Part shown: positions 1 to 64,000 of the stretch, one piece after another
Layout of the letters: each line of letters opens with the position of its first letter
Position numbering within the stretch: the stretch's first letter is position 1
Assembly (NCBI GenBank): GCA_944389115.1
Contig: CALXLE010000099.1
Location: forward strand, 1 to 64,000
Reading direction: 5' to 3'
Length of the DNA: 64,000 nucleotides
Origin: an uncultured Spirochaetaceae bacterium
GTDB lineage: Bacteria; Spirochaetota; Spirochaetia; Sphaerochaetales; Sphaerochaetaceae
Notes under the pieces: generated by a model
Database searches by the model: none
The model's input: only the letters and a program-made list of their open reading frames with translations
What the model was told of the DNA's origin: nothing
Made by a program: the position numbers and the translations under genes

Positions 1-2715
1 CCCACTCCTGTTCGGTATCAGCCTTGTAGATGATAAGGGACTCGATGCCATCGATAGTAACGGTATCGCCGACATTGCGCTCGATAGGAACGATGAATTC
101 TGTTATATCACTGTAGATCTCGTTCCCTACATACGCCACAGCCTTGACTGTTGTACCCTCTTCCACAGCAAATGGAGTCTCATATTTTGTTCCATTTTCC
201 ATATCGGGCTCGGATCCGTCAGTCGTGTAATAGATATGGGCGAATAATGTATCAGAGGTGATTGAAGCATTGCCGTCAGATGAGAATGATATCACAGGTT
301 CAGCGACATCGAAGGTGCCGGCGATGATGGAGTCGTAATCAGAACGGGAGACACCCCAGAAGGCGTGTTTCTCGTTCTTTATAAACCAAAGGTCTTCATT
401 CCATTCTGAAGGCTGTTCAGATATCCCGCACCAAACACTTGTATTATTTGAAGGTATACTTCGATAGGATATTTCCTTTACGCTTTCAGGGATGTAAACA
501 TTCTTGATAGATGTATTATCAAAAGCTTGCCAGCTGATTTCTTCTAAGCCATCGGGGAAATCAATATCTCGGAGAATGCTACAATGCCAAAAGGCCTGAT
601 ATCCTATTGTTTTTAGTTTTTCTGGAATATTTATTTTTATAAGAGAAGAACTAAATTCAAAGCAGTGGTCTGGAATCTCCGTTAAATCGTTTGGTAATGT
701 GACCCTTTCAAGGCTTTCATTCAGCTTAAATGCATAATTTCCAATTTCTGATACATTAGCAGGAATATCAATAGCCTTGAGTGATTTACAATTATAGAAA
801 GCATTAGATCCTATTTTTATAACATTATCTGGAATATGTATATTAACCAAAGATTCACAATTTTGAAATAAGCCATAAGAAATTTCTGTAATACCATCAG
901 GAAGTTCTATGCTCTTAAGCGATGTACAATCAGCAAACGAGCTTGCTCCTAAATCAATCACGCTATCTGGAATAACTATCTTTTCAAGAGAAGAACAATT
1001 TTGAAAAACACTTCCGCCTATTTTTGTAACGCTGTCCGGAATATCTATGTTTTTTAGATTAGAGCAATATCTAAATACATCCTGCTGTATAGTTGCTACC
1101 CCTTTCTGAATACTTACATTTTCAAGAGATATACAACCACTGAATGCAGATTCCTGTATTTCTGTCACGCTGCCGGGAATACTGATATCCATAAGCGATA
1201 TACAGTCTCGAAACGCCCAGGGACCTATTTTCGTTATACCATTCGGAAGATCAATGGTTTGTAACGAGGAGCAGGATTGAAATATGCCAGATTTAAGTTC
1301 TGTCACGTTTTCTGGAATATTTATGTCCCTGAGGGCAGAACAGCTGCGAAATGCACCTGCTCCGATTGATGCTACACTATCTGGTATATCGATACTGTTC
1401 AATGAAGAACAATTCATAAATGCACTGTTGCCGATAGACGTAATACCTTCAGAAATTATAATCTGTCCCGAGATGTCTGACCTGTCCGAAAAAGCACTAT
1501 CCTTTATTGCTGTTACAGGTTTTCCCTCATAACTGGAAGGTATCTCCAATATACCATTTTCGGGCATCTCGAATATTCCCTTTGGCGCTGCAATACCTGC
1601 GACCATATAAGACTCTCCGTCTTTATTGAGAGTAAAGTTAAAAAGCTTTTCCTCAACTGTTATTCCGAGTTTTTCTACTGCAATATTCGCAGTTCCTGCC
1701 GCGATTTCTTTTCCCGGTATGTACGCAACGACTGTCAGCACATGTCTTCCACTTCCAAGATTATTAATCAAATAAGATTTCTTATCTTCTGAAGATCCTG
1801 CAGTCTCTGAAATATCAAGATGCTCTACACCATCCAGATAGTATTTGTAGCTATACGAAGCAGGAAGTTCAATCGATAGATTATCTTTATCGGTATTATA
1901 TGTTTTTCCATCAAGATCACTGACTAAAATGAGATCGCCAATAAGGTCTTCTACAGTCAGCCCCTCATCGATTTCAGGTACGGCTTCAACACCAGTAAAC
2001 TCAAGATAACCTGAAGCTGTAATATCCTTTATAAGACCTATACCATCTATTGTGGTATATATAGTTCCTTCACTATCCTTTACAGAAATAAAGAATAGAT
2101 ATTTCCCCTGCTCCATACCCTCAAGTTCAAGCTTATACAAGCCATCTCCGGCTATAGCAGATACCGGAGATTCCTTAGAACCTGCGGATGCGATGACAGA
2201 ACCGGCTTCACCTTCCATGTCCGTCACGGCATACCAGTAGCCGAACGTATCACTATCGCCAATAGATTCAGGAAGTTCAAGCGTAATGCTTATCTTCCCT
2301 GACTTGCCTTCAGCAGGTACAAGGCTGAGTTTTAGAGAATTGTATCCTTCTTTGATCTCTTTTTCCGCAGACGCTGAAGCAACCTGAACATAATCTCCGG
2401 ATCCTGTTGTATCAACATAACCCTCTGCACCTATTGTCCAGATACCTGCCCTAAGATCAGAGATAGTATATACTCCGCTTTTCGGAATATAATCTGAATG
2501 AGTATTAACTGATACGCCATCCGATATCGTTATGACGTAATGCGTGATGCCGCCATTCTCCGAGTCAGGAGCTATGAGCTTCGACTCAGGCTCCGCTACC
2601 GATACCGTCAGCGTCCCCGTGCCCTGGGGGGGGTATTCGGCTCACAGGCGATGACGCTGAATATCATGGCCATTGCCATGAAGAATGAGATAAATGCTTT
2701 GTATCGTGATTTCAT
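1..2715 (-). CDS. BspA-like leucine-rich-repeat surface lipoprotein, out of frame (3' end beyond window)
   Basis: The ATG at 2715 follows a good AGGAG ribosome site. The first 27 codons give a lipoprotein signal ending in the lipobox VIAC. After a C8 run (2633-2626) this frame stops at codon 36. One extra C would join it to an open frame that continues to the window edge. That frame encodes an N-terminal region of beta-rich, Ig-like character, then about fifteen 23-residue repeats of the pattern IPDSVTxIGxxAFxxCxSL (roughly 1560 down to 440), typical of BspA/LRR_5 proteins. A YYTTDGSEP segment follows (about 230), as in chitobiase C-terminal-like domains. Such proteins sit on the cell surface and bind host or matrix ligands (family knowledge). 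Nothing else in the frame looks decayed, so a reversible switch is more likely than a dead gene; a homopolymer sequencing error is the alternative. Whether it belongs to the mobile element is unclear. Confidence 0.8.
2626..2633. repeat. Homopolymer G8 (C8 on coding strand), candidate phase-variation tract
   Basis: Eight identical bases lie seven nucleotides beyond the lipobox cysteine codon of the BspA-like gene. With eight C the frame stops six codons later at TGA; with nine (or six) it reads into the full repeat protein. Position, length and effect fit a slipped-strand contingency locus. Confidence 0.7.
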
Positions 2716-2747
2716 ATCTTTCTCCTCTGTATAGATATATAGCGAAT

Positions 2748-2777
2748 GGGGCCTTTGCTTTATTCCACCTAGGCCCC
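2748..2777 (-). terminator. Possible hairpin downstream of the virB11-virB10 operon
   Basis: GGGGCCT (2748-2754) pairs with AGGCCCC (2771-2777) around a 16-base loop, ten bases past the stop of the last gene of the operon. There is no clear U-run, so termination is only suggested. It also lies in the leader of the BspA-like gene. Confidence 0.35.
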
Positions 2778-2786
2778 GCCTTTGTC

Positions 2787-3557
2787 TCAGTAAGATGTAA
2801 GGAGGCTCTCGGGGCTCCTCATATTGCCGTTGGCCTTCTCCATGAGCCCTGCCGTATCGGATGTCATGTTCTTTAGATACTCAATCTGGGAATCATATAG
2901 GGCAAGGTACTCAGTGGCTCTCTCGAATTCATAGAGCGAACGCTCAATCTGATCTGAAAGCCTGTTGATCCGCTCAGCCTCAGCATTCCTCTTGGAAAGG
3001 AGGATCGCAAGGTCGTCGGACATATCGCCGAACGATGACTCAAGCGCCTCGTAGTATGAGGGCGTCCTGACCTCTGCGGCCATTGCCTGGTTCCTTGTGA
3101 TCGCATTCACGGCCCATGTGCAGATCGCTCCTACGATGAACGCGATCACGGCTGCCGTGATTATCGTAGCGGTGAGTCCCATGCCGGGTATCATCCTCTT
3201 CCTGATCCCATCCCTGTTATCCATATGATCATCTCCTTCGCCCATGCAGTCCGCACTGGAAGCTGCATCAGGCTGTCTTTCTTCTTTAGTGGTCCCTTCC
3301 TTCCTGAACCAGGAAACAATGATCCTCTTCGGTATATCCAGCTTCAGCGCTATGGCAGCGGGTGTATAGCCGAGGTTCCCCAGCGCAAGGGCCTTCTCCA
3401 TGTAGTTCTCCGTGTACCAGGCCCGGATCCATCTCCATGCGGTCTCACGCGTGCAGCCGAACTCAGCTGCTATCCCTGCTGCCGTCTCCCCTTCAAGGAA
3501 GAGATCAACAGCTCTCTGCCTGTCTTCCGCGCTGAAGCGCATTCTCTCTGCTGCCAA
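2787..3557 (-). CDS. Tandem helix-turn-helix protein with a membrane segment, last gene of the virB operon
   Basis: 256 aa. The start is taken as TTG at 3557, because AGGAGG lies seven bases upstream, overlapping the end of virB10; an ATG at 3542 is the alternative. Residues 5-45 and 50-88 each look like transposase/homeodomain-type helix-turn-helix units (for example AAGIAAEFGCTRETAWRWIR, then TPAAIALKLDIPKRIIVSWF). A hydrophobic helix follows at about residues 128-152 and then a charged helical region likely to form a coiled coil. DNA-binding units on the cytoplasmic side of a membrane anchor, in an operon of channel genes, could tether DNA or sense the assembled channel; that is inference. 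I know of no standard T4SS component with this architecture. Confidence 0.75.
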   Translation of the reverse strand: MAAERMRFSAEDRQRAVDLFLEGETAAGIAAEFGCTRETAWRWIRAWYTENYMEKALALGNLGYTPAAIALKLDIPKRIIVSWFRKEGTTKEERQPDAASSADCMGEGDDHMDNRDGIRKRMIPGMGLTATIITAAVIAFIVGAICTWAVNAITRNQAMAAEVRTPSYYEALESSFGDMSDDLAILLSKRNAEAERINRLSDQIERSLYEFERATEYLALYDSQIEYLKNMTSDTAGLMEKANGNMRSPESLLTSY

Positions 3558-3558
3558 G

Positions 3559-5088
3559 CTATTCCCTCCTCAGGTCTATTGTCTGATTCACCAGAAGCTG
3601 GGTCTGGAACCCCGCCCTGATCCTTATCGTCGGCTCCCTGTCCATGATCAGGTCGATATACTTCTCGCCGAGGTTCTCGGACGTATCGAGGACGCCGGAA
3701 GCGATCAGCGAAAGGGCATCCGTGCCCATCAGGTTAGAGGCAAGCTCCGTCTGCTCGCGGACATATCCCGTGCCGAGGTTTATGACAGAGCCAAGGAACG
3801 CGCCGCCGAGTATCTCCCAGAAATGGGATGTGTACTTATCCCTGACACCTGAATAGCCCTCTCCAGTGACTCCCTGGAATCCGGGAAGGGAGAATACATA
3901 TCCATCAGGGGTTATCATCTCGCGCCATGCTATCTGGACACGCTTCTGCCCGAACGCGACGCTGTCGTTGTAGTCAGCGATCAGCCTTGTGCCCTTCGGG
4001 ATAAGGATATTGGAGCCTGTAAGGGAGTCGTAGACATTCTGCCTTACCTGCCCTATGACCTCTCCCGGAAGATCGGTGTCGATTCCCGTGATGAGGGTAA
4101 TAGGCACCACGGTCCCTGCCGTGAGGCACATATCGTCTATCTTATTGACCGTCCGGGGAACATTCTGATGCTCCTCAAGCCACTCCCTCTGGTTCTGATT
4201 GCCATTGACGCGCTCGTGTCTCTCTTCCTCTGCGCTTGGAGGCTGCTGGCTGCTTGCGGCAACCGCGCTTGAGAGGCTGTCAAGCGATGCCTGCATGCCG
4301 GATGTAAGGTCCGGCATCTGCATCCAGTCCGGATACTCGATGGGAGATTCCATATCGCCCTCGATCGAAGCGCCTCCTATGTCCGCAGCCATGCCCTGGT
4401 TCGCGCTTTCCTCCGCGGCGTTCTCTTCCTCTGCATCGCTTCTGAAGGCAGCGGCACTCGCGATGAGCTGATCCATATCAGCTCCCTCTGAGAGAAGCTC
4501 ATAGTACTTGGATGGCGTAAGTCCCTGGTCATAGATGATCCTGTAGAAGTCATCTATGGTCATATCGTATTCATCCTCGAGGATCTGTATGGTATCCGCT
4601 TCCTGCTGGTTCCGGATATCCTGTGCCGTCGGCTCCTCCTCCGGCTCAATCGTGTCCTCTATGCCTGAGAGCGCGATCCTCACCTGGCTATCGAGATCCG
4701 CAAGATCTATCGCATCATTGATTATGCCTTCCCTCTCGGTGCCGGTTATCTCCCTGATGACATTGCCGTTCCCGTCAAGGAGGTAAACAGAGCCATCCTG
4801 CATGACGCGTATCATGTTCCCATTGCTCTGGTTCATGATGATGTAGTCGGTGCCTGTCTGGTAGGTCTCCTCAATCTGTGGATCGTAGTACCTGATGGAT
4901 GAGGGGACCGGCTGCGGGACAGGGACCTCGGTATTATGAACCGAGTTATCCTTCCTGTTCTGGCCGATCATATGGATGGCTGTAGCGGCGGCAATCACGG
5001 CGATGAGGATGCCGCCGATTATGACGGCCTTCTTCATAAGCCCTTTCTTGTTCACCTGCTGTATGCTTGAGAAGCTTTCCTTCGCCAT
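3559..5088 (-). CDS. virB10: VirB10/TrbI type IV secretion core protein
   Basis: 509 aa. VirB10 spans the inner membrane and periplasm and reaches the outer-membrane core, passing energy from the ATPases to the channel. Visible here are a short cytoplasmic N-terminus, one membrane helix (about residues 20-42), a long acidic and proline-containing periplasmic stretch, and the C-terminal TrbI/VirB10 domain from about residue 325. That domain has the family pattern LTAGTVVP..., NILIPKGTRLIADY and ending in a SFxG-like helical part before DLRRE. It lies 12 bases after virB9 and two bases before the helix-turn-helix gene, so it is co-transcribed with both. Confidence 0.93.
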   Translation of the reverse strand: MAKESFSSIQQVNKKGLMKKAVIIGGILIAVIAAATAIHMIGQNRKDNSVHNTEVPVPQPVPSSIRYYDPQIEETYQTGTDYIIMNQSNGNMIRVMQDGSVYLLDGNGNVIREITGTEREGIINDAIDLADLDSQVRIALSGIEDTIEPEEEPTAQDIRNQQEADTIQILEDEYDMTIDDFYRIIYDQGLTPSKYYELLSEGADMDQLIASAAAFRSDAEEENAAEESANQGMAADIGGASIEGDMESPIEYPDWMQMPDLTSGMQASLDSLSSAVAASSQQPPSAEEERHERVNGNQNQREWLEEHQNVPRTVNKIDDMCLTAGTVVPITLITGIDTDLPGEVIGQVRQNVYDSLTGSNILIPKGTRLIADYNDSVAFGQKRVQIAWREMITPDGYVFSLPGFQGVTGEGYSGVRDKYTSHFWEILGGAFLGSVINLGTGYVREQTELASNLMGTDALSLIASGVLDTSENLGEKYIDLIMDREPTIRIRAGFQTQLLVNQTIDLRRE

Positions 5089-5100
5089 GTGCCTCTCCCC

Positions 5101-6267
5101 TTACTGGATCCTTCTGATCTCGACCTGCTCCTTCTGCCCGCTCTTGAGGATGAAGCGCTGGTCGCTCGTGAGGACGGTATCTATCTGGCAGAGATTGCCG
5201 AAGTACCTGTAGTTCACGAGGGTCTCCTCGCCGTCCCTCCTGAGATACACAGACGGGAGCTGATCCGTATTGGAGATCGAGACAGGGAACTGGATGTATG
5301 TCTTCACATCATCGGAGAAGATCGTCACAGGCTCCCATGCAGGCCTTCCCTTCGTCTTCATCGTGTAATGGTAATTGGCCTTCGAGATGTCGAACTGATA
5401 TCCATCAGCGCTGGCCGTGGTCTCCGTGAAGTCCTCCGAGACGAATGTTCCATCCGCAAGCTGTATCGGATAGCGGAACCGGAGAGCTGTCATGTAGGAA
5501 TTCTCGAACGATGCCATGCGGAAATAATATGTCCTCTCATTCGTGAGGATTATCATCGAGGTGTCGAGACCGACTTTGAGCGGGCGGATGAACAGATGCT
5601 GCACAGCCTCCCCGTTCTCAAGCGATGTGCCGAGACTGAACTGCCAGTTAGCCGTATCATTGGTGATGGGGTTGCCGTTGATCTGCTCACCGGGCTTCAG
5701 ACGGAAATCAGTGATGGCCTTCGGTGAGGTTATCACCTCATAGATGCGTCCTTCCATATAGTCATACTCAGCAATGGATTCAGCGAATGATGTCGCTGAG
5801 CCTATATACTGGAATGCCTTCGCCGTGGCATCGAGCGCGAGTGAGCCGGAAGTGGCTACTCCCTCTTCCTTTCCATAAAGGGAATCATCGAGCGTCGTGT
5901 CGACAAGCGTGTTGCCGGCAAGCAGTTCGTTCTCTATGTCATCCTTCCTCTCCTCCTGGAGAAGAAGCGATGACTGCGCCTTGCCGACGCTGTCCATCTC
6001 CGTCTCCATCTCACGGAGCGTTGTTATGTCTATGACAGGCGAGACGGTGAGATCCTCTGGCTGGATGACTGCCGACATAGGCACATCCTCGCTCAGGTTC
6101 CTGAACCTGTCGCCCTGCACGTCAATGACCTGCACGCGGCTATACGCGCCGCTGTCGAATGCCGCGCTCTGGCATGATGCGAGAAGCATCGACGCACCTG
6201 CAAGCACGGCGAGAGCCGCAGCCATGCGGCCCCTCTCTGCTTTTCCTCTTCGGTTTACCATCTTCAT
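5101..6267 (-). CDS. virB9: VirB9/TrbG-like outer-membrane core protein with its own lipobox
   Basis: 388 aa. It forms the outer-membrane core of the T4SS together with VirB10. The N-terminus is basic, then hydrophobic, then a lipobox LLASC (cysteine near residue 32), so it is probably a lipoprotein. The C-terminal half is the beta-rich VirB9/CagX region, with the family-like run of LFIRPLKVGLDTSMIILTNE, YYFRMAS and a C-terminal RYFGNLCQIDTV segment. Its ATG overlaps the stop of virB8 (ATGA), indicating translational coupling. No separate VirB7 lipoprotein was found in the window, so lipidated VirB9 may fill that role (inference). Confidence 0.88.
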   Translation of the reverse strand: MKMVNRRGKAERGRMAAALAVLAGASMLLASCQSAAFDSGAYSRVQVIDVQGDRFRNLSEDVPMSAVIQPEDLTVSPVIDITTLREMETEMDSVGKAQSSLLLQEERKDDIENELLAGNTLVDTTLDDSLYGKEEGVATSGSLALDATAKAFQYIGSATSFAESIAEYDYMEGRIYEVITSPKAITDFRLKPGEQINGNPITNDTANWQFSLGTSLENGEAVQHLFIRPLKVGLDTSMIILTNERTYYFRMASFENSYMTALRFRYPIQLADGTFVSEDFTETTASADGYQFDISKANYHYTMKTKGRPAWEPVTIFSDDVKTYIQFPVSISNTDQLPSVYLRRDGEETLVNYRYFGNLCQIDTVLTSDQRFILKSGQKEQVEIRRIQ

Positions 6268-6917
6268 ATAAGCTCCCTGAGAAGTGAGATATCGAAATCT
6301 GTGACATACATGCCGATAGGGTTGTCTATCCTCTTCCTCTCCGTATCGGGCGTATAGAACGCCACCGTGAATATGCCTTCGTACTGGCTGTCGCCGAGTA
6401 TGCGGTTATCATTCCTGCGGTATGTGGTCTCCCTCCATGAGACGCGCCACTGCGTAGGGCTGTACTGGACAATGCTTATCTCCTCAGAAGGGATCCTCAC
6501 ATACTCCTCAGCTGATCTCTCGATGGGGTTGTTGGCCATATACCAGTCATTGAGCTTCCGCGAGGCCTGGCTGAGAGTCTTGGCGAACACGACGCCAGCA
6601 TTCTCCTGGTTGCGGTAATTGTCTATAGAGACGGTTCTCATCCTCGTGACGAAATCGCGCATGAAATAGCGCTGCGTCGCATCGTTCGGCGTCCAGTCCT
6701 CAAGAAGCTTCACGGCATCAGGATAGTAGGTAGCCTGTCCGTCCTGCGTGAGCTCTATGACCCATGGAACGCTCTTTGGAAGCGTCCCAAGATACAATGC
6801 GATCCCGACGAGGACCGCGATGAAGGCTGCAAGGCAGATTATCACGACCTTCTGCAGCCTCATGATGAGCTCATAGCGGCCCAGTATATCAGCCGCGTTT
6901 CCTTTCTCCTTCCTCAT
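6264..6917 (-). CDS. virB8: VirB8/TrbF inner-membrane assembly factor
   Basis: 217 aa, the usual size for the family. A short cytoplasmic tail is followed by one membrane helix (about residues 24-44) and a periplasmic NTF2-like domain. The domain shows the family-type segments YFMRDFVTRMRTVSIDNYRN, PTQWRVSWRETTY and a final GMYVTDFDIS. VirB8 nucleates assembly of the channel and contacts VirB9 and VirB10. It overlaps virB9 at its end and starts exactly at the virB11 stop, so the four genes are one translationally linked unit. Confidence 0.92.
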   Translation of the reverse strand: MRKEKGNAADILGRYELIMRLQKVVIICLAAFIAVLVGIALYLGTLPKSVPWVIELTQDGQATYYPDAVKLLEDWTPNDATQRYFMRDFVTRMRTVSIDNYRNQENAGVVFAKTLSQASRKLNDWYMANNPIERSAEEYVRIPSEEISIVQYSPTQWRVSWRETTYRRNDNRILGDSQYEGIFTVAFYTPDTERKRIDNPIGMYVTDFDISLLRELI

Positions 6918-8941
6918 CAGTCAATACTCCTGTTGTTCCTGACATCAAGCAGGTCGACGACCTTCCTCTTATTCGACTTCGGCAGTCGGTCCATCTGGAC
7001 AACCACATCGACAGCCGTCTTTATCATCTCCATCTGGCTGGATACGGAAACCTCGCCGCAGAGCTGATCAAGCCTGCTGAATACATCATGCGTGTTATTG
7101 GCATGTATGGTCGTTATCCCGCCGGGATGTCCCGTATTCCATGCCTTGAGCATCTCAAGGGCCTGATTGCCGAAGCGGCACTCCCCTATGAGGATCCTCG
7201 TGGGCCTCTGCCTGAGGCTGTCGCCGATCGCATCAAGATATGTGTAATCCCTGTTGACGAGCACCTTCAGCACATTCGGCTGCGAGAACATGAGCTCATT
7301 GACATCCTCGATGCAGATTATGCGCTCAGATCTGTCTATGAGCGTGCAGAGGGTATTGGCGAAGGTTGTCTTTCCCGAATTCCTCTGCACCATGAAATTC
7401 CTCATGAGATAGAGATGGTTCCCTGTCACCGTTATGCCGTAGAAATCGTCCTCGCCGGCCTCTTCCACGGTGAACTCCGTGATATTCCTGAACGGCTCCG
7501 GCCGGCTGTCCTCCGGGCGGTATCTGTTCCATGATACACGGCAAGGGATGCGCTCAAGGTCTCCCTGTATGGCAACCCTAGAGCCTACGGTGACACGCTC
7601 CCCTGTCACAGGATCCCTGTCCTCCGCCTTCCTCGGCTTCACAGTGGCGCGGAATCCGAGCGACCTTGCAACAAATGCAAGATCCTCCGCGAACTCCAGG
7701 GAACGCATATCGATCTTATATTGATGCTTTCTCCTTGAAAGCGTCCCCCGTGAATCGATGATGCCCGCAAGGAGCTTCATGCGGTCCTCGGCAGGAGCAA
7801 GGCTATAAGCCTCTGGGATGCGCCTGTGCTTCAGGTCCCATGGCTCGATCCACGCGCCATAGCGCCTGAACGCGTTCCTGTATTCCTCCATGCCTGCCTC
7901 TCTCATGGCCCTGTCATGCATTCCCCTGTCAAAGAGGACGAGGCAGTCGGTATATCCGTTCCTATGGGGATGCCTCATCTCAAGAAGCTTCCATCCCCTT
8001 GACTCAATCCATCTCCTGTATTCCTTCACGCATTCATTGCGGATGATGCACCTGAATGACTGGGATGTATCCGCGAGGTTTCCCTCAAGAAGCAGCAGTC
8101 CCATGACATACGGAGGAATCTCCAGATCCTCCGAGATCTTTCTGAACTCTTTCACACCGCTGCAGAAATAGAGGAAATGCCCTTTCCGGAACCGCTCATC
8201 CATATGGATATAATCCTTTACAGGGATCTCGATGTGCTCCTTTCCATCTGCATCGGTAAGCGGGAGATAATGCCCGGCGTTCACGATAAGGGCATCGCCA
8301 TGCTTCGGGATGATCCTGTACATCATCTCACGTCCCCTGTGAAGCTCAATGACCTCGCGTGGTGTGCCGTCATCGCCCATGACAAGATCGCCTGCAGCCA
8401 CATCCTCAATCCTCTTCTCGGAGCCGTTAGCCATGAGGATCCGTGTTCCCTTCGCATGGCAGCCTGTGCCACCGGAGAATATGATGTTCTTATGCGAGTC
8501 AATGGCTTCCCTGAGGAATTCCATCTGGGATTCCGTTATAGTCCCGCCCTCTACCATCTTCTCCGGGGATATGACGACAGGATTTGGCTTCCTCATCACA
8601 AGGGATATGTTGTTCACCGCAGGCCTCATCACGAAATTCGCGCGGAGATTCATCCGCGGAATGACGACATTGAGGCTCTGGTTCTTCTCATTGTTGACCT
8701 GCTGATTCCAGTAGGATGCGAGTATAAGGGCTGCACCATAGATCCCCTTCTGGCTGAGCCTGCATGGCACCTCGCGTATCGTATCGGAATCCACGAAGAC
8801 AAATCCCTTCTCATAGCAGTCGGGATTGACCATGATATCCGACCAGCCTGGCATATCTATGATGCGGCAGAGGTCAGGCCCGAAGCCTGCCCTGACATCA
8901 TTGTATACCTGCTCCATCGTTATCCTACCTGAAATCGGCAT
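6917..8941 (-). CDS. virB11: VirB11/TrbB traffic ATPase precursor interrupted by an intein in its Walker A loop
   Basis: 674 aa as translated. Removing residues 161-521 leaves 313 residues, close to the normal VirB11 size. VirB11 is a hexameric cytoplasmic ATPase powering pilus assembly and substrate export. The N-extein ends in GGTG and the C-extein begins SGKTT, so splicing restores a perfect P-loop GGTGSGKTT. Downstream come ICIEDVNELMF (Walker B/Asp box-like), LRQRPTRILIGECRF and GHPGGITTIHANN, all family hallmarks. Without splicing the ATPase cannot bind nucleotide, so channel power depends on intein excision. It is the first gene of the virB11-8-9-10 unit; a TATAAT lies 28 bases upstream and AAAGGA serves as ribosome site. 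Confidence 0.95.
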   Translation of the reverse strand: MPISGRITMEQVYNDVRAGFGPDLCRIIDMPGWSDIMVNPDCYEKGFVFVDSDTIREVPCRLSQKGIYGAALILASYWNQQVNNEKNQSLNVVIPRMNLRANFVMRPAVNNISLVMRKPNPVVISPEKMVEGGTITESQMEFLREAIDSHKNIIFSGGTGCHAKGTRILMANGSEKRIEDVAAGDLVMGDDGTPREVIELHRGREMMYRIIPKHGDALIVNAGHYLPLTDADGKEHIEIPVKDYIHMDERFRKGHFLYFCSGVKEFRKISEDLEIPPYVMGLLLLEGNLADTSQSFRCIIRNECVKEYRRWIESRGWKLLEMRHPHRNGYTDCLVLFDRGMHDRAMREAGMEEYRNAFRRYGAWIEPWDLKHRRIPEAYSLAPAEDRMKLLAGIIDSRGTLSRRKHQYKIDMRSLEFAEDLAFVARSLGFRATVKPRKAEDRDPVTGERVTVGSRVAIQGDLERIPCRVSWNRYRPEDSRPEPFRNITEFTVEEAGEDDFYGITVTGNHLYLMRNFMVQRNSGKTTFANTLCTLIDRSERIICIEDVNELMFSQPNVLKVLVNRDYTYLDAIGDSLRQRPTRILIGECRFGNQALEMLKAWNTGHPGGITTIHANNTHDVFSRLDQLCGEVSVSSQMEMIKTAVDVVVQMDRLPKSNKRKVVDLLDVRNNRSID
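7379..8461 (-). other. Intein (361 aa) with degenerate LAGLIDADG homing endonuclease, in virB11
   Basis: It starts with Cys161 (CHAKGTRILMANG, with the GDLVMGDDG turn typical of Hint block A) and has a block B-like NAGHYLP with the expected histidine. It ends ...GNHLYLMRNFMVQRN with terminal Asn521, followed by Ser522 as +1 nucleophile. The residue before the terminal Asn is Arg rather than the common His. Two dodecapeptide motifs of the endonuclease core are visible: VMGLLLLEGN (residues 279-288) and LLAGIIDSRG (390-399). The acidic position is Glu in the first and Arg in the second, so cleavage activity may be reduced to nicking or lost. The protein-splicing residues look intact. Confidence 0.93.
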
Positions 8942-8968
8942 CTGTGCGTTTTCCTTTCATCGCTATTT

Positions 8969-8974
8969 ATTATA
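8969..8974 (-). promoter_or_regulatory. -10-like element TATAAT for virB11 operon
   Basis: TATAAT preceded by GC (GCTATAAT) lies 28 bases before the virB11 start. The position 17 bases upstream shows no -35 consensus. It is one of six sites in the element sharing the heptamer CTATAAT. Confidence 0.55.
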
Positions 8975-9051
8975 GCATTATTGCGTATTAATTCGCTTTC
9001 TATTGTAATCATTTCATAATATATACTCAACAGAAACAGCGATAAAACAAA

Positions 9052-9075
9052 AGCAGCAAAGCCTCGGTCACTGCT
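9052..9075 (-). terminator. Weak terminator after the relaxosome genes
   Basis: On the minus strand AGCAG (9075-9071) can pair with CTGCT (9056-9052), followed directly by TTTGTTTT. It overlaps the stop codon of the 156-aa accessory gene and separates it from the virB11 promoter. The stem is only five pairs, so support is modest. Confidence 0.4.
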
Positions 9076-9538
9076 CATCCTGCTGCTTCTTCGCCTCTGC
9101 CCTGAGGCGGAGGACCTTGTTGACAGCGTCCTCTATCTCCGAGACGAGGAACGGATCATACCTGTTCTCGGCTGTGGTAAGGAGCATTATCACATCGGAG
9201 CCCGCATCATGCTGGGCTTTCTCGATCTCCTTGTCGATTGCCTCCGCCGCAGGGGAATCAGCGCTCTTCACGCCTTCCATTGACATGCGCATGCTCTTGT
9301 ATAGCCTGATGATCATGTTCATCATCATCTGGTTCTCGAAGAAGCGGTAATCCATATCCTGATGGAGCGCATCAAGGAAAAGGAGCGCCTGTCTGAGCGT
9401 CGTCGGCTTCTCCTCGGCGAGACGCATGCGGCAGTACTGGCTGAGGGAGATACCCTCCGCTTTCGCCATCTTCGACACCGCCTGGTATTCATCTTCAGAA
9501 AGCCTTATGCTTATGCATCTGTCACTCATTCCCGACAT
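9068..9538 (-). CDS. Ribbon-helix-helix relaxosome accessory protein (MobC-like)
   Basis: 156 aa from ATG 9538, or 153 aa from ATG 9529; the second overlaps the stop of the preceding small gene and may be the coupled start. The N-terminus CISIRLSEDEYQAVSKMAKAEG followed by SLSQYCRMRL fits a CopG/MobC-type ribbon-helix-helix (beta strand, two helices). The remainder is helical and charged, ending in a lysine/glutamine-rich tail. In mobilisation systems such proteins bind oriT and help the relaxase load. As the last gene of the relaxase-virD4 operon it is probably the oriT-binding partner; no oriT could be assigned. Confidence 0.72.
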   Translation of the reverse strand: MSGMSDRCISIRLSEDEYQAVSKMAKAEGISLSQYCRMRLAEEKPTTLRQALLFLDALHQDMDYRFFENQMMMNMIIRLYKSMRMSMEGVKSADSPAAEAIDKEIEKAQHDAGSDVIMLLTTAENRYDPFLVSEIEDAVNKVLRLRAEAKKQQDEQ

Positions 9539-9701
9539 CCTCCTCTATCGTGGCCCTGACATATTCAGCCACGGACCTGTTCTCCTGCTGCGCCTTGTCG
9601 ACGATGCACTTGTATGTACCGTCCTTGACGCGGAAGGCAATGTTCCTCGTAAGCTTGTCCTCCTGCCTCTTCCGGGGACGGCTCCGCCAGTTCTCATCCA
9701 T
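9522..9701 (-). CDS. Small ribbon-helix-helix protein (59 aa)
   Basis: The frame opens with an ATG whose A is the last base of the virD4 stop codon (TGATG overlap) and ends by overlapping the next gene (ATGAGTGA). Residues about 16-55 read as a strand (LTRNIAFRVKDGTY) and two helices (CIVDKAQQENRS, AEYVRATIEED), the ribbon-helix-helix pattern. The lysine/arginine-rich start suits DNA binding. It is probably a second relaxosome or autoregulatory protein. The perfect coupling on both sides supports it as a real gene despite its size. Confidence 0.7.
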   Translation of the reverse strand: MDENWRSRPRKRQEDKLTRNIAFRVKDGTYKCIVDKAQQENRSVAEYVRATIEEDVGNE

Positions 9702-12112
9702 CAGCGGTCTCCTTCGGGGCTATCCATGAACCAGCCAGCGATATCGTCGATGTCATACTCGGCAAGGTGCGATGCATCCCCGAGAGAATCGATGGCAGCC
9801 TCTTCAGCGGCGTCCTCATCCGGATCGTCTGTGCTGTCATTGATATAGTCATCAGACCGCCCGATGATCGGGTCGCCGGCATCCTTCCTCTTCTCTTCAT
9901 CCTTTCCGCTCTCGACCTCTGCTGTGTAATCGCCGTCATGGAGCTTCGCGGCGCCTTTGAGCGCGTGCCAGCCCTCGTTGTCCACGCCTTCGTTCACTCC
10001 ATCATGGATTGCTTCCGGATGCGGATAGTTGTCGTTTATATCAGGCGGAGGAAGAGTCCTTCCATCCTTATCCTTATAGAGCCTCGTGAAGCGCGGATCC
10101 ATGTAATACCTGATCTTCTTCGCCTTATACGGATGCTCTCCGGAAGAGATGATGATGCACTCGTTATCATCCATCGTCCTTATCTCCTCCGCGGTCATGA
10201 GCGATCTGCCGACCTCTGAGACCGAGATATTCGCATTGGGCTTGGATATGAGATCCACGTTGCCCGAATACCCGGTCGACTTATGCTGCTTGGTAGCCTG
10301 TCCGAGTATCCTCTCTATCTTCTGGCATGTGCTGTCATCATTGACGCGGAGGATCACCTGATACGCGAAGTTGTCGGTGAATATCGACTCCGACTGGTAC
10401 AGGACCTTGAGCTGGTCATACGACTGTATCGCGACGGCGCAGAGGACGCCGTAGCCCGCGGAAAGCGCGAGCGCCTTCTCGACGATATCCATCTTCCCGA
10501 GCTGCCTGAACTCATCGAAGATCAGGAGGAGCCTGTATGGCCGCTTCGAATCAAGGTCCCTTGTGAGGAGCGTGATCGCCTGCTCATAGAATATCTTGAT
10601 AAGCGGGACAAGGCGCTGGATGGACGAGAGGGATACGCAGAGATACAGCGATAGCGGTGCCCTGTTGCCCTTCTCGTCAACGATGCCATGGACGAAGTCC
10701 TCCATCGTGAAATCCGAGCGGTCAGTTATTGCCTGGACATTCGGATCTGATATGACATTGAAATGCGATGTCATCGTGGAGAGCGTCGAGGAAAGCTGCT
10801 TGTCCTCGCATTCGCTGAAATAGACAAGATCCTTCTCTATCTCCCTTAGCGTCGCGACATCATCATCCGAAAGATATCCTTCGGAGCGCTTCTTCAGCTC
10901 GCGCTCCCTCCTGCTGATATCATTGAGCCTCTTCTCCACGGATACCGGGACGGAATCCCTGTCATATCCCCTGGCAGCCTTCTCCGCCTCCGCCTTCTCT
11001 TCCTCCAGCTTATCCCATTCATCGCGGATCTCCTCAGGATACTGCCCTGTCCTGATATACTGCTGGATGCGCTTGACGTAGTACTTCAGGTACCTCTTGA
11101 CCATAAGGAGGCCCTGATCCTCCTCGGTCTCAACAGCATCCTCAAGGACCTGGTAGTTCGAGAATATCGATGCGATCTGGGCGAAGTTCTTATGCTCGGG
11201 TGGCTCGCAGTATATGACGTATCCGCAGACAGCGGAGAAGAGCTTCCTCGCCTCGTTGTCCCAGAAAGGCTCCTTCGACTGCTCGTTGTTCGGGATGAGG
11301 ATATACGCAAGGTTCTGTATATCCGGTATTGCCTGCTTTCCTCTCCTTATCGCGAGAAGGGGATTGTAGTGTATCGACTCATCAGGCTTTTCCGGCCTGA
11401 ACTGGAATGTATATGAGAACCGTGCCCTGCAGGATGCGGAGATCTCCCAGGACTCGGCCTTCGGGTCGAGTATGATAAGCGATTCCGGCCACTGGAAAGT
11501 CGTAGGGATGAGGACTGAGACACCCTTTCCGGAACGCGTTGATCCGACAACGAGCGTATGCGCGTTCTTGCTCTGGGTTATGAGGTCGCCAGGCTTCTCG
11601 AACCTGTACTCAGTCTCCTTCCTGTCCCATTTCTCAAGCCTTGCCTTGTAATCAGGGCGGCTCTCCCCCTTCTTCCGCTTCGGCTTCCTTATCCGCACCT
11701 TCCTGTAGACCGCATCGAATGTCTGCCCAAGGACAAGCCCCTGCTTCTTCAGGAGCCCCGCGGATCTCAGGTCGTTCTTCGTTGCCCACTTGGATGAGCC
11801 ATGGAGGGTTGTCTTCCGGTTCGCGAATAGGCGGAATATGCGGGATGTCGTAAGGGAAAGGACCAGCCATATGAACGCGGAGAGAGCGACCATGGCAACG
11901 CATTCCCACGAAGATCCCTCGAATGCCCTTATGCCCTCTTCCATCACATAGACGAATGTCTCCCCGGGCGAGAAGAGCCATATCCGGAAACTCCCTATGG
12001 ATACTATCCTTATCGTCTCCGGGATCATATAGTAATTCCAGCCGCAGAGGCATATGAGCACGGCTATGCCCAGATACATAAGCGGCAGCAGTATCCTCAG
12101 CGCTATAAGCAT
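9701..12112 (-). CDS. virD4: VirD4/TraG type IV coupling protein
   Basis: 803 aa. The coupling protein is the inner-membrane ATPase that hands the relaxase-DNA complex to the channel. Two membrane helices (about residues 5-28 and 70-92) precede the TraG signature HGSSKWATKNDL. Walker A is GSTRSGKG (190-197), followed by IILDPKAESWE, and Walker B lies in LLLIFDEFRQLGKM. Residues about 345-425 form a charged insertion rich in E, K and R, longer than in typical TraG and possibly a coiled coil. The acidic C-terminal tail (DDYINDSTDDPDEDAAEEAA) may recruit substrates with basic tails (inference). A GGAGGGAAGG ribosome site precedes the ATG, nine bases after the relaxase stop. Confidence 0.95.
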   Translation of the reverse strand: MLIALRILLPLMYLGIAVLICLCGWNYYMIPETIRIVSIGSFRIWLFSPGETFVYVMEEGIRAFEGSSWECVAMVALSAFIWLVLSLTTSRIFRLFANRKTTLHGSSKWATKNDLRSAGLLKKQGLVLGQTFDAVYRKVRIRKPKRKKGESRPDYKARLEKWDRKETEYRFEKPGDLITQSKNAHTLVVGSTRSGKGVSVLIPTTFQWPESLIILDPKAESWEISASCRARFSYTFQFRPEKPDESIHYNPLLAIRRGKQAIPDIQNLAYILIPNNEQSKEPFWDNEARKLFSAVCGYVIYCEPPEHKNFAQIASIFSNYQVLEDAVETEEDQGLLMVKRYLKYYVKRIQQYIRTGQYPEEIRDEWDKLEEEKAEAEKAARGYDRDSVPVSVEKRLNDISRRERELKKRSEGYLSDDDVATLREIEKDLVYFSECEDKQLSSTLSTMTSHFNVISDPNVQAITDRSDFTMEDFVHGIVDEKGNRAPLSLYLCVSLSSIQRLVPLIKIFYEQAITLLTRDLDSKRPYRLLLIFDEFRQLGKMDIVEKALALSAGYGVLCAVAIQSYDQLKVLYQSESIFTDNFAYQVILRVNDDSTCQKIERILGQATKQHKSTGYSGNVDLISKPNANISVSEVGRSLMTAEEIRTMDDNECIIISSGEHPYKAKKIRYYMDPRFTRLYKDKDGRTLPPPDINDNYPHPEAIHDGVNEGVDNEGWHALKGAAKLHDGDYTAEVESGKDEEKRKDAGDPIIGRSDDYINDSTDDPDEDAAEEAAIDSLGDASHLAEYDIDDIAGWFMDSPEGDR

Positions 12113-12121
12113 CCTTCCCTC

Positions 12122-13624
12122 CTAATCCCTTGCCTTCTTCCTCAGGTTCTGCCATGTCAGCAGCTTCGGAACCTTCCCGTCCTTGAGGAAGCCGACCTTC
12201 GCGAACTGCCCATCGATGGCACTGCGGTCAAGCTCTGCAGGGATCTCATCCTCCAGCACATGGAGCTTCCCTTTCTCGTCCACGATGCTGAAGATATATG
12301 AATCCGGATCCTCATCAGAGATCCGGTGGCTGACGATGCGCCCTGAATACGGGACGAAATCATCACCCGTTCCTTCCACGACGACCTTGTCAGCATCGTC
12401 CATGTCTATTCCTGCCCGCTCCATCTTCAGATGCTTCTGGAGCTCGGCATCCCAGTCCTTGTCAAGCCACCATCCGTGGATTGCGCTGTCATATCTGACC
12501 CTGCCACCGGAATGCCTGCCGAGGTATGTGAGGCGGCGCCTGAGGATGTTCCTCATCTCCTTATCGCGCTTCTTCATATCCTCGAAGGTTATGCAGTACC
12601 TGTCTCCCTCCCTGTGGTTGAGGATATGTATCTGATGGTCGATATAGGAATAGGACCTGTTCTCCACGAGCTTCCTGGATATCTCCATGGCTTCCTCGAC
12701 GGACCGTTCCCCCATGAAATCGGTGAGTATGCGTCCAGCATCCCTGAAGGCCTTCTGCTTCCTGACATAATCCCTGCTGAAGCGGAGATAGCCGTTTCTT
12801 CCTGCCCTTGCGCCCTTCTCCATAGGAACCCGGGAAACAAGGATATGGACATGCGGATGCTCTGTGTTGTAATGGTTCGCGGCGAACCACAGGGACGTTG
12901 AACTGCCGATAGCCGGGAAGAATGAATCCTTCATGAAGCGGCATGCAAGCTCCGAGAGGTCGACATTGCTGTCCTCGGGAGAGAGGATGATGCGGAATAC
13001 GGGCTTGTCCCCGAGCCTGTCGATCACCCTCTCGTTCCTGATGAATACCTTCTCGCCCTTGCTGTTGTATGTATATACAGCCTGGTCCCTGACAGCTTCC
13101 TCATAATATGGCTTCGGCCTGATCGCGGCCTCTTCCCTCGAGATATAGGCAACCTTTGCCGCGTTGCTTCTGGCGGTATCAGGCCCGGATCTGTCCGAAT
13201 AGGTTATCTTCACAAGGCATCTTCTCTGTCCGCCGGAGATAGCCTTCTTCAGATGCGCTGCTGTGGAACGCTTTGCTGTCCTCGATGCATGCGGAGAGCT
13301 GCCAGCGGCAGGAGCAGAAGCCCCGCGGCGCTTCCCGCCCGGCCTTCTGATGCCCGAGAGCTCGGCCTGTCTTGAGAGCGGTCTTGCCGGATTGCTGGCA
13401 CCGCCTGAATGCCCGTAGTATGATGCGTTCTTCCGGCTTCTGTCCGGCTGCTTCGAATGAAGCCCCGCCTTGAAGCCATACGAGACAAGCCAGAAGTCCT
13501 CCGCGCCTCTCCTTATCGGGCGGCGTGAGGATATGTGGCCATCGAGCTCCCCGGACATATCAAGCGATATATCGCGTCCCTTGTAATGGACATCGAGAGG
13601 CCTTACAAGCGAGAGTGTCCTCAT
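12122..13624 (-). CDS. MobA/VirD2-type relaxase
   Basis: 500 aa. It nicks oriT and pilots the strand through the T4SS. The metal-binding histidine cluster is HYNTEHPHVH (residues 251-260), the 3H motif of VirD2/RP4 TraI-type relaxases. The likely nucleophile is Tyr160 in AAKVAYISREE, by analogy with this subgroup. A 130-residue basic, low-complexity N-terminal extension (rich in R, S, G, A) precedes the nuclease domain and is unusual; it may bind DNA. The C-terminus is a beta-rich region that may contact DNA or the coupling protein, ending in a basic NLRKKARD. The start overlaps the virB4 stop (ATGA). Confidence 0.88.
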   Translation of the reverse strand: MRTLSLVRPLDVHYKGRDISLDMSGELDGHISSRRPIRRGAEDFWLVSYGFKAGLHSKQPDRSRKNASYYGHSGGASNPARPLSRQAELSGIRRPGGKRRGASAPAAGSSPHASRTAKRSTAAHLKKAISGGQRRCLVKITYSDRSGPDTARSNAAKVAYISREEAAIRPKPYYEEAVRDQAVYTYNSKGEKVFIRNERVIDRLGDKPVFRIILSPEDSNVDLSELACRFMKDSFFPAIGSSTSLWFAANHYNTEHPHVHILVSRVPMEKGARAGRNGYLRFSRDYVRKQKAFRDAGRILTDFMGERSVEEAMEISRKLVENRSYSYIDHQIHILNHREGDRYCITFEDMKKRDKEMRNILRRRLTYLGRHSGGRVRYDSAIHGWWLDKDWDAELQKHLKMERAGIDMDDADKVVVEGTGDDFVPYSGRIVSHRISDEDPDSYIFSIVDEKGKLHVLEDEIPAELDRSAIDGQFAKVGFLKDGKVPKLLTWQNLRKKARD

Positions 13625-15951
13625 CGGCCATCCCTCGCGATCCTCTCGAGCTGATAGCCATCAAGGTCGAATCTTACAAGGGCAGAGCCCTCTTCCTGCT
13701 TTATGAAATACTCGCTCTTCCTCTCAGCGTTGCCGATGACGGTTATCTCATCATCAGAACATCCCATCTTCCTGTAGAGCTCCTTTATCGCCTCTGAGCC
13801 GCCTTCCCTCACGGTGCTGTTCGGGAGGAATATCTCCGTATGGCACGATGTCAGGAACTCCTCGAAATCATCGATATCGCTTATGTTCTGGAGTGCGAAG
13901 ATGACGAATACGTTCTTCTTCCTGAGCGTCTTCAGCCATTCCTTGATCTTCCTGCGGAACACTGGATGCGAAAGAAATTTCCAGGCCTCGTCGAGGATCA
14001 ACAGGGACGGCTTCGGATCGGCATCGAAGAGCTCATCCATACGGTCGAACATGAACTGCAGCGCCGGGAGCACCGCCTCATTGCCGAGGTTCATCAGAGG
14101 CCCCATCTCTATCATGGTCTTCCTCCTGAACGAATCCTTGTTGAACTCATCCGTCTCGCCTCCGAAGAGCTTCGAGAGATCGCTGTCATCGAGGATCTTC
14201 TGGAGCGCGGGGAGCGCGAGAGACATCGGGTTATAGCCCCTGAGGCGCTGGGTGAAGCGCTCAACCGTAGGCGGAAGCGACTCATCCCATTCACGGCAGA
14301 CAGCCATGAGCTCCTCGGAGATATCCGGGGTAAGCGTTATGTTCGATGAGATTATGACGGTCTCAAGCCAGTTCACTGCCTGCGACGGCTTCGTCATTAT
14401 GCGCGAAAGCGGCATGAAGGAGAGCCTGCTGCCCTCGGCTGTGGGGATATACACTGCTCCGCCTGTTCTCTCACAGAGATTCCGGAAGGACATATCCTTA
14501 TCGAAGAGTATCACGCGGGAATCCGGGTATCTCGCCCACTGGGATGCAAGGAACGCGAGGAGTATGGACTTGCCGGAGCCCGTGGCACCGACTATGACCG
14601 TATGCCCGACATCGTCCTTCGGACCATTGAGATTCAGGAAATACAGCTCATTCGTGATGAGCTTACCTATCGCATGGGGCCAGCCCACGCCGGAGATGCT
14701 CTTCAGGAAGTGGTTTATATTGCTTCCATGATACATGTCCGTAAATGGTATGATATGTGAGATATTCGATGCCGTAACCCAGGGTTTCCTGCGGTTGGAA
14801 AGGCTGTCTCCCGGAAGCGATGACTTCCATGCCGGGAAGTTCGACGTGCTGTCCTCCGTGATGGCATCGAATCCTACGGAGCTTATGACCCTCTTCGTGA
14901 TCGCGACCATATCCTTCAGACGCTCAATATCCTCATCCATGAGGATGACCGTGCTTGTAAGCTCACCGATCGTCTCGCCTGTCGTAAGGTCATACATCAC
15001 CTGCTGCATGTCCTCGACATCCGTTTCGGCCTGCGCCTCGACGACACCGGAATCCTTGCCGGTGGATGTCTCATAGAACACTGTCTTCCAGCTCTTCATG
15101 CCGGAGCGGTAGGCCTGCTGCATCTTCTTAGCCTCGGCCTGGGACTCGAAGTTGTTCCTTGGTATCCACCTTGTGACCCATCTGAAGCAGAACGGGAGCG
15201 CGAGAAGGCCGACGAGAATGTTCGGATATGTCCTTGACGGGAATGAGTTGATTGTCAGGGCCTGGAGATACTTGTCTCCATAGACCATGGGCTGGCCCTT
15301 CTGCATGAACTTCGTTGAAAGGTAATCCGAGAGGTTCCCCATCCCGTTCTCAGGGCACTGGTATTCCGCGAGATCCGTACCTGTCATGTACTTGAGGAAG
15401 TCCATGATGCTGCAAGGCCCCTCTCCATCGCATGTAAGGGCGATCGGGCGCGCGTTGATCGTACGGAGCGTCGACTCGAAGTTTATGAATACATTCTCCG
15501 CGTGCTTCCTCGACTTTTCCGTTATGCCTGTCGATTCGAGCTTGACCTCGCACTTGCACACGGCGAAGTTGCGGTTGAGCATATTCCGGCTAGAATCGCT
15601 GAATATGTCATTGCGGTGGAGCTCTATCTCCAGATCCGCATCATGCATGTTGTCCGCGCCGGATATCACAGGATCGACGACGACTGTCATAGGGATCCTT
15701 TCCATGACGAACCAGTAGGCGATCTTCGTCACCTTCTGGTCATCCTCATGCTGCTGGAACGTACGGGCTATCCTGTCCGATATCTCATCACAGCTGACCG
15801 TATCCATGGCGGAATCCGGGTACTGGACATACCAGACCTTCATGAGGCCCCAGTCCTTGGTGAGCACAGTCCCGTCTGGATTGAGCTCCTGATACGGAAG
15901 CGCGTCCGCGACCCTTTCGCGTGGCTTCCCATGCCTGCCGAATAGACCCAT
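13621..15951 (-). CDS. virB4: VirB4/TrbE conjugation ATPase
   Basis: 776 aa from ATG 15951, chosen for AGGAG nine bases upstream; an in-frame TTG lies 18 bases earlier. VirB4 is the largest T4SS ATPase, located at the inner membrane and needed for pilus biogenesis and transport. Walker A is GATGSGKS (about 455-462); Walker B is LLILDEAWKFL near 665, followed by the family's VFRRKIKEWLKTLRKKN and IFALQN. The N-terminal CagE/TrbE-like part runs through about residue 400. It directly follows virB3 and its stop overlaps the relaxase start. Confidence 0.95.
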   Translation of the reverse strand: MGLFGRHGKPRERVADALPYQELNPDGTVLTKDWGLMKVWYVQYPDSAMDTVSCDEISDRIARTFQQHEDDQKVTKIAYWFVMERIPMTVVVDPVISGADNMHDADLEIELHRNDIFSDSSRNMLNRNFAVCKCEVKLESTGITEKSRKHAENVFINFESTLRTINARPIALTCDGEGPCSIMDFLKYMTGTDLAEYQCPENGMGNLSDYLSTKFMQKGQPMVYGDKYLQALTINSFPSRTYPNILVGLLALPFCFRWVTRWIPRNNFESQAEAKKMQQAYRSGMKSWKTVFYETSTGKDSGVVEAQAETDVEDMQQVMYDLTTGETIGELTSTVILMDEDIERLKDMVAITKRVISSVGFDAITEDSTSNFPAWKSSLPGDSLSNRRKPWVTASNISHIIPFTDMYHGSNINHFLKSISGVGWPHAIGKLITNELYFLNLNGPKDDVGHTVIVGATGSGKSILLAFLASQWARYPDSRVILFDKDMSFRNLCERTGGAVYIPTAEGSRLSFMPLSRIMTKPSQAVNWLETVIISSNITLTPDISEELMAVCREWDESLPPTVERFTQRLRGYNPMSLALPALQKILDDSDLSKLFGGETDEFNKDSFRRKTMIEMGPLMNLGNEAVLPALQFMFDRMDELFDADPKPSLLILDEAWKFLSHPVFRRKIKEWLKTLRKKNVFVIFALQNISDIDDFEEFLTSCHTEIFLPNSTVREGGSEAIKELYRKMGCSDDEITVIGNAERKSEYFIKQEEGSALVRFDLDGYQLERIARDGR

Positions 15952-16044
15952 TATGAATTCTCCTGTCAATCAGATAAGCCGGATGAACCGGCTATGCCCC
16001 GAGGCCGGTGTGCCGGCATCCGGGCATAGGGACCAGCCCCGGCC

Positions 16045-16290
16045 TCATGGCTCGAGATACTGGTCCTCCTTTATCGCGTCCATATAGTTCGCCAGCCAGT
16101 ACTCGTCTTTCCTGAACTTGTATCTGAGATACAGATGGACGATGACTCCCGGCACTATCAGCTCCCAGAGGAACCCCGTAAGCACGAATACCATGATCGG
16201 TATCAGGTAGCATGGAAGCACCAGGAGCGCTGGCGCTCCCATCTGGTGAAAGCTCTTCGTGAGTGCTCTCGCCAATCTTGATTCCCTCAT
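16045..16290 (-). CDS. virB3: VirB3/TrbD inner-membrane protein
   Basis: 81 aa. An AGGAGGGTGC ribosome site precedes the ATG. The protein has a short basic N-terminus, two adjacent hydrophobic helices (about residues 19-58) and a polar tail with RYKFRKDEYWLANYMDA, the usual VirB3 shape. VirB3 works with VirB4 at the inner membrane, and here it lies immediately upstream of virB4. Confidence 0.88.
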   Translation of the reverse strand: MRESRLARALTKSFHQMGAPALLVLPCYLIPIMVFVLTGFLWELIVPGVIVHLYLRYKFRKDEYWLANYMDAIKEDQYLEP

Positions 16291-16299
16291 GCACCCTCC

Positions 16300-16698
16300 T
16301 CAGAGAAGATATCCCCTGGCATAGCCGGAACCGGTCGATGCGCTCGTGATCCCGGTGATATGCATCAGGAGCAGCGAGAAGAACATCACGACGAACACAG
16401 TGATGAGGAACTTGATCACAGCCTTCTTGATATTCTCCATCTCGTGGTTTGACGTCAGATAGGCCCTGACTATGTCGAAGATGAACTTGCTCGCGACAAG
16501 TCCTCCCGCTGCTGCGGAGAGGACTATCGACTCAAAGAAGCTCAGAGGAAGGGCGAACGGATTCCTTGTAGGTGATCCATTTACATTGCGTGCATCGCCG
16601 AGCCCTGGAGCGGTCCCGGATCCATCGGCCGCCCACAGAGGAGCGGCAACGATGAAAAGGACAGCCAGGATGGCGAGTGTCTTACCAGCCTTCCCCAT
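16300..16698 (-). CDS. virB2: Second VirB2/TrbC-like pilin candidate
   Basis: 132 aa. The signal peptide ends near PLWA-AD, then two hydrophobic helices (about residues 53-77 and 92-117) are joined by a short charged turn (TSNHEMENIKKA), the standard VirB2 plan. It ends ARGYLL. An AGGAGG lies upstream of the ATG. It differs strongly from the other pilin copy, so the two are not recent duplicates. One may form the pilus and the other a membrane or channel form (inference). Confidence 0.78.
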   Translation of the reverse strand: MGKAGKTLAILAVLFIVAAPLWAADGSGTAPGLGDARNVNGSPTRNPFALPLSFFESIVLSAAAGGLVASKFIFDIVRAYLTSNHEMENIKKAVIKFLITVFVVMFFSLLLMHITGITSASTGSGYARGYLL

Positions 16699-16708
16699 AC
16701 CAGCCTCC

Positions 16709-17149
16709 TCAGAGGGAAGTCAGCGCTGTCTTAACAGCATAGCCTGCTGCCTTGAGGGCATCGAGGCTGACCGACTCTCCTGTGAGTCCCTCGAAGAACT
16801 GGCCTGTAGCGAGACCACCGCCTGCAGTATCCGATGCGGATGAGCCGAATACGAACTGCACGAGGACTACATAGAGAACGATGACGCCGACTGTGACGAC
16901 AAGGCCGATGATGGCCTTCTGGAGCCTCGTCGGATCCTGCTCGCGGTGCATCATGGCATTGACGACATCGATCACGAACTTGCAGGTGACGATGATGCCG
17001 GGGATGATACCTGTGCAGAGTATCATGATCTGCTTGATCGGATTGACCGACATGCTTCCCATTCCGTCTATTGTCGTGGATTCTGCGAAAACCGGCACTG
17101 CGATTGCCAGCAGCGCAGCCATAAGGATGATGAATCTCTTCTTATTCAT
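16709..17149 (-). CDS. virB2: VirB2/TrbC-like pilin
   Basis: 146 aa. It has a signal peptide (cleavage after PVFA likely), two membrane helices (IMILCTGIIPGIIVTCKFVI and AIIGLVVTVGVIVLYVVLV), a turn with MMHREQDPTRLQ, and a glycine/alanine-rich tail. VirB2-family proteins are the pilus subunits. The ATG overlaps the stop of traF, so peptidase and pilin are translationally coupled, as expected if TraF processes this pilin. Confidence 0.82.
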   Translation of the reverse strand: MNKKRFIILMAALLAIAVPVFAESTTIDGMGSMSVNPIKQIMILCTGIIPGIIVTCKFVIDVVNAMMHREQDPTRLQKAIIGLVVTVGVIVLYVVLVQFVFGSSASDTAGGGLATGQFFEGLTGESVSLDALKAAGYAVKTALTSL

Positions 17150-17559
17150 TCTGCATCTCCTATTGAAATCTGTGATTTATCAATTCCCGGAAACCGGGTG
17201 TTTTCCTCTTTCACAAGCACGGGCACAAGCTCGGCTTTTATGTATTCAGGGCCTACGAGCCCATAGAATGTCGAATCATATGAAAGCGGGGTGTCGCCCT
17301 GAAGCTCATAGAGCCCATCGGGAGAAACGGATGCTACGCGCTTCGCGAGATTCCCATCCGAATGCGTCCCGAGATACCCCCTGACCATAGGGGAATCCGC
17401 CTGGACTATATCGCCTTCGGCTATGTTCCAGGCCGGAAGCCTGAGATAGAAGCCGATGGGAAGGCTGTCGGTATAGTTATATGGGAAGAGAACGCCCAGA
17501 AAAGCCACCGCAAGCATCGTGGCAACCGCAAATGGAAGAACTGCTATCATCCGCATCAT
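17146..17559 (-). CDS. traF: TraF-type S26 signal peptidase (pilin maturation)
   Basis: 137 aa. One N-terminal membrane helix (about residues 4-24) is followed by the S26 catalytic serine in TDSLPIGFYLR and the general-base lysine in NLAKRVASV. The end FYGLVGPEYIKAELVPVL resembles the box E region of TraF. In RP4 the homologous TraF cuts and cyclises the TrbC pilin; a similar task is likely here given that the next two genes are pilins. ATG and stop overlaps on both sides place it firmly in the operon. Confidence 0.86.
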   Translation of the reverse strand: MMRMIAVLPFAVATMLAVAFLGVLFPYNYTDSLPIGFYLRLPAWNIAEGDIVQADSPMVRGYLGTHSDGNLAKRVASVSPDGLYELQGDTPLSYDSTFYGLVGPEYIKAELVPVLVKEENTRFPGIDKSQISIGDAE

Positions 17560-17906
17560 CTCTTTCCCTCCTTGCCGCTCCTTGCCTTCTCTGCCTGTTC
17601 CTTCAGATAGTCTTCCGGAAGCAATGAGAAATAGGAGATCTCCTCTCCTTCGCGGAGCCCTTCAACCCCAAGCGCGGAAAGACGCTCCATCGTCGTCCTC
17701 TGGATCATCGCCCTGCTTTCTGAGATCCTTCCATCACGGAGCGTCAGCCAGGCCATGCGGCGCTCAAGATCCGAAAGGCCTTTCCTCATATGAGCTTCCG
17801 TGTACGGCTGGCGGACAAACCCCGCCTTCACCGCAAGGAGCATCGCGGAGCATGCGCGCGGGTATACGGGTATCATCCTGCTGAGCTTCTCATCCCCTAT
17901 CGTCAT
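17556..17906 (-). CDS. Unknown protein (116 aa) in the conjugation operon
   Basis: The start is taken as the ATG at 17906, which overlaps the upstream stop (ATGA); the longer in-frame extension is antisense to a better supported gene. The protein is charged, predicted helical and without a membrane segment. It has a lysine/arginine-rich C-terminus (EQAEKARSGKEGKR). I do not recognise a family. Its place ahead of traF and the pilins suggests a regulatory or cytoplasmic assembly role. Confidence 0.65.
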   Translation of the reverse strand: MTIGDEKLSRMIPVYPRACSAMLLAVKAGFVRQPYTEAHMRKGLSDLERRMAWLTLRDGRISESRAMIQRTTMERLSALGVEGLREGEEISYFSLLPEDYLKEQAEKARSGKEGKR

Positions 17907-18403
17907 AGCGACCGCGACCCCCTCATAATGATCTTCGGCCTCTGATGGGGCTCCATGATGGCGTTCTCTATCGCCATGAGATCCCTTCTGAGCGTGCCTT
18001 CCGATATCCCAAGGAGATCCTCCACATCCACAACTGGCACAAAGGACTCCCGGGCCATCTCCCTTATGTTCCTGACAAGCTCGGATCTGACATTCCTGCA
18101 CTCCGGCATGAGAGCCACTGCATCCGCCCAGTTCCTGAGAAGCTCCGAAAGGCTTTCATTGAAGGAACGCTCCCACGCTCTGCTCCTGAAAAGTGACATG
18201 AGCTCTGCCGGGGTCACCCCTTCCTCGATCCCGCCGATATCAAGGACGTTCTCGACATCCATCCCATGGTCCTCGAGAAGCCCTGAAACCCATCGGACAG
18301 TAGCGACAAGAACCTTGAGGTACTTCGGGGTCAGCTGGATATCTGCCGCGTATATATGGAATTCCTTCACTGGGGATACAAGGATGATGCGCTGATAGCT
18401 CAT
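17903..18403 (-). CDS. Unknown protein with a C-terminal DeoR-like helix-turn-helix (166 aa)
   Basis: Residues about 125-150, VDVEDLLGISEGTLRRDLMA, match the shape of a helix-turn-helix in which the second helix reads SEGTLRRDL, as in DeoR/RpiR-like regulators. The rest is helical with no membrane segment. ATGA overlaps on both sides place it second in the operon. It may regulate the transfer genes; the family is not recognised. Confidence 0.68.
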   Translation of the reverse strand: MSYQRIILVSPVKEFHIYAADIQLTPKYLKVLVATVRWVSGLLEDHGMDVENVLDIGGIEEGVTPAELMSLFRSRAWERSFNESLSELLRNWADAVALMPECRNVRSELVRNIREMARESFVPVVDVEDLLGISEGTLRRDLMAIENAIMEPHQRPKIIMRGSRSL

Positions 18404-19137
18404 GGCATGGTCCTCCCGCCGCGTCCCGGCCTGAATCTCGGTCCATGCATAGGCGTCTCCCTTGAGCGCTTCCTTGCCGGCAGATCGATTGTCCTGATAT
18501 TGAGAAGGAACCTGTCGTATTCCTTCGGTGAGCTCTTCCTTATGAAGCCTCCAAGCTCATCACGCTGCCTGTCGAGGCCGACGACGGATATGGCAAAGGC
18601 CGAAGGGAGGCTCATCTCATAGAGGCTCTCGTCCTTTTCGCGCCTCAACCTGTGCTTAGCCTTCATTGCATCGGAAAGGTATATGGTGATATCCTTCCCG
18701 CGATAAAGCAGCTCGGTACGCTTCCAGTCAACGGAATCAGCAAGCCTGCTGTTCTCCATAAGGGAGAAGATATCGAGCCTGCGCTTCCTGCCATCCTTTC
18801 CTATGACCTCGATCTCCGGGCGGTTGCCCTGCTTTGCAAGCACTGGCTCGAAAGCCTTCAGCATGCATGCCATGGCTGTGACCTTCCTTGAGAACCTTAT
18901 CCCCTTCCCAAGAGGGAACCCATAGCGGTCAAGCTCCATGATGGCGCTGTCAACGGTTCTCTGGTCCTGCATCATCAGATGGCTGGCAGCCTTTATGCGA
19001 TGCGTCTCAGGATCCGCGATTATAAGCGCCGGGACAAAGCATGCAGGATGCTCCCTGTCGATATTCATTGCATAGGAGCTATCAAGCATGTATATCTCAT
19101 TGTCCGAACCATCGGGTATCCGTCTGTATAGCATCAT
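18400..19137 (-). CDS. Unknown protein (245 aa), first gene of the transfer operon
   Basis: It begins MMLYRR after GAAGGCGGA. A TATAAT lies 43 bases upstream, making this the operon head. It has no signal peptide or membrane helix. The middle contains DQRTVDSAIMELDRYGFPLG, and the C-terminus is strongly basic with a proline/arginine/glycine tail (GPRFRPGRGGRTMP) suggesting nucleic-acid contact. No family is recognised. Confidence 0.68.
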   Translation of the reverse strand: MMLYRRIPDGSDNEIYMLDSSYAMNIDREHPACFVPALIIADPETHRIKAASHLMMQDQRTVDSAIMELDRYGFPLGKGIRFSRKVTAMACMLKAFEPVLAKQGNRPEIEVIGKDGRKRRLDIFSLMENSRLADSVDWKRTELLYRGKDITIYLSDAMKAKHRLRREKDESLYEMSLPSAFAISVVGLDRQRDELGGFIRKSSPKEYDRFLLNIRTIDLPARKRSRETPMHGPRFRPGRGGRTMP

Positions 19138-19179
19138 TCCGCCTTCGTTACAGTTTTATCATCTGTAAACTTTTCATTC

Positions 19180-19185
19180 ATTATA
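19180..19185 (-). promoter_or_regulatory. -10-like element TATAAT for the main transfer operon
   Basis: ACGCTATAATGAATG on the minus strand ends 43 bases before the 245-aa gene. No convincing -35 is visible at 16-18 bases. It shares CTATAAT with five other sites in the element. The surrounding 130 bases between this operon and the 926-aa gene are AT-rich and otherwise empty. Confidence 0.55.
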
Positions 19186-19266
19186 GCGTTAACCATAATA
19201 AATAGCAAATCCATGCCGCTATAAAATACGAACAGGGATTATGTGGAACAGCTATGGTTCGGAGTC

Positions 19267-22047
19267 TCAGGTTCTTGAGAGCCCTCTCTGAGGAAGCGGT
19301 GCCTTACGCGGCTTCTCTGGAGCAGAAGATTCCTTCTTCTGGCCCTTATCCGCGGGCTTTATGAATCCCCTGCTGATGGCATCATCGATTGCCTTGTCAG
19401 GAATGCCTTCAGGGAATACTGCGGCTATATGCATTTCATACATATCAGCCCTGCTGAGGATGCCCTTCGCTGCGAGGATGCGCTTCGCAACGCCGCTTAT
19501 ATCACCTTCGAGCCTGGCAGCCTCATCCTCGAGCCTTGCCGCATTGGACCTTGTATCAAGGGGTATGGAGTCGGCCTCCTTCCTTATCTCCTTTTCCATA
19601 TCGGCCCTTTCCTTCTTCATGTCACTGAGCCTCTTCTCTATTGCCTCGATCGTCTGCTCCGGAAGCTTCCCGTTCTTCCTGTCCCTTGCGAAGTCCTTCT
19701 CGGTGCTGGCAATCCGGGCATCAAGCTCAGCGGCCCTATCGGCAACAGGGGTCTTCATGGTATTGGCGAGGGCTTTCTTCCTGCCTTCAAGCCTCTCTTC
19801 CAGCTTCTCCCTCCTTTCGCTGAGACTTTCCATGCCTTCCCTGAGCTTGTCTATGGACGGTCTGAGCTCCCTGAGCTTCAAAGCCTCCTCGAGAAGGTGC
19901 TTCCTTCCCGATTCAATGCGCTCGGCTTCCTTGATGACGGGCCCGGAGGCGCTGCCTTCAGGGAAGATGCGGCCAGCGATCTCCTCTGCATCAAGGCCGT
20001 TGTCACGGATGCCTTTCAGAAGGGATTCCCTGCCTCTGAGACCGAGGATGTCAAATGCCTCAGGATCCTGATGGAGAGCATCAAGCTCATCCCTGTGCCT
20101 TTCAAGGAGGAGCTTTGCCGTCGCGATATCAAGCGCTTCGTCATAGACAGTGCTTCCGTAGTCACGGGCGATATCCGGATCGATCCGGTTGAGCTGGCTG
20201 TCCTCCCTGAGCGTCGGGTCGGTCTCCTCAGGCATGATGCAGCTGTATATGCCATCAATGCCCGTCTCGAATATCGCCCTCATCTCAGCAGGGGTTATCC
20301 CCTCAAGCTGCATTCCGATAGCACGGAAGGTCCTTTCCTCATCGCCGCGGCCAAGCCTTGAGATCTCATTCCCCGGGACGTTCTCCTCATACTCCCTCAT
20401 GCTCTTCACGACGAAGGAATATGCGGCTTCCGGGAGCCTCTCCCTGAAGATGCCGAGTATCCTGTCCCTTTCCGCCTCCGTGAAAACCGGGACAGCTCCT
20501 GCCACATGGGGAGTGAATGATATGCCTTCGGGGGAATATCCGCTGCCGCTTCTGGAGACACGGACATAATTCGGGATCCTCGCAACCGGGCGGAGCATGT
20601 CATCGCCTGTCCTTCCTGCTGCAAGATTCTCCGCCGCCTGAAGGAACATGCTGTCATATGACGCAAGCGCCCTGGGTGGGATGTAGAACCTCTCCGGCCG
20701 CGATGCAGCAGAAAGCGGCTCAGCTTCTTTCCTGAGCTGATTAGATCTCTCTATGGAATCAACGATATCCCTGTCCGGGCTGCAGAGCCTCGAGAGGAAC
20801 GGATACGGGATGCGTGATTCGGCATTCCTTGCCGCGCTCCGGATCGCCGCGTATTTCTCCGGTGTCATATCGGGGTCCTTTGATGCCTCATTGAGCTCCC
20901 TTCTCGCATCGCGGTAATCGTTATACGCCTCCAGCTGGCTCTCAATGCTCATCTCGCCGGCTCCTATCCGTATCTCGTTGTCGAGGCCGACTGATGAGAT
21001 ATATGCCCTGAGGATATCGGCTGCCGCAAGCCCATCCTTGCCGCATTCCGAATAAAGAACCGGGTCCTTCATTATGGAAGATCCGCTGAATAGCTCCTTC
21101 ACTATCGCATCAAGCCTTTCAGCCTTCCCGGAGAACGGAATCGACGTATCATCATATGTCCTTATGAAATCAGAAAGAAGGCCGAGTGACCTGTAGAAAT
21201 CCCTGGAATTCTCTGCTTCGATCGGGAACTTGAGGTCCGTGTCCTTCCTTGCGATCTCATCCTGGAGGATCGTTGTCGGCGAATTCTGCTCCTTGTCATG
21301 GTTGACGAAGATGGAGTTATCCACGCCTTCATCATCAAGGACCGAATCCTTCAGCCATTCAGGCGCGTAGATGTTGCTATGGTTGAGATTGGCAGTATAC
21401 CTTTCCCTGCTCCATGTATCATCCTCCTTGATCTCCGACCCCTTCTCCATGTCCTTGCCATCATAGGATGCGAAGTTGAGGTTGTCCGTCTCGCGGATAC
21501 GGACATCGGCCATCGTATCAACGGTCACATGCACGCCGAGCACGCTGCCGAGGATATCACGGCCAAGGGCGATGCACTGGGCAGGGTCGGAGGCGTCATA
21601 GGAATCCGAAATGGCGTATTCCTTCCCGTCGCGCTTTGATGCGTCAGTGGCAGGGCCGCCTGCTATGGTCGCATTCGTGCGGCAGATATACTGGCCGTCC
21701 TTATTGCTTCTCATGAAGCGCGGCGCCCTGAGATGGAGGATATCCTTCATGAATGCCTTGCCCATCCTCAGAAGCTCCGGAGAGCCTGCGATAAGGCCAG
21801 AGCTGTCAGCATGCTCCATTATGATATCCGCCTTCTCATCATCTATCGCGTCAAGGTCGATTGCCTTGATGAAGAGGCTTCCGATCAGATCCTCTGGCGG
21901 TCTGTCCTTGCCGGATGTCCTGATGCGCCCGGCATCGGAACGATGGATTCCCATCATGCCGGAGAATCCCATCATATCGCGCTGAGCGGCCTTTGCTGCC
22001 GCTGCAATCGGATTCACATAGCTCTCATTCACAGATCCATATGCCAT
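19267..22047 (-). CDS. Giant helical protein of unknown function (926 aa)
   Basis: The start at 22047 was chosen because AGGAGG lies nine bases upstream and 16 bases follow the previous stop; an in-frame extension would overlap that gene by 200 bases. There is no signal peptide or membrane helix. Residues 1-40 carry alanine-rich helix and methionine/glycine-rich segments. The last third (about residues 690-880) is a long run of E/K/R/A heptads such as LREGMESLSERREKLEERLE, predicted coiled coil. The C-terminus is basic (KGQKKESSAPEKPRKAPLPQ). I do not recognise a family. It pairs with the 1647-aa gene upstream in one transcription unit. Confidence 0.8.
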   Translation of the reverse strand: MAYGSVNESYVNPIAAAAKAAQRDMMGFSGMMGIHRSDAGRIRTSGKDRPPEDLIGSLFIKAIDLDAIDDEKADIIMEHADSSGLIAGSPELLRMGKAFMKDILHLRAPRFMRSNKDGQYICRTNATIAGGPATDASKRDGKEYAISDSYDASDPAQCIALGRDILGSVLGVHVTVDTMADVRIRETDNLNFASYDGKDMEKGSEIKEDDTWSRERYTANLNHSNIYAPEWLKDSVLDDEGVDNSIFVNHDKEQNSPTTILQDEIARKDTDLKFPIEAENSRDFYRSLGLLSDFIRTYDDTSIPFSGKAERLDAIVKELFSGSSIMKDPVLYSECGKDGLAAADILRAYISSVGLDNEIRIGAGEMSIESQLEAYNDYRDARRELNEASKDPDMTPEKYAAIRSAARNAESRIPYPFLSRLCSPDRDIVDSIERSNQLRKEAEPLSAASRPERFYIPPRALASYDSMFLQAAENLAAGRTGDDMLRPVARIPNYVRVSRSGSGYSPEGISFTPHVAGAVPVFTEAERDRILGIFRERLPEAAYSFVVKSMREYEENVPGNEISRLGRGDEERTFRAIGMQLEGITPAEMRAIFETGIDGIYSCIMPEETDPTLREDSQLNRIDPDIARDYGSTVYDEALDIATAKLLLERHRDELDALHQDPEAFDILGLRGRESLLKGIRDNGLDAEEIAGRIFPEGSASGPVIKEAERIESGRKHLLEEALKLRELRPSIDKLREGMESLSERREKLEERLEGRKKALANTMKTPVADRAAELDARIASTEKDFARDRKNGKLPEQTIEAIEKRLSDMKKERADMEKEIRKEADSIPLDTRSNAARLEDEAARLEGDISGVAKRILAAKGILSRADMYEMHIAAVFPEGIPDKAIDDAISRGFIKPADKGQKKESSAPEKPRKAPLPQRGLSRT

Positions 22048-22063
22048 AATACCAATCCTCCTA

Positions 22064-25000
22064 TCAGTCCCTGGACATGCCGCCGATTCCGCGGGCTGTC
22101 CTTGCCTTGCGAGCGCCTTTTTCAGCTGACGCGCTGCGGCTACTATCCTTATCGCTCTCTCTGTACGCGCCGGATACGGATCTCTCCTTCGTTTCCTTCG
22201 AGACCTCTTCCCTGATCGTCGGCTCCGATTCCCTGAGGCGCGCGGCGATTGCCTTATCGATGGCATCCAGCCTCTCTATCTCGCTCTCGTCAGGGGAAGT
22301 GACGATAATGCGCCTTGGCGTCCCGCTGGAATCCTTCTCGAAGATGTCCTGTCCCTTCATAAAGCTGATTGCCCCGTCAAAGACATTGTCCTCGTCCGGT
22401 GTAAGCTCATAATAGCCGCCGGAGTTCTTCCTCACCTCCCAGTTAGAGGCACTGAACGCATCTCCGAAGTTCGTGCCGCTTCTTTCAGCCCTCTCCCTGA
22501 GATCATTGAAATACCTTTCAGGTGCCACTCCATCGGGAAGGTGGACCGTGAGCGTCCTCGGGCGCTCGTTGAGGATATGCCTGTTCCTGAGGCTGTACGG
22601 GAATTCATCCCTGTTCCTCGATGCCTTCCTCGTGACCTCCTTCACGGACCTTATCCTTGTAGGCTCAGGGCGGAACACGACTCCCTCCTGGAGATAGTCG
22701 CGCCTCTTCACGGCCTTTACAGAGTCATCCCTCAGCGTCTTCTGGAACGCGTCCTCTGAAAGCCCGAATATGCTTCTGAGGACCGTGCTGCCAATCGGGT
22801 CAAGGGTCTTCTGCCCATAGAGATACTCATTAAGCGCATAGCGGATATCCGGACGCGTCGTCCTTTCCCCGTTTTCGCCGGATGTGACTGTGTAGTATTT
22901 CCAGTTCTTCCTTATGGCGCTCTTAATGGCGTTGGGGCTCATCCTGAGGAAATTGGCGAATTCCGCCATCTCCGGCTGGTTGATGAGATACCCAGCCTTC
23001 TTCTCCCTTGTCTCGCTGCTGTCTGAGCGGGAATAGAGCTGGCTTCTGAGGAAGGCTACCTGCGTATCGAGATCCATGCCCGCAAGGCGGTTCATGACAT
23101 AATTCACCTTCTTCCTGAATCCCTCTATTGACTCCGCGGCAAGAAGACGCAGAGCCTTCTTATCGCTCAGGGTCCCATCAGCTGGGAGAAGCCTGCTGTA
23201 CTTGCTTCTGAGCCTCTCCTTCTCCTCTGCCTTCTCCTTCTCGTCGGTAGGAAGCGCTATCCCATGCGCTGATGCATAGGTGCGCTCGGCAAGGGCGGAA
23301 AGCGCATCAAGAAGGTTTATGGTGCTCATGCCCTTCTGGATGTTCCTGGATGCGGTCTCAAGCGAGCGCATCTGAGCCACGTATTTCCTGGAGATCTCAG
23401 GATCAAGCTTCTCGATGACCGCGGACACACCGTCCTTCCCAAGCAGCTCAGGAAGATGCTCTGTAAGCGTTGCGGGGAAAAGCTGGCGCTCCGAGCCTGC
23501 CTCAAGGAGCATCGGCTTCCATCCCCTGGAAAGCGCGTCTGCCTTCCTTGTGCATTCATCAGCCTCCTCGCGGAGCTGCTTAGACATCGCTGTCGCCTCT
23601 CTCCTGGCGTCCTCCTGCCCGAGGAATCCTATATCAATAAGGTCATTCCTGGCGGCCCTTCCATAGCAGAGATCGCCGGGATAATCGGATTCCTGCGTTC
23701 TCTCCGCCGCAAGGCCCATGACACGGTTCCTCCTGAGGTATGCCATAAGCTCTGTCCTCTTCGGGGGAATAGAACCATCATCCTCTTTGATGCAGTACGG
23801 TTCCGGGTCGTTTATGAAGTCGATCACCGGCTGGATGTCCAGATACGGGTTGTTCGCATACGCCTTCCTGATATCCCTTGCAAGGAGCTCATGGCGCGAC
23901 ATAGCGATATCCTCATCAGGTTCATCCATGGCAAGTATGGACTCCTTCGTGTAAGGGACTGCCGGTCTGTCATGCGGCGAGAGCGAAAGCTGTGTCCTGA
24001 AACGGTCCATGACGGACATCTGGGTCCTCGGATCAAATCCGCTTGCCGCTACATCGCCATACTGCGCTGAGGCAACGCGGCATTCGCTGGCCCTTGAGCG
24101 GAGGGCTTCCACATGACTGTCCACATCATCCTTCACGAGCGATATGATGCTCTCACGCGTGCTGTCATCAAGGATCCCCGCGAGCCTGAGCTCGGCAAGC
24201 GCGGATGCATAACGGGTGAAATCGGGGCCTCTCGAGCCTGTGGAAAGCTCATAGCTCCTCTGGTTGTATGCCTCCACCTCATCAGGGAATACCAGCATCG
24301 CGGTGCCGCCCTTTATCATGGAGATCTCCTTGAGAGGATTGACGCCGAGCTCGATTCCTTCCTCGCCCGTGTTCCCATATACAGGGGATGCGAGAAGGAT
24401 CTCGTTCTCATCGGCCTTCTCTCCCCTGCTCTTCGCATCCTGCTTCCTGGCGTATACCTCAGCATTCGGGAATGCCTCGCGTGTGCGCCTGACGGTGCTC
24501 CTCGCGGATGAGTACTTATCCCTTATCCTGACCTTCGCTGCCGCAAGCGACACGCTCTCAAGGGCATCTTCCTCGGAAAGCGCTATTCCCGACTGCTCTG
24601 CCCTCTTCACGGCCTCCCTTGCAAGCGCGCGGTCATTGCTGGCGTGGAGCTCTCTCGCAGCCTCGGCAATCTCCGGGTCAAGCTCCTCCATCCGCCTGAA
24701 GGCTCTCGCGGCAATCCGGAGATTGTCCACGGTCTCCTCGGCTGCGGCTATCGCCTCATGGGGATAGATATCGCTGAGGACAGATATGAGCATGCTCTTC
24801 TCCTCCCGGCTCTTATCCATGACGATATCTGCGATATACCTTCCGACCTGCTCGGATGCATCCCTTCTCTTATCCTCATCATCAGCCTTTCCCGATGCCT
24901 CAATGCACCTCTCGCGGAAGCTCTCGATGTTCCTGAGCTCCGTATCAGAGAAGAATCCTGCGAATGAATCCGGAAGCGCCTTGACCTCCGATTCCTTCTC

Positions 25001-27007
25001 AGAGGAAAGGATATCGCCGAGCTTCCTCATCGCATCGGCGTTGTACGGTGAGCTCATGAGGAGATCTATCTCAAGGGATTCAGGCGATGCCGAGAGCATG
25101 CCCGCGAGCTGGCTCCTTGCGTCCTGCAGCCTTCTGGCGTTGTCCGTGCGCTCCCTCTCGATCTCGCGGTACATGGCAGCCTCTGACCTTGAGAGTGCCG
25201 GGGCCTTTGCCATGTCCTCCGCAATCATATCGAGCTTGGTCTTGTACTGATGCTCCGCGGAATACAGATTCACAAGATACCTGATATCGCGGAATGCGGA
25301 ATCCACGCTGGAGTCGGAGAAATCATGGGATACGGAGGCGGCCAAACCTTTGGTGCCGTTTTCCCGGAGCTTCCTGTCCACTGCCCTGCTGAACTGATAG
25401 CCTATAGAAGCGAGATTGCCGGAGCTGACCCTGAGCTCCTGGTTGGCGCTGAGGGAGCGTCTGAATGCCATATCGTATTTCTCTATCGCATCCTGGTAAT
25501 CCTGATACGATGAAAACTCCAGCTTCTCGATCCTGTTCTTCTGGAGGTCGAACTCGCGCCTGATGTCCTCAGGCGTGTAGATCCCGCCTATTGCAGGGGA
25601 AAGCCCTATCTCCCTTGCCTTCTCGGCAAGCTGAGCGGAAGCCTCCCCGAAATCCTTCATGGTATTCTCGCTGAGCGTAGCGGCGGATGCCGTTATGAAT
25701 CTCTGGAGTGCGCGGAGAACAGTGGAAACGGGAAGATCCTGGACCATTCTGCTCCTCACTCGCGAAAGCCTCTCGTCTATCTGGGTGTTGAGATCGTTAT
25801 AGCTCCGTATGAATGCATCCCTGTTCCCGGTTCCTTCATGCATAAGGAACTCATCATTCCTCATACGGAAATCCCTGATGATCGTCTCTGCGCTGGTTTT
25901 CCCGTATTTCGATATATCAAAGCCTGCTTCCTTCTCCATGTCCGCATATCTTTCAGCGAAGGACCTGATATCCTTCACAGCGGCTGCATAGGCTGCATTT
26001 ATCTCCTTGCTATGGCTCATGCGGTACTGATGCGATTTCTCCACATACCTGACAAGGGAGGCGCTCCATCTGTTGAAATTGGCAAGGTCCCTGGAATCGC
26101 CGATGTTCTTCGCTATCTCAGGCGGCTCCTTCTTCTCGCCGGTCTTCGGATCGAAGTACGGCATCTGCTCCATTATGTCATTGGTCCCTGCCCCGAACGC
26201 GAGCTCCGGGAACATCCTGGAAACGGCCCATGCATTGTCGAGAGTTGCCGCATCGCAGCGGGCGATGAGCCCGTCGATCGATGAGCTGAGGACATTGTCC
26301 TTCATGGCATCAGGAACCTCTGTAAGGTCTCCCATGCTGGAGGAATTCATCCTGAGGGAGAACAGGCACTCATTGAGCCTGACGATATCCTCGACAGTGT
26401 AATCGGAAGAGCAGATCCTCGCGATATCCTCATCGCTGACTGTCTTGGGCTGCGGCCTGTCAGGTTCCACATAGGAATTCCCATCGCGGAAGTCCAGCGA
26501 ATCAGGAGCGATGTCAAGCTCCTTCCCCGTTATCGCCTTCGCAGCATCTGAGAGCTTCTGCATGAACGCATGTATCTCCGATGAGATCCCTGTTATCGAG
26601 TTCTCGTCAGTGGCTGCTATGAGCCCTCCGCCGCGGCCACCGCGCTCATCCTCATCCTTCAGCTCGTTCACATTCGCTGAGAGCACGCTTCCGTAGCCAT
26701 ACTCCCCCGGACCGTCTGAGCCGAAGGCATCAGCCTCGCGTTCGGCATCCGCTATCCTTGCCTCGTTCTCGACGAGCTTGCGGTTCAGCATCTCGCGTCT
26801 CCTGAACTCAAGCTCCGAGCTTGCCGCCTTGAATGAGACCGCTATGGACTGGATATAGCCCAGCGCGTTCCTCATCTGCTCTTCCATTCCCTTGAATGGC
26901 TTCTTCACAACATTCTTGGAGAAGAAATAAAGCCCTTCTGTATGAGCCGCAATGTATGCGAACTTCTCAGAAGGGTTGTAATCGCTATATCCTGCCTTAT
27001 CAGCCAT
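22064..27007 (-). CDS. Giant helical protein of unknown function (1647 aa)
   Basis: The longest gene in the window. GAGGAGG lies ten bases before the ATG and a good TTGAAA/TATTAT promoter lies upstream. No signal peptide, membrane helix or nucleotide-binding loop was seen. The whole chain is charged and predicted alpha-helical, with several coiled-coil stretches (for example about residues 60-95 and 1150-1180). The tail (about the last 60 residues) is rich in S, R, K and A and ends KGARKARTARGIGGMSRD. Basic, disordered C-termini are typical of proteins exported by type IV systems, so a co-transferred effector or structural partner is possible (inference). Length and composition also fit a DNA-packaging scaffold. 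No family is recognised. Confidence 0.8.
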   Translation of the reverse strand: MADKAGYSDYNPSEKFAYIAAHTEGLYFFSKNVVKKPFKGMEEQMRNALGYIQSIAVSFKAASSELEFRRREMLNRKLVENEARIADAEREADAFGSDGPGEYGYGSVLSANVNELKDEDERGGRGGGLIAATDENSITGISSEIHAFMQKLSDAAKAITGKELDIAPDSLDFRDGNSYVEPDRPQPKTVSDEDIARICSSDYTVEDIVRLNECLFSLRMNSSSMGDLTEVPDAMKDNVLSSSIDGLIARCDAATLDNAWAVSRMFPELAFGAGTNDIMEQMPYFDPKTGEKKEPPEIAKNIGDSRDLANFNRWSASLVRYVEKSHQYRMSHSKEINAAYAAAVKDIRSFAERYADMEKEAGFDISKYGKTSAETIIRDFRMRNDEFLMHEGTGNRDAFIRSYNDLNTQIDERLSRVRSRMVQDLPVSTVLRALQRFITASAATLSENTMKDFGEASAQLAEKAREIGLSPAIGGIYTPEDIRREFDLQKNRIEKLEFSSYQDYQDAIEKYDMAFRRSLSANQELRVSSGNLASIGYQFSRAVDRKLRENGTKGLAASVSHDFSDSSVDSAFRDIRYLVNLYSAEHQYKTKLDMIAEDMAKAPALSRSEAAMYREIERERTDNARRLQDARSQLAGMLSASPESLEIDLLMSSPYNADAMRKLGDILSSEKESEVKALPDSFAGFFSDTELRNIESFRERCIEASGKADDEDKRRDASEQVGRYIADIVMDKSREEKSMLISVLSDIYPHEAIAAAEETVDNLRIAARAFRRMEELDPEIAEAARELHASNDRALAREAVKRAEQSGIALSEEDALESVSLAAAKVRIRDKYSSARSTVRRTREAFPNAEVYARKQDAKSRGEKADENEILLASPVYGNTGEEGIELGVNPLKEISMIKGGTAMLVFPDEVEAYNQRSYELSTGSRGPDFTRYASALAELRLAGILDDSTRESIISLVKDDVDSHVEALRSRASECRVASAQYGDVAASGFDPRTQMSVMDRFRTQLSLSPHDRPAVPYTKESILAMDEPDEDIAMSRHELLARDIRKAYANNPYLDIQPVIDFINDPEPYCIKEDDGSIPPKRTELMAYLRRNRVMGLAAERTQESDYPGDLCYGRAARNDLIDIGFLGQEDARREATAMSKQLREEADECTRKADALSRGWKPMLLEAGSERQLFPATLTEHLPELLGKDGVSAVIEKLDPEISRKYVAQMRSLETASRNIQKGMSTINLLDALSALAERTYASAHGIALPTDEKEKAEEKERLRSKYSRLLPADGTLSDKKALRLLAAESIEGFRKKVNYVMNRLAGMDLDTQVAFLRSQLYSRSDSSETREKKAGYLINQPEMAEFANFLRMSPNAIKSAIRKNWKYYTVTSGENGERTTRPDIRYALNEYLYGQKTLDPIGSTVLRSIFGLSEDAFQKTLRDDSVKAVKRRDYLQEGVVFRPEPTRIRSVKEVTRKASRNRDEFPYSLRNRHILNERPRTLTVHLPDGVAPERYFNDLRERAERSGTNFGDAFSASNWEVRKNSGGYYELTPDEDNVFDGAISFMKGQDIFEKDSSGTPRRIIVTSPDESEIERLDAIDKAIAARLRESEPTIREEVSKETKERSVSGAYRESDKDSSRSASAEKGARKARTARGIGGMSRD

Positions 27008-27051
27008 AATCCATGTCCTCCTCGCCGTCCAGCGGCTTCACCTTTATTTGA

Positions 27052-27081
27052 ATAATACTGCAATATATGAAAAGATTTCAA
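27052..27081 (-). promoter_or_regulatory. Promoter for the giant-protein operon
   Basis: TTGAAA (27081-27076), an 18-base spacer and TATTAT (27057-27052) read leftwards to the ATG at 27007. It lies back-to-back with a rightward TATAAT at 27092. Confidence 0.55.
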
Positions 27082-27091
27082 CAGTAAAGAC

Positions 27092-27097
27092 TATAAT
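27092..27097 (+). promoter_or_regulatory. -10-like element TATAAT for the 291-aa gene
   Basis: GACTATAATATATAG lies 67 bases before the ATG at 27165 and shares CTATAAT with the other element promoters. No clear -35 is present. Confidence 0.5.
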
Positions 27098-27115
27098 ATA
27101 TAGCGATTGATGCCG

Positions 27116-27133
27116 GATTGATCCGAATCAATC
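27116..27133. promoter_or_regulatory. Inverted repeat, possible operator in a divergent promoter region
   Basis: GATTGAT (27116-27122), CCGA, ATCAATC (27127-27133) is a perfect seven-base inverted repeat; another GATTGAT copy lies at 27104-27110. It falls just downstream of the rightward -10, where a repressor would block elongation. Confidence 0.45.
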
Positions 27134-27164
27134 TCGCTGTTCATTGCAATCAAGGAGGATTCCT

Positions 27165-28040
27165 ATGCTGAGAAGATCATTGATATCATTGATGGCGGCT
27201 ATATGCCTGCTGTTCCCTGTCTATTCCGCTGAGAGCGGCGTGGGTGCCGATACGGATGGCGTGTTGCCGCGCATCTACACGGAAGAGGAGCAGGAGCTGG
27301 TTCCTGCTGATGCGCTTGCCCTGGAGGATGAGGATACGGCGATGGCATATCTCTTCCTGACATCATACAGCCTTATGATGGAAGGGAAAGGCGAAGGCGG
27401 GCTGCTCTGCTTCTCCGATCAGGGAGAATACATCGCGGGCTTCAGGATGGAAGGAACCCCGGAGGATTTCTTCATGGACATCCCCGCTTCCACCCTCTTC
27501 GTCCCATATGCGCTCCCCACACAGCTCTGTGCCGCGCTCTTCGCCGGGCTCGATGACGTGGAATCAGTTTCGCGGCTCAAGGAATACTATGACAACGGAG
27601 GGCTTTCATGCATGCTGGTGACAGTCCTCCAGATAGAGGAAGAGACGGTATCGGAGGATCCTGTCTATAGCCTCGCAAGGCGGCGCATAGAGAGAAGCGC
27701 GGCGGCATCCGGCCTTGATATCGGTCCGTTCTATGAAGCATACGCATCAAGAGGCATAACAGAGACCGATCTTGTGAACAGCTTCCTTCAGGGAAAGAAG
27801 ACCGCGAATGATATCGCTCTCGATGCCATAAGGATAATCAAGGAAAACTCTGAGACGGTGCCAGCTATGGCGAAGGCGATGCCGGTTTTCGGTATCATAG
27901 GCATCGTGCTCGGAATGATCGCAATAGCCGTTGCAGTAGCCGGCATGATAATCGCGAGGAAGGCTTCGGCAGAGAAGAACGATGCGGTGGATTCCGATAG
28001 CCTGGATGATGCAGGATCGGACGAAAACGAGGAAAACTGA
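27165..28040 (+). CDS. Unknown secreted/membrane-anchored protein (291 aa)
   Basis: The start at 27165 was chosen because AAGGAGG sits eight bases upstream; an in-frame TTG lies 21 bases earlier. It has a signal peptide (RSLISLMAAICLLFPVYSAE), a mostly acidic extracytoplasmic region, a membrane helix near the C-terminus (about residues 246-272) and a short charged cytoplasmic tail. That makes it a type I membrane protein facing the periplasm. No family is recognised. It may be cargo, or a surface or entry-exclusion factor of the element (inference only). Confidence 0.72.
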   Translation: MLRRSLISLMAAICLLFPVYSAESGVGADTDGVLPRIYTEEEQELVPADALALEDEDTAMAYLFLTSYSLMMEGKGEGGLLCFSDQGEYIAGFRMEGTPEDFFMDIPASTLFVPYALPTQLCAALFAGLDDVESVSRLKEYYDNGGLSCMLVTVLQIEEETVSEDPVYSLARRRIERSAAASGLDIGPFYEAYASRGITETDLVNSFLQGKKTANDIALDAIRIIKENSETVPAMAKAMPVFGIIGIVLGMIAIAVAVAGMIIARKASAEKNDAVDSDSLDDAGSDENEEN

Positions 28041-28073
28041 CCGTTTTATGGAATCCTTTCCCTGTCCGCGGGC

Positions 28074-28079
28074 TATAAT
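28074..28079 (+). promoter_or_regulatory. -10-like element TATAAT for the 193-aa gene
   Basis: CGGGCTATAATATATG lies 58 bases before the ATG. The ten bases GGGCTATAAT recur exactly in front of tnpB at 34881. Confidence 0.5.
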
Positions 28080-28136
28080 ATATGTGAGCGGGCTGAAAGC
28101 CTGCAAAAAACTTTCTGGATAAATAAGGAGCCACGC

Positions 28137-28718
28137 ATGGGTGACAGTAGGATAAGGGATTACGTAAGAAAGGATGGGGGTGCGGAAGCAAGGGTGTATG
28201 TGCACGAGACACCGGAGGGCCTTCTCGGAGGGCTCTCCGATGAGGCGCTGCTTCTCCAGGACAGGTGGAAGGGAACTCTCTCCTACCTCTCCTCCATCGG
28301 CCGCTGGGATCACGCGATACACATCTGGGACAAGAAGAACGTCCTCTACATCGAGGCCGGGTTCATATACGCTGAGAGCGATGATAACGGCCTGATAATG
28401 AGGACGCTTGTGGCGATGGGGATAAACAAGACGGACAGGTCCTTCCCTATCATCATCAAGGAAGGCCATGAGTATTACGAGGAAGCGCTGAGGAATCTCA
28501 TCAATGACACAGTTGATGCGCTTGTCTCCGGATACGGATACTCCAGGGTCTTCCAGGTATACGACGCGGAGAAGTTCGAAAGACGCTTCAACGGTAGCTG
28601 CCATATGGTGCTGGATGAGAAGGGAGAACGGCTCGACAGCGACTATAAGGTCGTAGAGCCGAACGGCTCGCTGATCTTCAGCCAGGTACCCGCCGCAGTT
28701 GTTGATTATCTGATCTGA
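28137..28718 (+). CDS. Unknown cytoplasmic protein (193 aa)
   Basis: AAGGAG lies nine bases upstream of the ATG. There is no signal peptide or membrane helix; mixed alpha/beta pattern with segments WDHAIHIWDKKNVLYIEAGF and FPIIIKEGHEYYEEALRNLI. No motif identifies a family. It has its own -10-like element and is followed by a strong terminator, so it is a single-gene unit. Confidence 0.7.
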   Translation: MGDSRIRDYVRKDGGAEARVYVHETPEGLLGGLSDEALLLQDRWKGTLSYLSSIGRWDHAIHIWDKKNVLYIEAGFIYAESDDNGLIMRTLVAMGINKTDRSFPIIIKEGHEYYEEALRNLINDTVDALVSGYGYSRVFQVYDAEKFERRFNGSCHMVLDEKGERLDSDYKVVEPNGSLIFSQVPAAVVDYLI

Positions 28719-28724
28719 ACGAGC

Positions 28725-28750
28725 AGGAGGCCGCAGTCAAGCGGCCTCCT
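28725..28750. terminator. Strong bidirectional terminator
   Basis: AGGAGGCCGC (28725-28734) pairs perfectly with GCGGCCTCCT (28741-28750) around AGTCAA and is followed by GTATTTTTCC. It sits between the convergent 193-aa gene and virB6. Confidence 0.9.
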
Positions 28751-28790
28751 GTATTTTTCCTGGATTACCATCCAGATTTGATTATGCCAT

Positions 28791-31013
28791 TCAGGTCCCT
28801 TCGCCAGAGCTACCGCCAGGGCCGGCGCCTCCTCCACCATTTTTCGCAGCTTTGGATTCCTGCCGCCAGTTATAGAGCTTGGAGCCAAGAGATGACCCAT
28901 CAATCTTATTGCCTTCCTTATCTTTTTTTGCTCCAATATTGCTCATCCATCTCGAAGCGCCCATCATAGCTTTATAGGCCAGCCCTGACGTATTTGCCAT
29001 ACCAGAAGCGGCTTTGGCAAGAGCTGCACCGCCAATTGCTCCAGGAACACTGCCAACTGCTCCCAATGCAGCGCCTCCGACTTTTGCAGCTTTCTTAACT
29101 GCTCCTCCTGCTGCCTTCGCGGCAAGGAATTTACCCATTGCTGCCGTGATGCCCTCACTCGAGACATTGCCGCTGAGGATGGCGTTGGTTATCTGTGAGC
29201 TTTGGTTAACGAAATATGTCTGCATGAAGATACAGAGGAATGATATGAAGATATGAGCAGCGAAGAGATCGAAGCTGGTTGTCTTCTCAATCGATCCTGT
29301 CTGCTTCAGCGTAGAGATGCCTATACCAAGCGGTGCTGCCTGTGAGCTTATGATCTTTATGAATTCAAGCTTATCGCCTATCGGTACACCAGCAAGAGTA
29401 AGATTATCCCTTTCCCGTAATAGAGCATTAGCATCTGTAATAGTATTTACGGCATCTGTAGTCCAATTCGTAAGCTGAAGTATCCCATCGTCTCTCATGG
29501 ATTCAAATTTGCTATTGAGCCATTTCATCATTCCACCTACATATTCCTGCGCCTCTCCAACTGTTGGTACTGTAACGCTATGCGGACTCAGAAGTATATT
29601 GAATGTCGGTATCTGGTTCTCTATATCTTCATTCTGCAGAGAAGCATCACCTGTCAGTTGGGCATAGTTCGACTGTGTAAGACCTGACACCTGTATAGTC
29701 GCACTTGTGATGCTTATCTGGAGAGCTGACAGAAGCGATGACGTAATCGAGTCGACCATATTGAAGGTTGTGAATATGACCATCAGAAGAATAAATAGCT
29801 CCATCATATTGGAAAAAAGCGACATGATTGCCTTCTCTCCAAGGAACTTGAGCGGAGAGAATACGACAAAAGGCGTGATGCATATGGTTACTCCAAGAAG
29901 CAGATATACCTCGCATATATTCAGCATGATATGCAGGGCTGAAAATGAGATAAGGATACAAGCGAGAATTCTTACTCCAAGATATACAAGCCTAATAAGA
30001 GGATCAAGGAGAAAATCTGGAGCAAGTAGGGATGCGAGCTGTTTCCATATCCACTTGAGACCTCTCATAAGCCAGTTGTCGCCTTCTTCAACTTCAGAAG
30101 TTGGAAGGGAGAAATCAACAGCATTGTACAGATTGACACCAGTACCACCTACATTCTCAGGGTCTAGTGAATCAATTACGTATGTAAGATTTCGCACTAG
30201 CAACCCGGGATATTCAAATACGGTTGCATTGACCATGGCTGAAAGAATCCGCGCTTTTCTTGTCGTGAGATTACTAGTCTGTTCGTACTGGTTTTCAACT
30301 CCGGTTATTGTCCGAGCCATAAGTAGGAATCCATAACGAAAAGCTTCAACAAGGAAAGGAAGCGCAGATAGAAGAAGAAACATAAGAATACAGAGAAGGC
30401 CTTTTGAGATTATCTCTTTGAGGATTCCTCCTTCCTTGTCCGTAAGATATCCATAGATGGCGGAGAATATGATTTCCGCGGCAAAAAACGAGAGAAAGAG
30501 GACTGTGACCATATTCCATGAGGAACGCTGCACCGCAGAAGAAACACCAGAAACCGTCTTTGTATATGAAACTCCATCTGAGCGCTTGCCGTCCATTGTC
30601 AAGATACCATTTGAAAGCTGGTAATACCCATCGGAAATCAAAAGAGCATTTGAGGGGGTAATGTCTGTAACAGCCATGCCATTTATTGTTTTGCCGTCTA
30701 CTGTATTGCCATAGAAAAGCTGTAAGATATTCGGGAATGGTGTCATTCCAAGACAGAATGTCATTGTTGCTTCATCAAATATACCAGCAACACGCATCAT
30801 CGTACCACCTATTAATGAGCTCGCGCCCCATATCATTGATCCTGGCAGACCTACGTGTTCATTTGAGACAATATTGTCAGTTTGGCCTAATGCAGAACTC
30901 CATGCAGAAGAAGCATATTCAGGATCATCGGTATATGCCTCGGTAGCCGCGGAAGAATAGACTCCTGAAATCAAAACGAATAGAATTATAAAGATAACCA
31001 AGATTTTCTTCAT
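28791..31013 (-). CDS. virB6: VirB6/TrbL polytopic inner-membrane channel protein
   Basis: 740 aa. It has a signal-like N-terminus, a soluble region of about 150 residues, then at least six hydrophobic helices (for example MVTVLFLSFFAAEIIFSAIY, GLLCILMFLLLSALPFLVEA, ILACILISFSALHIMLNICE, LLGVTICITPFVVF). Further helices follow up to about residue 620, then an Ala/Gly-rich amphipathic stretch and a Gly-rich tail (NGGGGAGPGGSSGEGT). This is the VirB6/TrbL plan, the inner-membrane pore that the DNA contacts. It lies downstream of trbJ in one unit, separated from the other virB genes by the giant-gene block. Its codon and base use is more AT-rich than that of virB4 or virD4. Confidence 0.85.
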   Translation of the reverse strand: MKKILVIFIILFVLISGVYSSAATEAYTDDPEYASSAWSSALGQTDNIVSNEHVGLPGSMIWGASSLIGGTMMRVAGIFDEATMTFCLGMTPFPNILQLFYGNTVDGKTINGMAVTDITPSNALLISDGYYQLSNGILTMDGKRSDGVSYTKTVSGVSSAVQRSSWNMVTVLFLSFFAAEIIFSAIYGYLTDKEGGILKEIISKGLLCILMFLLLSALPFLVEAFRYGFLLMARTITGVENQYEQTSNLTTRKARILSAMVNATVFEYPGLLVRNLTYVIDSLDPENVGGTGVNLYNAVDFSLPTSEVEEGDNWLMRGLKWIWKQLASLLAPDFLLDPLIRLVYLGVRILACILISFSALHIMLNICEVYLLLGVTICITPFVVFSPLKFLGEKAIMSLFSNMMELFILLMVIFTTFNMVDSITSSLLSALQISITSATIQVSGLTQSNYAQLTGDASLQNEDIENQIPTFNILLSPHSVTVPTVGEAQEYVGGMMKWLNSKFESMRDDGILQLTNWTTDAVNTITDANALLRERDNLTLAGVPIGDKLEFIKIISSQAAPLGIGISTLKQTGSIEKTTSFDLFAAHIFISFLCIFMQTYFVNQSSQITNAILSGNVSSEGITAAMGKFLAAKAAGGAVKKAAKVGGAALGAVGSVPGAIGGAALAKAASGMANTSGLAYKAMMGASRWMSNIGAKKDKEGNKIDGSSLGSKLYNWRQESKAAKNGGGGAGPGGSSGEGT

Positions 31014-31032
31014 TGAGATTCCTTAATACGAT

Positions 31033-31962
31033 TCAATTGAATCCAAATCGTGTGTGTGTATAATCTCTGGTGGCATCTGCCAACCAACTAAGCTCTGAAT
31101 CCCTCAAAGCTCTTTCCACAGCCAATGCCGAAGCTTCAAGTCTTGCGTGTTCCTGGTCAGCAAGATCCTGCTTTCGATTTTCTGCCTTCTTCCTGTTTTC
31201 CTCGAGTTCATCTATCTGCCTCTGATATTGTTCGATCTGCTCGGTCCAGTTCTCTATAGATGCCCTGTATTGTTCTGCCAATGTTTCATTCTGATTATTA
31301 ATCGCATTTAAATAGCTTGCCCGTGCTTCAATTATCTTTCGCTGAAGCTCAGAAATTGTTTTCTCAAGACCTTCAATACCATCAAGTCCTACAAGCTCAC
31401 CTGATGCACGAAGAAGAAAATTCGTCTCTACTGTAATATCAGAGATATCCCCGACGTAATCACCAAGATATCCAAGAGCTTTTGTGGCATTGGCACTGTT
31501 AGAAAGTAATGTACCAAACCCACCCAATATATCCCAGGCATCGCCAGAAGTAGGTATACCTTCAAAGATATTCCATGAATCCTGAAGCGACTCAAACACA
31601 TCTGCTCCAGAATTCCCCAGATCCTGTATCATTCCTGTTACATCACCGAAACTGGAAAAAAAAGAATCCCATGCTCCATTGGTGCTATCCCAGCCGGCAA
31701 TCTGACCTGCCATGCTCTGCAGACCATTCATGATATTGTTGAATCCGCCCTGCGACATTGTCTTCGCCGCATTGAGAAGCCGCTCGTATTCCGACTGCCA
31801 CTGCTTGATCTGCCTGCCCCACTGCTCAACCTCTGACAGGAACTGAGCGATTCCCTCTGTTATGGCAGTAAAATCCACAACGGGCATATTCGCAGAGGCA
31901 GGGAAAATCCCGACACATGCAACAAGAAGAACCATCGCGATGAACTTGCGTATCCTAGTCAT
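31033..31962 (-). CDS. trbJ: VirB5/TrbJ-like conjugation protein
   Basis: 309 aa. The signal peptide (FIAMVLLVACVGIFPASANM) is followed by TrbJ-type helical repeats: ITEGIAQFLSEVEQWGRQIK, then QSEYERLLNAAKTMS. A coiled coil covers about residues 200-280 (for example ENWTEQIEQYQRQIDELEEN). VirB5/TrbJ proteins are periplasmic, sit at the pilus tip and help adhesion. GGAGGAGTATAGG precedes the ATG. It is the first gene of the trbJ-virB6 unit. Confidence 0.84.
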   Translation of the reverse strand: MTRIRKFIAMVLLVACVGIFPASANMPVVDFTAITEGIAQFLSEVEQWGRQIKQWQSEYERLLNAAKTMSQGGFNNIMNGLQSMAGQIAGWDSTNGAWDSFFSSFGDVTGMIQDLGNSGADVFESLQDSWNIFEGIPTSGDAWDILGGFGTLLSNSANATKALGYLGDYVGDISDITVETNFLLRASGELVGLDGIEGLEKTISELQRKIIEARASYLNAINNQNETLAEQYRASIENWTEQIEQYQRQIDELEENRKKAENRKQDLADQEHARLEASALAVERALRDSELSWLADATRDYTHTRFGFN

Positions 31963-32142
31963 CCTATACTCCTCCAGCTCCCTTCTATTCAGTATTCATT
32001 CTAGTTATAATCCCTGTTCATCTTCAAGTATACCAGCATATATTGGAATAAACAGATATTTTATGCTTTAATGAACAGCAATCATACAAGCAGGCGCCTG
32101 CGGCGCTTTCCTTCAGGGCCAAGAGGAGAAAGGATTATACAG

Positions 32143-32832
32143 ATGCTTGATAACAAGAAGATATCAGAGAGAAACGCAGAGCTCGTCAGACGCATAAAAG
32201 CCGACAGGAATGACGGCGCCGCATACAGGGAGCTGATCGATCTGAATTACCATATGCTTGGCAAGATGGCTGCTTCATATAAGCAGCCGCTGGAGATGAA
32301 TGACCTGATAAGCGAAGGGATCTTCGGCCTGATAACAGCTGTCGACAGGTTCGACCCAGATGCCGGCAACAGCTTCATGACCTATGCGTACTGGCACATC
32401 AAGCGTTATATGAACGATTACATCAGAAGCCTCTATGCAGTTCATGTCCCGAAAGGAAAAATCGATGAGAGCAGGAAGAACGGGGATGAGATCACGAATA
32501 TGCAGTTCGCCCTCAGCCTACAGACAGGGAAGAACCTGGATCTCATCGACGGGGTGGACAGATATCTCGCCGCCGAGAAGGATGCGATGGATGAGTTCAT
32601 GGAGAACGAGCTGCAGAACGATGTCAGGAAGGCTATCCAGAGGCTGAAGAACGCCAATGAACGCACTGCCCTTCAGCTCTTCTATGGCATCGGATGCGAA
32701 AAGGTGGGAAAAGAGGCGATAAGCAGGATACTCGGAATATCGGTACAGAAGGTCGGAAGCTACATCAGGAAAGGAAGAGAGCATCTGAAGAAGGATCCGG
32801 TTCTGAGGGACTGGTATTATCTTCCGGGCTAA
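32143..32832 (+). CDS. Sigma-70 family RNA polymerase sigma factor carried by the element
   Basis: 229 aa from ATG 32143, chosen for AAAGGA eight bases upstream; the ATG at 32071 has no ribosome site and would add 24 basic residues. Region 2 is clear: DLISEGIFGLITAVDRFDP then FMTYAYWHIKRYMNDYIRSL, matching the core-binding and -10-recognition helices. A C-terminal helix-turn-helix (KEAISRILGISVQKVGSYIR) matches region 4. Region 1.1 is absent and region 3 is short, so it is an alternative (group 3-like) factor. It stands alone, ahead of a bidirectional terminator. It may read the CTATAAT promoters of the element (inference). Confidence 0.87.
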   Translation: MLDNKKISERNAELVRRIKADRNDGAAYRELIDLNYHMLGKMAASYKQPLEMNDLISEGIFGLITAVDRFDPDAGNSFMTYAYWHIKRYMNDYIRSLYAVHVPKGKIDESRKNGDEITNMQFALSLQTGKNLDLIDGVDRYLAAEKDAMDEFMENELQNDVRKAIQRLKNANERTALQLFYGIGCEKVGKEAISRILGISVQKVGSYIRKGREHLKKDPVLRDWYYLPG

Positions 32833-32858
32833 TCCTGAAACATTATTCCGAAGAGAGC

Positions 32859-32881
32859 GCCCCTTGGCTGAGCCAAGGGGC
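32859..32881. terminator. Bidirectional terminator between sigma factor and lipoprotein
   Basis: GCCCCTTGGC (32859-32868), loop TGA, GCCAAGGGGC (32872-32881): ten perfect pairs, then ATTTCTT on the plus strand. The genes on either side converge here. Confidence 0.85.
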
Positions 32882-32888
32882 AGATTTC

Positions 32889-34592
32889 TTACATTGAATA
32901 TTCGTTAATTACAACATGACCGAATTTGATTCCATTGACTTCCAATGGCCCTTGGAAGAGCGTAGGATCTGATGGATCCTTGTCAAAATCGAAGACGAAT
33001 CCATCGCTTATCGCGTTGTATATATTGCCATCGATCTCAACGATCACCTCAAATGCTATGACCTGATCCTGTCCGGCTGCCCTGTTGGAATACAGTTCTC
33101 CCTTTCCCCAGACCCTGACATCGGCATGTTTTCCGGTATAACTGCCGCTCCCATACGGAATGGATATCCGGAATCCGTTGTATGTGTATACATGGCCTCC
33201 ATCCTGATCATCAGCCCAGTATTCTACAGAGAATGAATCATCCACCTTGTATGTTCCCTGTTCAAGGTTTGTTGTCCCAAGCTGTTTCTGTGCCCAGTCG
33301 TTAAAATAATAGCCTGAACTCAGGACTATCGCAGCAGTATCGAATGCAAAGGCTTCGTCGCTCTTCAGAGAAGAGAGAAGCGAAGAAGCATATGTTCTCA
33401 CGAATTCCTCATCCGTATTCACGGCCGGAGCACCGGGAATCGTCACAGCATCGTTGCCATAAAGACCTTTCACAGAAAATGCCTTTCCATTGAATATGCG
33501 GGAATCAATAGACGCGGTATAATCCCAGACCTCATTCGTATGCTCCCCCGCCTTCGATGCATCAATCGTTACTGAGTATTCCAGGTCTGGTTTAAGCTCC
33601 ATTTCCTGCTCATTTCCCTGATGATCACGATATAAAGCGATGACAGTAAAATCCTCTGCATTAGCCTTGACTGTCCCCGGAACCGTGATGCTTATCGGAA
33701 CCGATGGTGCTGTCACTGATAGATCATACGCAGCATAAGCAGCAACACTGCTTCTGAATGGCCTCACCTCTCCGGTTTCAGACACAAAAGAAACTGTTAT
33801 GCTGGATCCGTTCCTAACGTAGGTATCATCACAACTAACAGGAACATCAGTCAAGGTTTCTGTTGTAGCATCTGAATATGTAACATTAACCGTAAAACAT
33901 GAAGAATCAAAAGCCTGCCCTACGAGAAAAATACCGGTCTGAACGATATCTGCACTAACGATGACCTTCGGGAATACTGGCTCATCTCCACTCTCATCAC
34001 TTTCCTTCACTGAGAATACAGCAGTCTTCGTAATCCCTGCATATGTCGCCTCAACCTTCCCTCTCCAGACATTGCTTCCAGTTTCAGGATCCTTCTCGTA
34101 CTCGGCAATGATTATATTGCTTCCATCAAGAAGGCGTTCTGATCCATCGCTGTATTGCACTGAGACAAGGAACTGAGACGGGTAAAATGCATTCTCATAG
34201 AGCACGGTATCACTGTCTTTCAGGATTATGCCTATATCCTTAACGGTTTTCGTCGTGGAAACAAGCTCGCCTTCTCCGTTCTGCTCGGCCTCGTACGAAC
34301 CATAAGCTCCACCGGCCTTGAATTCCGTTATGGAGATTGAAATGACCGTTCCATCCGCCTCTATAACGATGGTACCTGTAAAAACAACCCCATTTCCGGC
34401 CTGATAGTCCGAGAGAACGTATGTCTTTGAGCCATCAGCTGCCACAGATGATGGTGATGTCTTGTCTATCGATTCAGCTATCGCGGCGTTGATAAGATCC
34501 TCTGTGCTCTTTCCTGCATCACTTCCTCCCACGCTACACGAGGAAGCGGCGAATAAAAGCAGAATGGAAACCAATATAATAAGCTTTCTCAT
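32889..34592 (-). CDS. Lipoprotein with Ig-like domains, function unknown
   Basis: 567 aa. The signal peptide and lipobox AASSC put it on a membrane, probably the outer surface. Residues about 65-390 contain three repeated beta-rich units with Ig-like spacing (for example VEATYAGITKTAVFSVKES; VTYSDATTETLTDVPVSCD), resembling bacterial Ig-like (Big_3/Big_4) domains. The C-terminal ~170 residues form a separate polar domain. It could be a surface adhesin, entry-exclusion protein or cargo. Its low G+C compared with neighbouring transfer genes hints at a different origin. Confidence 0.75.
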   Translation of the reverse strand: MRKLIILVSILLLFAASSCSVGGSDAGKSTEDLINAAIAESIDKTSPSSVAADGSKTYVLSDYQAGNGVVFTGTIVIEADGTVISISITEFKAGGAYGSYEAEQNGEGELVSTTKTVKDIGIILKDSDTVLYENAFYPSQFLVSVQYSDGSERLLDGSNIIIAEYEKDPETGSNVWRGKVEATYAGITKTAVFSVKESDESGDEPVFPKVIVSADIVQTGIFLVGQAFDSSCFTVNVTYSDATTETLTDVPVSCDDTYVRNGSSITVSFVSETGEVRPFRSSVAAYAAYDLSVTAPSVPISITVPGTVKANAEDFTVIALYRDHQGNEQEMELKPDLEYSVTIDASKAGEHTNEVWDYTASIDSRIFNGKAFSVKGLYGNDAVTIPGAPAVNTDEEFVRTYASSLLSSLKSDEAFAFDTAAIVLSSGYYFNDWAQKQLGTTNLEQGTYKVDDSFSVEYWADDQDGGHVYTYNGFRISIPYGSGSYTGKHADVRVWGKGELYSNRAAGQDQVIAFEVIVEIDGNIYNAISDGFVFDFDKDPSDPTLFQGPLEVNGIKFGHVVINEYSM

Positions 34593-34689
34593 ATTCCCCT
34601 CTCCCCTTGGATTCTAATGAGAGAGAGGATGATATGGAATACCTGAAAACGAAGGTATGATTCTTTCCATGAAGGAATTATTCAGGAAT

Positions 34690-34791
34690 TTACAGCTCGT
34701 ATTCAGTAGGTTCATCGGTTCCATTATCGGTGTCGAGTTTGAACATTTCATTCGCAATTTCTTCATTTACAAACCAATATCCAATTGCTCT
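34690..34791 (-). pseudogene. Short remnant of a protein-coding 3' end
   Basis: On the minus strand a frame reads AIGYWFVNEEIANEMFKLDT and continues to NGTDEPTEYEL and a stop, with a codon bias that looks coding. It is cut off upstream by a stop, while another frame reads WIYEEQL just before, so a frameshifted relic is likely. No start or ribosome site is present. Confidence 0.3.
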
Positions 34792-34884
34792 TCATAAATC
34801 CACCAGCCAGGAAACCAGCAGCCTTGTGCTGATGGAGGAATGACTGAATATGGGACGAAAACGCACGACAATATGATTCCGGGC

Positions 34885-34890
34885 TATAAT
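34885..34890 (+). promoter_or_regulatory. -10-like element TATAAT for tnpB
   Basis: TTCCGGGCTATAATATC ends only 11 bases before the ATG at 34902, leaving a leader of a few bases. It shares CTATAAT with five other sites. Confidence 0.5.
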
Positions 34891-34901
34891 ATCAACAGGA
34901 C

Positions 34902-36278
34902 ATGAAACGGCGCAGGAAGAGGCAGAACATCAATAAGAAGAACAGCAGGAAGAAGGTACTGAAGCCTATCAGGCCGCTTCCCGATACCATGCGCCGTTCC
35001 GTGAGAATATATCCTGAATTCTCTCCGGAGGAGCAAGACGCCATCCTCAGCACGATGGCTCTTTACGAGGAGGCCTTTGATGACTTCTCATCTTACTGCG
35101 TGTTCCATCGCACGACAAGCCGTAAGAAGCTGCAGGCGGATGTGTATCCGTATTTCAGGACTGTTCACCCGGAATTCCCGTCAGCGCTCCTGCAGTCCGT
35201 GAGGGACCAGGCAGCGGAGGGGATAAAGAGCTTCAACGAGAACAATCCAGAGAGGAAGTATATGGTCTCTCCGAAGCTGAAGGGAAGCACGATGAGGTAT
35301 ACCCTCCGTGCCGTATCCCTCAGAGGCAACCTCCTCACGCTTTCGACAGTCGGGAAGAGGATAAGGAAGCTCATAGAGATCCCGCGGTTCTTCCTTGAGC
35401 GCTACCCGAAGGAGGACGGATGGAAATTCAACTCGGCTCTTGTCGGGATTGATTTCAGGGACAGGATATACATAACACTCGTATATACGAACAAAGCCCC
35501 TGCGCTGATGGAGCTTCCGAGAGACCCGGAAGAGCTTGAGAAGGTGACGAAGGGCCATGACAGAGGCGCGTACAACCCCCTGTCTGACTCTGATGGGAAG
35601 ATATACGGTTCAAAGCATATATCGGACGTGAAAAGGAGATATGCATACGACAGGAAGACATGCCAGGAGAAAGGCACCCGGTCAGCGAAGAGACGGCTGA
35701 AGGCTCTGAGCGGCAGGGAAAAGCGGTTTGTCAGGGATGCCAGCCACTGTATGTCCGCGGAGGCGATCTCCGATGAAAGCGTCCGCGTCCATGTTCTTGA
35801 GAACCTCAGCGGGATGGAGAGGCAGAGGGAGAGAGGTGCGAAGGGAAAGAAGACCCGGAAGCTGATCTCCCGATGGTCCTATTCGCAGCTTGAGTTCGAC
35901 ATGAGGTACAAGGCCCAGGCGAAGGGCAAGAGGGTCGAATTCGTCGATCCCGGATACACATCCCAGGAATGCTCCTGCTGCGGGACCATAGACAGGAACG
36001 CTCGGGATAAGGGCGAATACCGCTGCAGGAATTGCGGGCTGAGGATGCAGGCCGACGTGAATGCCTCGAAGGTGATCAGGAAGCGATGGATAATGAACTA
36101 CACCCATCCGCTTGCCGCGGACAGCGGCTCGAAGGATGGGCAGGCTGCCGTCAGCCAGCCAGGGAGGCCCGGCGAGAGCCAGGCTCACCCGGAAATGGAT
36201 GGGGTGCCATTGGTGAACGGCTCCAGAAGCGGAGCTGTACCGGTGGAGCAACGCCCACGTCCAAGCCTTTCAGGTTAA
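34902..36278 (+). CDS. tnpB: TnpB (IS200/IS605-type RNA-guided nuclease), no TnpA partner
   Basis: 458 aa. RuvC-like catalytic residues are in place: Asp220 (KGHDRGAYNPL), Glu300 (VHVLENLSG) and Asp385 (QADVNASKVI). The zinc ribbon is C357-x2-C360 and C375-x2-C378. The N-terminal third is basic and helical. After the zinc ribbon a 60-residue Pro/Gly/Ser/Arg-rich extension runs into a hairpin at the stop codon; this stretch probably is coding only because it overlaps the guide RNA. TnpB uses a right-end RNA to cut DNA and keep its element (established for the family). No Y1 transposase was found nearby, so movement would need TnpA in trans or the host element. Confidence 0.9.
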   Translation: MKRRRKRQNINKKNSRKKVLKPIRPLPDTMRRSVRIYPEFSPEEQDAILSTMALYEEAFDDFSSYCVFHRTTSRKKLQADVYPYFRTVHPEFPSALLQSVRDQAAEGIKSFNENNPERKYMVSPKLKGSTMRYTLRAVSLRGNLLTLSTVGKRIRKLIEIPRFFLERYPKEDGWKFNSALVGIDFRDRIYITLVYTNKAPALMELPRDPEELEKVTKGHDRGAYNPLSDSDGKIYGSKHISDVKRRYAYDRKTCQEKGTRSAKRRLKALSGREKRFVRDASHCMSAEAISDESVRVHVLENLSGMERQRERGAKGKKTRKLISRWSYSQLEFDMRYKAQAKGKRVEFVDPGYTSQECSCCGTIDRNARDKGEYRCRNCGLRMQADVNASKVIRKRWIMNYTHPLAADSGSKDGQAAVSQPGRPGESQAHPEMDGVPLVNGSRSGAVPVEQRPRPSLSG

Positions 36279-36290
36279 TCCTGAAGGTAG
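36090..36290 (+). ncRNA. Candidate omega-RNA (guide RNA) of tnpB and right-end hairpin
   Basis: The GC-rich 3' end of tnpB, beyond the zinc-ribbon codons, finishes in a hairpin TTCAGG-TTAAT-CCTGAA (36269-36285) that contains the stop codon. In IS200/IS605 elements the scaffold RNA overlaps the tnpB 3' end and stops at the right end, the flanking bases acting as guide. By that rule the guide would begin near 36290. Both ends are approximate. Confidence 0.45.
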
Positions 36291-36302
36291 TTGACTGCAT
36301 AA

Positions 36303-36315
36303 GCCGGGCTTATAC
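36303..36315. repeat. 13-bp direct repeat, left copy
   Basis: GCCGGGCTTATAC here recurs exactly at 37008-37020, inside the last codons of the helicase gene. The two copies bracket the AT-rich gene at 36341. This copy is also the right arm of a small palindrome (ATAAGCC-G-GGCTTAT, 36299-36313). Confidence 0.45.
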
Positions 36316-36340
36316 AGCTATCCTCTCCCGGGAGGGATTT

Positions 36341-36961
36341 ATGAAGAAGATTCTAGTTATATTCCTGATTATTTTCCTGTCATTGTATTCTCTGTCAGCA
36401 TCAAGGGATTCTCTTAGAGAGCTTCTTGAATATACGGAATATGAAGGCTCTATAATATCCCATGATGTAGAATTCATATTGAGCAGCGATTACATATCAC
36501 AGTTCTTCAATTATATTCTATATACTCCAGATGCGCTTTGGGTAGAACATCTAGATGTATATGCCAGACTTCGTAGAATGACAGATTATGATATAAGCAG
36601 CATGCTGAGTATATTGGTTTATGGCAGCGATATTTTGAGATCTAATGCATTAATAAACATAATACGATTTGATACGAGGGATTCATACATAAAATATACT
36701 CTTGATTCAGCCCTTGAGAATAAAGAAAAAGAAAAGAAACCTACTTATTCTGTAAGCTATTCTGATAGATATACCTGCCTTATTGGAGATGATGTTTACG
36801 ATGTAATCTCATGGGGCAAGGATGACGAATTCTACCTTGAATATAGAAACTATGATCTGCGGATGATATATCTAGTCTATGGAGAGAACCTAACTCCCAA
36901 TCTGATAAACAATATTGAAACCGTTATATACGGAGTTGAGGTGAATCCCCAAAGAATATGA
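36341..36961 (+). CDS. AT-rich secreted protein of unknown function (206 aa)
   Basis: The start was chosen at ATG 36341 behind GGGAGGG; longer frames run back into tnpB. It has a signal peptide (KKILVIFLIIFLSLYSLSAS), then a polar, tyrosine/aspartate-rich periplasmic protein without further helices. Codon use is clearly more AT-rich than in tnpB or the helicase, suggesting separate acquisition. No family is recognised. Confidence 0.65.
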   Translation: MKKILVIFLIIFLSLYSLSASRDSLRELLEYTEYEGSIISHDVEFILSSDYISQFFNYILYTPDALWVEHLDVYARLRRMTDYDISSMLSILVYGSDILRSNALINIIRFDTRDSYIKYTLDSALENKEKEKKPTYSVSYSDRYTCLIGDDVYDVISWGKDDEFYLEYRNYDLRMIYLVYGENLTPNLINNIETVIYGVEVNPQRI

Positions 36962-36979
36962 TCCAAGCGAATGGGATTT

Positions 36980-38569
36980 TCACCACCTCACCCGCCTGAT
37001 ATTCCCTGCCGGGCTTATACGCGGATTATCCACGGAGGCAGCCATAGAGCCTTTCCTTGCCGCTGCGGGTTCTGCCTTTCTCGTAGCAGCAGGCTCCTGC
37101 ACAGGTACAAGTATGCCCTGCCCGAGAAGCGCATCAAGGAGATCAGGCTCCCTTTCCTTCCTTATGGAAGATTCATCATAAAGCGACGGATCATACGGAA
37201 CGGTATCATCCCGGCCGTTGCTGAAGAACCCCAGCGCTTCAGGATCTATCCTTATGTCGCTTCGTCTTATTGGTCTGGAGAGCCCAAGCCCGTCAATTGA
37301 TCTGAGGCGTGAAAGGCCGAGGTACAGCGAATGCGGAGCAAGCCATCCGGAAAGATCGAGATAGACTGTATCCAGCGTCAGCCCCTGCGCCTTATGGTAT
37401 GTGACTGCATATGCGCTCTTGCAGGCCAGCTGCGTTGCATATCCTGCCTCTACTGCCTCCAGAAGCCCTGACTCGGGATTCTCGAGTATCCTGTTCTTGA
37501 TGAAATCCTGGCGCTGCACCGTGAAGCGGCGGCCGTCTGCGGTCCTGACCACGGGGAGCGCGGATTCGAATCCGACGACCTTCCCTATCGTCCCGTTCTG
37601 GTATGCCTTGTCATCGCTCCTGTCATTGGCGGTACACATGACCTGCTGCCCGAGATATATCCTCGTGACCTCCTGGATTCCAGGGAAATCGGTGGATGAG
37701 ACGGTACCATCATATTCAGCGGCATGCTCAGCGTAGAGCACTCCGTTCTCCTCGAATGACTTCTGGTACTCGGCATTGAGCCTGTTGACCGTCTCGTTGC
37801 GCCCTGCAAGGAGCATCATCCCGCCCTTTCCGACAGTGGATGAGAACTCATCAAGGGGCATCACATGCTCATTGAGCTTATCGAGCATCTCATCCGTCAC
37901 ATTCCCCATCCTTATGGAATTGAGTATATCGCGGAAGCCTGCATCATCCTGGCGGTAGACATCATAGAGCTCTATGGTCCTTCTCTCCCTTGCCTTATAG
38001 CGGGGCGAATTGAAGAACATCGAAGAGCTGCCGTAGAGCTCCATCCATCTCGGGCTTGCGACCTCATCCTGCATTGCCTTCGTGACAGGCATGAGCTGCA
38101 TGACATCGCCGAAGACGATGAGCCTTATCGGGGATCTGCCTTTCCGCATGCGGTTGGCCCTGTCTATATGGACCATGAGGTAATCCATGAGATTCACGGA
38201 GATCATGCTGACCTCGTCTATGAGAAGGGTGTCAATCTTCTGCAGCCTCTTCACGAGCTTCCCATCGATCCTGCAGGGATCGTACCAGTCCTTCGGCTCT
38301 ATATGGAGGCCCGCATGAAGGGTGACCGCGGGTATCCCCTCCTTTGCTATGTTGAATGCCGCGATACCGGTGGAAGCTGTGCAGAGCTTCCTTCCCTTCA
38401 ATAGGTCATAGGCAATACGGTAGAGAACGCTCTTGCCGGAACCTCCTGGGCCGGCTATTGTCACGATCCCTATACCGGGATCCATTATCGCATCCAGCGC
38501 TTCCTGGAATGCTGGGCTTGATGTATCCACCCAGCTGTAGCTTGATGGCAGAACGTATCTAGAAGACAT
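36980..38569 (-). CDS. PIF1/RecD-like superfamily 1 DNA helicase
   Basis: 529 aa. Walker A is GPGGSGKS (residues 40-47), then motif Ia ASTGIAAFNI, Walker B LLIDEVSMIS, motif III RLIVFGDVMQLMPV, and late motifs VTYHKAQGLTLD and LYLGLSRLRSI. This is the PIF1 helicase plan. It would unwind DNA 5'-to-3' during element replication or strand reception. The C-terminus is basic and low-complexity (RKAEPAAARKGS). It is transcribed away from the primase-like gene out of a shared 286-bp control region. Confidence 0.9.
   Translation of the reverse strand: MSSRYVLPSSYSWVDTSSPAFQEALDAIMDPGIGIVTIAGPGGSGKSVLYRIAYDLLKGRKLCTASTGIAAFNIAKEGIPAVTLHAGLHIEPKDWYDPCRIDGKLVKRLQKIDTLLIDEVSMISVNLMDYLMVHIDRANRMRKGRSPIRLIVFGDVMQLMPVTKAMQDEVASPRWMELYGSSSMFFNSPRYKARERRTIELYDVYRQDDAGFRDILNSIRMGNVTDEMLDKLNEHVMPLDEFSSTVGKGGMMLLAGRNETVNRLNAEYQKSFEENGVLYAEHAAEYDGTVSSTDFPGIQEVTRIYLGQQVMCTANDRSDDKAYQNGTIGKVVGFESALPVVRTADGRRFTVQRQDFIKNRILENPESGLLEAVEAGYATQLACKSAYAVTYHKAQGLTLDTVYLDLSGWLAPHSLYLGLSRLRSIDGLGLSRPIRRSDIRIDPEALGFFSNGRDDTVPYDPSLYDESSIRKEREPDLLDALLGQGILVPVQEPAATRKAEPAAARKGSMAASVDNPRISPAGNIRRVRW
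37008..37020. repeat. 13-bp direct repeat, right copy
   Basis: Identical to 36303-36315; see that entry. It lies in the helicase coding sequence. Confidence 0.45.
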
Positions 38570-38614
38570 TCCTTATTCCTTGTCCAATATATCAAACTCC
38601 TTCCCTCTGCATAT

Positions 38615-38620
38615 ATTATA
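38615..38620 (-). promoter_or_regulatory. -10-like element TATAAT for the helicase
   Basis: ATTCCGGCCTATAATATATG on the minus strand resembles the tnpB site ATTCCGGGCTATAATATC. It lies 45 bases before the helicase ATG, without a clear -35. Confidence 0.5.
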
Positions 38621-38778
38621 GGCCGGAATGCATGTCTGATGCCGGAATCCAGGCATATTAAGCGTATTCCAGCTCCAAAGTACACCAAATCTAGTGGCCT
38701 TCGGCCTTCTCTCCTATTAATGCTTTGCAGATTTCAGGAATCTGACTAAATATTCATTACGATTATGATTCAATATTC

Positions 38779-38808
38779 TTGACAGTTATGCAAGCATATA
38801 GCAATAAT
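38779..38808 (+). promoter_or_regulatory. Promoter for the primase-like gene
   Basis: A perfect TTGACA (38779-38784), 18-base spacer and AATAAT (38803-38808). The ATG at 38856 follows an AAAGAGG ribosome site. Confidence 0.6.
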
Positions 38809-38855
38809 ATCGTGTAATAATGCATTAATAAACGTTAATACTGAAAAGAGGTTCT

Positions 38856-40094
38856 ATGGATCAGCAGGAAGAGAAGAAGAGAGCACTGAAGGGAACGCTG
38901 GGAAGCTTCATAGCTGCCAACAGGCTCTTCGGGAAGGGCGAGGAAAGGTACTTCAGCCCGGAGCGCGGCGGCACGTTCAGGTGCCCGATATGCGGAAGGA
39001 AGCTCGGTCTCTTCGTGAAGTCTGACGGCTATTCGGATCCATGGGGCATCAACAGCTTCGGGCACTGCCCTCATTTCGGGCATGGCGGGGAATACTCATC
39101 CGACATATTCGGGATGTATGCCGCTGTCTATGGGATCTCAGAGAAGGATGCGTTCTCCCGCCTCATGAAGGAGGAGGAACTCACGGCACCGGGAACAAGG
39201 CGCCGCCAGATGCAGATAGCTGAGAGGGAACGCCAAGAATACGGTGCCGCAGCGAACGGCTTCATAAGGAAGAACATGGAGAAGCTTGATTCGCTTGGAT
39301 ACGGGAAGAGGATGCTCCCTGAAGGCAAGGCCCTCCTTGAGAAGAGAGGGATACATATCGACAGCATGTCGCAGCGCCTCAGAGGGCTTGTCAGCTATAT
39401 GCCGGAAACGGAATTCCTCTCGAAGAGCGGAAGCGCATATAAGGCAGAGGGCATAGTGTTCAGGCTTGGGCAGGACGGGAGCTCGTTCCAGATCAGGAAG
39501 ACGCATGGAGGCTCCTATGTATCAAAGGACGGAAGCGACTTCAGATTCATATCCATGGGTCCTGCCGACTGCTTCAACGCGGAATGCATAGCAGATGCAT
39601 CAGGGGCACCGATATTCATAACCGAAGGCCCGTTCGATGCCCTCTCGGTGATCGAGGCCGGAGGACGGAACGCTGTGGCCGTTATCGGCGCAGGGAACCA
39701 TTCAAGGCTTATTGAGGCTATGAGGAAAAGAGAGAGGCCGGCCGTAGCATTCATATGCTTCGATCCGGATGAAGCCGGGAAGAACGGCGCGGCTAAGCTC
39801 TACAAGGAGCTCATGGCGATAGATGGGATCACCCCGCTTCCCTTCCCGCTCGGAGGAAGCTGCCACGACTTCAATGACCTGATCATGGCGGACAGGAATA
39901 GCGCGGAGGAAAGGATTGCCCTTGCATCGGGCATAGCGAGCTCAATCAGTGCGGGATACCTCTCGAAGAGAGGCGCATTCAGGCTCATAAAGGCACTGAG
40001 GACAGCAGATGCGGAAGGAAAAGGAGCGGAGAGATGCAGCGAGATGCTCTCCTGGCTCCGTGGTGAATGGAGGAAGAGAAAGAAGCATGCCTAA
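38856..40094 (+). CDS. Primase-like protein with CHC2 zinc finger and Toprim domain
   Basis: 412 aa. The zinc finger pattern is FRCPICGRK...FGHCPHFGHGG (about residues 44-78), as in CHC2-type DnaG primases. The Toprim domain covers about 245-340, with PIFITEGPFDALSVIEAGG (acidic Glu) and FICFDPDEAGKNGA (the DxD-like metal site). No full primase catalytic core is visible between them. Mobile elements often carry such proteins to prime the transferred strand. It is the first gene of a rightward unit with three small genes. Confidence 0.85.
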   Translation: MDQQEEKKRALKGTLGSFIAANRLFGKGEERYFSPERGGTFRCPICGRKLGLFVKSDGYSDPWGINSFGHCPHFGHGGEYSSDIFGMYAAVYGISEKDAFSRLMKEEELTAPGTRRRQMQIAERERQEYGAAANGFIRKNMEKLDSLGYGKRMLPEGKALLEKRGIHIDSMSQRLRGLVSYMPETEFLSKSGSAYKAEGIVFRLGQDGSSFQIRKTHGGSYVSKDGSDFRFISMGPADCFNAECIADASGAPIFITEGPFDALSVIEAGGRNAVAVIGAGNHSRLIEAMRKRERPAVAFICFDPDEAGKNGAAKLYKELMAIDGITPLPFPLGGSCHDFNDLIMADRNSAEERIALASGIASSISAGYLSKRGAFRLIKALRTADAEGKGAERCSEMLSWLRGEWRKRKKHA

Positions 40095-40269
40095 TACTAG
40101 GAAGGATAAGGCTGACAAGAGGATATCAGGCGAGCATGAGAACTGGCCTAGAAGATATTTCATAGCATTCGCCATCTCGGTACTGCTCACCGTGTCGCTC
40201 TTCATCGGAAGCTATTTCAGGCTTGCCGAGCTGGCTGCGAAAGCGACCATGGCAGGAGGTGCGGCATGA
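40087..40269 (+). CDS. Small membrane protein (60 aa)
   Basis: The ATG at 40087 overlaps the primase-like stop by eight bases, and the stop overlaps the next start (ATGA). It has a basic N-terminus followed by one membrane helix (YFIAFAISVLLTVSLFIGSYF). Overlaps on both sides support a real gene. Function unknown. Confidence 0.6.
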   Translation: MPNTRKDKADKRISGEHENWPRRYFIAFAISVLLTVSLFIGSYFRLAELAAKATMAGGAA

Positions 40270-40535
40270 ACGCAAGGGAATGGATAGACAAGTACTGCAC
40301 GTTCAAAAAAAGGCAGGGACGCGCTCTCACGGTAAAGAGGTTCATCGGATATGTGAGGAACCTGGTCATCCTTGATATCCTCGGAGTTCTCGCGTTCTTC
40401 TTCCTGGATCCAGCGACAGCGCTCATTACGCTGCTGATCCTGATGCTGGTGATGGGGATCTTCGCGATCTACAGCATACTCTCCCTCCGGCTCAGGAAAT
40501 GCGAGGAACGCATAGAGACAGGAAGGTATGTCTGA
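40266..40535 (+). CDS. Small two-helix membrane protein (89 aa)
   Basis: The start overlaps the preceding stop (ATGA). It has a basic N-terminus (residues 1-28), two hydrophobic helices (about 30-48 and 51-72) and a charged tail. It ends TGATG into the next gene. No family is recognised; it may be an inner-membrane partner of the 60-aa protein. Confidence 0.65.
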   Translation: MNAREWIDKYCTFKKRQGRALTVKRFIGYVRNLVILDILGVLAFFFLDPATALITLLILMLVMGIFAIYSILSLRLRKCEERIETGRYV

Positions 40536-40831
40536 TGGGAGATGGGAAAGGAACCAGCCGCGGACGCGTGATCGCGCTCGCGAAGACCATAAAGGATCAG
40601 ATGGGCATCCTCTCGGATCTGATCGATGAGCTGGAATCGGAGGATGACTGGCTTACCCTTGAGGAAGTCAGGAGCATGATACCCGGCGTGAAGGTGAACA
40701 GGCTGAACAGGCTTACTGCATCCGGCGCGCTGGAAACGCGGAAGCTGTCGGAGAGGAAGAGGCTCTACAGGCGCTCATCCCTTGAAGCGGTATTCGCAAA
40801 GGAATTGAAGGAGGCACACGGGAACAGATAA
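40535..40831 (+). CDS. Excisionase/MerR-like helix-turn-helix protein (98 aa)
   Basis: The start at 40535 overlaps the previous stop (TGATG). The second half, WLTLEEVRSMIPGVKVNRL followed by ASGALETRKLSERKRLYRR, fits an excisionase/MerR-type winged helix (T/E-E-V, target choice by a basic loop). A short amphipathic helix precedes it. It lies last before the integrase, on the opposite strand, with two terminators between. It may act as the recombination directionality factor (inference). Confidence 0.65.
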   Translation: MGDGKGTSRGRVIALAKTIKDQMGILSDLIDELESEDDWLTLEEVRSMIPGVKVNRLNRLTASGALETRKLSERKRLYRRSSLEAVFAKELKEAHGNR

Positions 40832-40863
40832 TCCGGAAGGAAACATATCAAACACAAGCTGGT

Positions 40864-40883
40864 GCGGACGGGAAACCGTCCGC
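40864..40883 (+). terminator. Terminator of the primase-like unit
   Basis: GCGGACGG, tetraloop GAAA, CCGTCCGC, then TTTGT. Eight perfect pairs. Confidence 0.75.
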
Positions 40884-40896
40884 TTTGTCATGGAAA

Positions 40897-40917
40897 AGGC
40901 CAGCACGCGGCTGGCCT
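40897..40917 (-). terminator. Terminator for the integrase transcript
   Basis: AGGCCAGC-ACGCG-GCTGGCCT; on the minus strand it is followed by TTTCC. It faces the plus-strand terminator 14 bases away. Confidence 0.7.
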
Positions 40918-40951
40918 CTGTAAGAGAATCCGGGATCTCACTGCATGTTCA

Positions 40952-41028
40952 TTTCCCTGTCAGCCCCCCCTCTATGCATATATGCCAAGAAGAAAAGGCT
41001 GCCATAAAGAAGAAAATAGACAGGGAAA
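40952..41028. repeat. Perfect 10-bp inverted repeat beside the integrase stop
   Basis: TTTCCCTGTC (40952-40961) and GACAGGGAAA (41019-41028) flank 57 bases that include a C7 run. It ends nine bases before the integrase stop. It could fold into a long stem or be a recombinase arm site. Confidence 0.45.
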
Positions 41029-41036
41029 ACGAATAA

Positions 41037-42434
41037 TCAGAGATCTGAGAGAAGCCTGCGATCTGTCTGTATCTCATATACAGTGAGGCGGGAACGCTTG
41101 TCCGGAGCATAAAGCCTGTCGATAAGGGCCGCTACGGGAATGAGGTTCCTTGCGTATATGTGGGTATATATACGCTGTGTCTTCGTAAGGCCTTCCTTCG
41201 AATGGTCCCATCCGAGCCATTCCGCGCTCAGCGGCCCAGGGACTCCGCATACAGCCAGGCAGGACTGAAGGCTATGCCTGAGCACATGGGATGTGATGGA
41301 CTGCCAGACCTCGGCCCTGTCCGGATACACGCTGCACGCGGTAGCTATGATCGAACCCATAGCCATCTGGACTTCCCCATAGCTCATGGAGAAGAGGTAC
41401 CCGTCCTTGTCAGGCTCGAGAAGCGAGATGGCATCCACGGCAAGCCTCGGAAGCGGAATGGTCCTTGTGTATTCGTATTTAGGCTTTCCTATCGAGCCGC
41501 ATCCGGCCTCTGTATACTTGAGTGCCTTCTCGATGGTGAGGACATCCCCGGAGATCTCGTCAGTGGAGAGAGCGAGTATCTCTCCCCTTCTCATCCCGGT
41601 CGTGGCCGCAATGCAGAAATAAGCGTAATACTCAGGGGAAATCATGCGGTTTCTGAGCGCGAGGATATCAGCGATATCGTTCGGGTCGACCGCCTGACGG
41701 GGAACCTTCTCGTAATGTATGTCCTTCAGGCCATTTGCCGGATTGAGGTCTATGTAGCCCTCGTCATGGAGGCCGCTGAACATAGCCTTGACCATCTGGA
41801 ACATCTTCATCGTCGTGCAGTTCCTGCCCATCTCCTCCACGAGAAGCTTCCTTATCGTGTTTATGTCCCTGGAGTCGATATCCTTCACTGCCTTATTGAG
41901 GAGCCGTGGATACCTTCTCGAGAGTATATCCTCCAGGTCGATGGCATACCGGACCATATGCTTCGCATGTCCATAGCTGTACAGCGTTCCATCGCGCTTT
42001 GCCGCCAGGTATCTTGGGTTGGTTTCCGGTGTGCGGTACAGTCTGAGGATCTTCTTCAGCGGCGGGCTGAGGACGAATATATCCTCGCATATCTCGCGGT
42101 ACATCTCCGTGGCTATCTCAAAGGCTTCCCAGGGATCCTTCTTCCCGGTTGTCTTCCTATAATCATTCCCGGTCATAGGATCCTTGAAATAGAGGGAAAA
42201 GCATCCGGTCTCGCCTCTTCTGTAGATATAGAAGCGGGCTTCTTCTGATGCGATGCGGAACGGCGCGACCTCTCCTTTGAGGATGAGCTCAGCCTGCTTG
42301 ATAGCCTCTGTCCGGTCGGATCTTCCGGTGCATACGGACACGGCCTGATGCGTTCTCGGCTCTATGAATTCGAAGTAGAAATGCCTTGTCCCTGGCTTCT
42401 TGTCGATAATCGTATCGGCAACCCTGATATCCAT
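41037..42434 (-). CDS. int: Tyrosine recombinase/integrase of the element
   Basis: 465 aa. Catalytic residues are all placed: Arg282 (TGMRRGEIL), His383 and Arg386 (SHVLRH), His411 (GWDHS) and Tyr423 (RIYTH). The N-terminal ~120 residues form an arm-binding-like region and the middle a core-binding (SAM-like) domain. GGAAGGAGGG precedes the ATG and a TATAGT lies upstream. It is the last element gene before the chromosomal LacI gene, so it marks the right end. Integration target unknown. Confidence 0.92.
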   Translation of the reverse strand: MDIRVADTIIDKKPGTRHFYFEFIEPRTHQAVSVCTGRSDRTEAIKQAELILKGEVAPFRIASEEARFYIYRRGETGCFSLYFKDPMTGNDYRKTTGKKDPWEAFEIATEMYREICEDIFVLSPPLKKILRLYRTPETNPRYLAAKRDGTLYSYGHAKHMVRYAIDLEDILSRRYPRLLNKAVKDIDSRDINTIRKLLVEEMGRNCTTMKMFQMVKAMFSGLHDEGYIDLNPANGLKDIHYEKVPRQAVDPNDIADILALRNRMISPEYYAYFCIAATTGMRRGEILALSTDEISGDVLTIEKALKYTEAGCGSIGKPKYEYTRTIPLPRLAVDAISLLEPDKDGYLFSMSYGEVQMAMGSIIATACSVYPDRAEVWQSITSHVLRHSLQSCLAVCGVPGPLSAEWLGWDHSKEGLTKTQRIYTHIYARNLIPVAALIDRLYAPDKRSRLTVYEIQTDRRLLSDL

Positions 42435-42739
42435 TTTCCCTCCTTCCGGAGGCCTGGGAATGATACTATAAAGGGAAACATACCTGCAAAATGCCGATTT
42501 CTATTTTGCTAAGTTCTTGCACAGGCTGGAGTTATGAGTGATGCACTAATACCCGTTAGAGCTAGCGGCCCGATGCTTCGCTACCGACGCCGGTAACAGC
42601 TATGGGAACCAGCTCCTGCAGACGGCACTGTAGTCTTATAAACGAATTCTGGGATAATGTCAAAGGCTTTGGGAAAAATAGGGAATAATAATTGCCTGAG
42701 TACTGCAAAAGGACATCCATTCCCTGTTAAAATAGCACT
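42435..42739. other. Gene-free element/chromosome junction (probable att region)
   Basis: The 305 bases hold the integrase leader (TATAGT near 42460) and an inverted-repeat block (42556-42598) with TAGCG (42564-42568) and CGCTA (42580-42584), bracketed by GTTA and TAAC. The LacI promoter region follows on the right. No tRNA gene or tmRNA was found. The matching left junction is not recognised in this window, so the core site could not be defined. Confidence 0.5.
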
Positions 42740-43744
42740 ATGGTAACTATCAAGGAACTTGCTGAAAGCACTGGTGTATCAAGAGGAACGGTTGACCGTG
42801 TCCTTCATGACAGAGGAAGGGTCTCGCCGGAGGTAAGGGAACTAGTGCTTAAAAGGGCAAAGGAACTAGGATACCAGCCCAACAGGGCCGGTAAGATCCT
42901 TGCTGCCAGGAAGCAGCCGCATCGTATCGGAGTCGTACTGCCTTCGGAAGGCAATCCCTTCTTCCACGATGTGATAAGGGGAATGGAGTGCGCTGACAGA
43001 GAGTATTCTGAGCTCGGGTTCTCCATGGAGATAAAGGAGATCAGGGGATTCGATAAAGACAGGCATATTTCCGCAATAAACAGCCTGAAGGCGGATGGAG
43101 CTGACGCAATCGTCGCAGCGACTATCGATTCCGATGATGTGATATCAGTGCTGGAGAGCACAGGTCTTCCCTTCTCCGCAGTCAATTCAGACCTTTCATC
43201 ATCTTCCAGGCTCTGCTATGTCGGACCTGACTACTATGGGAAAGGGGCGCTTCATGCGGGTCTGCTTGCAATCACTGCAGGCCGAAAGCGCGGCGGGATC
43301 CTGATTCTCAAAGGGTCAAAGGATATGAAAGGCCATGATGAGATCATCAGGGGTTTCAGGGATACCCTTTCAAAGCGTGGAATCGAGGCTGGGATAATAG
43401 CTGAGTTCGAGACCGGTGATGATGACGATAAAGCAAGGATGATAGTGCAGCGTGAGCTTTCATTCCATCCGGAGATCGATACTCTCTTTGTATCCACTGC
43501 TGGGCTTATGGGTGCTGTTGATGGCATTGATGGCAGGGATATGCTTGTATTCACCTCGGATGATGTTCCCTCCACAAGGGAGCTCATACGGACAGGTGAT
43601 GTGCAATGGACGGTCTGCCAGGAACCATACAGGCAGGGATATGAAAGCATAAGACGCATGCAGGATTTCCTGATCGATGGACGGGTTCCCGACAGCCTCA
43701 TAACAGAGAACATTGTAAGGATAAAGGAAAACCTCCTGGCTTAG
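42740..43744 (+). CDS. LacI family transcriptional regulator
   Basis: 334 aa. The N-terminal helix-turn-helix TIKELAESTGVSRGTVDRVL and hinge (PNRAGKILA) are typical LacI. The rest is a periplasmic-binding-like sugar sensor (IGVVLPSEGNPFFHDVIRGM...). TAAAAT lies six bases before the ATG, so the leader is very short or the real promoter lies further upstream. It converges on the isomerase-kinase operon, whose promoter carries a matching palindrome. It likely represses that operon in the absence of its sugar. Confidence 0.92.
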   Translation: MVTIKELAESTGVSRGTVDRVLHDRGRVSPEVRELVLKRAKELGYQPNRAGKILAARKQPHRIGVVLPSEGNPFFHDVIRGMECADREYSELGFSMEIKEIRGFDKDRHISAINSLKADGADAIVAATIDSDDVISVLESTGLPFSAVNSDLSSSSRLCYVGPDYYGKGALHAGLLAITAGRKRGGILILKGSKDMKGHDEIIRGFRDTLSKRGIEAGIIAEFETGDDDDKARMIVQRELSFHPEIDTLFVSTAGLMGAVDGIDGRDMLVFTSDDVPSTRELIRTGDVQWTVCQEPYRQGYESIRRMQDFLIDGRVPDSLITENIVRIKENLLA

Positions 43745-43752
43745 CAGGAGGT
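43731..43752. terminator. Bidirectional terminator between lacI-like and xylB-like genes
   Basis: ACCTCCTG (43731-43738), loop, CAGGAGGT (43745-43752), then CTTTCTTT. The left arm lies in the last codons of the regulator. Confidence 0.8.
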
Positions 43753-43769
43753 CTTTCTTTCTCTGATGC

Positions 43770-45242
43770 TCAGAGCGAATACATCGGAACCGAGATATCG
43801 ACAAGCTTATGCCACTTCTCATAGAGCTCCATATATTTCTTATGGTTCTCCATGTCAGGCATTGCGCTCTTTGATGGATCGAATGCGATATGCTCCTCTG
43901 CAATCTCCTTTATGTCGCCACCCTCGGCAAGCCAGAGTCCCTGGAGAGCCGACCCGAGAGCTGCAGCCTCAGAGGAGACTGGAACACGGACAGGACAGCC
44001 GGACATATCTGCGACAAGCTGTCTCCAGAACGGGCTCTTTGAGCCACCGCCAGTAAGCGTAATCGAATCGACGGCAATACCATTCTCACGGAAAGCCTCA
44101 AGTCCGAGCAGGAACTCGAACGTAACACCCTCAAGCGTTGCCCTTGCAATATTCCCAGCCTTGACGTTATCCGGAGTCATCCCAAAAAGGACACCCTTAC
44201 CATCCGGAAGGTCAGGAATCCTCTCTCCATTGAAGAACGGCAGCATCATGAGACCTTCTGAGCCGATAGGTGCCTTCTCTGCCTCTCCGTCGAAAGCTTT
44301 GACATCAAAGCCCATGAAACCCCTCATGATCTCGGAAGCAACGGTACAGTTCATCGTGCAGAGAAGCGGAAGCCATGTGCCATGCGATGAGCAGAATGAG
44401 GCAAGTCTGTTCTCCTTGTCATGGAAGGCATGGGAAACAGATGAGAAGAGCGTGCCCGATGTACCGAGGCTCATCGTAACAGCACCATCTGCGACAGCGC
44501 CTGTTCCAATCGCGCTCATCATATTGTCTCCGCCGCCCGATGCAACGGAGCAATCCTCGGAAAGTCCGAGATCGGAAGCTGTCTCCTTCTTTACCTTGCC
44601 GATGATCCCTGGCGCTGGAAGAATCGGAGGAAGCTTATCGATCAGATCCGGAGAGATTGCTGCGACAGCATCCTTGTCCCATGTTCCCTTGAAGATGTCC
44701 ATAAGTCCAGTACCGGATGCATCCCCCCTCTCCATCACTCTCTCACCGGTAAGGTAGAAGTTGAGATAATCATGGGGAAGCATGACCGTTGCCATCTTCT
44801 CGTAGAGATCGGGGTGGTTCTTCCTGAACCAGAGGATCTTGCTTGCCGTATACCCTGGAAGGATTGGATTGCCGATTCTTTCGGAAAGGGCCTTCCTTCC
44901 TCCGAGCTTCTCCTCTATCTCATAGCACTCCGGAGCGGTTGAGGTATCGCACCAGAGCTTGACGCTGTAGAGGACGGAGCCATCGGCGGCAACTGGAACA
45001 AATCCATGCTGCTGACCTGAAACGGATATGACTCCGATCTTCTTCCTGATATCCGCCGGAACCGCCAAGAAGCACTTCCTGACAGCATCCGTCCACCATG
45101 AAGCCTTCTGCTCCCTCACGCCCCCATCACCTACGATCAGTTCCAGAGGCTCTGCATGGGAGGCTATGATCTCCTTGCTGCTGCTATCGTAAACGATTAC
45201 CTTGATGCTCTGTGTTCCTGCATCGATTCCGGCTGCGATCAT
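43770..45242 (-). CDS. xylB: FGGY-family sugar kinase (xylulokinase-like)
   Basis: 490 aa from ATG 45242, chosen for AAGGAGGAAGAG upstream; a longer frame overlaps the isomerase gene. The N-terminal phosphate-binding GIDAGTQSIKVIVYD, the SGQQHGFV substrate loop and TLTGGGSKSPFWRQL mark an FGGY kinase, closest in pattern to xylulokinase. It phosphorylates the ketose made by the isomerase encoded just upstream. Substrate could be xylulose, ribulose or another ketopentose; the isomerase partner points away from D-xylose itself. Confidence 0.85.
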   Translation of the reverse strand: MIAAGIDAGTQSIKVIVYDSSSKEIIASHAEPLELIVGDGGVREQKASWWTDAVRKCFLAVPADIRKKIGVISVSGQQHGFVPVAADGSVLYSVKLWCDTSTAPECYEIEEKLGGRKALSERIGNPILPGYTASKILWFRKNHPDLYEKMATVMLPHDYLNFYLTGERVMERGDASGTGLMDIFKGTWDKDAVAAISPDLIDKLPPILPAPGIIGKVKKETASDLGLSEDCSVASGGGDNMMSAIGTGAVADGAVTMSLGTSGTLFSSVSHAFHDKENRLASFCSSHGTWLPLLCTMNCTVASEIMRGFMGFDVKAFDGEAEKAPIGSEGLMMLPFFNGERIPDLPDGKGVLFGMTPDNVKAGNIARATLEGVTFEFLLGLEAFRENGIAVDSITLTGGGSKSPFWRQLVADMSGCPVRVPVSSEAAALGSALQGLWLAEGGDIKEIAEEHIAFDPSKSAMPDMENHKKYMELYEKWHKLVDISVPMYSL

Positions 45243-45252
45243 CTCTTCCTCC

Positions 45253-46734
45253 TTAGAATGGGCACTCGTCGCTATAGAGCATGCTCTTAGGCTGGTTGAA
45301 TGCAATATCCTTCACGCCGAGATATGTGAAAATGGCATGGAGAGCCTTTCCGGCATGGCCGAATGCAACCGCGCCATGGTGCGGATATCTCTTTCCGATA
45401 AGCACGTGGCGATAGAACCTGCCCATCTCGTGGATAGCGAATATACCGATTCCTCCGAAGCTCCTTGTCTTCACAGGCAGGACCTCTCCCTGGCAGATAT
45501 ATGCCTGGAGCGATGTATCCGCGTTGGAATGGAGGCGGAAGAACGTAATCTCGCCAGGAGCGATATCACCCTCAAGCGTACCTCTTGTGAAGTCCGGAGT
45601 ATTGCCATTCTCCAGGATTCTGTTCTGGATGAGCTGGTACTTTATAGCTCCGCCTGAGAGACGGCAGAACGGTGTATTTCCGCAATGGAAGCCCATGAAT
45701 GTATCCTCGAGAGTGTAATCATACTTACCCTTGATCTCAGACTCATACATGTCGCGTGGAACGGTATTGTTTATATCAAGAAGCGTGACAGGTGCGCCTG
45801 TAACACATGTTCCGATATACTCGGAGAGTGCTCCATAGATATCGACCTCGCAAGCTACAGGGATACCGCGTGATGCAAGGCGTGAGTTGACATAGCATGG
45901 CTCGAATCCGAATTCCTTCGGGAATGCAGGCCAGCACTTGTCAGCGAATACGACATACTTCCTTGCACCCTTATGTGTCTCCGCCCAGTCAAGGAGCGTA
46001 AGCTCAAACTGAGCCATGCGCGGAAGGAGATCTGGATATGTATCGCCTGTTCCGAGCTCTGCAGCCATTTCCTTTACGATGCCATCGATTCTCTTGTCAC
46101 CATTGTGGTCACGGTAAGATACAAGAAGATCAAGCTCGCTGTTCTCCTCGATCTCGATGCCAAGGTCATACAGCGCCTTGATAGGAGCGTTGCAGGCGAA
46201 GAAATCCTGCGGGCGTGGTCCGAATGTGATGATCTTAAGGTTCTTCACTCCGATGATTGTCCTTGCGACAGGAATGAAGTCCGCAATCATCGATGCGCAT
46301 GAAGCAGCGTCACCGACCGGATACTCCGGTATGTATGCGGCAAGCTTCCTAAGTCCGAGGTTGTATGAGCAGTTGAGCATTCCGCAGTATGCATCGCCAC
46401 GGCCGTTGATGAGGTTGTCTCCCCTCTCCTCTGCTGCAGCCATGTACATGACAGGGCCATCGAAGTACTTCGCGATAAGCGTTTCCGGAGTCTCAGGTCC
46501 GAAATTGCCAAGGAATACAGCGAGAGCATTGCATCCAGCAGCCTTGACCTCATCAATTGCCTTGAGGGCATCATTCTCATTCTCCACAACTGTAGGGGCC
46601 TCAAAGACCTCTATGCCGAGCTTTCTGCACTCATCGCCTATTGCCTTTCTTCTATTCTCTGAGATAGAGATAACAAAGCAGTCCCTGCTGACTGCGATCA
46701 TACCAAGTTTAACGTCTGGTATATTCCCTGCCAT
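45253..46734 (-). CDS. L-fucose isomerase-family sugar isomerase
   Basis: 493 aa, slightly shorter than E. coli FucI. The family's C-terminal metal-site context is visible: TFMGFHCGNTPFCRL, and GKRYPHHGAVAFGHAGKAL near the end. The N-terminal part reads LGNFGPETPETLIAKYFDG. Such enzymes convert aldoses (L-fucose, D-arabinose and relatives) to ketoses in the cytoplasm. AGGAGGAAGTT precedes the ATG. It is followed ten bases later by the FGGY kinase, so the pair forms a short catabolic operon under the LacI regulator. Confidence 0.85.
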   Translation of the reverse strand: MAGNIPDVKLGMIAVSRDCFVISISENRRKAIGDECRKLGIEVFEAPTVVENENDALKAIDEVKAAGCNALAVFLGNFGPETPETLIAKYFDGPVMYMAAAEERGDNLINGRGDAYCGMLNCSYNLGLRKLAAYIPEYPVGDAASCASMIADFIPVARTIIGVKNLKIITFGPRPQDFFACNAPIKALYDLGIEIEENSELDLLVSYRDHNGDKRIDGIVKEMAAELGTGDTYPDLLPRMAQFELTLLDWAETHKGARKYVVFADKCWPAFPKEFGFEPCYVNSRLASRGIPVACEVDIYGALSEYIGTCVTGAPVTLLDINNTVPRDMYESEIKGKYDYTLEDTFMGFHCGNTPFCRLSGGAIKYQLIQNRILENGNTPDFTRGTLEGDIAPGEITFFRLHSNADTSLQAYICQGEVLPVKTRSFGGIGIFAIHEMGRFYRHVLIGKRYPHHGAVAFGHAGKALHAIFTYLGVKDIAFNQPKSMLYSDECPF

Positions 46735-46749
46735 AACTTCCTCCTCAGC

Positions 46750-46769
46750 ATGCGTGTTCGAGCACGCAT
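46750..46769. promoter_or_regulatory. LacI-family operator candidate
   Basis: ATGCGTG-TTCGAG-CACGCAT is a 20-bp palindrome, perfect except for one pair next to the centre, with the central CG typical of LacI-family operators. It lies just downstream of the -10 of the isomerase operon. Confidence 0.7.
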
Positions 46770-46780
46770 CGTTATTCTTA

Positions 46781-46808
46781 ATACTATCCTTCTATGACAA
46801 GAAGTCAA
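46781..46808 (-). promoter_or_regulatory. Promoter of the isomerase-kinase operon
   Basis: TTGACT (46808-46803), 16-base spacer, TAGTAT (46786-46781). Transcription would start at the edge of the palindrome, so a bound repressor would block it. Confidence 0.6.
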
Positions 46809-46887
46809 GCTTTTTCTGATTATACTACTGAAATAGCCAGTTGTGATAAGGGAAATACCGCTTTCAGGAAGATTGGCGAGGCTTGAG

Positions 46888-47334
46888 TCAGGCCATGCCG
46901 CCGGGGAACAAGGCCCGGATGATCTCCTCCTGCCTCATGAGCATCGGCTCTGAAGAGAAGTCATTGGTCTTATGGTCATAGCCCTGGAGATGCAGTATGC
47001 CATGAACGAGAAGCCTGAAGAGCTCCTCATCCTCGGAAACAGAGAACTCTGAGGCATTCCTTCTCATCGCATCCATAGATATGAACATGTCGCCAAGCTC
47101 CTTCTCCTCTCCGGGGAACGAAGGGAACTCCTCTCCATCGAGAATGCGGAATGTGAGGATATCCGTAGGCTCATCCTTATCCCTGTAGTCCCTGTTAAGA
47201 GCCTTTATCTCATCATCGGTAACGAAGTGGACGGAGAACTCTCCATCCTCCCCCAGATAGCCCAGTATCATGTCGAGGCTTCCCGCAACATCCTTGCCTT
47301 CCGCCATTCCATGCTCATCTTCAATAAAGTACAT
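46888..47334 (-). CDS. ybeY: Endoribonuclease YbeY (rRNA maturation)
   Basis: 148 aa, the normal length. The metal-binding signature HGILHLQGYDH (HGxLHLxGYDH) is intact, and the upstream LNRDYRDKDEPTDILTF is typical. YbeY acts in 16S rRNA 3' processing and ribosome quality control. It begins just after the 7TM-HD gene, with AAGGA overlapping that gene's end. Confidence 0.95.
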   Translation of the reverse strand: MYFIEDEHGMAEGKDVAGSLDMILGYLGEDGEFSVHFVTDDEIKALNRDYRDKDEPTDILTFRILDGEEFPSFPGEEKELGDMFISMDAMRRNASEFSVSEDEELFRLLVHGILHLQGYDHKTNDFSSEPMLMRQEEIIRALFPGGMA

Positions 47335-47335
47335 A

Positions 47336-49528
47336 TCAGTCCTTCTCGTATTCGATTCTCTGGTGGTCGCGCCCCATCAGGTAGAGGATGAAAGCTTCCT
47401 TGATCTTATCAAGGTCATTGATCGTAAGCTGGCTGTTGTTAAGCTGCTTATAGTTCATCTTATCGATGATGATTGAATTGATAAGCTTCTCGTACTTCTG
47501 GTGGTTTGGATTCTTCAGCGTTCTTGTCGCGGCCTCTGAGCAGTCAGCGAGCATAACGACAGCGCTCTCAGGAGTCGCAGGAATGCGTCCCGTATACCTG
47601 AAATCCTCTTCGCTCACCACCAGTGATTTATCCTTTGCCTCCCTTACGGCCTCATTGTAGAAGTACTTTATGAGATCATTGCCATGATGCTCGGAGATTA
47701 TATCGATAACCTCCTGCGGGAGTCCTATCTCCTTGGCTTTCTCAACACCTAGCTTCACATGGGACTTTATTATAGCAGCGGAGAGCGTCTTGTTGATCTC
47801 ATCATGGACATTGCGCCCATTCTGGTTCTCTATGAAGTACTCTGGATGCTCGGCCTTGCCGACATCATGGTAAAGCCCTCCTACCCTGGCAAGCTCCGCA
47901 TTGGCTCCAATCGCTTTGCACGCATCATAGGCCATCTCCGCAACATTCTTCGAATGGTTGAAAGTGCCGGGAGCAACCTGGCTGAGCCTGTTAAGCGTAG
48001 GCGTATCGGTGAACGAAAGCTCGTGCAGCCTGTACGAAGTAGGAACATTGAATACCTTCTCCGCAATCGGAAGGATTATGGAAAGAAGGATGAATGAGAT
48101 GACAACATTGATCATCGAGACGAGGACATTCGTCATTATCATGGAATAGGACTGGCTGTAGATTACGGAGACAAGCAGCGTGACGACAGCTGCCGTAAGC
48201 GACGAGAACAGTGTCTGATAGATGATATCCATTCTCTCATTGCCCGATCTCATGAAGAGCATGGAACAGACTATCAGGACAATCAGGTAGAAGAACGTGA
48301 AGCTCCTCGAGCCTGGATAGATCACTGCACAGCCCGATAGCAATAACCCAAGAGAGAATCCTATCCTCTTCCTGCCGGTAACAGCTGCGGAAAAGAGCGG
48401 GAGGAACAGGAATGGAAGGAACGGGTCCACATAGCGTACTCCGTCAAGGGCAAGCGCGAGGACCATAAGGTATGAGAGTGTCAGCGTGAATATCGTTGCG
48501 ACAAGGAACAGAGTGAGATACAGAAACAGCCTGTACCGGTATGGTATGAAGTAGAAAAGGAGGAATACGGTCATTATTATGAAGGCCGCGATATATACCA
48601 TATATCCGAAAGCCCTGGCTGGCGGTATTGATACAACGGCATTCTCCCTCATCCTCTCTATCGTCCTGAGCTGCTGATCGGTCACGATCGTATCGCGGCG
48701 GAGGATGTAATCACCTTCATTGACCTCAATCAGCACAGGGGGAACGGTCTCTGCAGCATTTTCCCTCATCGCAACGGTAAGGACCGAGTCATAATCAACA
48801 TTCGGGGTGACGATCATGGCAACGATATCCGCAGCGAGATCAGCATTGCCGCTCTCGATATCAGGATAGAACTCGCTTATCCACCCGATGACATACCTGT
48901 ACACCTCAGAAAGCGTCACAGCCTCATCGATCGGTATGACAGCCCCTGCATGCGCGAACGGAACTCCGGATGGCTCTATCTCGATGCGGGTATAGCCCCC
49001 GCTTCCAGCGGCCTGTATCCCATCGTCACTGAATATTCCATCGCTTACAAGCTCAGATATGCAATCTGAGACAAGCGACAGGACCATGGTGGCGGAATCA
49101 CCGGAGAGGGATTTGAGACGGGCAATCGCATCGCTGTCGAGATGCATACCATTCTCTTCGAAAAATGATGAGAGATTGCCAGATGCGTATGCCTGGCTGA
49201 AATCATTGAATCTCGTCCTCATCGCTATAGATGAGGATACGGAGTATGAGAACTGCGGAAGGATGCTCTCCGCGGCACGCTTCACGACATCGTTTGTCGC
49301 GACCTCATCGACATATGAGAAATCCGCAGGTGCGATCACATCCTCATCCGAAAGCTCCCCTGCCCGGTACTCCCTCGAGATATTCAGGACGAATGCAGGG
49401 TTCGCGGAAAGAAGCAGTGGGAATATTATACCCGCCGCTCCTGCAAGGAAGATAAGAATGAAAAGCACTGCCTTCTGCTTTGCAGAGAATACAGCAAGCG
49501 AATCGGCAATCATTCTAGTGCTCTTCAT
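47336..49528 (-). CDS. 7TM-HD membrane phosphodiesterase (PgpH/YqfF-like)
   Basis: 730 aa from ATG 49528, six bases after GGAGG (an ATG lies next to it at 49531). The order is one N-terminal membrane helix, a large extracytoplasmic 7TM-HDED domain (about residues 55-300), seven membrane helices, and a cytoplasmic HD domain with VGGLYHDVGKAEHPEYFIEN and SEHHGNDLIKYFYNEA. In Firmicutes this family hydrolyses cyclic di-AMP; the spirochaete protein is presumed similar. It overlaps phoH by 14 bases and precedes ybeY, a conserved grouping in bacteria. Confidence 0.88.
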   Translation of the reverse strand: MKSTRMIADSLAVFSAKQKAVLFILIFLAGAAGIIFPLLLSANPAFVLNISREYRAGELSDEDVIAPADFSYVDEVATNDVVKRAAESILPQFSYSVSSSIAMRTRFNDFSQAYASGNLSSFFEENGMHLDSDAIARLKSLSGDSATMVLSLVSDCISELVSDGIFSDDGIQAAGSGGYTRIEIEPSGVPFAHAGAVIPIDEAVTLSEVYRYVIGWISEFYPDIESGNADLAADIVAMIVTPNVDYDSVLTVAMRENAAETVPPVLIEVNEGDYILRRDTIVTDQQLRTIERMRENAVVSIPPARAFGYMVYIAAFIIMTVFLLFYFIPYRYRLFLYLTLFLVATIFTLTLSYLMVLALALDGVRYVDPFLPFLFLPLFSAAVTGRKRIGFSLGLLLSGCAVIYPGSRSFTFFYLIVLIVCSMLFMRSGNERMDIIYQTLFSSLTAAVVTLLVSVIYSQSYSMIMTNVLVSMINVVISFILLSIILPIAEKVFNVPTSYRLHELSFTDTPTLNRLSQVAPGTFNHSKNVAEMAYDACKAIGANAELARVGGLYHDVGKAEHPEYFIENQNGRNVHDEINKTLSAAIIKSHVKLGVEKAKEIGLPQEVIDIISEHHGNDLIKYFYNEAVREAKDKSLVVSEEDFRYTGRIPATPESAVVMLADCSEAATRTLKNPNHQKYEKLINSIIIDKMNYKQLNNSQLTINDLDKIKEAFILYLMGRDHQRIEYEKD

Positions 49529-50459
49529 CATTCCCCTCCGAATATGCTCTAACAATATCCCTCACGATGCGGGACCGTATAGTATCACTATGAGTGAATC
49601 TTATCACGGAAATCCCCTCGATACCACCAAGCAGGGATGCAGCCTCCTCAAGTCCGGACTCCGATCGTCTCGAGAGATCTATCTGCGAGGGATCGCCCGA
49701 GACTATGGCCTGGCTGTTTTCGCCAAGACGCGTGAGGAACATCTTCATCTGGGACCTTGATGCATTCTGTGCCTCATCCAGTATCATGACGGCATTATTG
49801 ACGGACCTGCCTCGCATATATGCAAGAGGAGCGACCTCTATCGTCCCCGTATCCTCAAGTCTCTTTATCTGCTGTGGGTGGAGAACATACTCCATCGCAT
49901 CATACAGCGGTCTGAGATAAGGGCTCAGCTTCTGCTGCAGATCGCCGGGGAGGAAGCCCAGGGATTCACCTGCCTCGACTACAGGACGAGCCAGAAGAAG
50001 CTTGCTTCGCCGTCCTGACAGCACCTCGGAAAGTGCCCAGATTATCGATAGGAATGTCTTTCCCGTTCCAGCAGGTCCAAGTGCGAGGACCACGGAATCG
50101 CTGCGGAGCGCACTTATGAAGCGCCTCTGGGCCGCGCTCTTAGGATAAACGGATCGTCCCTGTACAGCGATAAAGCTCTTTTCAGCCCCTACCTCAGCAT
50201 CAGGATTGGAAAGAAGCTGGTACTCCATGAATATCTCAGGCTCTGCAAGCACCCCGCCCCTCTCCGACAGCTTTTCAAGCCGCTTCATAAGCGGTATGAA
50301 CAGTGGGGATTCCGAGGATGCTGCAATCGATGTACCCCTTACGGAGAGATCTGTTCTGAGCAGTGCCTCAAGGTATGGGAGGTTGCAGTCATTTGGTCCG
50401 AGCACTGCGGAAGCGGCCTCGGGCGTGAATACATAGCTTTCCATTATTTCTGTCTCCAT
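49515..50459 (-). CDS. phoH: PhoH-like ATPase
   Basis: About 314 aa. ATG 50459 (after AGAGGA) and ATG 50444 (after GGAG, overlapping the lptD stop) are both plausible starts. Walker A is LGPAGTGKTFL, followed by LLARPVVEAGESLGFLPGDL, the Walker B VMILDEAQNASRSQMKMFLTR and AIVSGDPSQIDL. This is the PhoH/YbeZ set of motifs. It usually works with YbeY in RNA metabolism, and ybeY is two genes downstream here. Confidence 0.93.
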   Translation of the reverse strand: METEIMESYVFTPEAASAVLGPNDCNLPYLEALLRTDLSVRGTSIAASSESPLFIPLMKRLEKLSERGGVLAEPEIFMEYQLLSNPDAEVGAEKSFIAVQGRSVYPKSAAQRRFISALRSDSVVLALGPAGTGKTFLSIIWALSEVLSGRRSKLLLARPVVEAGESLGFLPGDLQQKLSPYLRPLYDAMEYVLHPQQIKRLEDTGTIEVAPLAYMRGRSVNNAVMILDEAQNASRSQMKMFLTRLGENSQAIVSGDPSQIDLSRRSESGLEEAASLLGGIEGISVIRFTHSDTIRSRIVRDIVRAYSEGNDEEH

Positions 50460-53400
50460 GATCCATTCCTCTCTTCCCATGTCTGGTCAATCTTCAGGTC
50501 AGGTATTGTCTTCCAGCTGAGGTATATCGAGAACTCAGGCACAAACTCATAGGAATCTCCGTTGAGGAGGACCTCCGCTGAGTACTTTACATTGAGATTC
50601 CAGTCATCCATGTAGTGGATTATCTCAAGGGCGCACTCATCAAGTACGAAGTTCGTGTTGTAACGTCCGTTGCCGAAAAAGTCGAATGACTGCCAGAGAT
50701 CATTGAAGAACTCCGATACAGAGAATGATCCCGTCCTGAAGTAATCATAGAATCCATTGTTGGATGAAGTGAATGAGAACTTGAAATCGAGGAACTCCGC
50801 AATGCGGAATGTAAATGATGGTGTAATCGTGAACGATGCAGCATATGGATTGTTCATGTCCATCTCGAATGACGCCTGCAGGCCGAAGCCGAAATACAGC
50901 CTTCCCTTCCAGAGCTGGAAGAAGACATTATCCACATCGGCATGTGCCTCGATAGCACTGAAGGAAAGATTCTCAGCTGGTCCTGCCCATTCGAGCATTA
51001 TATCGAAATACGGGATTTTGAGCGTCGCGCTTATCGCATTGAAATAATGGTTGTATCCGGCACTCTCGTATTCATAATCAACGAATCCGGTAATGGACCA
51101 GTTCTTGTCCGCCGTACGCAGGGAAAGGGATGCCGTACCGTAGAACGGCGCCATGAAATCGCTGCTGTCAAAATCAGCGGACTGGTACTTGAGCGATATC
51201 GATGAGGTTATGTATGTGCCATTATAGCCTGCCGAAAGCTCAATGAGGTCGCTGAGGAAATCACCTGTATCATCATCCTCCAGAAAGCTCCATGAGAATG
51301 ACAGGGCGAATGGACCATAGCTGTAGGAGAACTTCGGAATAAGCGATGCAGAGAGAGGTGGCAGTCTGTATGTGATAGCAGGGGTGAATGTGCCATACTC
51401 CGTCTGGAAAGCCTTCGAGAACCCTATCGAATGGCTTGTGACAGTATCTCTGTCCCACCCAGGGTTGAGCATCGTCACATCCTCTACACTTCCCTGCGTG
51501 ACGCTTCTGAGATTCATCAGCTTCGTTGAGAGACTGTACTGAAGACCGATGAACGGAAGCGAAAGCGATACGTCGGAATTCACGGAGGTGTTCTCAGTCA
51601 CTATCGATGCGCGGTGGCGGTCCTCCACCATGTATGAATAGGATGGTGTGAATATTGCATCGAGCGATACATAATCGGCCATGTCGGCTTCGAATGTGAG
51701 ACGGGCTGCGCTGTCCGATGAGAAGCTCCCATCCGTTGTATCTCCATTCGCATCGAATTCATAGGTATTGCTCAGGCTTTCTGAGAGCGAGTACTTGAGC
51801 GAAACATTGAACTCCTTGCCGGCAGCCTGTGCTGCGGCCCTCTCCTCCGCCTTGTATATATCATATAGGAGCGGATCGGAAAGCAGATGGAGATCAGTGA
51901 TATCCGTCTCCTCCTCTTCTGTGGCATTGATCACCGAGCCAGCTGTCCCGGAAAGCGAGAAGAGCGTACCGGAAAGGGACATCCCGAACTCCGGAAGAAT
52001 AGCCTCTTCCATATAGAACTTCTTCTCAGATGAAGACCAGCGGTAATCTGCCGCGATATTCGTATCTGTTATCCTGAAGGAATCTACGAATCCATTGTGA
52101 TACTCGGAAGGGAGCGTGTAATTGAAGTCGAGCGTCCTTGAGAATGTTGATATCGAGGAATTGTAATCCTCCGGGAATTCCGCTGGCTGTATTACCGACA
52201 TTATCGAGAAGCCGGAGACTCTATTGCCGAAGTCCTGGAGCACCCTGTTATCCGAATAGAAAGGAACGGAGAGCTCTGTCGTGACCCCGAAATTCTCATA
52301 TGAGAGCGTATTCTGCCCGTAATACCGGAAGTTCTTCACCCCGTAGTTCTCATTCGCATGGGACACAGCTATACCGTTGAAGAATGAGAGGGAGAGCGTG
52401 CCATCGAAGAAATTCAATACACCATCAATACCAAGATGGACACCTGTGCTCGCATATGCATCGGCCATGATAGCAAAATATGACGAGGAATCTTTGGCCC
52501 ACTGCTGCAGCGGTGTAAGCGGTTCTTTGGCGGAATAATATGCTCCATATGGCTGCAGATCGCCTCCGGAATCACTGGATGAGAGCATGGACATGAAGGA
52601 TGAATCATCCCCTGATTCCTGCACTTTCGATGATGATCCGAATATCTCGAATGTCGTATTGAGGAATGCGCCTTTCGATGAGGAGAATCCGAATGATGGG
52701 TTGCCAACGACACGGGAACCTGGGAAGAAGAAATATGGAAGGTAGAGTATCGGAACACGGCCTATCGAGAGGTAGGCATTGGAGATGAACATATCCGACC
52801 CAGGCAGCATCGCTATCGTTGATGCGGTTATCGATGAATGCGGATCTTCGGCCGCAGAGCCGATCCTTCCGCCTTCATAGAGGATGGATCCTCCAGGGGT
52901 ATATGTGAATGTCTCTCCTGAGGTGAAGATCGTAACACCCTCCGCTCCATCAGTGCCCTCCCTTACTGTCGAGGTGGTGGCATTGGATACCTTTATCTCG
53001 CCGGAATCCCAGAACACTGAGACGATATCCGCATTGATATCATCGATTGAGGCATTGGGGCTGTCACTGTGATAATGGACGTTATCAAGCGCCGAAAGAT
53101 GGCTGTTATCCGTATCGATGATTATCGTATCGGCACTGAGGTCCGAGACGATGCCGTTTCTGTCGGTGAAGGATATCGAGGCATTACCGGTAAGCACGAA
53201 GCTTCCGGAATCGGAAAGCAGGTTCTCCGCCTGAAGGATATCGAGTGTGAAATCGCCGGCATCAGATGGGATTTCCTCAGCATAGGCTTCAAGTCCTTCA
53301 TACTGATATAGCGCATCCTGAATCGCTTCTCTCGTTCCATCGGACGGAAGGCCCCTCAGCTCCGCCATATTCCTCAGTTCATCATCCGTAGCGAAATAAA

Positions 53401-53476
53401 TCGTTCCCGCAGTTACTGCGGAAAGCGCCATCGATACAGAAATGAGGATGATAAGGAGAGCCGAAAGCCTATGCAT
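50444..53476 (-). CDS. lptD: LptD/OstA-like outer-membrane protein
   Basis: 1010 aa. A signal peptide (residues 1-24) is followed by an OstA-type beta-jellyroll region (about 75-225; ILQAENLLSDSGSFVLTG, LSALDNVHYHSDSPNA). Then comes the LptD-like YLSIGRVPILYLPYFFFPGS and a long C-terminal region of alternating aromatic and polar beta strands consistent with a barrel. LptD inserts lipopolysaccharide into the outer leaflet. Many spirochaetes lack classical LPS, so it may handle another glycolipid. It starts directly after the uvrA stop (TAAATG). Confidence 0.82.
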   Translation of the reverse strand: MHRLSALLIILISVSMALSAVTAGTIYFATDDELRNMAELRGLPSDGTREAIQDALYQYEGLEAYAEEIPSDAGDFTLDILQAENLLSDSGSFVLTGNASISFTDRNGIVSDLSADTIIIDTDNSHLSALDNVHYHSDSPNASIDDINADIVSVFWDSGEIKVSNATTSTVREGTDGAEGVTIFTSGETFTYTPGGSILYEGGRIGSAAEDPHSSITASTIAMLPGSDMFISNAYLSIGRVPILYLPYFFFPGSRVVGNPSFGFSSSKGAFLNTTFEIFGSSSKVQESGDDSSFMSMLSSSDSGGDLQPYGAYYSAKEPLTPLQQWAKDSSSYFAIMADAYASTGVHLGIDGVLNFFDGTLSLSFFNGIAVSHANENYGVKNFRYYGQNTLSYENFGVTTELSVPFYSDNRVLQDFGNRVSGFSIMSVIQPAEFPEDYNSSISTFSRTLDFNYTLPSEYHNGFVDSFRITDTNIAADYRWSSSEKKFYMEEAILPEFGMSLSGTLFSLSGTAGSVINATEEEETDITDLHLLSDPLLYDIYKAEERAAAQAAGKEFNVSLKYSLSESLSNTYEFDANGDTTDGSFSSDSAARLTFEADMADYVSLDAIFTPSYSYMVEDRHRASIVTENTSVNSDVSLSLPFIGLQYSLSTKLMNLRSVTQGSVEDVTMLNPGWDRDTVTSHSIGFSKAFQTEYGTFTPAITYRLPPLSASLIPKFSYSYGPFALSFSWSFLEDDDTGDFLSDLIELSAGYNGTYITSSISLKYQSADFDSSDFMAPFYGTASLSLRTADKNWSITGFVDYEYESAGYNHYFNAISATLKIPYFDIMLEWAGPAENLSFSAIEAHADVDNVFFQLWKGRLYFGFGLQASFEMDMNNPYAASFTITPSFTFRIAEFLDFKFSFTSSNNGFYDYFRTGSFSVSEFFNDLWQSFDFFGNGRYNTNFVLDECALEIIHYMDDWNLNVKYSAEVLLNGDSYEFVPEFSIYLSWKTIPDLKIDQTWEERNGSWRQK

Positions 53477-56281
53477 TTAACCCAGATACCTCCTGAGGAA
53501 ATGTCCTGTATAGCTTTCAGGAACCCTGGAGATATCCTCAGGTGTCCCTTCCGCGACCAGATAACCGCCATCATCCCCGCCTTCCGGCCCGAGGTCGATT
53601 ATCCAGTCTGCTGATTTTATCACATCGAGGTTATGCTCGATGAGGATAACGCTGTTGCCCTGATCGACAAGCTTCTCAAGGACCTCCAGAAGCTTCTTCA
53701 CATCTGCGAAATGAAGACCTGTGGTAGGCTCATCAAGCACATAGAGTGTCTTTCCTGTCTGTATCTTAGAGAGTTCCAGAGAGAGCTTCACGCGCTGTGC
53801 CTCGCCCCCTGAAAGCGTGAGAGCACTCTGTCCGAGGCGGACATAGTCAAGACCGACCGCCATAAGCGTCTCAAGCTTTCTCCTGATCTTAGGATGGGCA
53901 GAGAAGAAGCTATAGGCCTCCGCTACGGTCATATCAAGCACATCCGCGATATTCTTCCCTTTATATGTGACGGCAAGCGTCTCCTTGTTGTACCGCCTAC
54001 CCTCGCAGACATCGCACTTCACATAGACATCAGGCAAAAAGTGCATCTCGATCTTCAGCTGTCCATCTCCGGAGCAGTTCTCACACCTTCCACCTGGCAC
54101 ATTGAATGAGAATCTCCCTGCACTGTATCCCCTGGCTTTCGCCTCAGGCATCGATGCATAGAGCTCACGGATCGGAGTAAAGAGATCCACATAGGTCGCA
54201 GGATTGGATCTCGGTGTACGCCCGATCGGAGACTGGTCTATGGATATGATCTTGTCGATATATTCCGTTCCAGACAGCTCGCTGTAGCCGGAGAACGTAT
54301 CCCTCTTCTTCTGCAGCCTTCCTTCAGCAGCTGGAAGCAGTATCTCATTGAGAAACGTGGACTTTCCGGAGCCAGAGACGCCTGTTATCACAACGAACTC
54401 ACCGAGAGGTATATCCACATCGATATTCTTAAGGTTGTTTCTGGAACAGCCCTTAACAATGATGTGATGCCCATTGCCCTTCCGCCTCTGTGGCACAGGT
54501 ATCGTCATTGCTCCTGAAAGGAACTGGCCTGTAATGGAGTCAGGATTCACCTCGATCTCCCTCGGAGTTCCCTCCGCAATCACCTTTCCTCCCCTCTCAC
54601 CAGCTCCGGGGCCGAGATCGACAACATAGTCTGCAGCCCTTATCGTATCCTCATCATGCTCCACGACGATAACTGTATTACCGAGATCACGGAGGTGCTT
54701 GAGCGTATCTATAAGCTTCTGATTGTCGCGCTGATGCAGTCCGATAGAAGGCTCATCAAGGACATACAGCACTCCTGAGAGCGCGGAGCCTATCTGTGTT
54801 GCAAGCCTGATTCTCTGCGCCTCACCGCCGGAGAGGGTCGCAGCGCCACGGTGCAGCGTAAGATATCCGAGCCCTACATCTTCAAGGAAATGGAGCCTTG
54901 CATTGATCTCCTTGAGTATCTCTGAGGATATGGCCTTCTCCGTATCCGTCAGCTGAAGAGACTGGAAGAAGCGTATCGTATTCGAAACGCTCAGCTTTGT
55001 AGCATCGATGATGTTCCTGCCTCCGATATACACGGAGAGAGCCTCCTTGCGCAGCCTGTCGCCATGGCATACAGGACATGTAACTTCTTCCCTGAATGAA
55101 TCAAGCCACATCCTTATATTCATCGACTGTGTCTCGTAATAGCGCCTCTCAAGCTCTGTGATGATGCCTTTGAACTCTGTGGTCTTCTTGGAAGATGTTC
55201 CCTGATACGTATAGCTCAGGCGGTCGCTGCTTCCATAGAGAAGAGCATCGATGAAGCCTTCCGGAAGCTGATCCATAGGAGTGTCCATGGAGCAGCCATA
55301 GTGCTTATACAGCGCCTCGATCCCGGCCCTGTAGAAATTAGCATCGGGCCTGTGCGTCCTTATCGCCCCCTGGTTATACGAAAGGGAGCGGTCGGGGATT
55401 ATCTTATCCGGATCGAACTCCTTCCTGAATCCAAGGCCATTGCACTCAGGACATGCGCCGAACGGTGAATTGAATGAGAAGAAGCGCGGCTCAATTTCAG
55501 GAATCGTTATACCGCAGTCAGGACAGCTGTTCTTCTCACTGTAGAGCTCGGTTGTACCCTCGTCGACATACTCGACCTCGCATAGCCCTGCGGAAAGCTC
55601 CGCACACTTCTCTATTGCATCGGAAATTCTCGTTCTTGCATCTTTTGTATTCTTCACCCTATCAACGAGAATCGAGATATTATGCTTGATCTTCTTCTCG
55701 AGCTGCGGAATGCCCTCGTCGAGGGAATAGACCTTGCCATCAATCTCGGCCTTGAGGTATCCGAGGCGGAGCGAATCCTCCAGGACAGCCCTGAATTCGC
55801 CCTTCTTTCCCCGTGCGACGGGAGCAAGTATCATAAGCTTTCCACCCTCGGGATGGGAGAAGATGAGATCTATGATCTGGTCAACGGACATCTCCGTTAT
55901 CTCACGCCCGCACTTTGGGCAGTGCCTATGGCCGATCCTTGCCCAGAGCAGACGGTAGTAGTCATATATCTCAGTCACGGTACCGACCGTTGATCTCGGA
56001 TTCCTGTTCGTTGATTTCTGCTCGATTGATATCGCAGGGGAAAGACCTTCTATAGAATCAACATCGGGCTTCTCCATGCGTCCGAGGAACATGCGTGCAT
56101 AGCTTGAAAGCGATTCGATATACCTTCTCTGGCCCTCTGCGAAGATCGTATCGAAAGCGAGAGAGCTTTTGCCCGAACCTGACAGCCCTGAAATGACAAC
56201 AAGAGAATCCTTCGGCAGATCCAGGTCAATATTCCTGAGGTTATGTTCCCTGGCTCCGCGTATAACAAGTCTATCATTCAT
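53477..56281 (-). CDS. uvrA: Excinuclease ABC subunit A
   Basis: 934 aa, the normal size, from ATG 56281 overlapping the ispG end (ATGAATGA). It has two ABC modules: Walker A GLSGSGKSSLAF near residue 33 and GVSGSGKSTFLN near 640. ABC signatures TLSGGEAQRIRLA and TLSGGEAQRVKLS are present. Zinc-binding cysteine pairs include CPDCG, CPECN and the C-terminal CENCSGDGQ...CDVCEGRR. It recognises bulky DNA lesions as part of UvrABC. Partner genes are not in the window. Confidence 0.98.
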   Translation of the reverse strand: MNDRLVIRGAREHNLRNIDLDLPKDSLVVISGLSGSGKSSLAFDTIFAEGQRRYIESLSSYARMFLGRMEKPDVDSIEGLSPAISIEQKSTNRNPRSTVGTVTEIYDYYRLLWARIGHRHCPKCGREITEMSVDQIIDLIFSHPEGGKLMILAPVARGKKGEFRAVLEDSLRLGYLKAEIDGKVYSLDEGIPQLEKKIKHNISILVDRVKNTKDARTRISDAIEKCAELSAGLCEVEYVDEGTTELYSEKNSCPDCGITIPEIEPRFFSFNSPFGACPECNGLGFRKEFDPDKIIPDRSLSYNQGAIRTHRPDANFYRAGIEALYKHYGCSMDTPMDQLPEGFIDALLYGSSDRLSYTYQGTSSKKTTEFKGIITELERRYYETQSMNIRMWLDSFREEVTCPVCHGDRLRKEALSVYIGGRNIIDATKLSVSNTIRFFQSLQLTDTEKAISSEILKEINARLHFLEDVGLGYLTLHRGAATLSGGEAQRIRLATQIGSALSGVLYVLDEPSIGLHQRDNQKLIDTLKHLRDLGNTVIVVEHDEDTIRAADYVVDLGPGAGERGGKVIAEGTPREIEVNPDSITGQFLSGAMTIPVPQRRKGNGHHIIVKGCSRNNLKNIDVDIPLGEFVVITGVSGSGKSTFLNEILLPAAEGRLQKKRDTFSGYSELSGTEYIDKIISIDQSPIGRTPRSNPATYVDLFTPIRELYASMPEAKARGYSAGRFSFNVPGGRCENCSGDGQLKIEMHFLPDVYVKCDVCEGRRYNKETLAVTYKGKNIADVLDMTVAEAYSFFSAHPKIRRKLETLMAVGLDYVRLGQSALTLSGGEAQRVKLSLELSKIQTGKTLYVLDEPTTGLHFADVKKLLEVLEKLVDQGNSVILIEHNLDVIKSADWIIDLGPEGGDDGGYLVAEGTPEDISRVPESYTGHFLRRYLG

Positions 56282-57308
56282 CGTCAATCACCTCGAAAAG
56301 CGCAGATGCGGCATCCTCTGCTGATGTCTTCATCACGAGAGAACCTTTTCTGTAGATATATACCTTGTCACCATACCCTGTAATGGCATAGTCTGCATAG
56401 CCTGCCTCACCAGGTCCGTTCACAAGACAGCCCATTATAGCAACAGTTATGTTCTTATCAAGGGCAAGAAGCCGTCCTCTGTTCTCCCTTAGAAATCCCA
56501 TCGTGTCGAATGTATGCCTGCCGCATCTCGGGCAGGAGACGATCCTGACGCCCTTCTCTGAAAGGCCTGTAACACGCAATAGCTCAGCCGCAGCAGCGAC
56601 CTCGTCCTCAATCGATCCCGTCATGGATATCCTTATCGTATCTCCGATGCCTGACGAGAGGAGGCGTCCGAGAGCCCAGGTTGAGCGCACTGCTGATATA
56701 ACGCTGTCACCAGCTTCCGTCACACCTATATGCTGCGGATATCCCGATTTCCCTGCAAAGAGCCTCGCGGCCTCTGCCGTCTCGTCGCCATCGGAGGACT
56801 TCAGTGAGACGACTGTGTTATCGAAGCCCATGCTCTCGAAGAGATCTATGTAGCCAAGGGCGCTCGATACCATCCGGGAGGGAATGCCTCCTTCCCCTGA
56901 AGGCAGAGAACCGGAATTCAGACCTATGCGTATGGCAGTCCCATGATCCAAAGCTGCCTTCACAATCTCCCTGGTCTTCCACTCAGCCCCTATATTCCCT
57001 GGATTGATCCTTATCTTATCAGCACCGGACTCTATCGCAAGTATAGCCATGCGATAGTCGAAGTGGATATCAGCAACAACGGGTATTGGGCTTCGGGATG
57101 CTATCTCCGAGAAGAAAGGAGCGTCGTTCTTCGATGCGAATGAGAATCTTATGAGATCGCACCCCATAGAAGAAAGAGAAGCTATGCGGCGGAGTATGTC
57201 ATCGACACTCTCCACGCCGAAAGGCCTGTCATACATTGTCTGGATGCGCACAGGAGCCTTACCCCCGATCTCCATCCCTCTTACATGAGCGCTTCTGGAC
57301 GAGAACAT
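56274..57308 (-). CDS. ispG: 4-hydroxy-3-methylbut-2-enyl diphosphate synthase (IspG/GcpE)
   Basis: 344 aa. It catalyses the reductive ring-opening step of the MEP isoprenoid pathway, using a 4Fe-4S cluster. Cluster cysteines lie in RIVSCPRCGRHTFDT and GCLVNGPGEAGYADYA. The N-terminal TIM-barrel motifs RIQTMYDRP, DLIRFSF and VVADIHFDYRMA are typical. The start ATG sits directly behind the stop of the small upstream gene; a later ATG (residue 12) is possible. Confidence 0.96.
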   Translation of the reverse strand: MFSSRSAHVRGMEIGGKAPVRIQTMYDRPFGVESVDDILRRIASLSSMGCDLIRFSFASKNDAPFFSEIASRSPIPVVADIHFDYRMAILAIESGADKIRINPGNIGAEWKTREIVKAALDHGTAIRIGLNSGSLPSGEGGIPSRMVSSALGYIDLFESMGFDNTVVSLKSSDGDETAEAARLFAGKSGYPQHIGVTEAGDSVISAVRSTWALGRLLSSGIGDTIRISMTGSIEDEVAAAAELLRVTGLSEKGVRIVSCPRCGRHTFDTMGFLRENRGRLLALDKNITVAIMGCLVNGPGEAGYADYAITGYGDKVYIYRKGSLVMKTSAEDAASALFEVIDDE

Positions 57309-57620
57309 CTACTCCACCCTATACATGCGTACCGATGCACCAGCCGTCCTGGCAATGAACGGCTCTCCCGGAAGGAAAAGCACAAAGCTACCCTCTCCTG
57401 CAGTAACAGCAGCGAGCGGCTCCCTTGAATCAGGGGTTTCCCTCCAGGATGTGCTGAAGACTGCAGAGCCCCTGTCAACGATGAAAAGCACGGTATGCTT
57501 CCTGTCCACGATGTATCCATCCGATGGAGCTATCGCATCAGGCTCCATACCGGCATATCCTTCCAGCCCTTCAGATAGCGTCCTATAGAGATGAAGAGCC
57601 TCTAGCTTGTCACTGACCAT
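57309..57620 (-). CDS. Small unknown protein (103 aa), weakly YhcH/YiaL-like
   Basis: The C-terminal half has the beta-rich spacing LAAVTAGEGSFVLFLPGEPFIA that recalls the cupin-like YhcH/YjgK/YiaL family (xxPGxFxIFxPxxxH), but the histidine expected there is missing. The match is weak. It ends one base before ispG and may be co-transcribed with it. Confidence 0.45.
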   Translation of the reverse strand: MVSDKLEALHLYRTLSEGLEGYAGMEPDAIAPSDGYIVDRKHTVLFIVDRGSAVFSTSWRETPDSREPLAAVTAGEGSFVLFLPGEPFIARTAGASVRMYRVE

Positions 57621-57659
57621 ATACAGAGGATTATAGCGGAAAACGGCCCTGAATGATAA

Positions 57660-58148
57660 TCATCTGCCCATATAGGACTGAAGATCCTCGAACCACATTC
57701 CCATCCACCGCGCTATCCTGCGGGGAGTCGCTATCTCAGGGAATTCAACGACCATCAGCCCCTCTTCCGGGAAGCTGTATTTTATGCCGGCGCTTGCAAG
57801 TCCGTACTTTGAGTCCTCCTTGCTGAAGAATCCCGAGACATACTCATTTGTGATAGGTTCGGAATAGCTGATTCTGACCGATGTTCCTTCGACCTCTGCC
57901 CTGAAGAGATTGTCCCTGACCATGAAGCTCTCTTCGGTGATTGCCTCAGCTTCCTCTTCCTGATCCTGATAGACTACGCCCTCAGTATAATCAGCAGGCT
58001 CTACCTTCCCAGCAATGATATCAGAGCTATGGACTGTCGTGGCAGAGCTATCAATTCCGGCATCCCCATGCGGTCCAGAGACTGCGATGAGAATAGCCAG
58101 GAGAGCTGCAATGATCACAACAACAATCAGAATCTTCCGAGGAGTCAT
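57660..58148 (-). CDS. Membrane-anchored protein of unknown function (162 aa)
   Basis: One N-terminal membrane helix (about residues 5-25), an acidic linker and a small periplasmic beta-rich domain (SVRISYSEPITNEYVSGFF). No family is recognised. It stands alone between the methyltransferase and the 103-aa gene. Confidence 0.6.
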   Translation of the reverse strand: MTPRKILIVVVIIAALLAILIAVSGPHGDAGIDSSATTVHSSDIIAGKVEPADYTEGVVYQDQEEEAEAITEESFMVRDNLFRAEVEGTSVRISYSEPITNEYVSGFFSKEDSKYGLASAGIKYSFPEEGLMVVEFPEIATPRRIARWMGMWFEDLQSYMGR

Positions 58149-58210
58149 ATTACTATTCTCTGCTAAGATTGGCTAAATTCATATCCCGGAAAACGGGAAA
58201 ATCCAGAATT

Positions 58211-58942
58211 TCATTCCTTAATTGCGGAGAAGATTATCATCATGGGCCTTCTCATCTCATCCTTCATGCCATCCAGTTCCATCATGGATTCTGGAGGCTG
58301 TGGCTCCGAGATATCCAGTATGCGGAAGCCTGCTGAGAGCAATGAGCGCACATATGTCGTCAGCGTTCTGTGGTATTTCACAACATGCTGGCCAAGGAAG
58401 ACTGCATCCCTCCTGCCTTCATAGAAGTAGTTATCGACCGGGAAGTGCCTTATGACCCCATCCTCTCCATAGCACCAGTCCTGTGAACCTTCTGCAGTGA
58501 ATACCGGATGCTCTGCGGAGAATACAAAGGCCCCGCCAGGACGCAGCCATTGATGGATCTTCCTTGCTATTGATGGAAAATCGCTGATGTAATGGAATGC
58601 TAGGGAGCTTATCACAACATCGAAGGAGCTGTCGGGAAGCTCAAGATCCTCCATAGCAATTCTGCGATACTCTATTGCACTGTTGCTGTTGATCTCCATT
58701 GCTCTCTCAAGCATCCTGCTTGAAATGTCGGTTGCAAGCACGTATTCAGCTCCATGCTGGACGGCATATGCATCGTGCCAGCCATATCCGCATCCGAGAT
58801 CAAGAACCCGCTTTCCGGAGAAGTCCGGAAGATGCCTCTCAAGCTCGGGCCATTCCCCTGCTCCCTCCAGTCCTTTCTCAGAGCGCATCATCCGGCTGTA
58901 TGTCAGAAAGAACTCCTTGTCGTCGTATCTGTTCTCCTTCAT
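58211..58942 (-). CDS. Class I SAM-dependent methyltransferase
   Basis: 243 aa. Motif I is RVLDLGCGYGWHDAYAVQHG, then LATDISSRMLERA, VISSLAFHYISDF and LRPGGAFVFSAEHP. This is a small-molecule methyltransferase (Methyltransf_11/UbiE type); the substrate is unknown. Its start overlaps the stop of the ZIP gene (ATGA), so the two are coupled. Confidence 0.88.
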   Translation of the reverse strand: MKENRYDDKEFFLTYSRMMRSEKGLEGAGEWPELERHLPDFSGKRVLDLGCGYGWHDAYAVQHGAEYVLATDISSRMLERAMEINSNSAIEYRRIAMEDLELPDSSFDVVISSLAFHYISDFPSIARKIHQWLRPGGAFVFSAEHPVFTAEGSQDWCYGEDGVIRHFPVDNYFYEGRRDAVFLGQHVVKYHRTLTTYVRSLLSAGFRILDISEPQPPESMMELDGMKDEMRRPMMIIFSAIKE

Positions 58943-59697
58943 GCAAATACCCCATCAAGAAGCATCATCGCGGCAAATCCAAGCGCTGCGCCTATCGTAC
59001 CCAGATTAGAGTGCTCTCCCTCCGATGCCTCAGGGATCAGCTCCTCCACTACGACATAGAACATGGCTCCTGCCGCGAAAGAAAGGAAGAGCGGGAGAAT
59101 AGCGCCAGCGAATCCAACGAAGATGAAAGCAAGCACTGCCCCAGCAGGCTCTACAGCTCCTGAAATGACACCTTGGATGAATGCAGAGCCCCTGCTCTTT
59201 CCTTCCCTGTACAGAGGGAATGATACGACCATCCCCTCTGGAAAGTTCTGGAGCGCTATACCGAGGGAGAGAGCAAGTGCGGACGCATATGTCATCGTTC
59301 CGCCGGAAGCTGCAGTGACAGCTGCACCCGCTCCTACGGCCATGCCCTCCGGGATATTGTGGATTGTCACCGAAAGCATGAGAAGCGCTGAGCGTGAAAG
59401 CGATGAAGGTCTTCCCTCCGGATCTGAAGCAAGGGCATGCAGATGCGGCGTCAGGTAATCGATGAAGAGCAGGAAGGCTATACCCAGAAGGAAGCCTGAT
59501 GCTGCCGTATAGTACGAAGAGGACTCTATCGCAGGAAGAAGAAGCGACCAGACAGAGGCTGCAATCATAACGCCTGAGGCAAAGCCCAGCACAGCCTTCT
59601 CCGTCCTCTTGCCTAGCCCGTTCTTAAGGAACAGGACCCCTGATGCACCAAGCGCGGTGCCTATGAATGGTATTATGAAGAGCAATGCAATCTGCAT
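58939..59697 (-). CDS. ZIP family divalent metal transporter
   Basis: 252 aa from ATG 59697, chosen because the chain then begins directly with a membrane helix; an ATG 24 bases earlier would add MYMYYHGC. Eight membrane helices are visible. Helix IV carries the ZIP motif TIHNIPEGMAVG and helix V LQNFPEGMVVSFPLY, both metal-binding. ZIP proteins import Zn2+, Fe2+ or Mn2+. It is coupled to the methyltransferase. Confidence 0.9.
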   Translation of the reverse strand: MQIALLFIIPFIGTALGASGVLFLKNGLGKRTEKAVLGFASGVMIAASVWSLLLPAIESSSYYTAASGFLLGIAFLLFIDYLTPHLHALASDPEGRPSSLSRSALLMLSVTIHNIPEGMAVGAGAAVTAASGGTMTYASALALSLGIALQNFPEGMVVSFPLYREGKSRGSAFIQGVISGAVEPAGAVLAFIFVGFAGAILPLFLSFAAGAMFYVVVEELIPEASEGEHSNLGTIGAALGFAAMMLLDGVFA

Positions 59698-59749
59698 ACA
59701 TCCATGATAGTACATGTACAATGATATTCCAAATGGCTAGAATCGGGCT
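59698..59749. promoter_or_regulatory. Divergent promoter region of ZIP and patatin genes, with palindrome
   Basis: On the minus strand TTGGAA, 17 bases, TATCAT precede the ZIP start. The spacer contains the perfect palindrome GTACATGTAC (59710-59719). With this -10 the transcript would start at or within a few bases of the ATG. On the plus strand TAGAAT lies just before the patatin ATG. Confidence 0.5.
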
Positions 59750-60595
59750 ATGAGAACTGCGCTTATCGACGTCGGCGGCGGGATGAGGGCCGTTTACGGC
59801 GCTGGGATATATGACTATCTGATGGACAATGATCTCTATCCGATAGATCTTGGCATCGGTGTATCCGCTGGAGCTGCGGATCTCGCCACGTACTTTGCCA
59901 GGCAGAGGGGAAGGGTTCTGAGGTACTTCACTGTCTATCCAAAACGCAGGCAGTATATGGGACTCTGGCCATTTCTGACGCGCGGTACGTTCATGAATCT
60001 AAAATACATCTATGAGGACCTCTCCCTGCCTGGATGCGAGGATCCATTTGATGCAGAGACATTCCTCCGCTCTTCTTCCGATATGGTCTTTGTAGCGACG
60101 AATGCCCATACGGGGAAGCCGGAATATCTTGAAAAGAGCTCAATAAAGATCGGCAATCTGACGGTACTTGAGGCGACAGCGGCCCTACCCGTGGCATGTA
60201 AGCCGATAGAGTTCAACGGAAAGCTTTATTACGATGGAGGCATCTCGGATCCGATACCATATGAAAAGGCATTCAGCATGGGAGCTGACAAGGTCATCGT
60301 AATACTCACGAAGCCAAGAGATTTCGTCAGGGATCCTGAGAAGGATAGATGGATCGGTAATACGCTTTCCAGGCGTTACCCGGAAGCGGGGAAAGCTATG
60401 CTGATGAGGGCTGAGACATACAACAGCCAGATCAGGGGCATGGAAAGATATGAGAAGGAGGGAAAGCTCCTTGTGATAGCCCCTGATGACACCTGCGGCG
60501 TCACTACGCTGAAGCATAAGGATGAGGATATAATGAGGCTGTACGATAAGGGATACAAGGATGCGGAGAAGATTATTCCGTTCCTTGGAATCTGA
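59750..60595 (+). CDS. Patatin-like phospholipase family protein
   Basis: 281 aa. The glycine-rich oxyanion loop DVGGGMRAVYGAG, the nucleophile elbow GVSAGA (Ser39) and the catalytic aspartate in YYDGGISDPIPYEKAF are all present. Such proteins are lipid acyl hydrolases; no signal peptide is seen, so it acts in the cytoplasm or at the membrane. It is a single gene closed by a terminator. Confidence 0.92.
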   Translation: MRTALIDVGGGMRAVYGAGIYDYLMDNDLYPIDLGIGVSAGAADLATYFARQRGRVLRYFTVYPKRRQYMGLWPFLTRGTFMNLKYIYEDLSLPGCEDPFDAETFLRSSSDMVFVATNAHTGKPEYLEKSSIKIGNLTVLEATAALPVACKPIEFNGKLYYDGGISDPIPYEKAFSMGADKVIVILTKPRDFVRDPEKDRWIGNTLSRRYPEAGKAMLMRAETYNSQIRGMERYEKEGKLLVIAPDDTCGVTTLKHKDEDIMRLYDKGYKDAEKIIPFLGI

Positions 60596-60608
60596 AGAAA
60601 GAGAAAAA

Positions 60609-60645
60609 AAGAGCAGAGCCCGGAAGTGTAATGAGCTCTGCTCTT
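60609..60645. terminator. Bidirectional terminator after patatin and V-ATPase operon
   Basis: AAGAGCAGAGC (60609-60619) pairs with GCTCTGCTCTT (60635-60645), then ATTGTTT; on the other strand a T-rich run follows. Eleven perfect pairs between convergent genes. Confidence 0.85.
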
Positions 60646-60699
60646 ATTGTTTCCCGCATCCCCTGCCCCGATATCCAGAGCAGGATACGCGTTCCTATA

Positions 60700-61137
60700 T
60701 CAGCCGAGAAGCAGGAGACAGAAGACGAGTGTGAAGAGAGCGACTGTCTCGGTGATACCGATAACGATGAAGTAGTTAGCCGTTCCCTTTCCAGTCTCAG
60801 CGAGTGCATCGGACGATGCTGCTGCGACCTTGCCCTGCATCCATGCGGAAAGACCGATTGCGAGTCCGCCGAAGACACCGGCTCCAAGGCAGAGCAGGTA
60901 TGATGCGCCGCCGTCAAATGCTGATCTGATGAAGTTCATAAGCAGGAAGCCGTAGATTGTCTGTGTAAGAGGAGCTCCTGCGAATGCGACCATGATGAAT
61001 GGAGCGGGCTTTCCCGCAGCATAGCATTTCTTCCAGCCGCCGACTGCGCTCTGACCAGCGCATCCTGTTCCGAGTCCTGATCCAAGTGCAGATAAGCAGA
61101 GTGCACATGCCATTCCGAGATAAGCAAGATTTTCCAT
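60700..61137 (-). CDS. atpK: V-type ATPase subunit K (proteolipid c-ring)
   Basis: 145 aa, double-hairpin V-type size (four membrane helices). It contains ALGSGLGTGCAGQSAVG and LCLGAGVFGGLAIGLSAW, with the ion-binding carboxylate in VIGITETVALFTLVF. The ring carries H+ or Na+ across the membrane. The second-helix pair is well conserved, so it is functional. Confidence 0.93.
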   Translation of the reverse strand: MENLAYLGMACALCLSALGSGLGTGCAGQSAVGGWKKCYAAGKPAPFIMVAFAGAPLTQTIYGFLLMNFIRSAFDGGASYLLCLGAGVFGGLAIGLSAWMQGKVAAASSDALAETGKGTANYFIVIGITETVALFTLVFCLLLLG

Positions 61138-61147
61138 ATCCTTCTCC

Positions 61148-63001
61148 TTAGCTATTGCTAGCAGATTTATCCTGAACCGTCTTTCTGAACGGCTCGTAAT
61201 TGTATCCGGCCCACTCCATTCCGAGAGCTCCGGAGAATTCCAGAAGATTGAGTCTTACACCATGCACGACGACGGAGAGAAGACCCATCACAAGATTGAG
61301 CACATGGCCAAGCACTATCACAGCAATGCCGATGACAAGCATTGGACCATGCATCATCCCATCGCCCATGTTGTTGAACGACTGAGCGATTGCAAGCGAT
61401 GCCATACCGACAGCGAAGAGCCTTATATAGCTCATCAGATTCGAGAAGCATGAAATCGTATCAAGGAAGGTCGTAAAGAAGCCCGCAAGCCCCTGCTTCA
61501 GGCCTGTTCCGAACGGAATGCCAGGACCTTGCGCAGAGAATACGCAGACAAGAACGAATCCAAGACCGACTCCTCCCGCGATGAACGGTATCGAGCATGG
61601 CTCACCAATGACAAGATTCAGCGCAAGGAAGTACAGCAGGATGACATCGATCAGCCATCCCAGCTCGGACAGGAGCGATATATCCTTATCCTTCGCTTTC
61701 CTGATTATATTGATTATCCTTCCAAGCGATAGCTGCACTGCACCGAGTATGAAGCAGAACTTCATCAGCATGTTCTGCGTATACGTCGCATCCAGTCCAA
61801 AGACCTCGGGATAGTTGGCAATGCTCGGTATAACGAGCTTCTGGAGGAACGGAACCTTGTATAGGATAGATTCCGATCCGAACCATGTCCCAGTGACGGC
61901 ACCCCACACAACAGTCGCAGCACCTACCACATATATGAGAATATTCAGGTCCGAGCACTTCTTCGCCTTATGCTGCATAAAGAGCCCGATAAGGATGAAT
62001 ATGATACCGTAGCCCGCATCGCCTATGATCATTGCAAAGAACAGCGAGAAGAATACCAGGAAGTACGATGAGATATCATACTCACGGTATCCAGGCACCG
62101 TCCCAAGGATATCAAATACAGGCTTTACGATCCTTACGAAGCCCTTGTAATTGATCTTCGTAGGAGGATTGTCATCATCGTCGGGATCGGAGAGCATATA
62201 GGCAAGGGAATGCTTCTTAGCATATGCCTTGAATGCATCCTCATCTTCCTCTGGGATGTACCCAGTGAGGTAGATGATATCATCCCCTTCAACGCTCTCG
62301 GAGACACGCTCGAATGTTATCGCTTCATCCTTTCTCTTCAGGAATGCTTCATAGGAAGGCACATAGGCAGCTGCCTCACTGATTTTAGAGGCAATCTCCT
62401 TCAGCCTGCTCTCCCCTTCGAGGATCTCCTTGTCAATCTGTGCAAGGGATTTCCTCGGAAGCCTGAACTCGGAGAACGCTGATCCCTCGGGAATCATTCC
62501 GGAAACAAGCGCAATGGCAATGCCTTTGCCATTGTATGCAACAGGAATGAACCTGCAGTCAGGATCGCTCCGGAGAATCTCAGCATCCTTCGCATTCCCC
62601 GTGTAAATATGGATGTCGATACCTTCAGAAGCGAGGGATGCTAGCTCATCGGGGTTGAAGTCCCCGAACGGCGAGATCCTCTCACGCTCATTCCTGAGAG
62701 CAATGAGGGAACCATTGAGGCTATCCTCTTCAGCAAGAAGGGATATAAGAGAGCCATGGACTGAAGCGAACTCCTCACCGGAGACCGCCTTCCCAGCCTT
62801 GACCTTCTTTCCCCCGCGCTCCTTCAGAACCTGAAGCACATGATCGTATTCGCTCCTCTCCTTCTCCAGGGCATCGAGACTCTGGGATTTGGAGATCATG
62901 TCAGTGATATGCATCACACCTAGATCGCGGAGCGAGACCAAAAGCTCATCCTTCTGGCTTCTGGAGGCTGCAATGACCGTTTTCTTCATCTTAGCTATCA
63001 T
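61148..63001 (-). CDS. atpI: V-type ATPase subunit I (a-subunit stator)
   Basis: 617 aa. A long cytoplasmic coiled-coil half (residues 1-300) is followed by about seven membrane helices (for example FFSLFFAMIIGDAGYGIIFI, CFSNLMSYIRLFAVGMASLA, VLGHVLNLVMGLLSVVVHGV). The conserved basic residue for ion passage is in SYIRLFAVGMA. It is followed ten bases later by subunit K, the usual order in spirochaete V-ATPase operons. Confidence 0.95.
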   Translation of the reverse strand: MIAKMKKTVIAASRSQKDELLVSLRDLGVMHITDMISKSQSLDALEKERSEYDHVLQVLKERGGKKVKAGKAVSGEEFASVHGSLISLLAEEDSLNGSLIALRNERERISPFGDFNPDELASLASEGIDIHIYTGNAKDAEILRSDPDCRFIPVAYNGKGIAIALVSGMIPEGSAFSEFRLPRKSLAQIDKEILEGESRLKEIASKISEAAAYVPSYEAFLKRKDEAITFERVSESVEGDDIIYLTGYIPEEDEDAFKAYAKKHSLAYMLSDPDDDDNPPTKINYKGFVRIVKPVFDILGTVPGYREYDISSYFLVFFSLFFAMIIGDAGYGIIFILIGLFMQHKAKKCSDLNILIYVVGAATVVWGAVTGTWFGSESILYKVPFLQKLVIPSIANYPEVFGLDATYTQNMLMKFCFILGAVQLSLGRIINIIRKAKDKDISLLSELGWLIDVILLYFLALNLVIGEPCSIPFIAGGVGLGFVLVCVFSAQGPGIPFGTGLKQGLAGFFTTFLDTISCFSNLMSYIRLFAVGMASLAIAQSFNNMGDGMMHGPMLVIGIAVIVLGHVLNLVMGLLSVVVHGVRLNLLEFSGALGMEWAGYNYEPFRKTVQDKSASNS

Positions 63002-63002
63002 A

Positions 63003-63614
63003 TCAACCTGCCTTCACCAGCTTCTTCTTAGCTATCTTTCCACGCACGACAGCTGCGGTCTGCTGATCCTGAAGATAGATTCCTATCACCCTGATATTCT
63101 CCTTTGCCTCGGGTATCTTCACCTTCTCAAAGAGATTTACACGCTGCGTCGTCGTCCTAAGCTCTGCAGAGAGAAGCTCAATTCTCTCCTCAAGAGTCCT
63201 TACAAGTGCATCGAACTTCGCGATATCCCTCAGGGCGACAATGGCCTTGTCGACCCACAGGGGATAGAAGTCCAGATCGTATTCAATGGGCTTGAAGACA
63301 AGCTCTCTGAACACAGGCACTTCCACTCCCGCTATATTCCCCCTGTCCTTCTCTATCCTATCAACCTTGACAAGCGTACCGATGGATTTTTCAGAGGGGA
63401 ACGAAGCATTCTCGCCATATACAGCAATCCAGCCAGAAAGAGAAGCCTTGGCCTTAGCCTGCTCCTCCTTCAGCTTCGCTATCTCCTGCTCAGACTCCCT
63501 TATGACAGCCTGGAGCTGCTGCTGCTTGAGCTGCAGCGTTGGAAGATAGCGCTGGAACTGCTTAAGGGCGTCCTTCTGCTTCTTCTGCTCATTCTTGGTA
63601 AGCTTTACACCCAC
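63003..63614 (-). CDS. atpD: V-type ATPase subunit D (central stalk)
   Basis: 203 aa. It is mostly a long helical hairpin: an N-terminal coiled coil (TKNEQKKQKDALKQFQRYLP), a middle beta element, and a C-terminal helix with TTQRVNLFEKVKIPEAKENI, the family signature. It rotates within the A3B3 head. It lies between subunits B and I with almost no gaps. Confidence 0.94.
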   Translation of the reverse strand: MGVKLTKNEQKKQKDALKQFQRYLPTLQLKQQQLQAVIRESEQEIAKLKEEQAKAKASLSGWIAVYGENASFPSEKSIGTLVKVDRIEKDRGNIAGVEVPVFRELVFKPIEYDLDFYPLWVDKAIVALRDIAKFDALVRTLEERIELLSAELRTTTQRVNLFEKVKIPEAKENIRVIGIYLQDQQTAAVVRGKIAKKKLVKAG

Positions 63615-63615
63615 T

Positions 63616-64000
63616 CTAGCGCTCCTTGGGCCAGTACTGCTCTATGAGCTCAGTCCTGAGTCCTGTCTCATTAGGCTCGAAGCACTCCGCAAGGATCTTC
63701 CAGCCTTCGTCGAGAGCTTCTTCGAGAGGAATATTCACCGAAAGGTCCATCATCCTCGATTCGAACTCCGCACCATACTTCAGAAGCTTCTCATCCCAGT
63801 CTGACATCATGAATCCCATTGAACGCTTCTCAAGGGAATCCTTGTATGCGCTGTAGAGCTTGATCATGCCATCCATCAATGATCTATGGTCCGAGCGTGT
63901 ATCCTTGTTGACGTTCTGCTTCAGACGGGAAAGGGATCCGAATGGCTCGATATGGCCATTCTTCAGATAATACTGTCCCTCCGTGATGTATCCCGTATTG
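63616..64000 (-). CDS. atpB: V-type ATPase subunit B, C-terminal part (5' end beyond window)
   Basis: The frame is open to the right edge and shows the subunit B-like [20 protein letters not shown], then [20 protein letters not shown], and the end [11 protein letters not shown]. Subunit B is the non-catalytic nucleotide-binding partner of A in the head. Only the last ~127 codons are in the window; subunit A is expected further right. Confidence 0.94.

Follow-up and report, generated by a model that had tools for sequence, protein, structure and literature searches.

The frame break of the lipoprotein gene

The locus described here raises the question of whether a lipoprotein gene, whose leader and body lie in different reading frames on either side of a run of eight cytosines, is decayed, wrongly assembled or reversibly switched off. 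The gene is found at one end of the window, i.e., the initial 64 kb of a contig of 80.6 kb that belongs to a 2.47-Mb draft genome; its features and those of its surroundings are listed in Table 1. On the minus strand, the ATG at 2715 is preceded by AGAGGAGAAAGAT, and the leader frame is translated as MKSRYKAFISFFMAMAMIFSVIACEPNTPPRARGR followed by a stop; it is formed by MKSRYKAFISFFMAMAMIFSVIACEPNTPP, then by RARGR, and it ends just past the C8 tract. Inspection of the translation revealed a signal peptide and the lipobox FSVIAC, and export and lipidation of the product are predicted accordingly. After the tract, the body frame begins with QGTGTLTVSVAEPESKLIAPD and covers 880 residues between its stop and contig position 1, with no further stop. 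The 875 codons that follow C8 are one base out of register with the leader and are otherwise undamaged. Because the gene runs off the start of the contig, its 3' end, and hence the C-terminus of the protein, lies outside the assembled sequence, and the intactness of the frame was read up to contig position 1.

The preliminary description of this region had already noticed the lipobox start, the one-base displacement caused by C8 from a long leucine-rich-repeat (LRR)/BspA frame with no other damage, and the OFF state of the sequenced copy, for which nine or six C would restore the frame. All of these observations hold: the leader and body frames are unjoined at a tract length of 8 and are joined if the tract is one base longer or two bases shorter. 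As in a contingency gene, the length of the tract decides between a 35-aa product and an open body of 875 codons.

Table 1. Coordinates of the features of the lipoprotein gene and of the neighbouring conjugative element in the window
Feature	Position	Strand	Basis
Body frame, 880 aa stop to stop, open to contig edge	2..2641	-	Open-ended ORF
Fn3_assoc / chitobiase C-terminal-like domain	95..262	-	Pfam PF13287, PF13290
BspA-type LRR_5 repeat region (minimum extent)	776..1372	-	Pfam PF13306, PF13855
N-terminal domain, lipoprotein family, no Pfam match	1961..2623	-	Genome search and alignment; six further matches in genome, 35-42% identity
Leader frame as sequenced: 35-aa truncated product, signal peptide and lipobox	2608..2715	-	Translation
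C8 homopolymer, proposed switch	2626..2633	-	Sequence; reads G8 on + strand
Lipobox cysteine (FSVIAC), predicted lipidation site	2644..2646	-	Translation; paralogue lipoboxes align
Ribosome-binding site AGAGGAGAAAGAT	2716..2728	-	Sequence
Type IV secretion genes upstream of lipoprotein	2787..8941	-	Pfam: HTH/coiled-coil protein, VirB10/TrbI, VirB9/CagX, VirB8, VirB11 with intein
Other conjugative-element genes	9701..42434	-	Pfam: VirD4-type coupling protein, TraG/VirB4-like ATPase, MobA/VirD2-type relaxase, PIF1-like helicase, tyrosine integrase
Tyrosine integrase	41037-42434	-	Pfam

The body of the protein and its paralogues

The body contains the LRR_5 (TpLRR) repeats by which a BspA-like protein is recognised (PF13306, E 7.5e-105 in Pfam). 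Its first 221 residues match two sister genomes and, besides the gene itself, the six loci of the same genome given in Table 1. In the intact paralogues, a separate lipobox stands a short way ahead of the same body start, by a few residues, as in CNPNTNNSAVNGTASLSVSISDALDSKLIQPD and CDPAVDNTAGGTGTLSVSWEDNTEAKLIGP, and the junction of the window gene reads CEPNTPP followed by QGTGTLTVSVAEPESKLIAPD. Since the paralogues align across the C8 junction, the leader and the body are parts of one gene in which the register alone is wrong. The closest paralogue, on contig C51, shares the combination of LRR_5 and Fn3_assoc/chitobiase C-terminal-like domains (Pfam) and has an intact frame. In the alignment, the closest intact paralogues (on contig C51, the first copy on contig C67, and on contig C151) have no tract at the position that it occupies in the window gene. 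No orthologue of this gene was detected in the GTDB contigs, in the viral contigs or in the other genomes of the genus, where distant matches at the level of paralogues were obtained in two genomes only. The G+C content at third codon positions is 34% in the lipoprotein body versus 61% in the neighbouring genes, which suggests that the body is a foreign or an unusually biased gene.

The genomic setting

The lipoprotein gene lies beside a conjugative element, given that the genes for VirB10, VirB9, VirB8, VirB11, VirD4, a relaxase and a tyrosine integrase lie behind it; from this arrangement, the gene itself is perhaps carried on the integrated element. No tRNA was found. A search of the sister genomes for the corresponding site beside type IV genes showed that a neighbouring protein of 256 aa is present in this genome only, being absent from the other 47 genomes of the genus. 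The P-loop of the VirB11 ATPase (6917-8941, minus strand) is interrupted by an intein, which carries Hint and homing-endonuclease domains (PF05203, PF05204).

The cargo of conjugative elements often decays, and the position of the gene at the edge of this one would suit an ordinary, recent frameshift, that is, a pseudogene in early decay in which switching is not reversible. The same could be said of a frame break for which no ON allele of the locus was found among the GTDB contigs, the viral contigs and the genomes of the genus. Nevertheless, the 875 codons have acquired no second lesion, the gene has a single long homopolymer with which the break coincides exactly, and this place immediately past the lipobox also bears tracts in relatives. 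On this balance we regard early decay as unlikely.

The C8 tract and chance expectation

C8 is the only run of C or G of at least 8 bases in the 64-kb window, and the whole genome has 25 of them. When the body was shuffled synonymously 2,000 times, the longest G/C run always measured 4-6 bases (2,000/2,000) and no shuffle reached 8 (0/2,000); in the real body the longest is 4. CCC accounts for only 15% of the proline codons in the neighbouring genes. Genome-wide, roughly 2 to 12 runs of at least 8 are expected under Markov models of order 2 to 4, versus the 25 observed. The model of order 1 predicts approx. 65, above the observed number; however, this model exaggerates long runs, as it takes no account of the observed drop between runs of 4 and runs of 6. 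The C8 tract is therefore longer than expected by chance.

G/C tracts in the genome

A census of the 25 tracts, carried out with pattern searches and fetched regions, revealed that about 22 of them belong to lipoprotein genes, 17 in upstream and 5 in coding positions; the other three (contigs C66, C147 and C162) have no clear assignment. A crude lipobox screen detects just 4 of the 46 ORFs in the window, and for this reason the enrichment is very unlikely to have arisen by chance: the probability that at least 20 of 25 tracts lie on lipoprotein genes is 2e-10 even with a background of 20%, a figure to be read knowing that the tracts are partly dependent, i.e., that some are copied promoters.

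The 17 upstream tracts are located within about 20-65 nt of the lipoprotein ATG and are mostly poly-G between a TTGACA -35 element and a -10 element. The exact TTGACA is present 7-12 nt before the G tract in 14 of the 17, with TAnnnT directly after it in most; judged by these motifs, the upstream tract is poly-G that fills the spacer of a putative sigma-70-type promoter. Two promoter copies, otherwise identical over 184 bp, have G10 on contig C6 versus G9 on contig C48. One segment comprising promoter and signal peptide is nearly identical at four loci (L009, L015, L019 and L026, on contigs C6, C48, C70 and C131) with tract lengths of 10, 9, 9 and 9, respectively, and the contigs break there. 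The window tract was also considered as a member of this promoter class, similar to tp0126, and was rejected, as it lies in coding sequence with no adjacent TTGACA on either strand.

The five coding tracts are found in the window gene and in lipoprotein genes of contigs C13 (within the signal peptide), C47, C67 and C149. The last of these, a G8, is one substitution away from the interrupted GGGGAGGG of its 91% paralogue; it may be due to chance and was downgraded as a strong example.

Some of these data bear on whether the frame break is an error of sequencing or assembly, i.e., whether practically all cells in fact carry an in-frame tract from which one base is missing in the consensus. Indels in a consensus fall most commonly in homopolymers, the lipoprotein gene is at a contig end, and data from a single genome look the same under error and under switching. 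On the other hand, this assembly also has tracts of 8-9 that are in frame (contigs C13, C47 and C67), and the large number of contigs, together with the fact that contig C131 ends on its tract, suggests a short-read de Bruijn assembly, where a C8 would normally be read correctly. Considering also that OFF registers appear independently in sister species (see below), such an error has in our opinion a small probability.

Promoter tracts across the genus and beyond

Over 1.5 kb, the sister genome G033 shows 100% identity with Candidatus Ornithospirochaeta stercoripullorum, and on this basis the genus was identified as Candidatus Ornithospirochaeta. Of the 48 genomes of the genus, 34 contain the poly-G promoter pattern, and a reversed control pattern gave 0 matches. 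Between TTGACA and the point where the G tract ends, the distance ranges over 15-21 (mode 18), a figure that is biased by a scan in which the tract was fixed at 8 plus TA. In the genome under study (G000) and in 33 other genomes of the genus (L009-L033, L051-L080), the arrangement is TTGACA-N-Gn-TAnnnT, with a G tract of 8-12 directly before the -10 element. In G000 this set lies almost always upstream of lipoprotein genes; its members are candidate phase-variable promoters throughout the genus.

Poly-G spacer promoters of the same kind were also observed in some assemblies of gut Bacilli/Bacillota (L081, L084, L087, L092 and L116), which are distant from the spirochaetes, with 13-26 pattern matches per genome, some of them overlapping. 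In the sister genome G061, three contig ends (L172, L174 and L180) carry a nearly identical upstream flank of 32 bases plus G9, followed by three different downstream sequences, as if flank and tract formed a repeated or recombining promoter cassette.

Coding tracts in sister species

Genes related to those described above carry tracts in ON as well as OFF registers, as expected of contingency genes. The lipoprotein of contig C13 and its orthologues, from four species in all, have a tract in the signal peptide that is ON with G8 in G000 and ON with G7 in genomes G032 and G069; in genome G009 the tract is also G8 and the gene is OFF, since the ATG frame misses the lipobox frame. A second case, on contig C14 of genome G020, has an anatomy like that of the window gene: a lipoprotein leader with a lipobox, MKRGKILFVFLCLLAVLFPSCNGDNTSPEAKGGINVRINNSVENS, is followed by G10, and a body of 503 aa is out of frame (OFF). 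Its N-terminal relative on contig C13 of genome G063 (E 7e-6) is in frame (ON), with a G8 that adjoins the lipobox cysteine; this protein also matches the profile of the family of the window gene (E 1.8e-6). Two more lipoproteins with tracts, both in frame, were found in genome G062.

The same comparison bears on recoding, i.e., on the idea that ribosomal frameshifting or transcriptional slippage on C8 yields some full-length protein. Homopolymers can be slippery for the polymerase and for the ribosome, and recoded genes do look like a frame break with an intact body; however, transcriptional slippage usually takes place at A/T runs (PMC3711429) and here the run is of C. Moreover, the related tracts vary in register and position and are often in frame, so the frame break is not conserved in the way that programmed frameshifts are. 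Recoding thus seems very improbable.

Other tracts in sister species are found in genes that, as judged by eye, resemble those of type I specificity subunits, helicases and sugar transferases, classes in which phase variation is known from other bacteria. In genome G020, a frame similar to a type I specificity subunit (L194:955-2825, minus strand) ends at a G8 and continues in another frame; from its sequence, this locus is a candidate phase-variable restriction system, and phase variation of such systems has been described (PMC5476646). In genome G063 (L202:1533-3101, minus strand), an intein-like start (FPCFAAGTLVLTENGYKPIDEITEGD) is fused to a sequence similar to a DNA methyltransferase, with two G tracts of 8-9.

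Proposed explanation

The explanation that we consider quite likely is the one advanced in the preliminary description, namely slipped-strand phase variation of a BspA-type LRR lipoprotein of which the assembled C8 copy is OFF. It is supported, strongly though indirectly, by the concentration of tracts on lipoprotein genes and by the ON and OFF tracts of sister species (the contig C13 series and the gene on contig C14 of genome G020). According to this proposal, the gene would encode a large BspA-type leucine-rich-repeat lipoprotein, presumably exposed at the surface of the gut spirochaete, and slipped-strand mispairing in the poly-C just past the lipidated cysteine would switch its expression on and off. 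The C8 allele would be OFF and would yield only the signal-sequence peptide of 35 residues, and the full-length protein would be made at tract lengths that match the register. The tract at 2626-2633, known from one assembled allele, is presumed to vary in length in real time, and the protein could have a role in adhesion or in the interaction with the immune system.

Because lipoproteins of sister gut spirochaetes carry tracts both ON and OFF, the window gene most likely belongs, as one switch among others, to a large phase-variable surface repertoire. In this repertoire of phase-variable lipoproteins, of which the window gene would be one locus, the coding tracts would provide translational switching and the poly-G promoter spacers transcriptional switching. 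More generally, it is likely that the members of Candidatus Ornithospirochaeta, which are uncultured gut commensals, run large repertoires of surface lipoproteins by simple-repeat switching at two levels simultaneously: poly-G in -35/-10 spacers, which in some genomes involves more than a dozen promoters, and poly-G/C that lies within the first codons of other lipoproteins, including the BspA-like gene beside the conjugative element.

Simple-repeat phase variation is known mostly from pathogens. Here, a whole genus of gut spirochaetes represented by metagenome assemblies only seems to phase-vary its lipoproteins in promoters as well as in coding regions, and this genus-wide scale is of more interest than the single locus of the window. 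Surface bet-hedging becomes in this way testable in existing metagenome reads without culture. These genes also carry a warning, in that annotation will drop genes with tracts or call them pseudogenes, and assemblies break at the tracts. Candidatus Ornithospirochaeta was not named in any title or abstract found in our literature search.

Comparison with known systems

Coding poly-C and poly-G tracts characterise contingency genes of Neisseria, Helicobacter and Campylobacter. The switch proposed for the window gene is of the same type, i.e., one in which slipped-strand mispairing close to the 5' end of a surface gene turns its translation ON or OFF, although the proteins and the lineages are unrelated.

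A closer precedent is that of Candidatus Mycoplasma girerdii, where phase-variable BspA-like genes are switched by CA repeats (PMC5476646). As observed or proposed in the present case, BspA-like LRR surface proteins undergo frameshifts caused by repeat length, the assembled majority allele is often OFF, the data come from metagenomes, and HsdS genes are affected too (PMC5476646). The differences are that in Ca. M. girerdii the repeats are CA dinucleotides whose length variants were counted in reads (PMC5476646), whereas the window gene encodes a spirochaete lipoprotein, has a mononucleotide tract of C, and is known from one assembled allele.

Within the spirochaetes, G tracts switch surface genes at the poly-G loci tprE/G/J, tprL and tp0126 of Treponema pallidum (PMC7864442). 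The likeness lies in the surface proteins and in the G tracts of variable length, about 7-11 bases, and the tract of tp0126 is located between the -35 and -10 elements, like the promoter class of this genome (PMC7864442). In T. pallidum, however, the proteins are outer-membrane proteins (Tpr and an OmpW homologue) and the tracts are mainly in promoters (PMC7864442), in contrast to the coding tract of the window lipoprotein. The idea is therefore not new in kind, since BspA-like CA-repeat switching and T. pallidum poly-G switching have already been described; the new part seems to be how many loci are involved and the use of tracts both in promoters and in coding regions, within a commensal genus.

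Follow-up and report, generated by a model that had tools for sequence, protein, structure and literature searches.

A class 1 intein with a degenerate endonuclease in the P-loop of a TrbB-like ATPase gene of a probable conjugative element from Sphaerochaetaceae, and a mini-intein at the same site in a sister element

Introduction

Inteins prefer P-loop ATPases as hosts, and it is debated whether they reside there as parasites or as switches. The T2SSE/VirB11 superfamily of ATPases counts archaeal KlbA among its intein-bearing members. The KlbA inteins belong to class 2 (PMC4031507), unlike the class 1 intein described here. Inteins in P-loops are familiar (PMC5050341, PMC5874633), and degenerate endonucleases have already been recorded in inteins at this site (PMC8966425). 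PI-SceI, the yeast VMA1 intein, is found at the VMA-a site, whereas the P-loop site of the same ATPase is VMA-b (PMC8966425); the latter is occupied by the PhoVMA intein of an archaeal V-type ATPase (PMC8966425).

The window, i.e., the whole analysed stretch of 64,000 nucleotides from an uncultured Spirochaetaceae bacterium, contains an intein of 361 residues in the P-loop of a TrbB/VirB11-type ATPase gene (slashes mark insertion points in the motifs given below). It shares with PI-SceI the domain order, the full-length fold, Cys1 and two LAGLIDADG motifs, the best sequence match being to the first 54 residues, but differs by its shorter length (361 vs. 454 residues), the lost endonuclease acids, a penultimate Arg and its host, a bacterial conjugation ATPase. 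The PhoVMA intein likewise occupies a P-loop ATPase and has lost the catalytic acids of its endonuclease (Z 21.6 against our model), but is only 14% identical in sequence. Inteins of phage terminases (e.g., L110, L111, L116, L118 and L120) belong to the same family and use the same Walker A position (G/SGKS, G/TGKT, G/SSKS, G/TGKD), but they reside in packaging ATPases, and most of them have lost neither the penultimate His nor the two endonuclease acids. Our literature search for an intein in VirB11 or TrbB found no report, which does not establish it as unreported because most subscription journals lay outside the search. New here is the syntenic element of another genus with an endonuclease-free mini-intein at the same site.

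The Host Gene and Its Intein

The host gene and the parts of the intein are arranged as follows.

6917..8941, minus strand: trbB/virB11 gene with intein, coding for a 674-aa precursor, stop codon included (single open frame; T2SSE 7.1e-28; TrbB as best NCBIfam match)
8462..8941, minus strand: N-extein, precursor residues 1-160, the GGTG end being the first half of Walker A
7379..8461, minus strand: intein of 361 aa, precursor residues 161-521 (junctions, Pfam, PI-SceI alignment, model, fold match)
8162..8461, minus strand: N-terminal splicing (Hint) part, intein residues ~1-100, with Cys1, Asn61 and His64 (PF05203, alignment, model)
7481..8125, minus strand: degenerate LAGLIDADG endonuclease, intein residues ~113-327 (PF05204 2.7e-6; lowest conservation of 48 members, 20/33)
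8081..8113, minus strand: LAGLIDADG motif 1, intein residues 117-127, PYVMGLLLLEG, with E126 for the usual Asp (alignment)
7745..7777, minus strand: LAGLIDADG motif 2, intein residues 229-239, KLLAGIIDSRG, with R238 for the usual Asp (alignments)
7379..7480, minus strand: C-terminal splicing part, intein residues ~328-361, with block F His349, Arg360 and Asn361 (junctions, PI-SceI and family alignments)
6920..7378, minus strand: C-extein, the SGKTT start being the second half of Walker A, with GECR and HPGG..HAN boxes

The intein splits the Walker A motif GGTG/SGKTT, with the junctions FSGGTG/CHAKGTRILM...LMRNFMVQRN/SGKTTFAN. Pfam recognised Hom_end_hint (1.7e-25) and Hom_end (2.7e-6) in the insert and T2SSE (7.1e-28) in its C-terminal flank. 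All core residues of a class 1 intein are kept, namely C1, N61xxH64 of block B, the C-terminal N361 and Ser+1. An AlphaFold2 model based on 34 intein sequences reached a pLDDT of 87 and a pTM of 0.88 and showed the Hint fold in comparison with many intein structures (Z 14-31). The best match, covering the full length, was PI-SceI (Z 30.7, 328 residues, 26% identity), followed by the TliVMA, Prp8, PI-PfuI and PhoVMA inteins. The first-pass annotation had placed a 361-aa intein with Cys1, a terminal Asn, Ser+1, LAGLIDADG motifs and Arg instead of the penultimate His at 7379-8461 within the P-loop; the coordinates and residue calls proved exact, including R360 and both motifs (GLLLLEGN and LLAGIIDSRG). 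Its statement that the ATPase is inactive before splicing is borne out insofar as the P-loop is broken in the precursor. An assembly artefact is a very unlikely source of the intein because another genome has a mini-intein at the same site (see below).

The Putative Conjugative Element

After joining, the exteins form a protein of 313 aa, which scored 214 bits with the TrbB model (TIGR02782; cut-off 304.55) and 150 bits with that of VirB11 (cut-off 249.95). Two intein-free relatives in the same genus reached 271 and 226 bits for TrbB and likewise stayed under the curated NCBIfam cut-off, and we therefore regard the host as a member of a divergent TrbB-like lineage. The extein boxes IGECR and HPGGITTIHAN are intact and have similar forms in the intein-free relatives. 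Walker A, GE.R and HAN boxes are present in the T2SSE domain, and genes for VirB8, VirB9, VirB10, TraG and VirB4 lie beside the gene, a combination that marks TrbB/VirB11 proteins. The initial assignment as a VirB11 conjugation ATPase accordingly stands for the superfamily, but not for VirB11 proper, the protein being nearer to TrbB. A PF00437 search of the own genome (2.47 Mb, 167 contigs, 89.5% complete) returned only this gene and one sub-threshold match, that is, no intact second virB11, whose presence the first-pass annotation had named as an argument against its reading. The following further genes were assigned to the element.

3559..5088, minus strand: VirB10/TrbI-like gene (PF03743 4.3e-52)
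5101..6267, minus strand: VirB9/TrbG-like gene (PF03524 1.3e-43)
6264..6917, minus strand: VirB8/TrbF-like gene (PF04335 3.2e-24)
9068..9538, minus strand: ribbon-helix-helix protein, NikA-like (PF21983 2.6e-8)
9701..12112, minus strand: TraG/VirD4 coupling protein (PF02534 5.5e-80)
12122..13624, minus strand: MobA/VirD2-like relaxase (PF03432 9.6e-9)
13621..15969, minus strand: VirB4/TrbE ATPase (NCBIfam TrbE 5.4e-105)
41037..42434, minus strand: tyrosine recombinase, candidate integrase of the element (NF040815 9.9e-9)

The adjoining transfer genes are open frames, and a helicase-like and a primase-like gene occur in the same further stretch as the tyrosine recombinase. This set of genes makes an integrative conjugative element very probable. 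A comparison of the left flank with the integrase region for direct repeats gave no convincing att sites and the ends of the element were not located, so its mobility is judged from gene content. The putative element also contains a gene for a TnpB-family RNA-guided endonuclease (34902-36278; NF040570, above cut-off) and two very large overlapping ORFs of 999 and 1647 aa (19267-27007), which had no Pfam match at E 0.001. Just to the left of the element lies a gene of lower GC content (~39%) with leucine-rich-repeat-like repeats (1-2227), and the GC step near 2-3 kb may mark the left end of the element.

A Mini-Intein at the Same Site in a Sister Element

Among the 139 genomes of the host's taxonomic family, 12 matched a profile of the precursor, mostly by TrbB-like genes. 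One further case of the same insertion point was found among these TrbB homologues, in a genome of a different genus (G054): it contains a mini-intein of 146 aa at GGTG/SGKT, which lacks an endonuclease and ends with His-Asn/Ser. The element around it is syntenic with that of the window. The two intein-bearing ATPases are sisters (support 100/99), and no interruption of the P-loop was seen in the other homologues checked. Between the two elements, the splicing domains are 48% identical, the ATPase exteins 47%, and the VirB4, TraG, VirB8 and VirB9 proteins 49-55%. Because the splicing domain has diverged about as far as the other genes of the element, the intein looks like an old resident that was co-inherited rather than recently homed, and it appears to have moved with the element since the two elements split.

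Alternatively, two related inteins may have been acquired separately at the same P-loop site, one per element. The intein tree gives no support for a sister relation of the two, and the G/xGK site was used more than once in phage proteins, because a topology with all G/xGK-site inteins as one clade was rejected (p-AU 0.007). We nevertheless regard two acquisitions as unlikely, since the host ATPases are sisters, the divergence of the inteins matches that of the element genes, and a clade of both TrbB inteins is not rejected, the p-AU of 0.46 neither supporting nor rejecting their monophyly with the mini-intein as a long branch.

Splicing and Homing Competence

The intein was compared with its family in an alignment of 107 rows, consisting of this intein and 106 others including the same-site mini-intein. 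The penultimate His is present in 103 of the 106 other rows, while Arg occurs at this place in three of all 107, namely in Arg360 of this intein and in two others (phage intein L120, and L134). Near the C-terminus, the family-conserved positions D346, D355 and T357 are also altered, and with 29 of 40 conserved positions kept, the splicing domain ranks low among 48 non-redundant members (range 27/42 to full). These changes (Arg360, T346, N355) could leave splicing defective or very slow, with little or no active TrbB formed and the element in decay. We consider this quite improbable, because the catalytic residues C1, H64, N361 and S+1 are retained, the extein and the adjoining transfer genes are intact frames, and phage protein L120 also has the penultimate Arg. 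One phage intein has Gly as its penultimate residue, splices well and does so less well after mutation of this Gly to His, and the block F His is able to replace the penultimate one (PMC5050341); in the alignment with PI-SceI, His349 of our intein falls on the block F His. Because such variation is known in phage inteins (PMC5050341), the penultimate Arg is no bar to class 1 membership, nor does it imply the slow splicing that had been proposed from it. We conclude that the intein probably still splices.

The endonuclease gives a different picture. Its LAGLIDADG domain lies between the splicing blocks, as seen from PF05204 and the full-length alignment with PI-SceI. Motif 1 (GLLLLEGN) shows the exchanges W123L, G125L and D126E, at positions where Asp126 is found in 101 and Gly125 in 103 of the 106 other rows. 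Motif 2 (AGIIDSRG) has the exchange D238R, aligned to residue 326 of PI-SceI, where 101 of the 106 other rows have Asp; the mini-intein row is gapped at both motifs. The family Asp is therefore absent from both motifs (E126, R238), so that the loss of the acid from the second one, as annotated earlier, is accompanied by a change in the first. Altogether, the domain retains 20 of 33 conserved positions, the lowest value among the 48 non-redundant members. Of the two forms suggested by the first-pass annotation, the non-homing one agrees with these data, as the endonuclease looks inactive, while a nickase is less likely than a dead enzyme because 13 of 33 conserved positions are lost. Because both catalytic acids are mutated and the sister element lacks the endonuclease, the intein probably no longer homes.

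Origin and Retention of the Intein

The Hom_end_hint family is common in DnaB-like helicases of Bacteroidota, Campylobacterota and Methylococcales, where the inteins occupy GMGK/T, and also in phage helicases and terminases. Phage terminases and Toprim-containing (primase-helicase-like) proteins carry them at G/xGK, the same P-loop position as in TrbB. In a tree of the splicing domains, both TrbB inteins group with four terminase-type inteins (L116, L120, L110, L060) with moderate support (83/81), and a move of the intein from the P-loop of a phage terminase to that of TrbB is a fair inference. This suggests that a phage-terminase-type intein came to occupy the corresponding P-loop position of another ATPase. 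Relatives of the whole precursor were absent from the viral contigs database, and class-wide and phylum-wide searches for the intein returned only the two family members, the rest being non-intein Hint proteins or weak matches. Among the PLSDB matches listed, no plasmid TrbB gene had an intein at this site; one long match contained a different intein at K/T.

We consider the following account, taken as a whole, to be likely. Through endonuclease homing, a Hom_end_hint (PI-SceI-like) intein of class 1 would have entered the G/SGKT site of the TrbB/VirB11 ATPase, its donor most likely being a terminase or another P-loop protein of a phage, and would then have been inherited together with the element while homing was lost. 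The precursor would be translated with a split Walker A motif, in which Cys1 attacks the Gly160-Cys161 bond before Ser+1 takes over the N-extein. With the penultimate His missing, another residue, possibly His349, would then help Asn361 to cyclise, and ligation of the exteins would restore GGTGSGKTT and thereby an active motor. Splicing is probably constitutive. In the general view, an intein that is lost imprecisely from a catalytic loop leaves a dead host protein; long retention without homing fits this view, as the intein would persist because such a loss would wreck the ATPase.

It is also conceivable that the element keeps the no longer homing intein as a post-translational switch, with conditional splicing in response to redox state, temperature, metal or a host signal gating the TrbB motor and timing the supply of power to the conjugation channel. 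This idea is attractive because the ATPase with an unspliced P-loop should be inactive, and both elements have retained the intein, with its endonuclease eroded in one and lost from the other. However, long persistence is expected even without any benefit, most homologues in the taxonomic family do without the intein, and no regulatory feature or other pointer to conditional splicing is apparent in its sequence. For other P-loop inteins, such as that of mycobacterial DnaB, splicing is documented to be conditional (PMC6195587). The evidence gathered does not distinguish gating from neutral persistence and in no way favours gating, which we regard as very unlikely to be the reason for keeping the intein. 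The eroded and the absent endonuclease at one site in sister lineages provide a natural pair for asking whether a non-homing intein is kept by chance or for use.

Further Inteins

An independent P-loop intein is present in a member of the same ATPase superfamily, a CpaF/TadA-like T2SSE ATPase on a plasmid of Miltoncostaea oceani (L018, NZ_CP064357.1, 2452-4770). It probably belongs to a different class and is inserted three residues further on at GAGK/T (GEMGAGK/A...VTHN/TSM). It starts with Ala and has Trp, Cys and Thr at places resembling class 3, which makes this a candidate class only.

Two viral contigs (L138 and L140) code for phage Toprim/primase-helicase-like proteins with endonuclease-free mini-inteins of the Hom_end_hint family at SGTG/(C/S)GKS, a further natural example of an endonuclease lost at this P-loop position. 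A phage terminase on another viral contig (L111, 4914-7604) contains two Hint domains, one belonging to the P-loop intein at GGRG/SGKS and the second located near the C-terminus (DNH/CFVAGT...VHN/CCDAF). Finally, a predicted DNA cytosine methyltransferase from the genus of the window (genome G039; L155, 100-2109) carries an apparent separate Cys-type intein (GGFP/C...HN/CQDIS).
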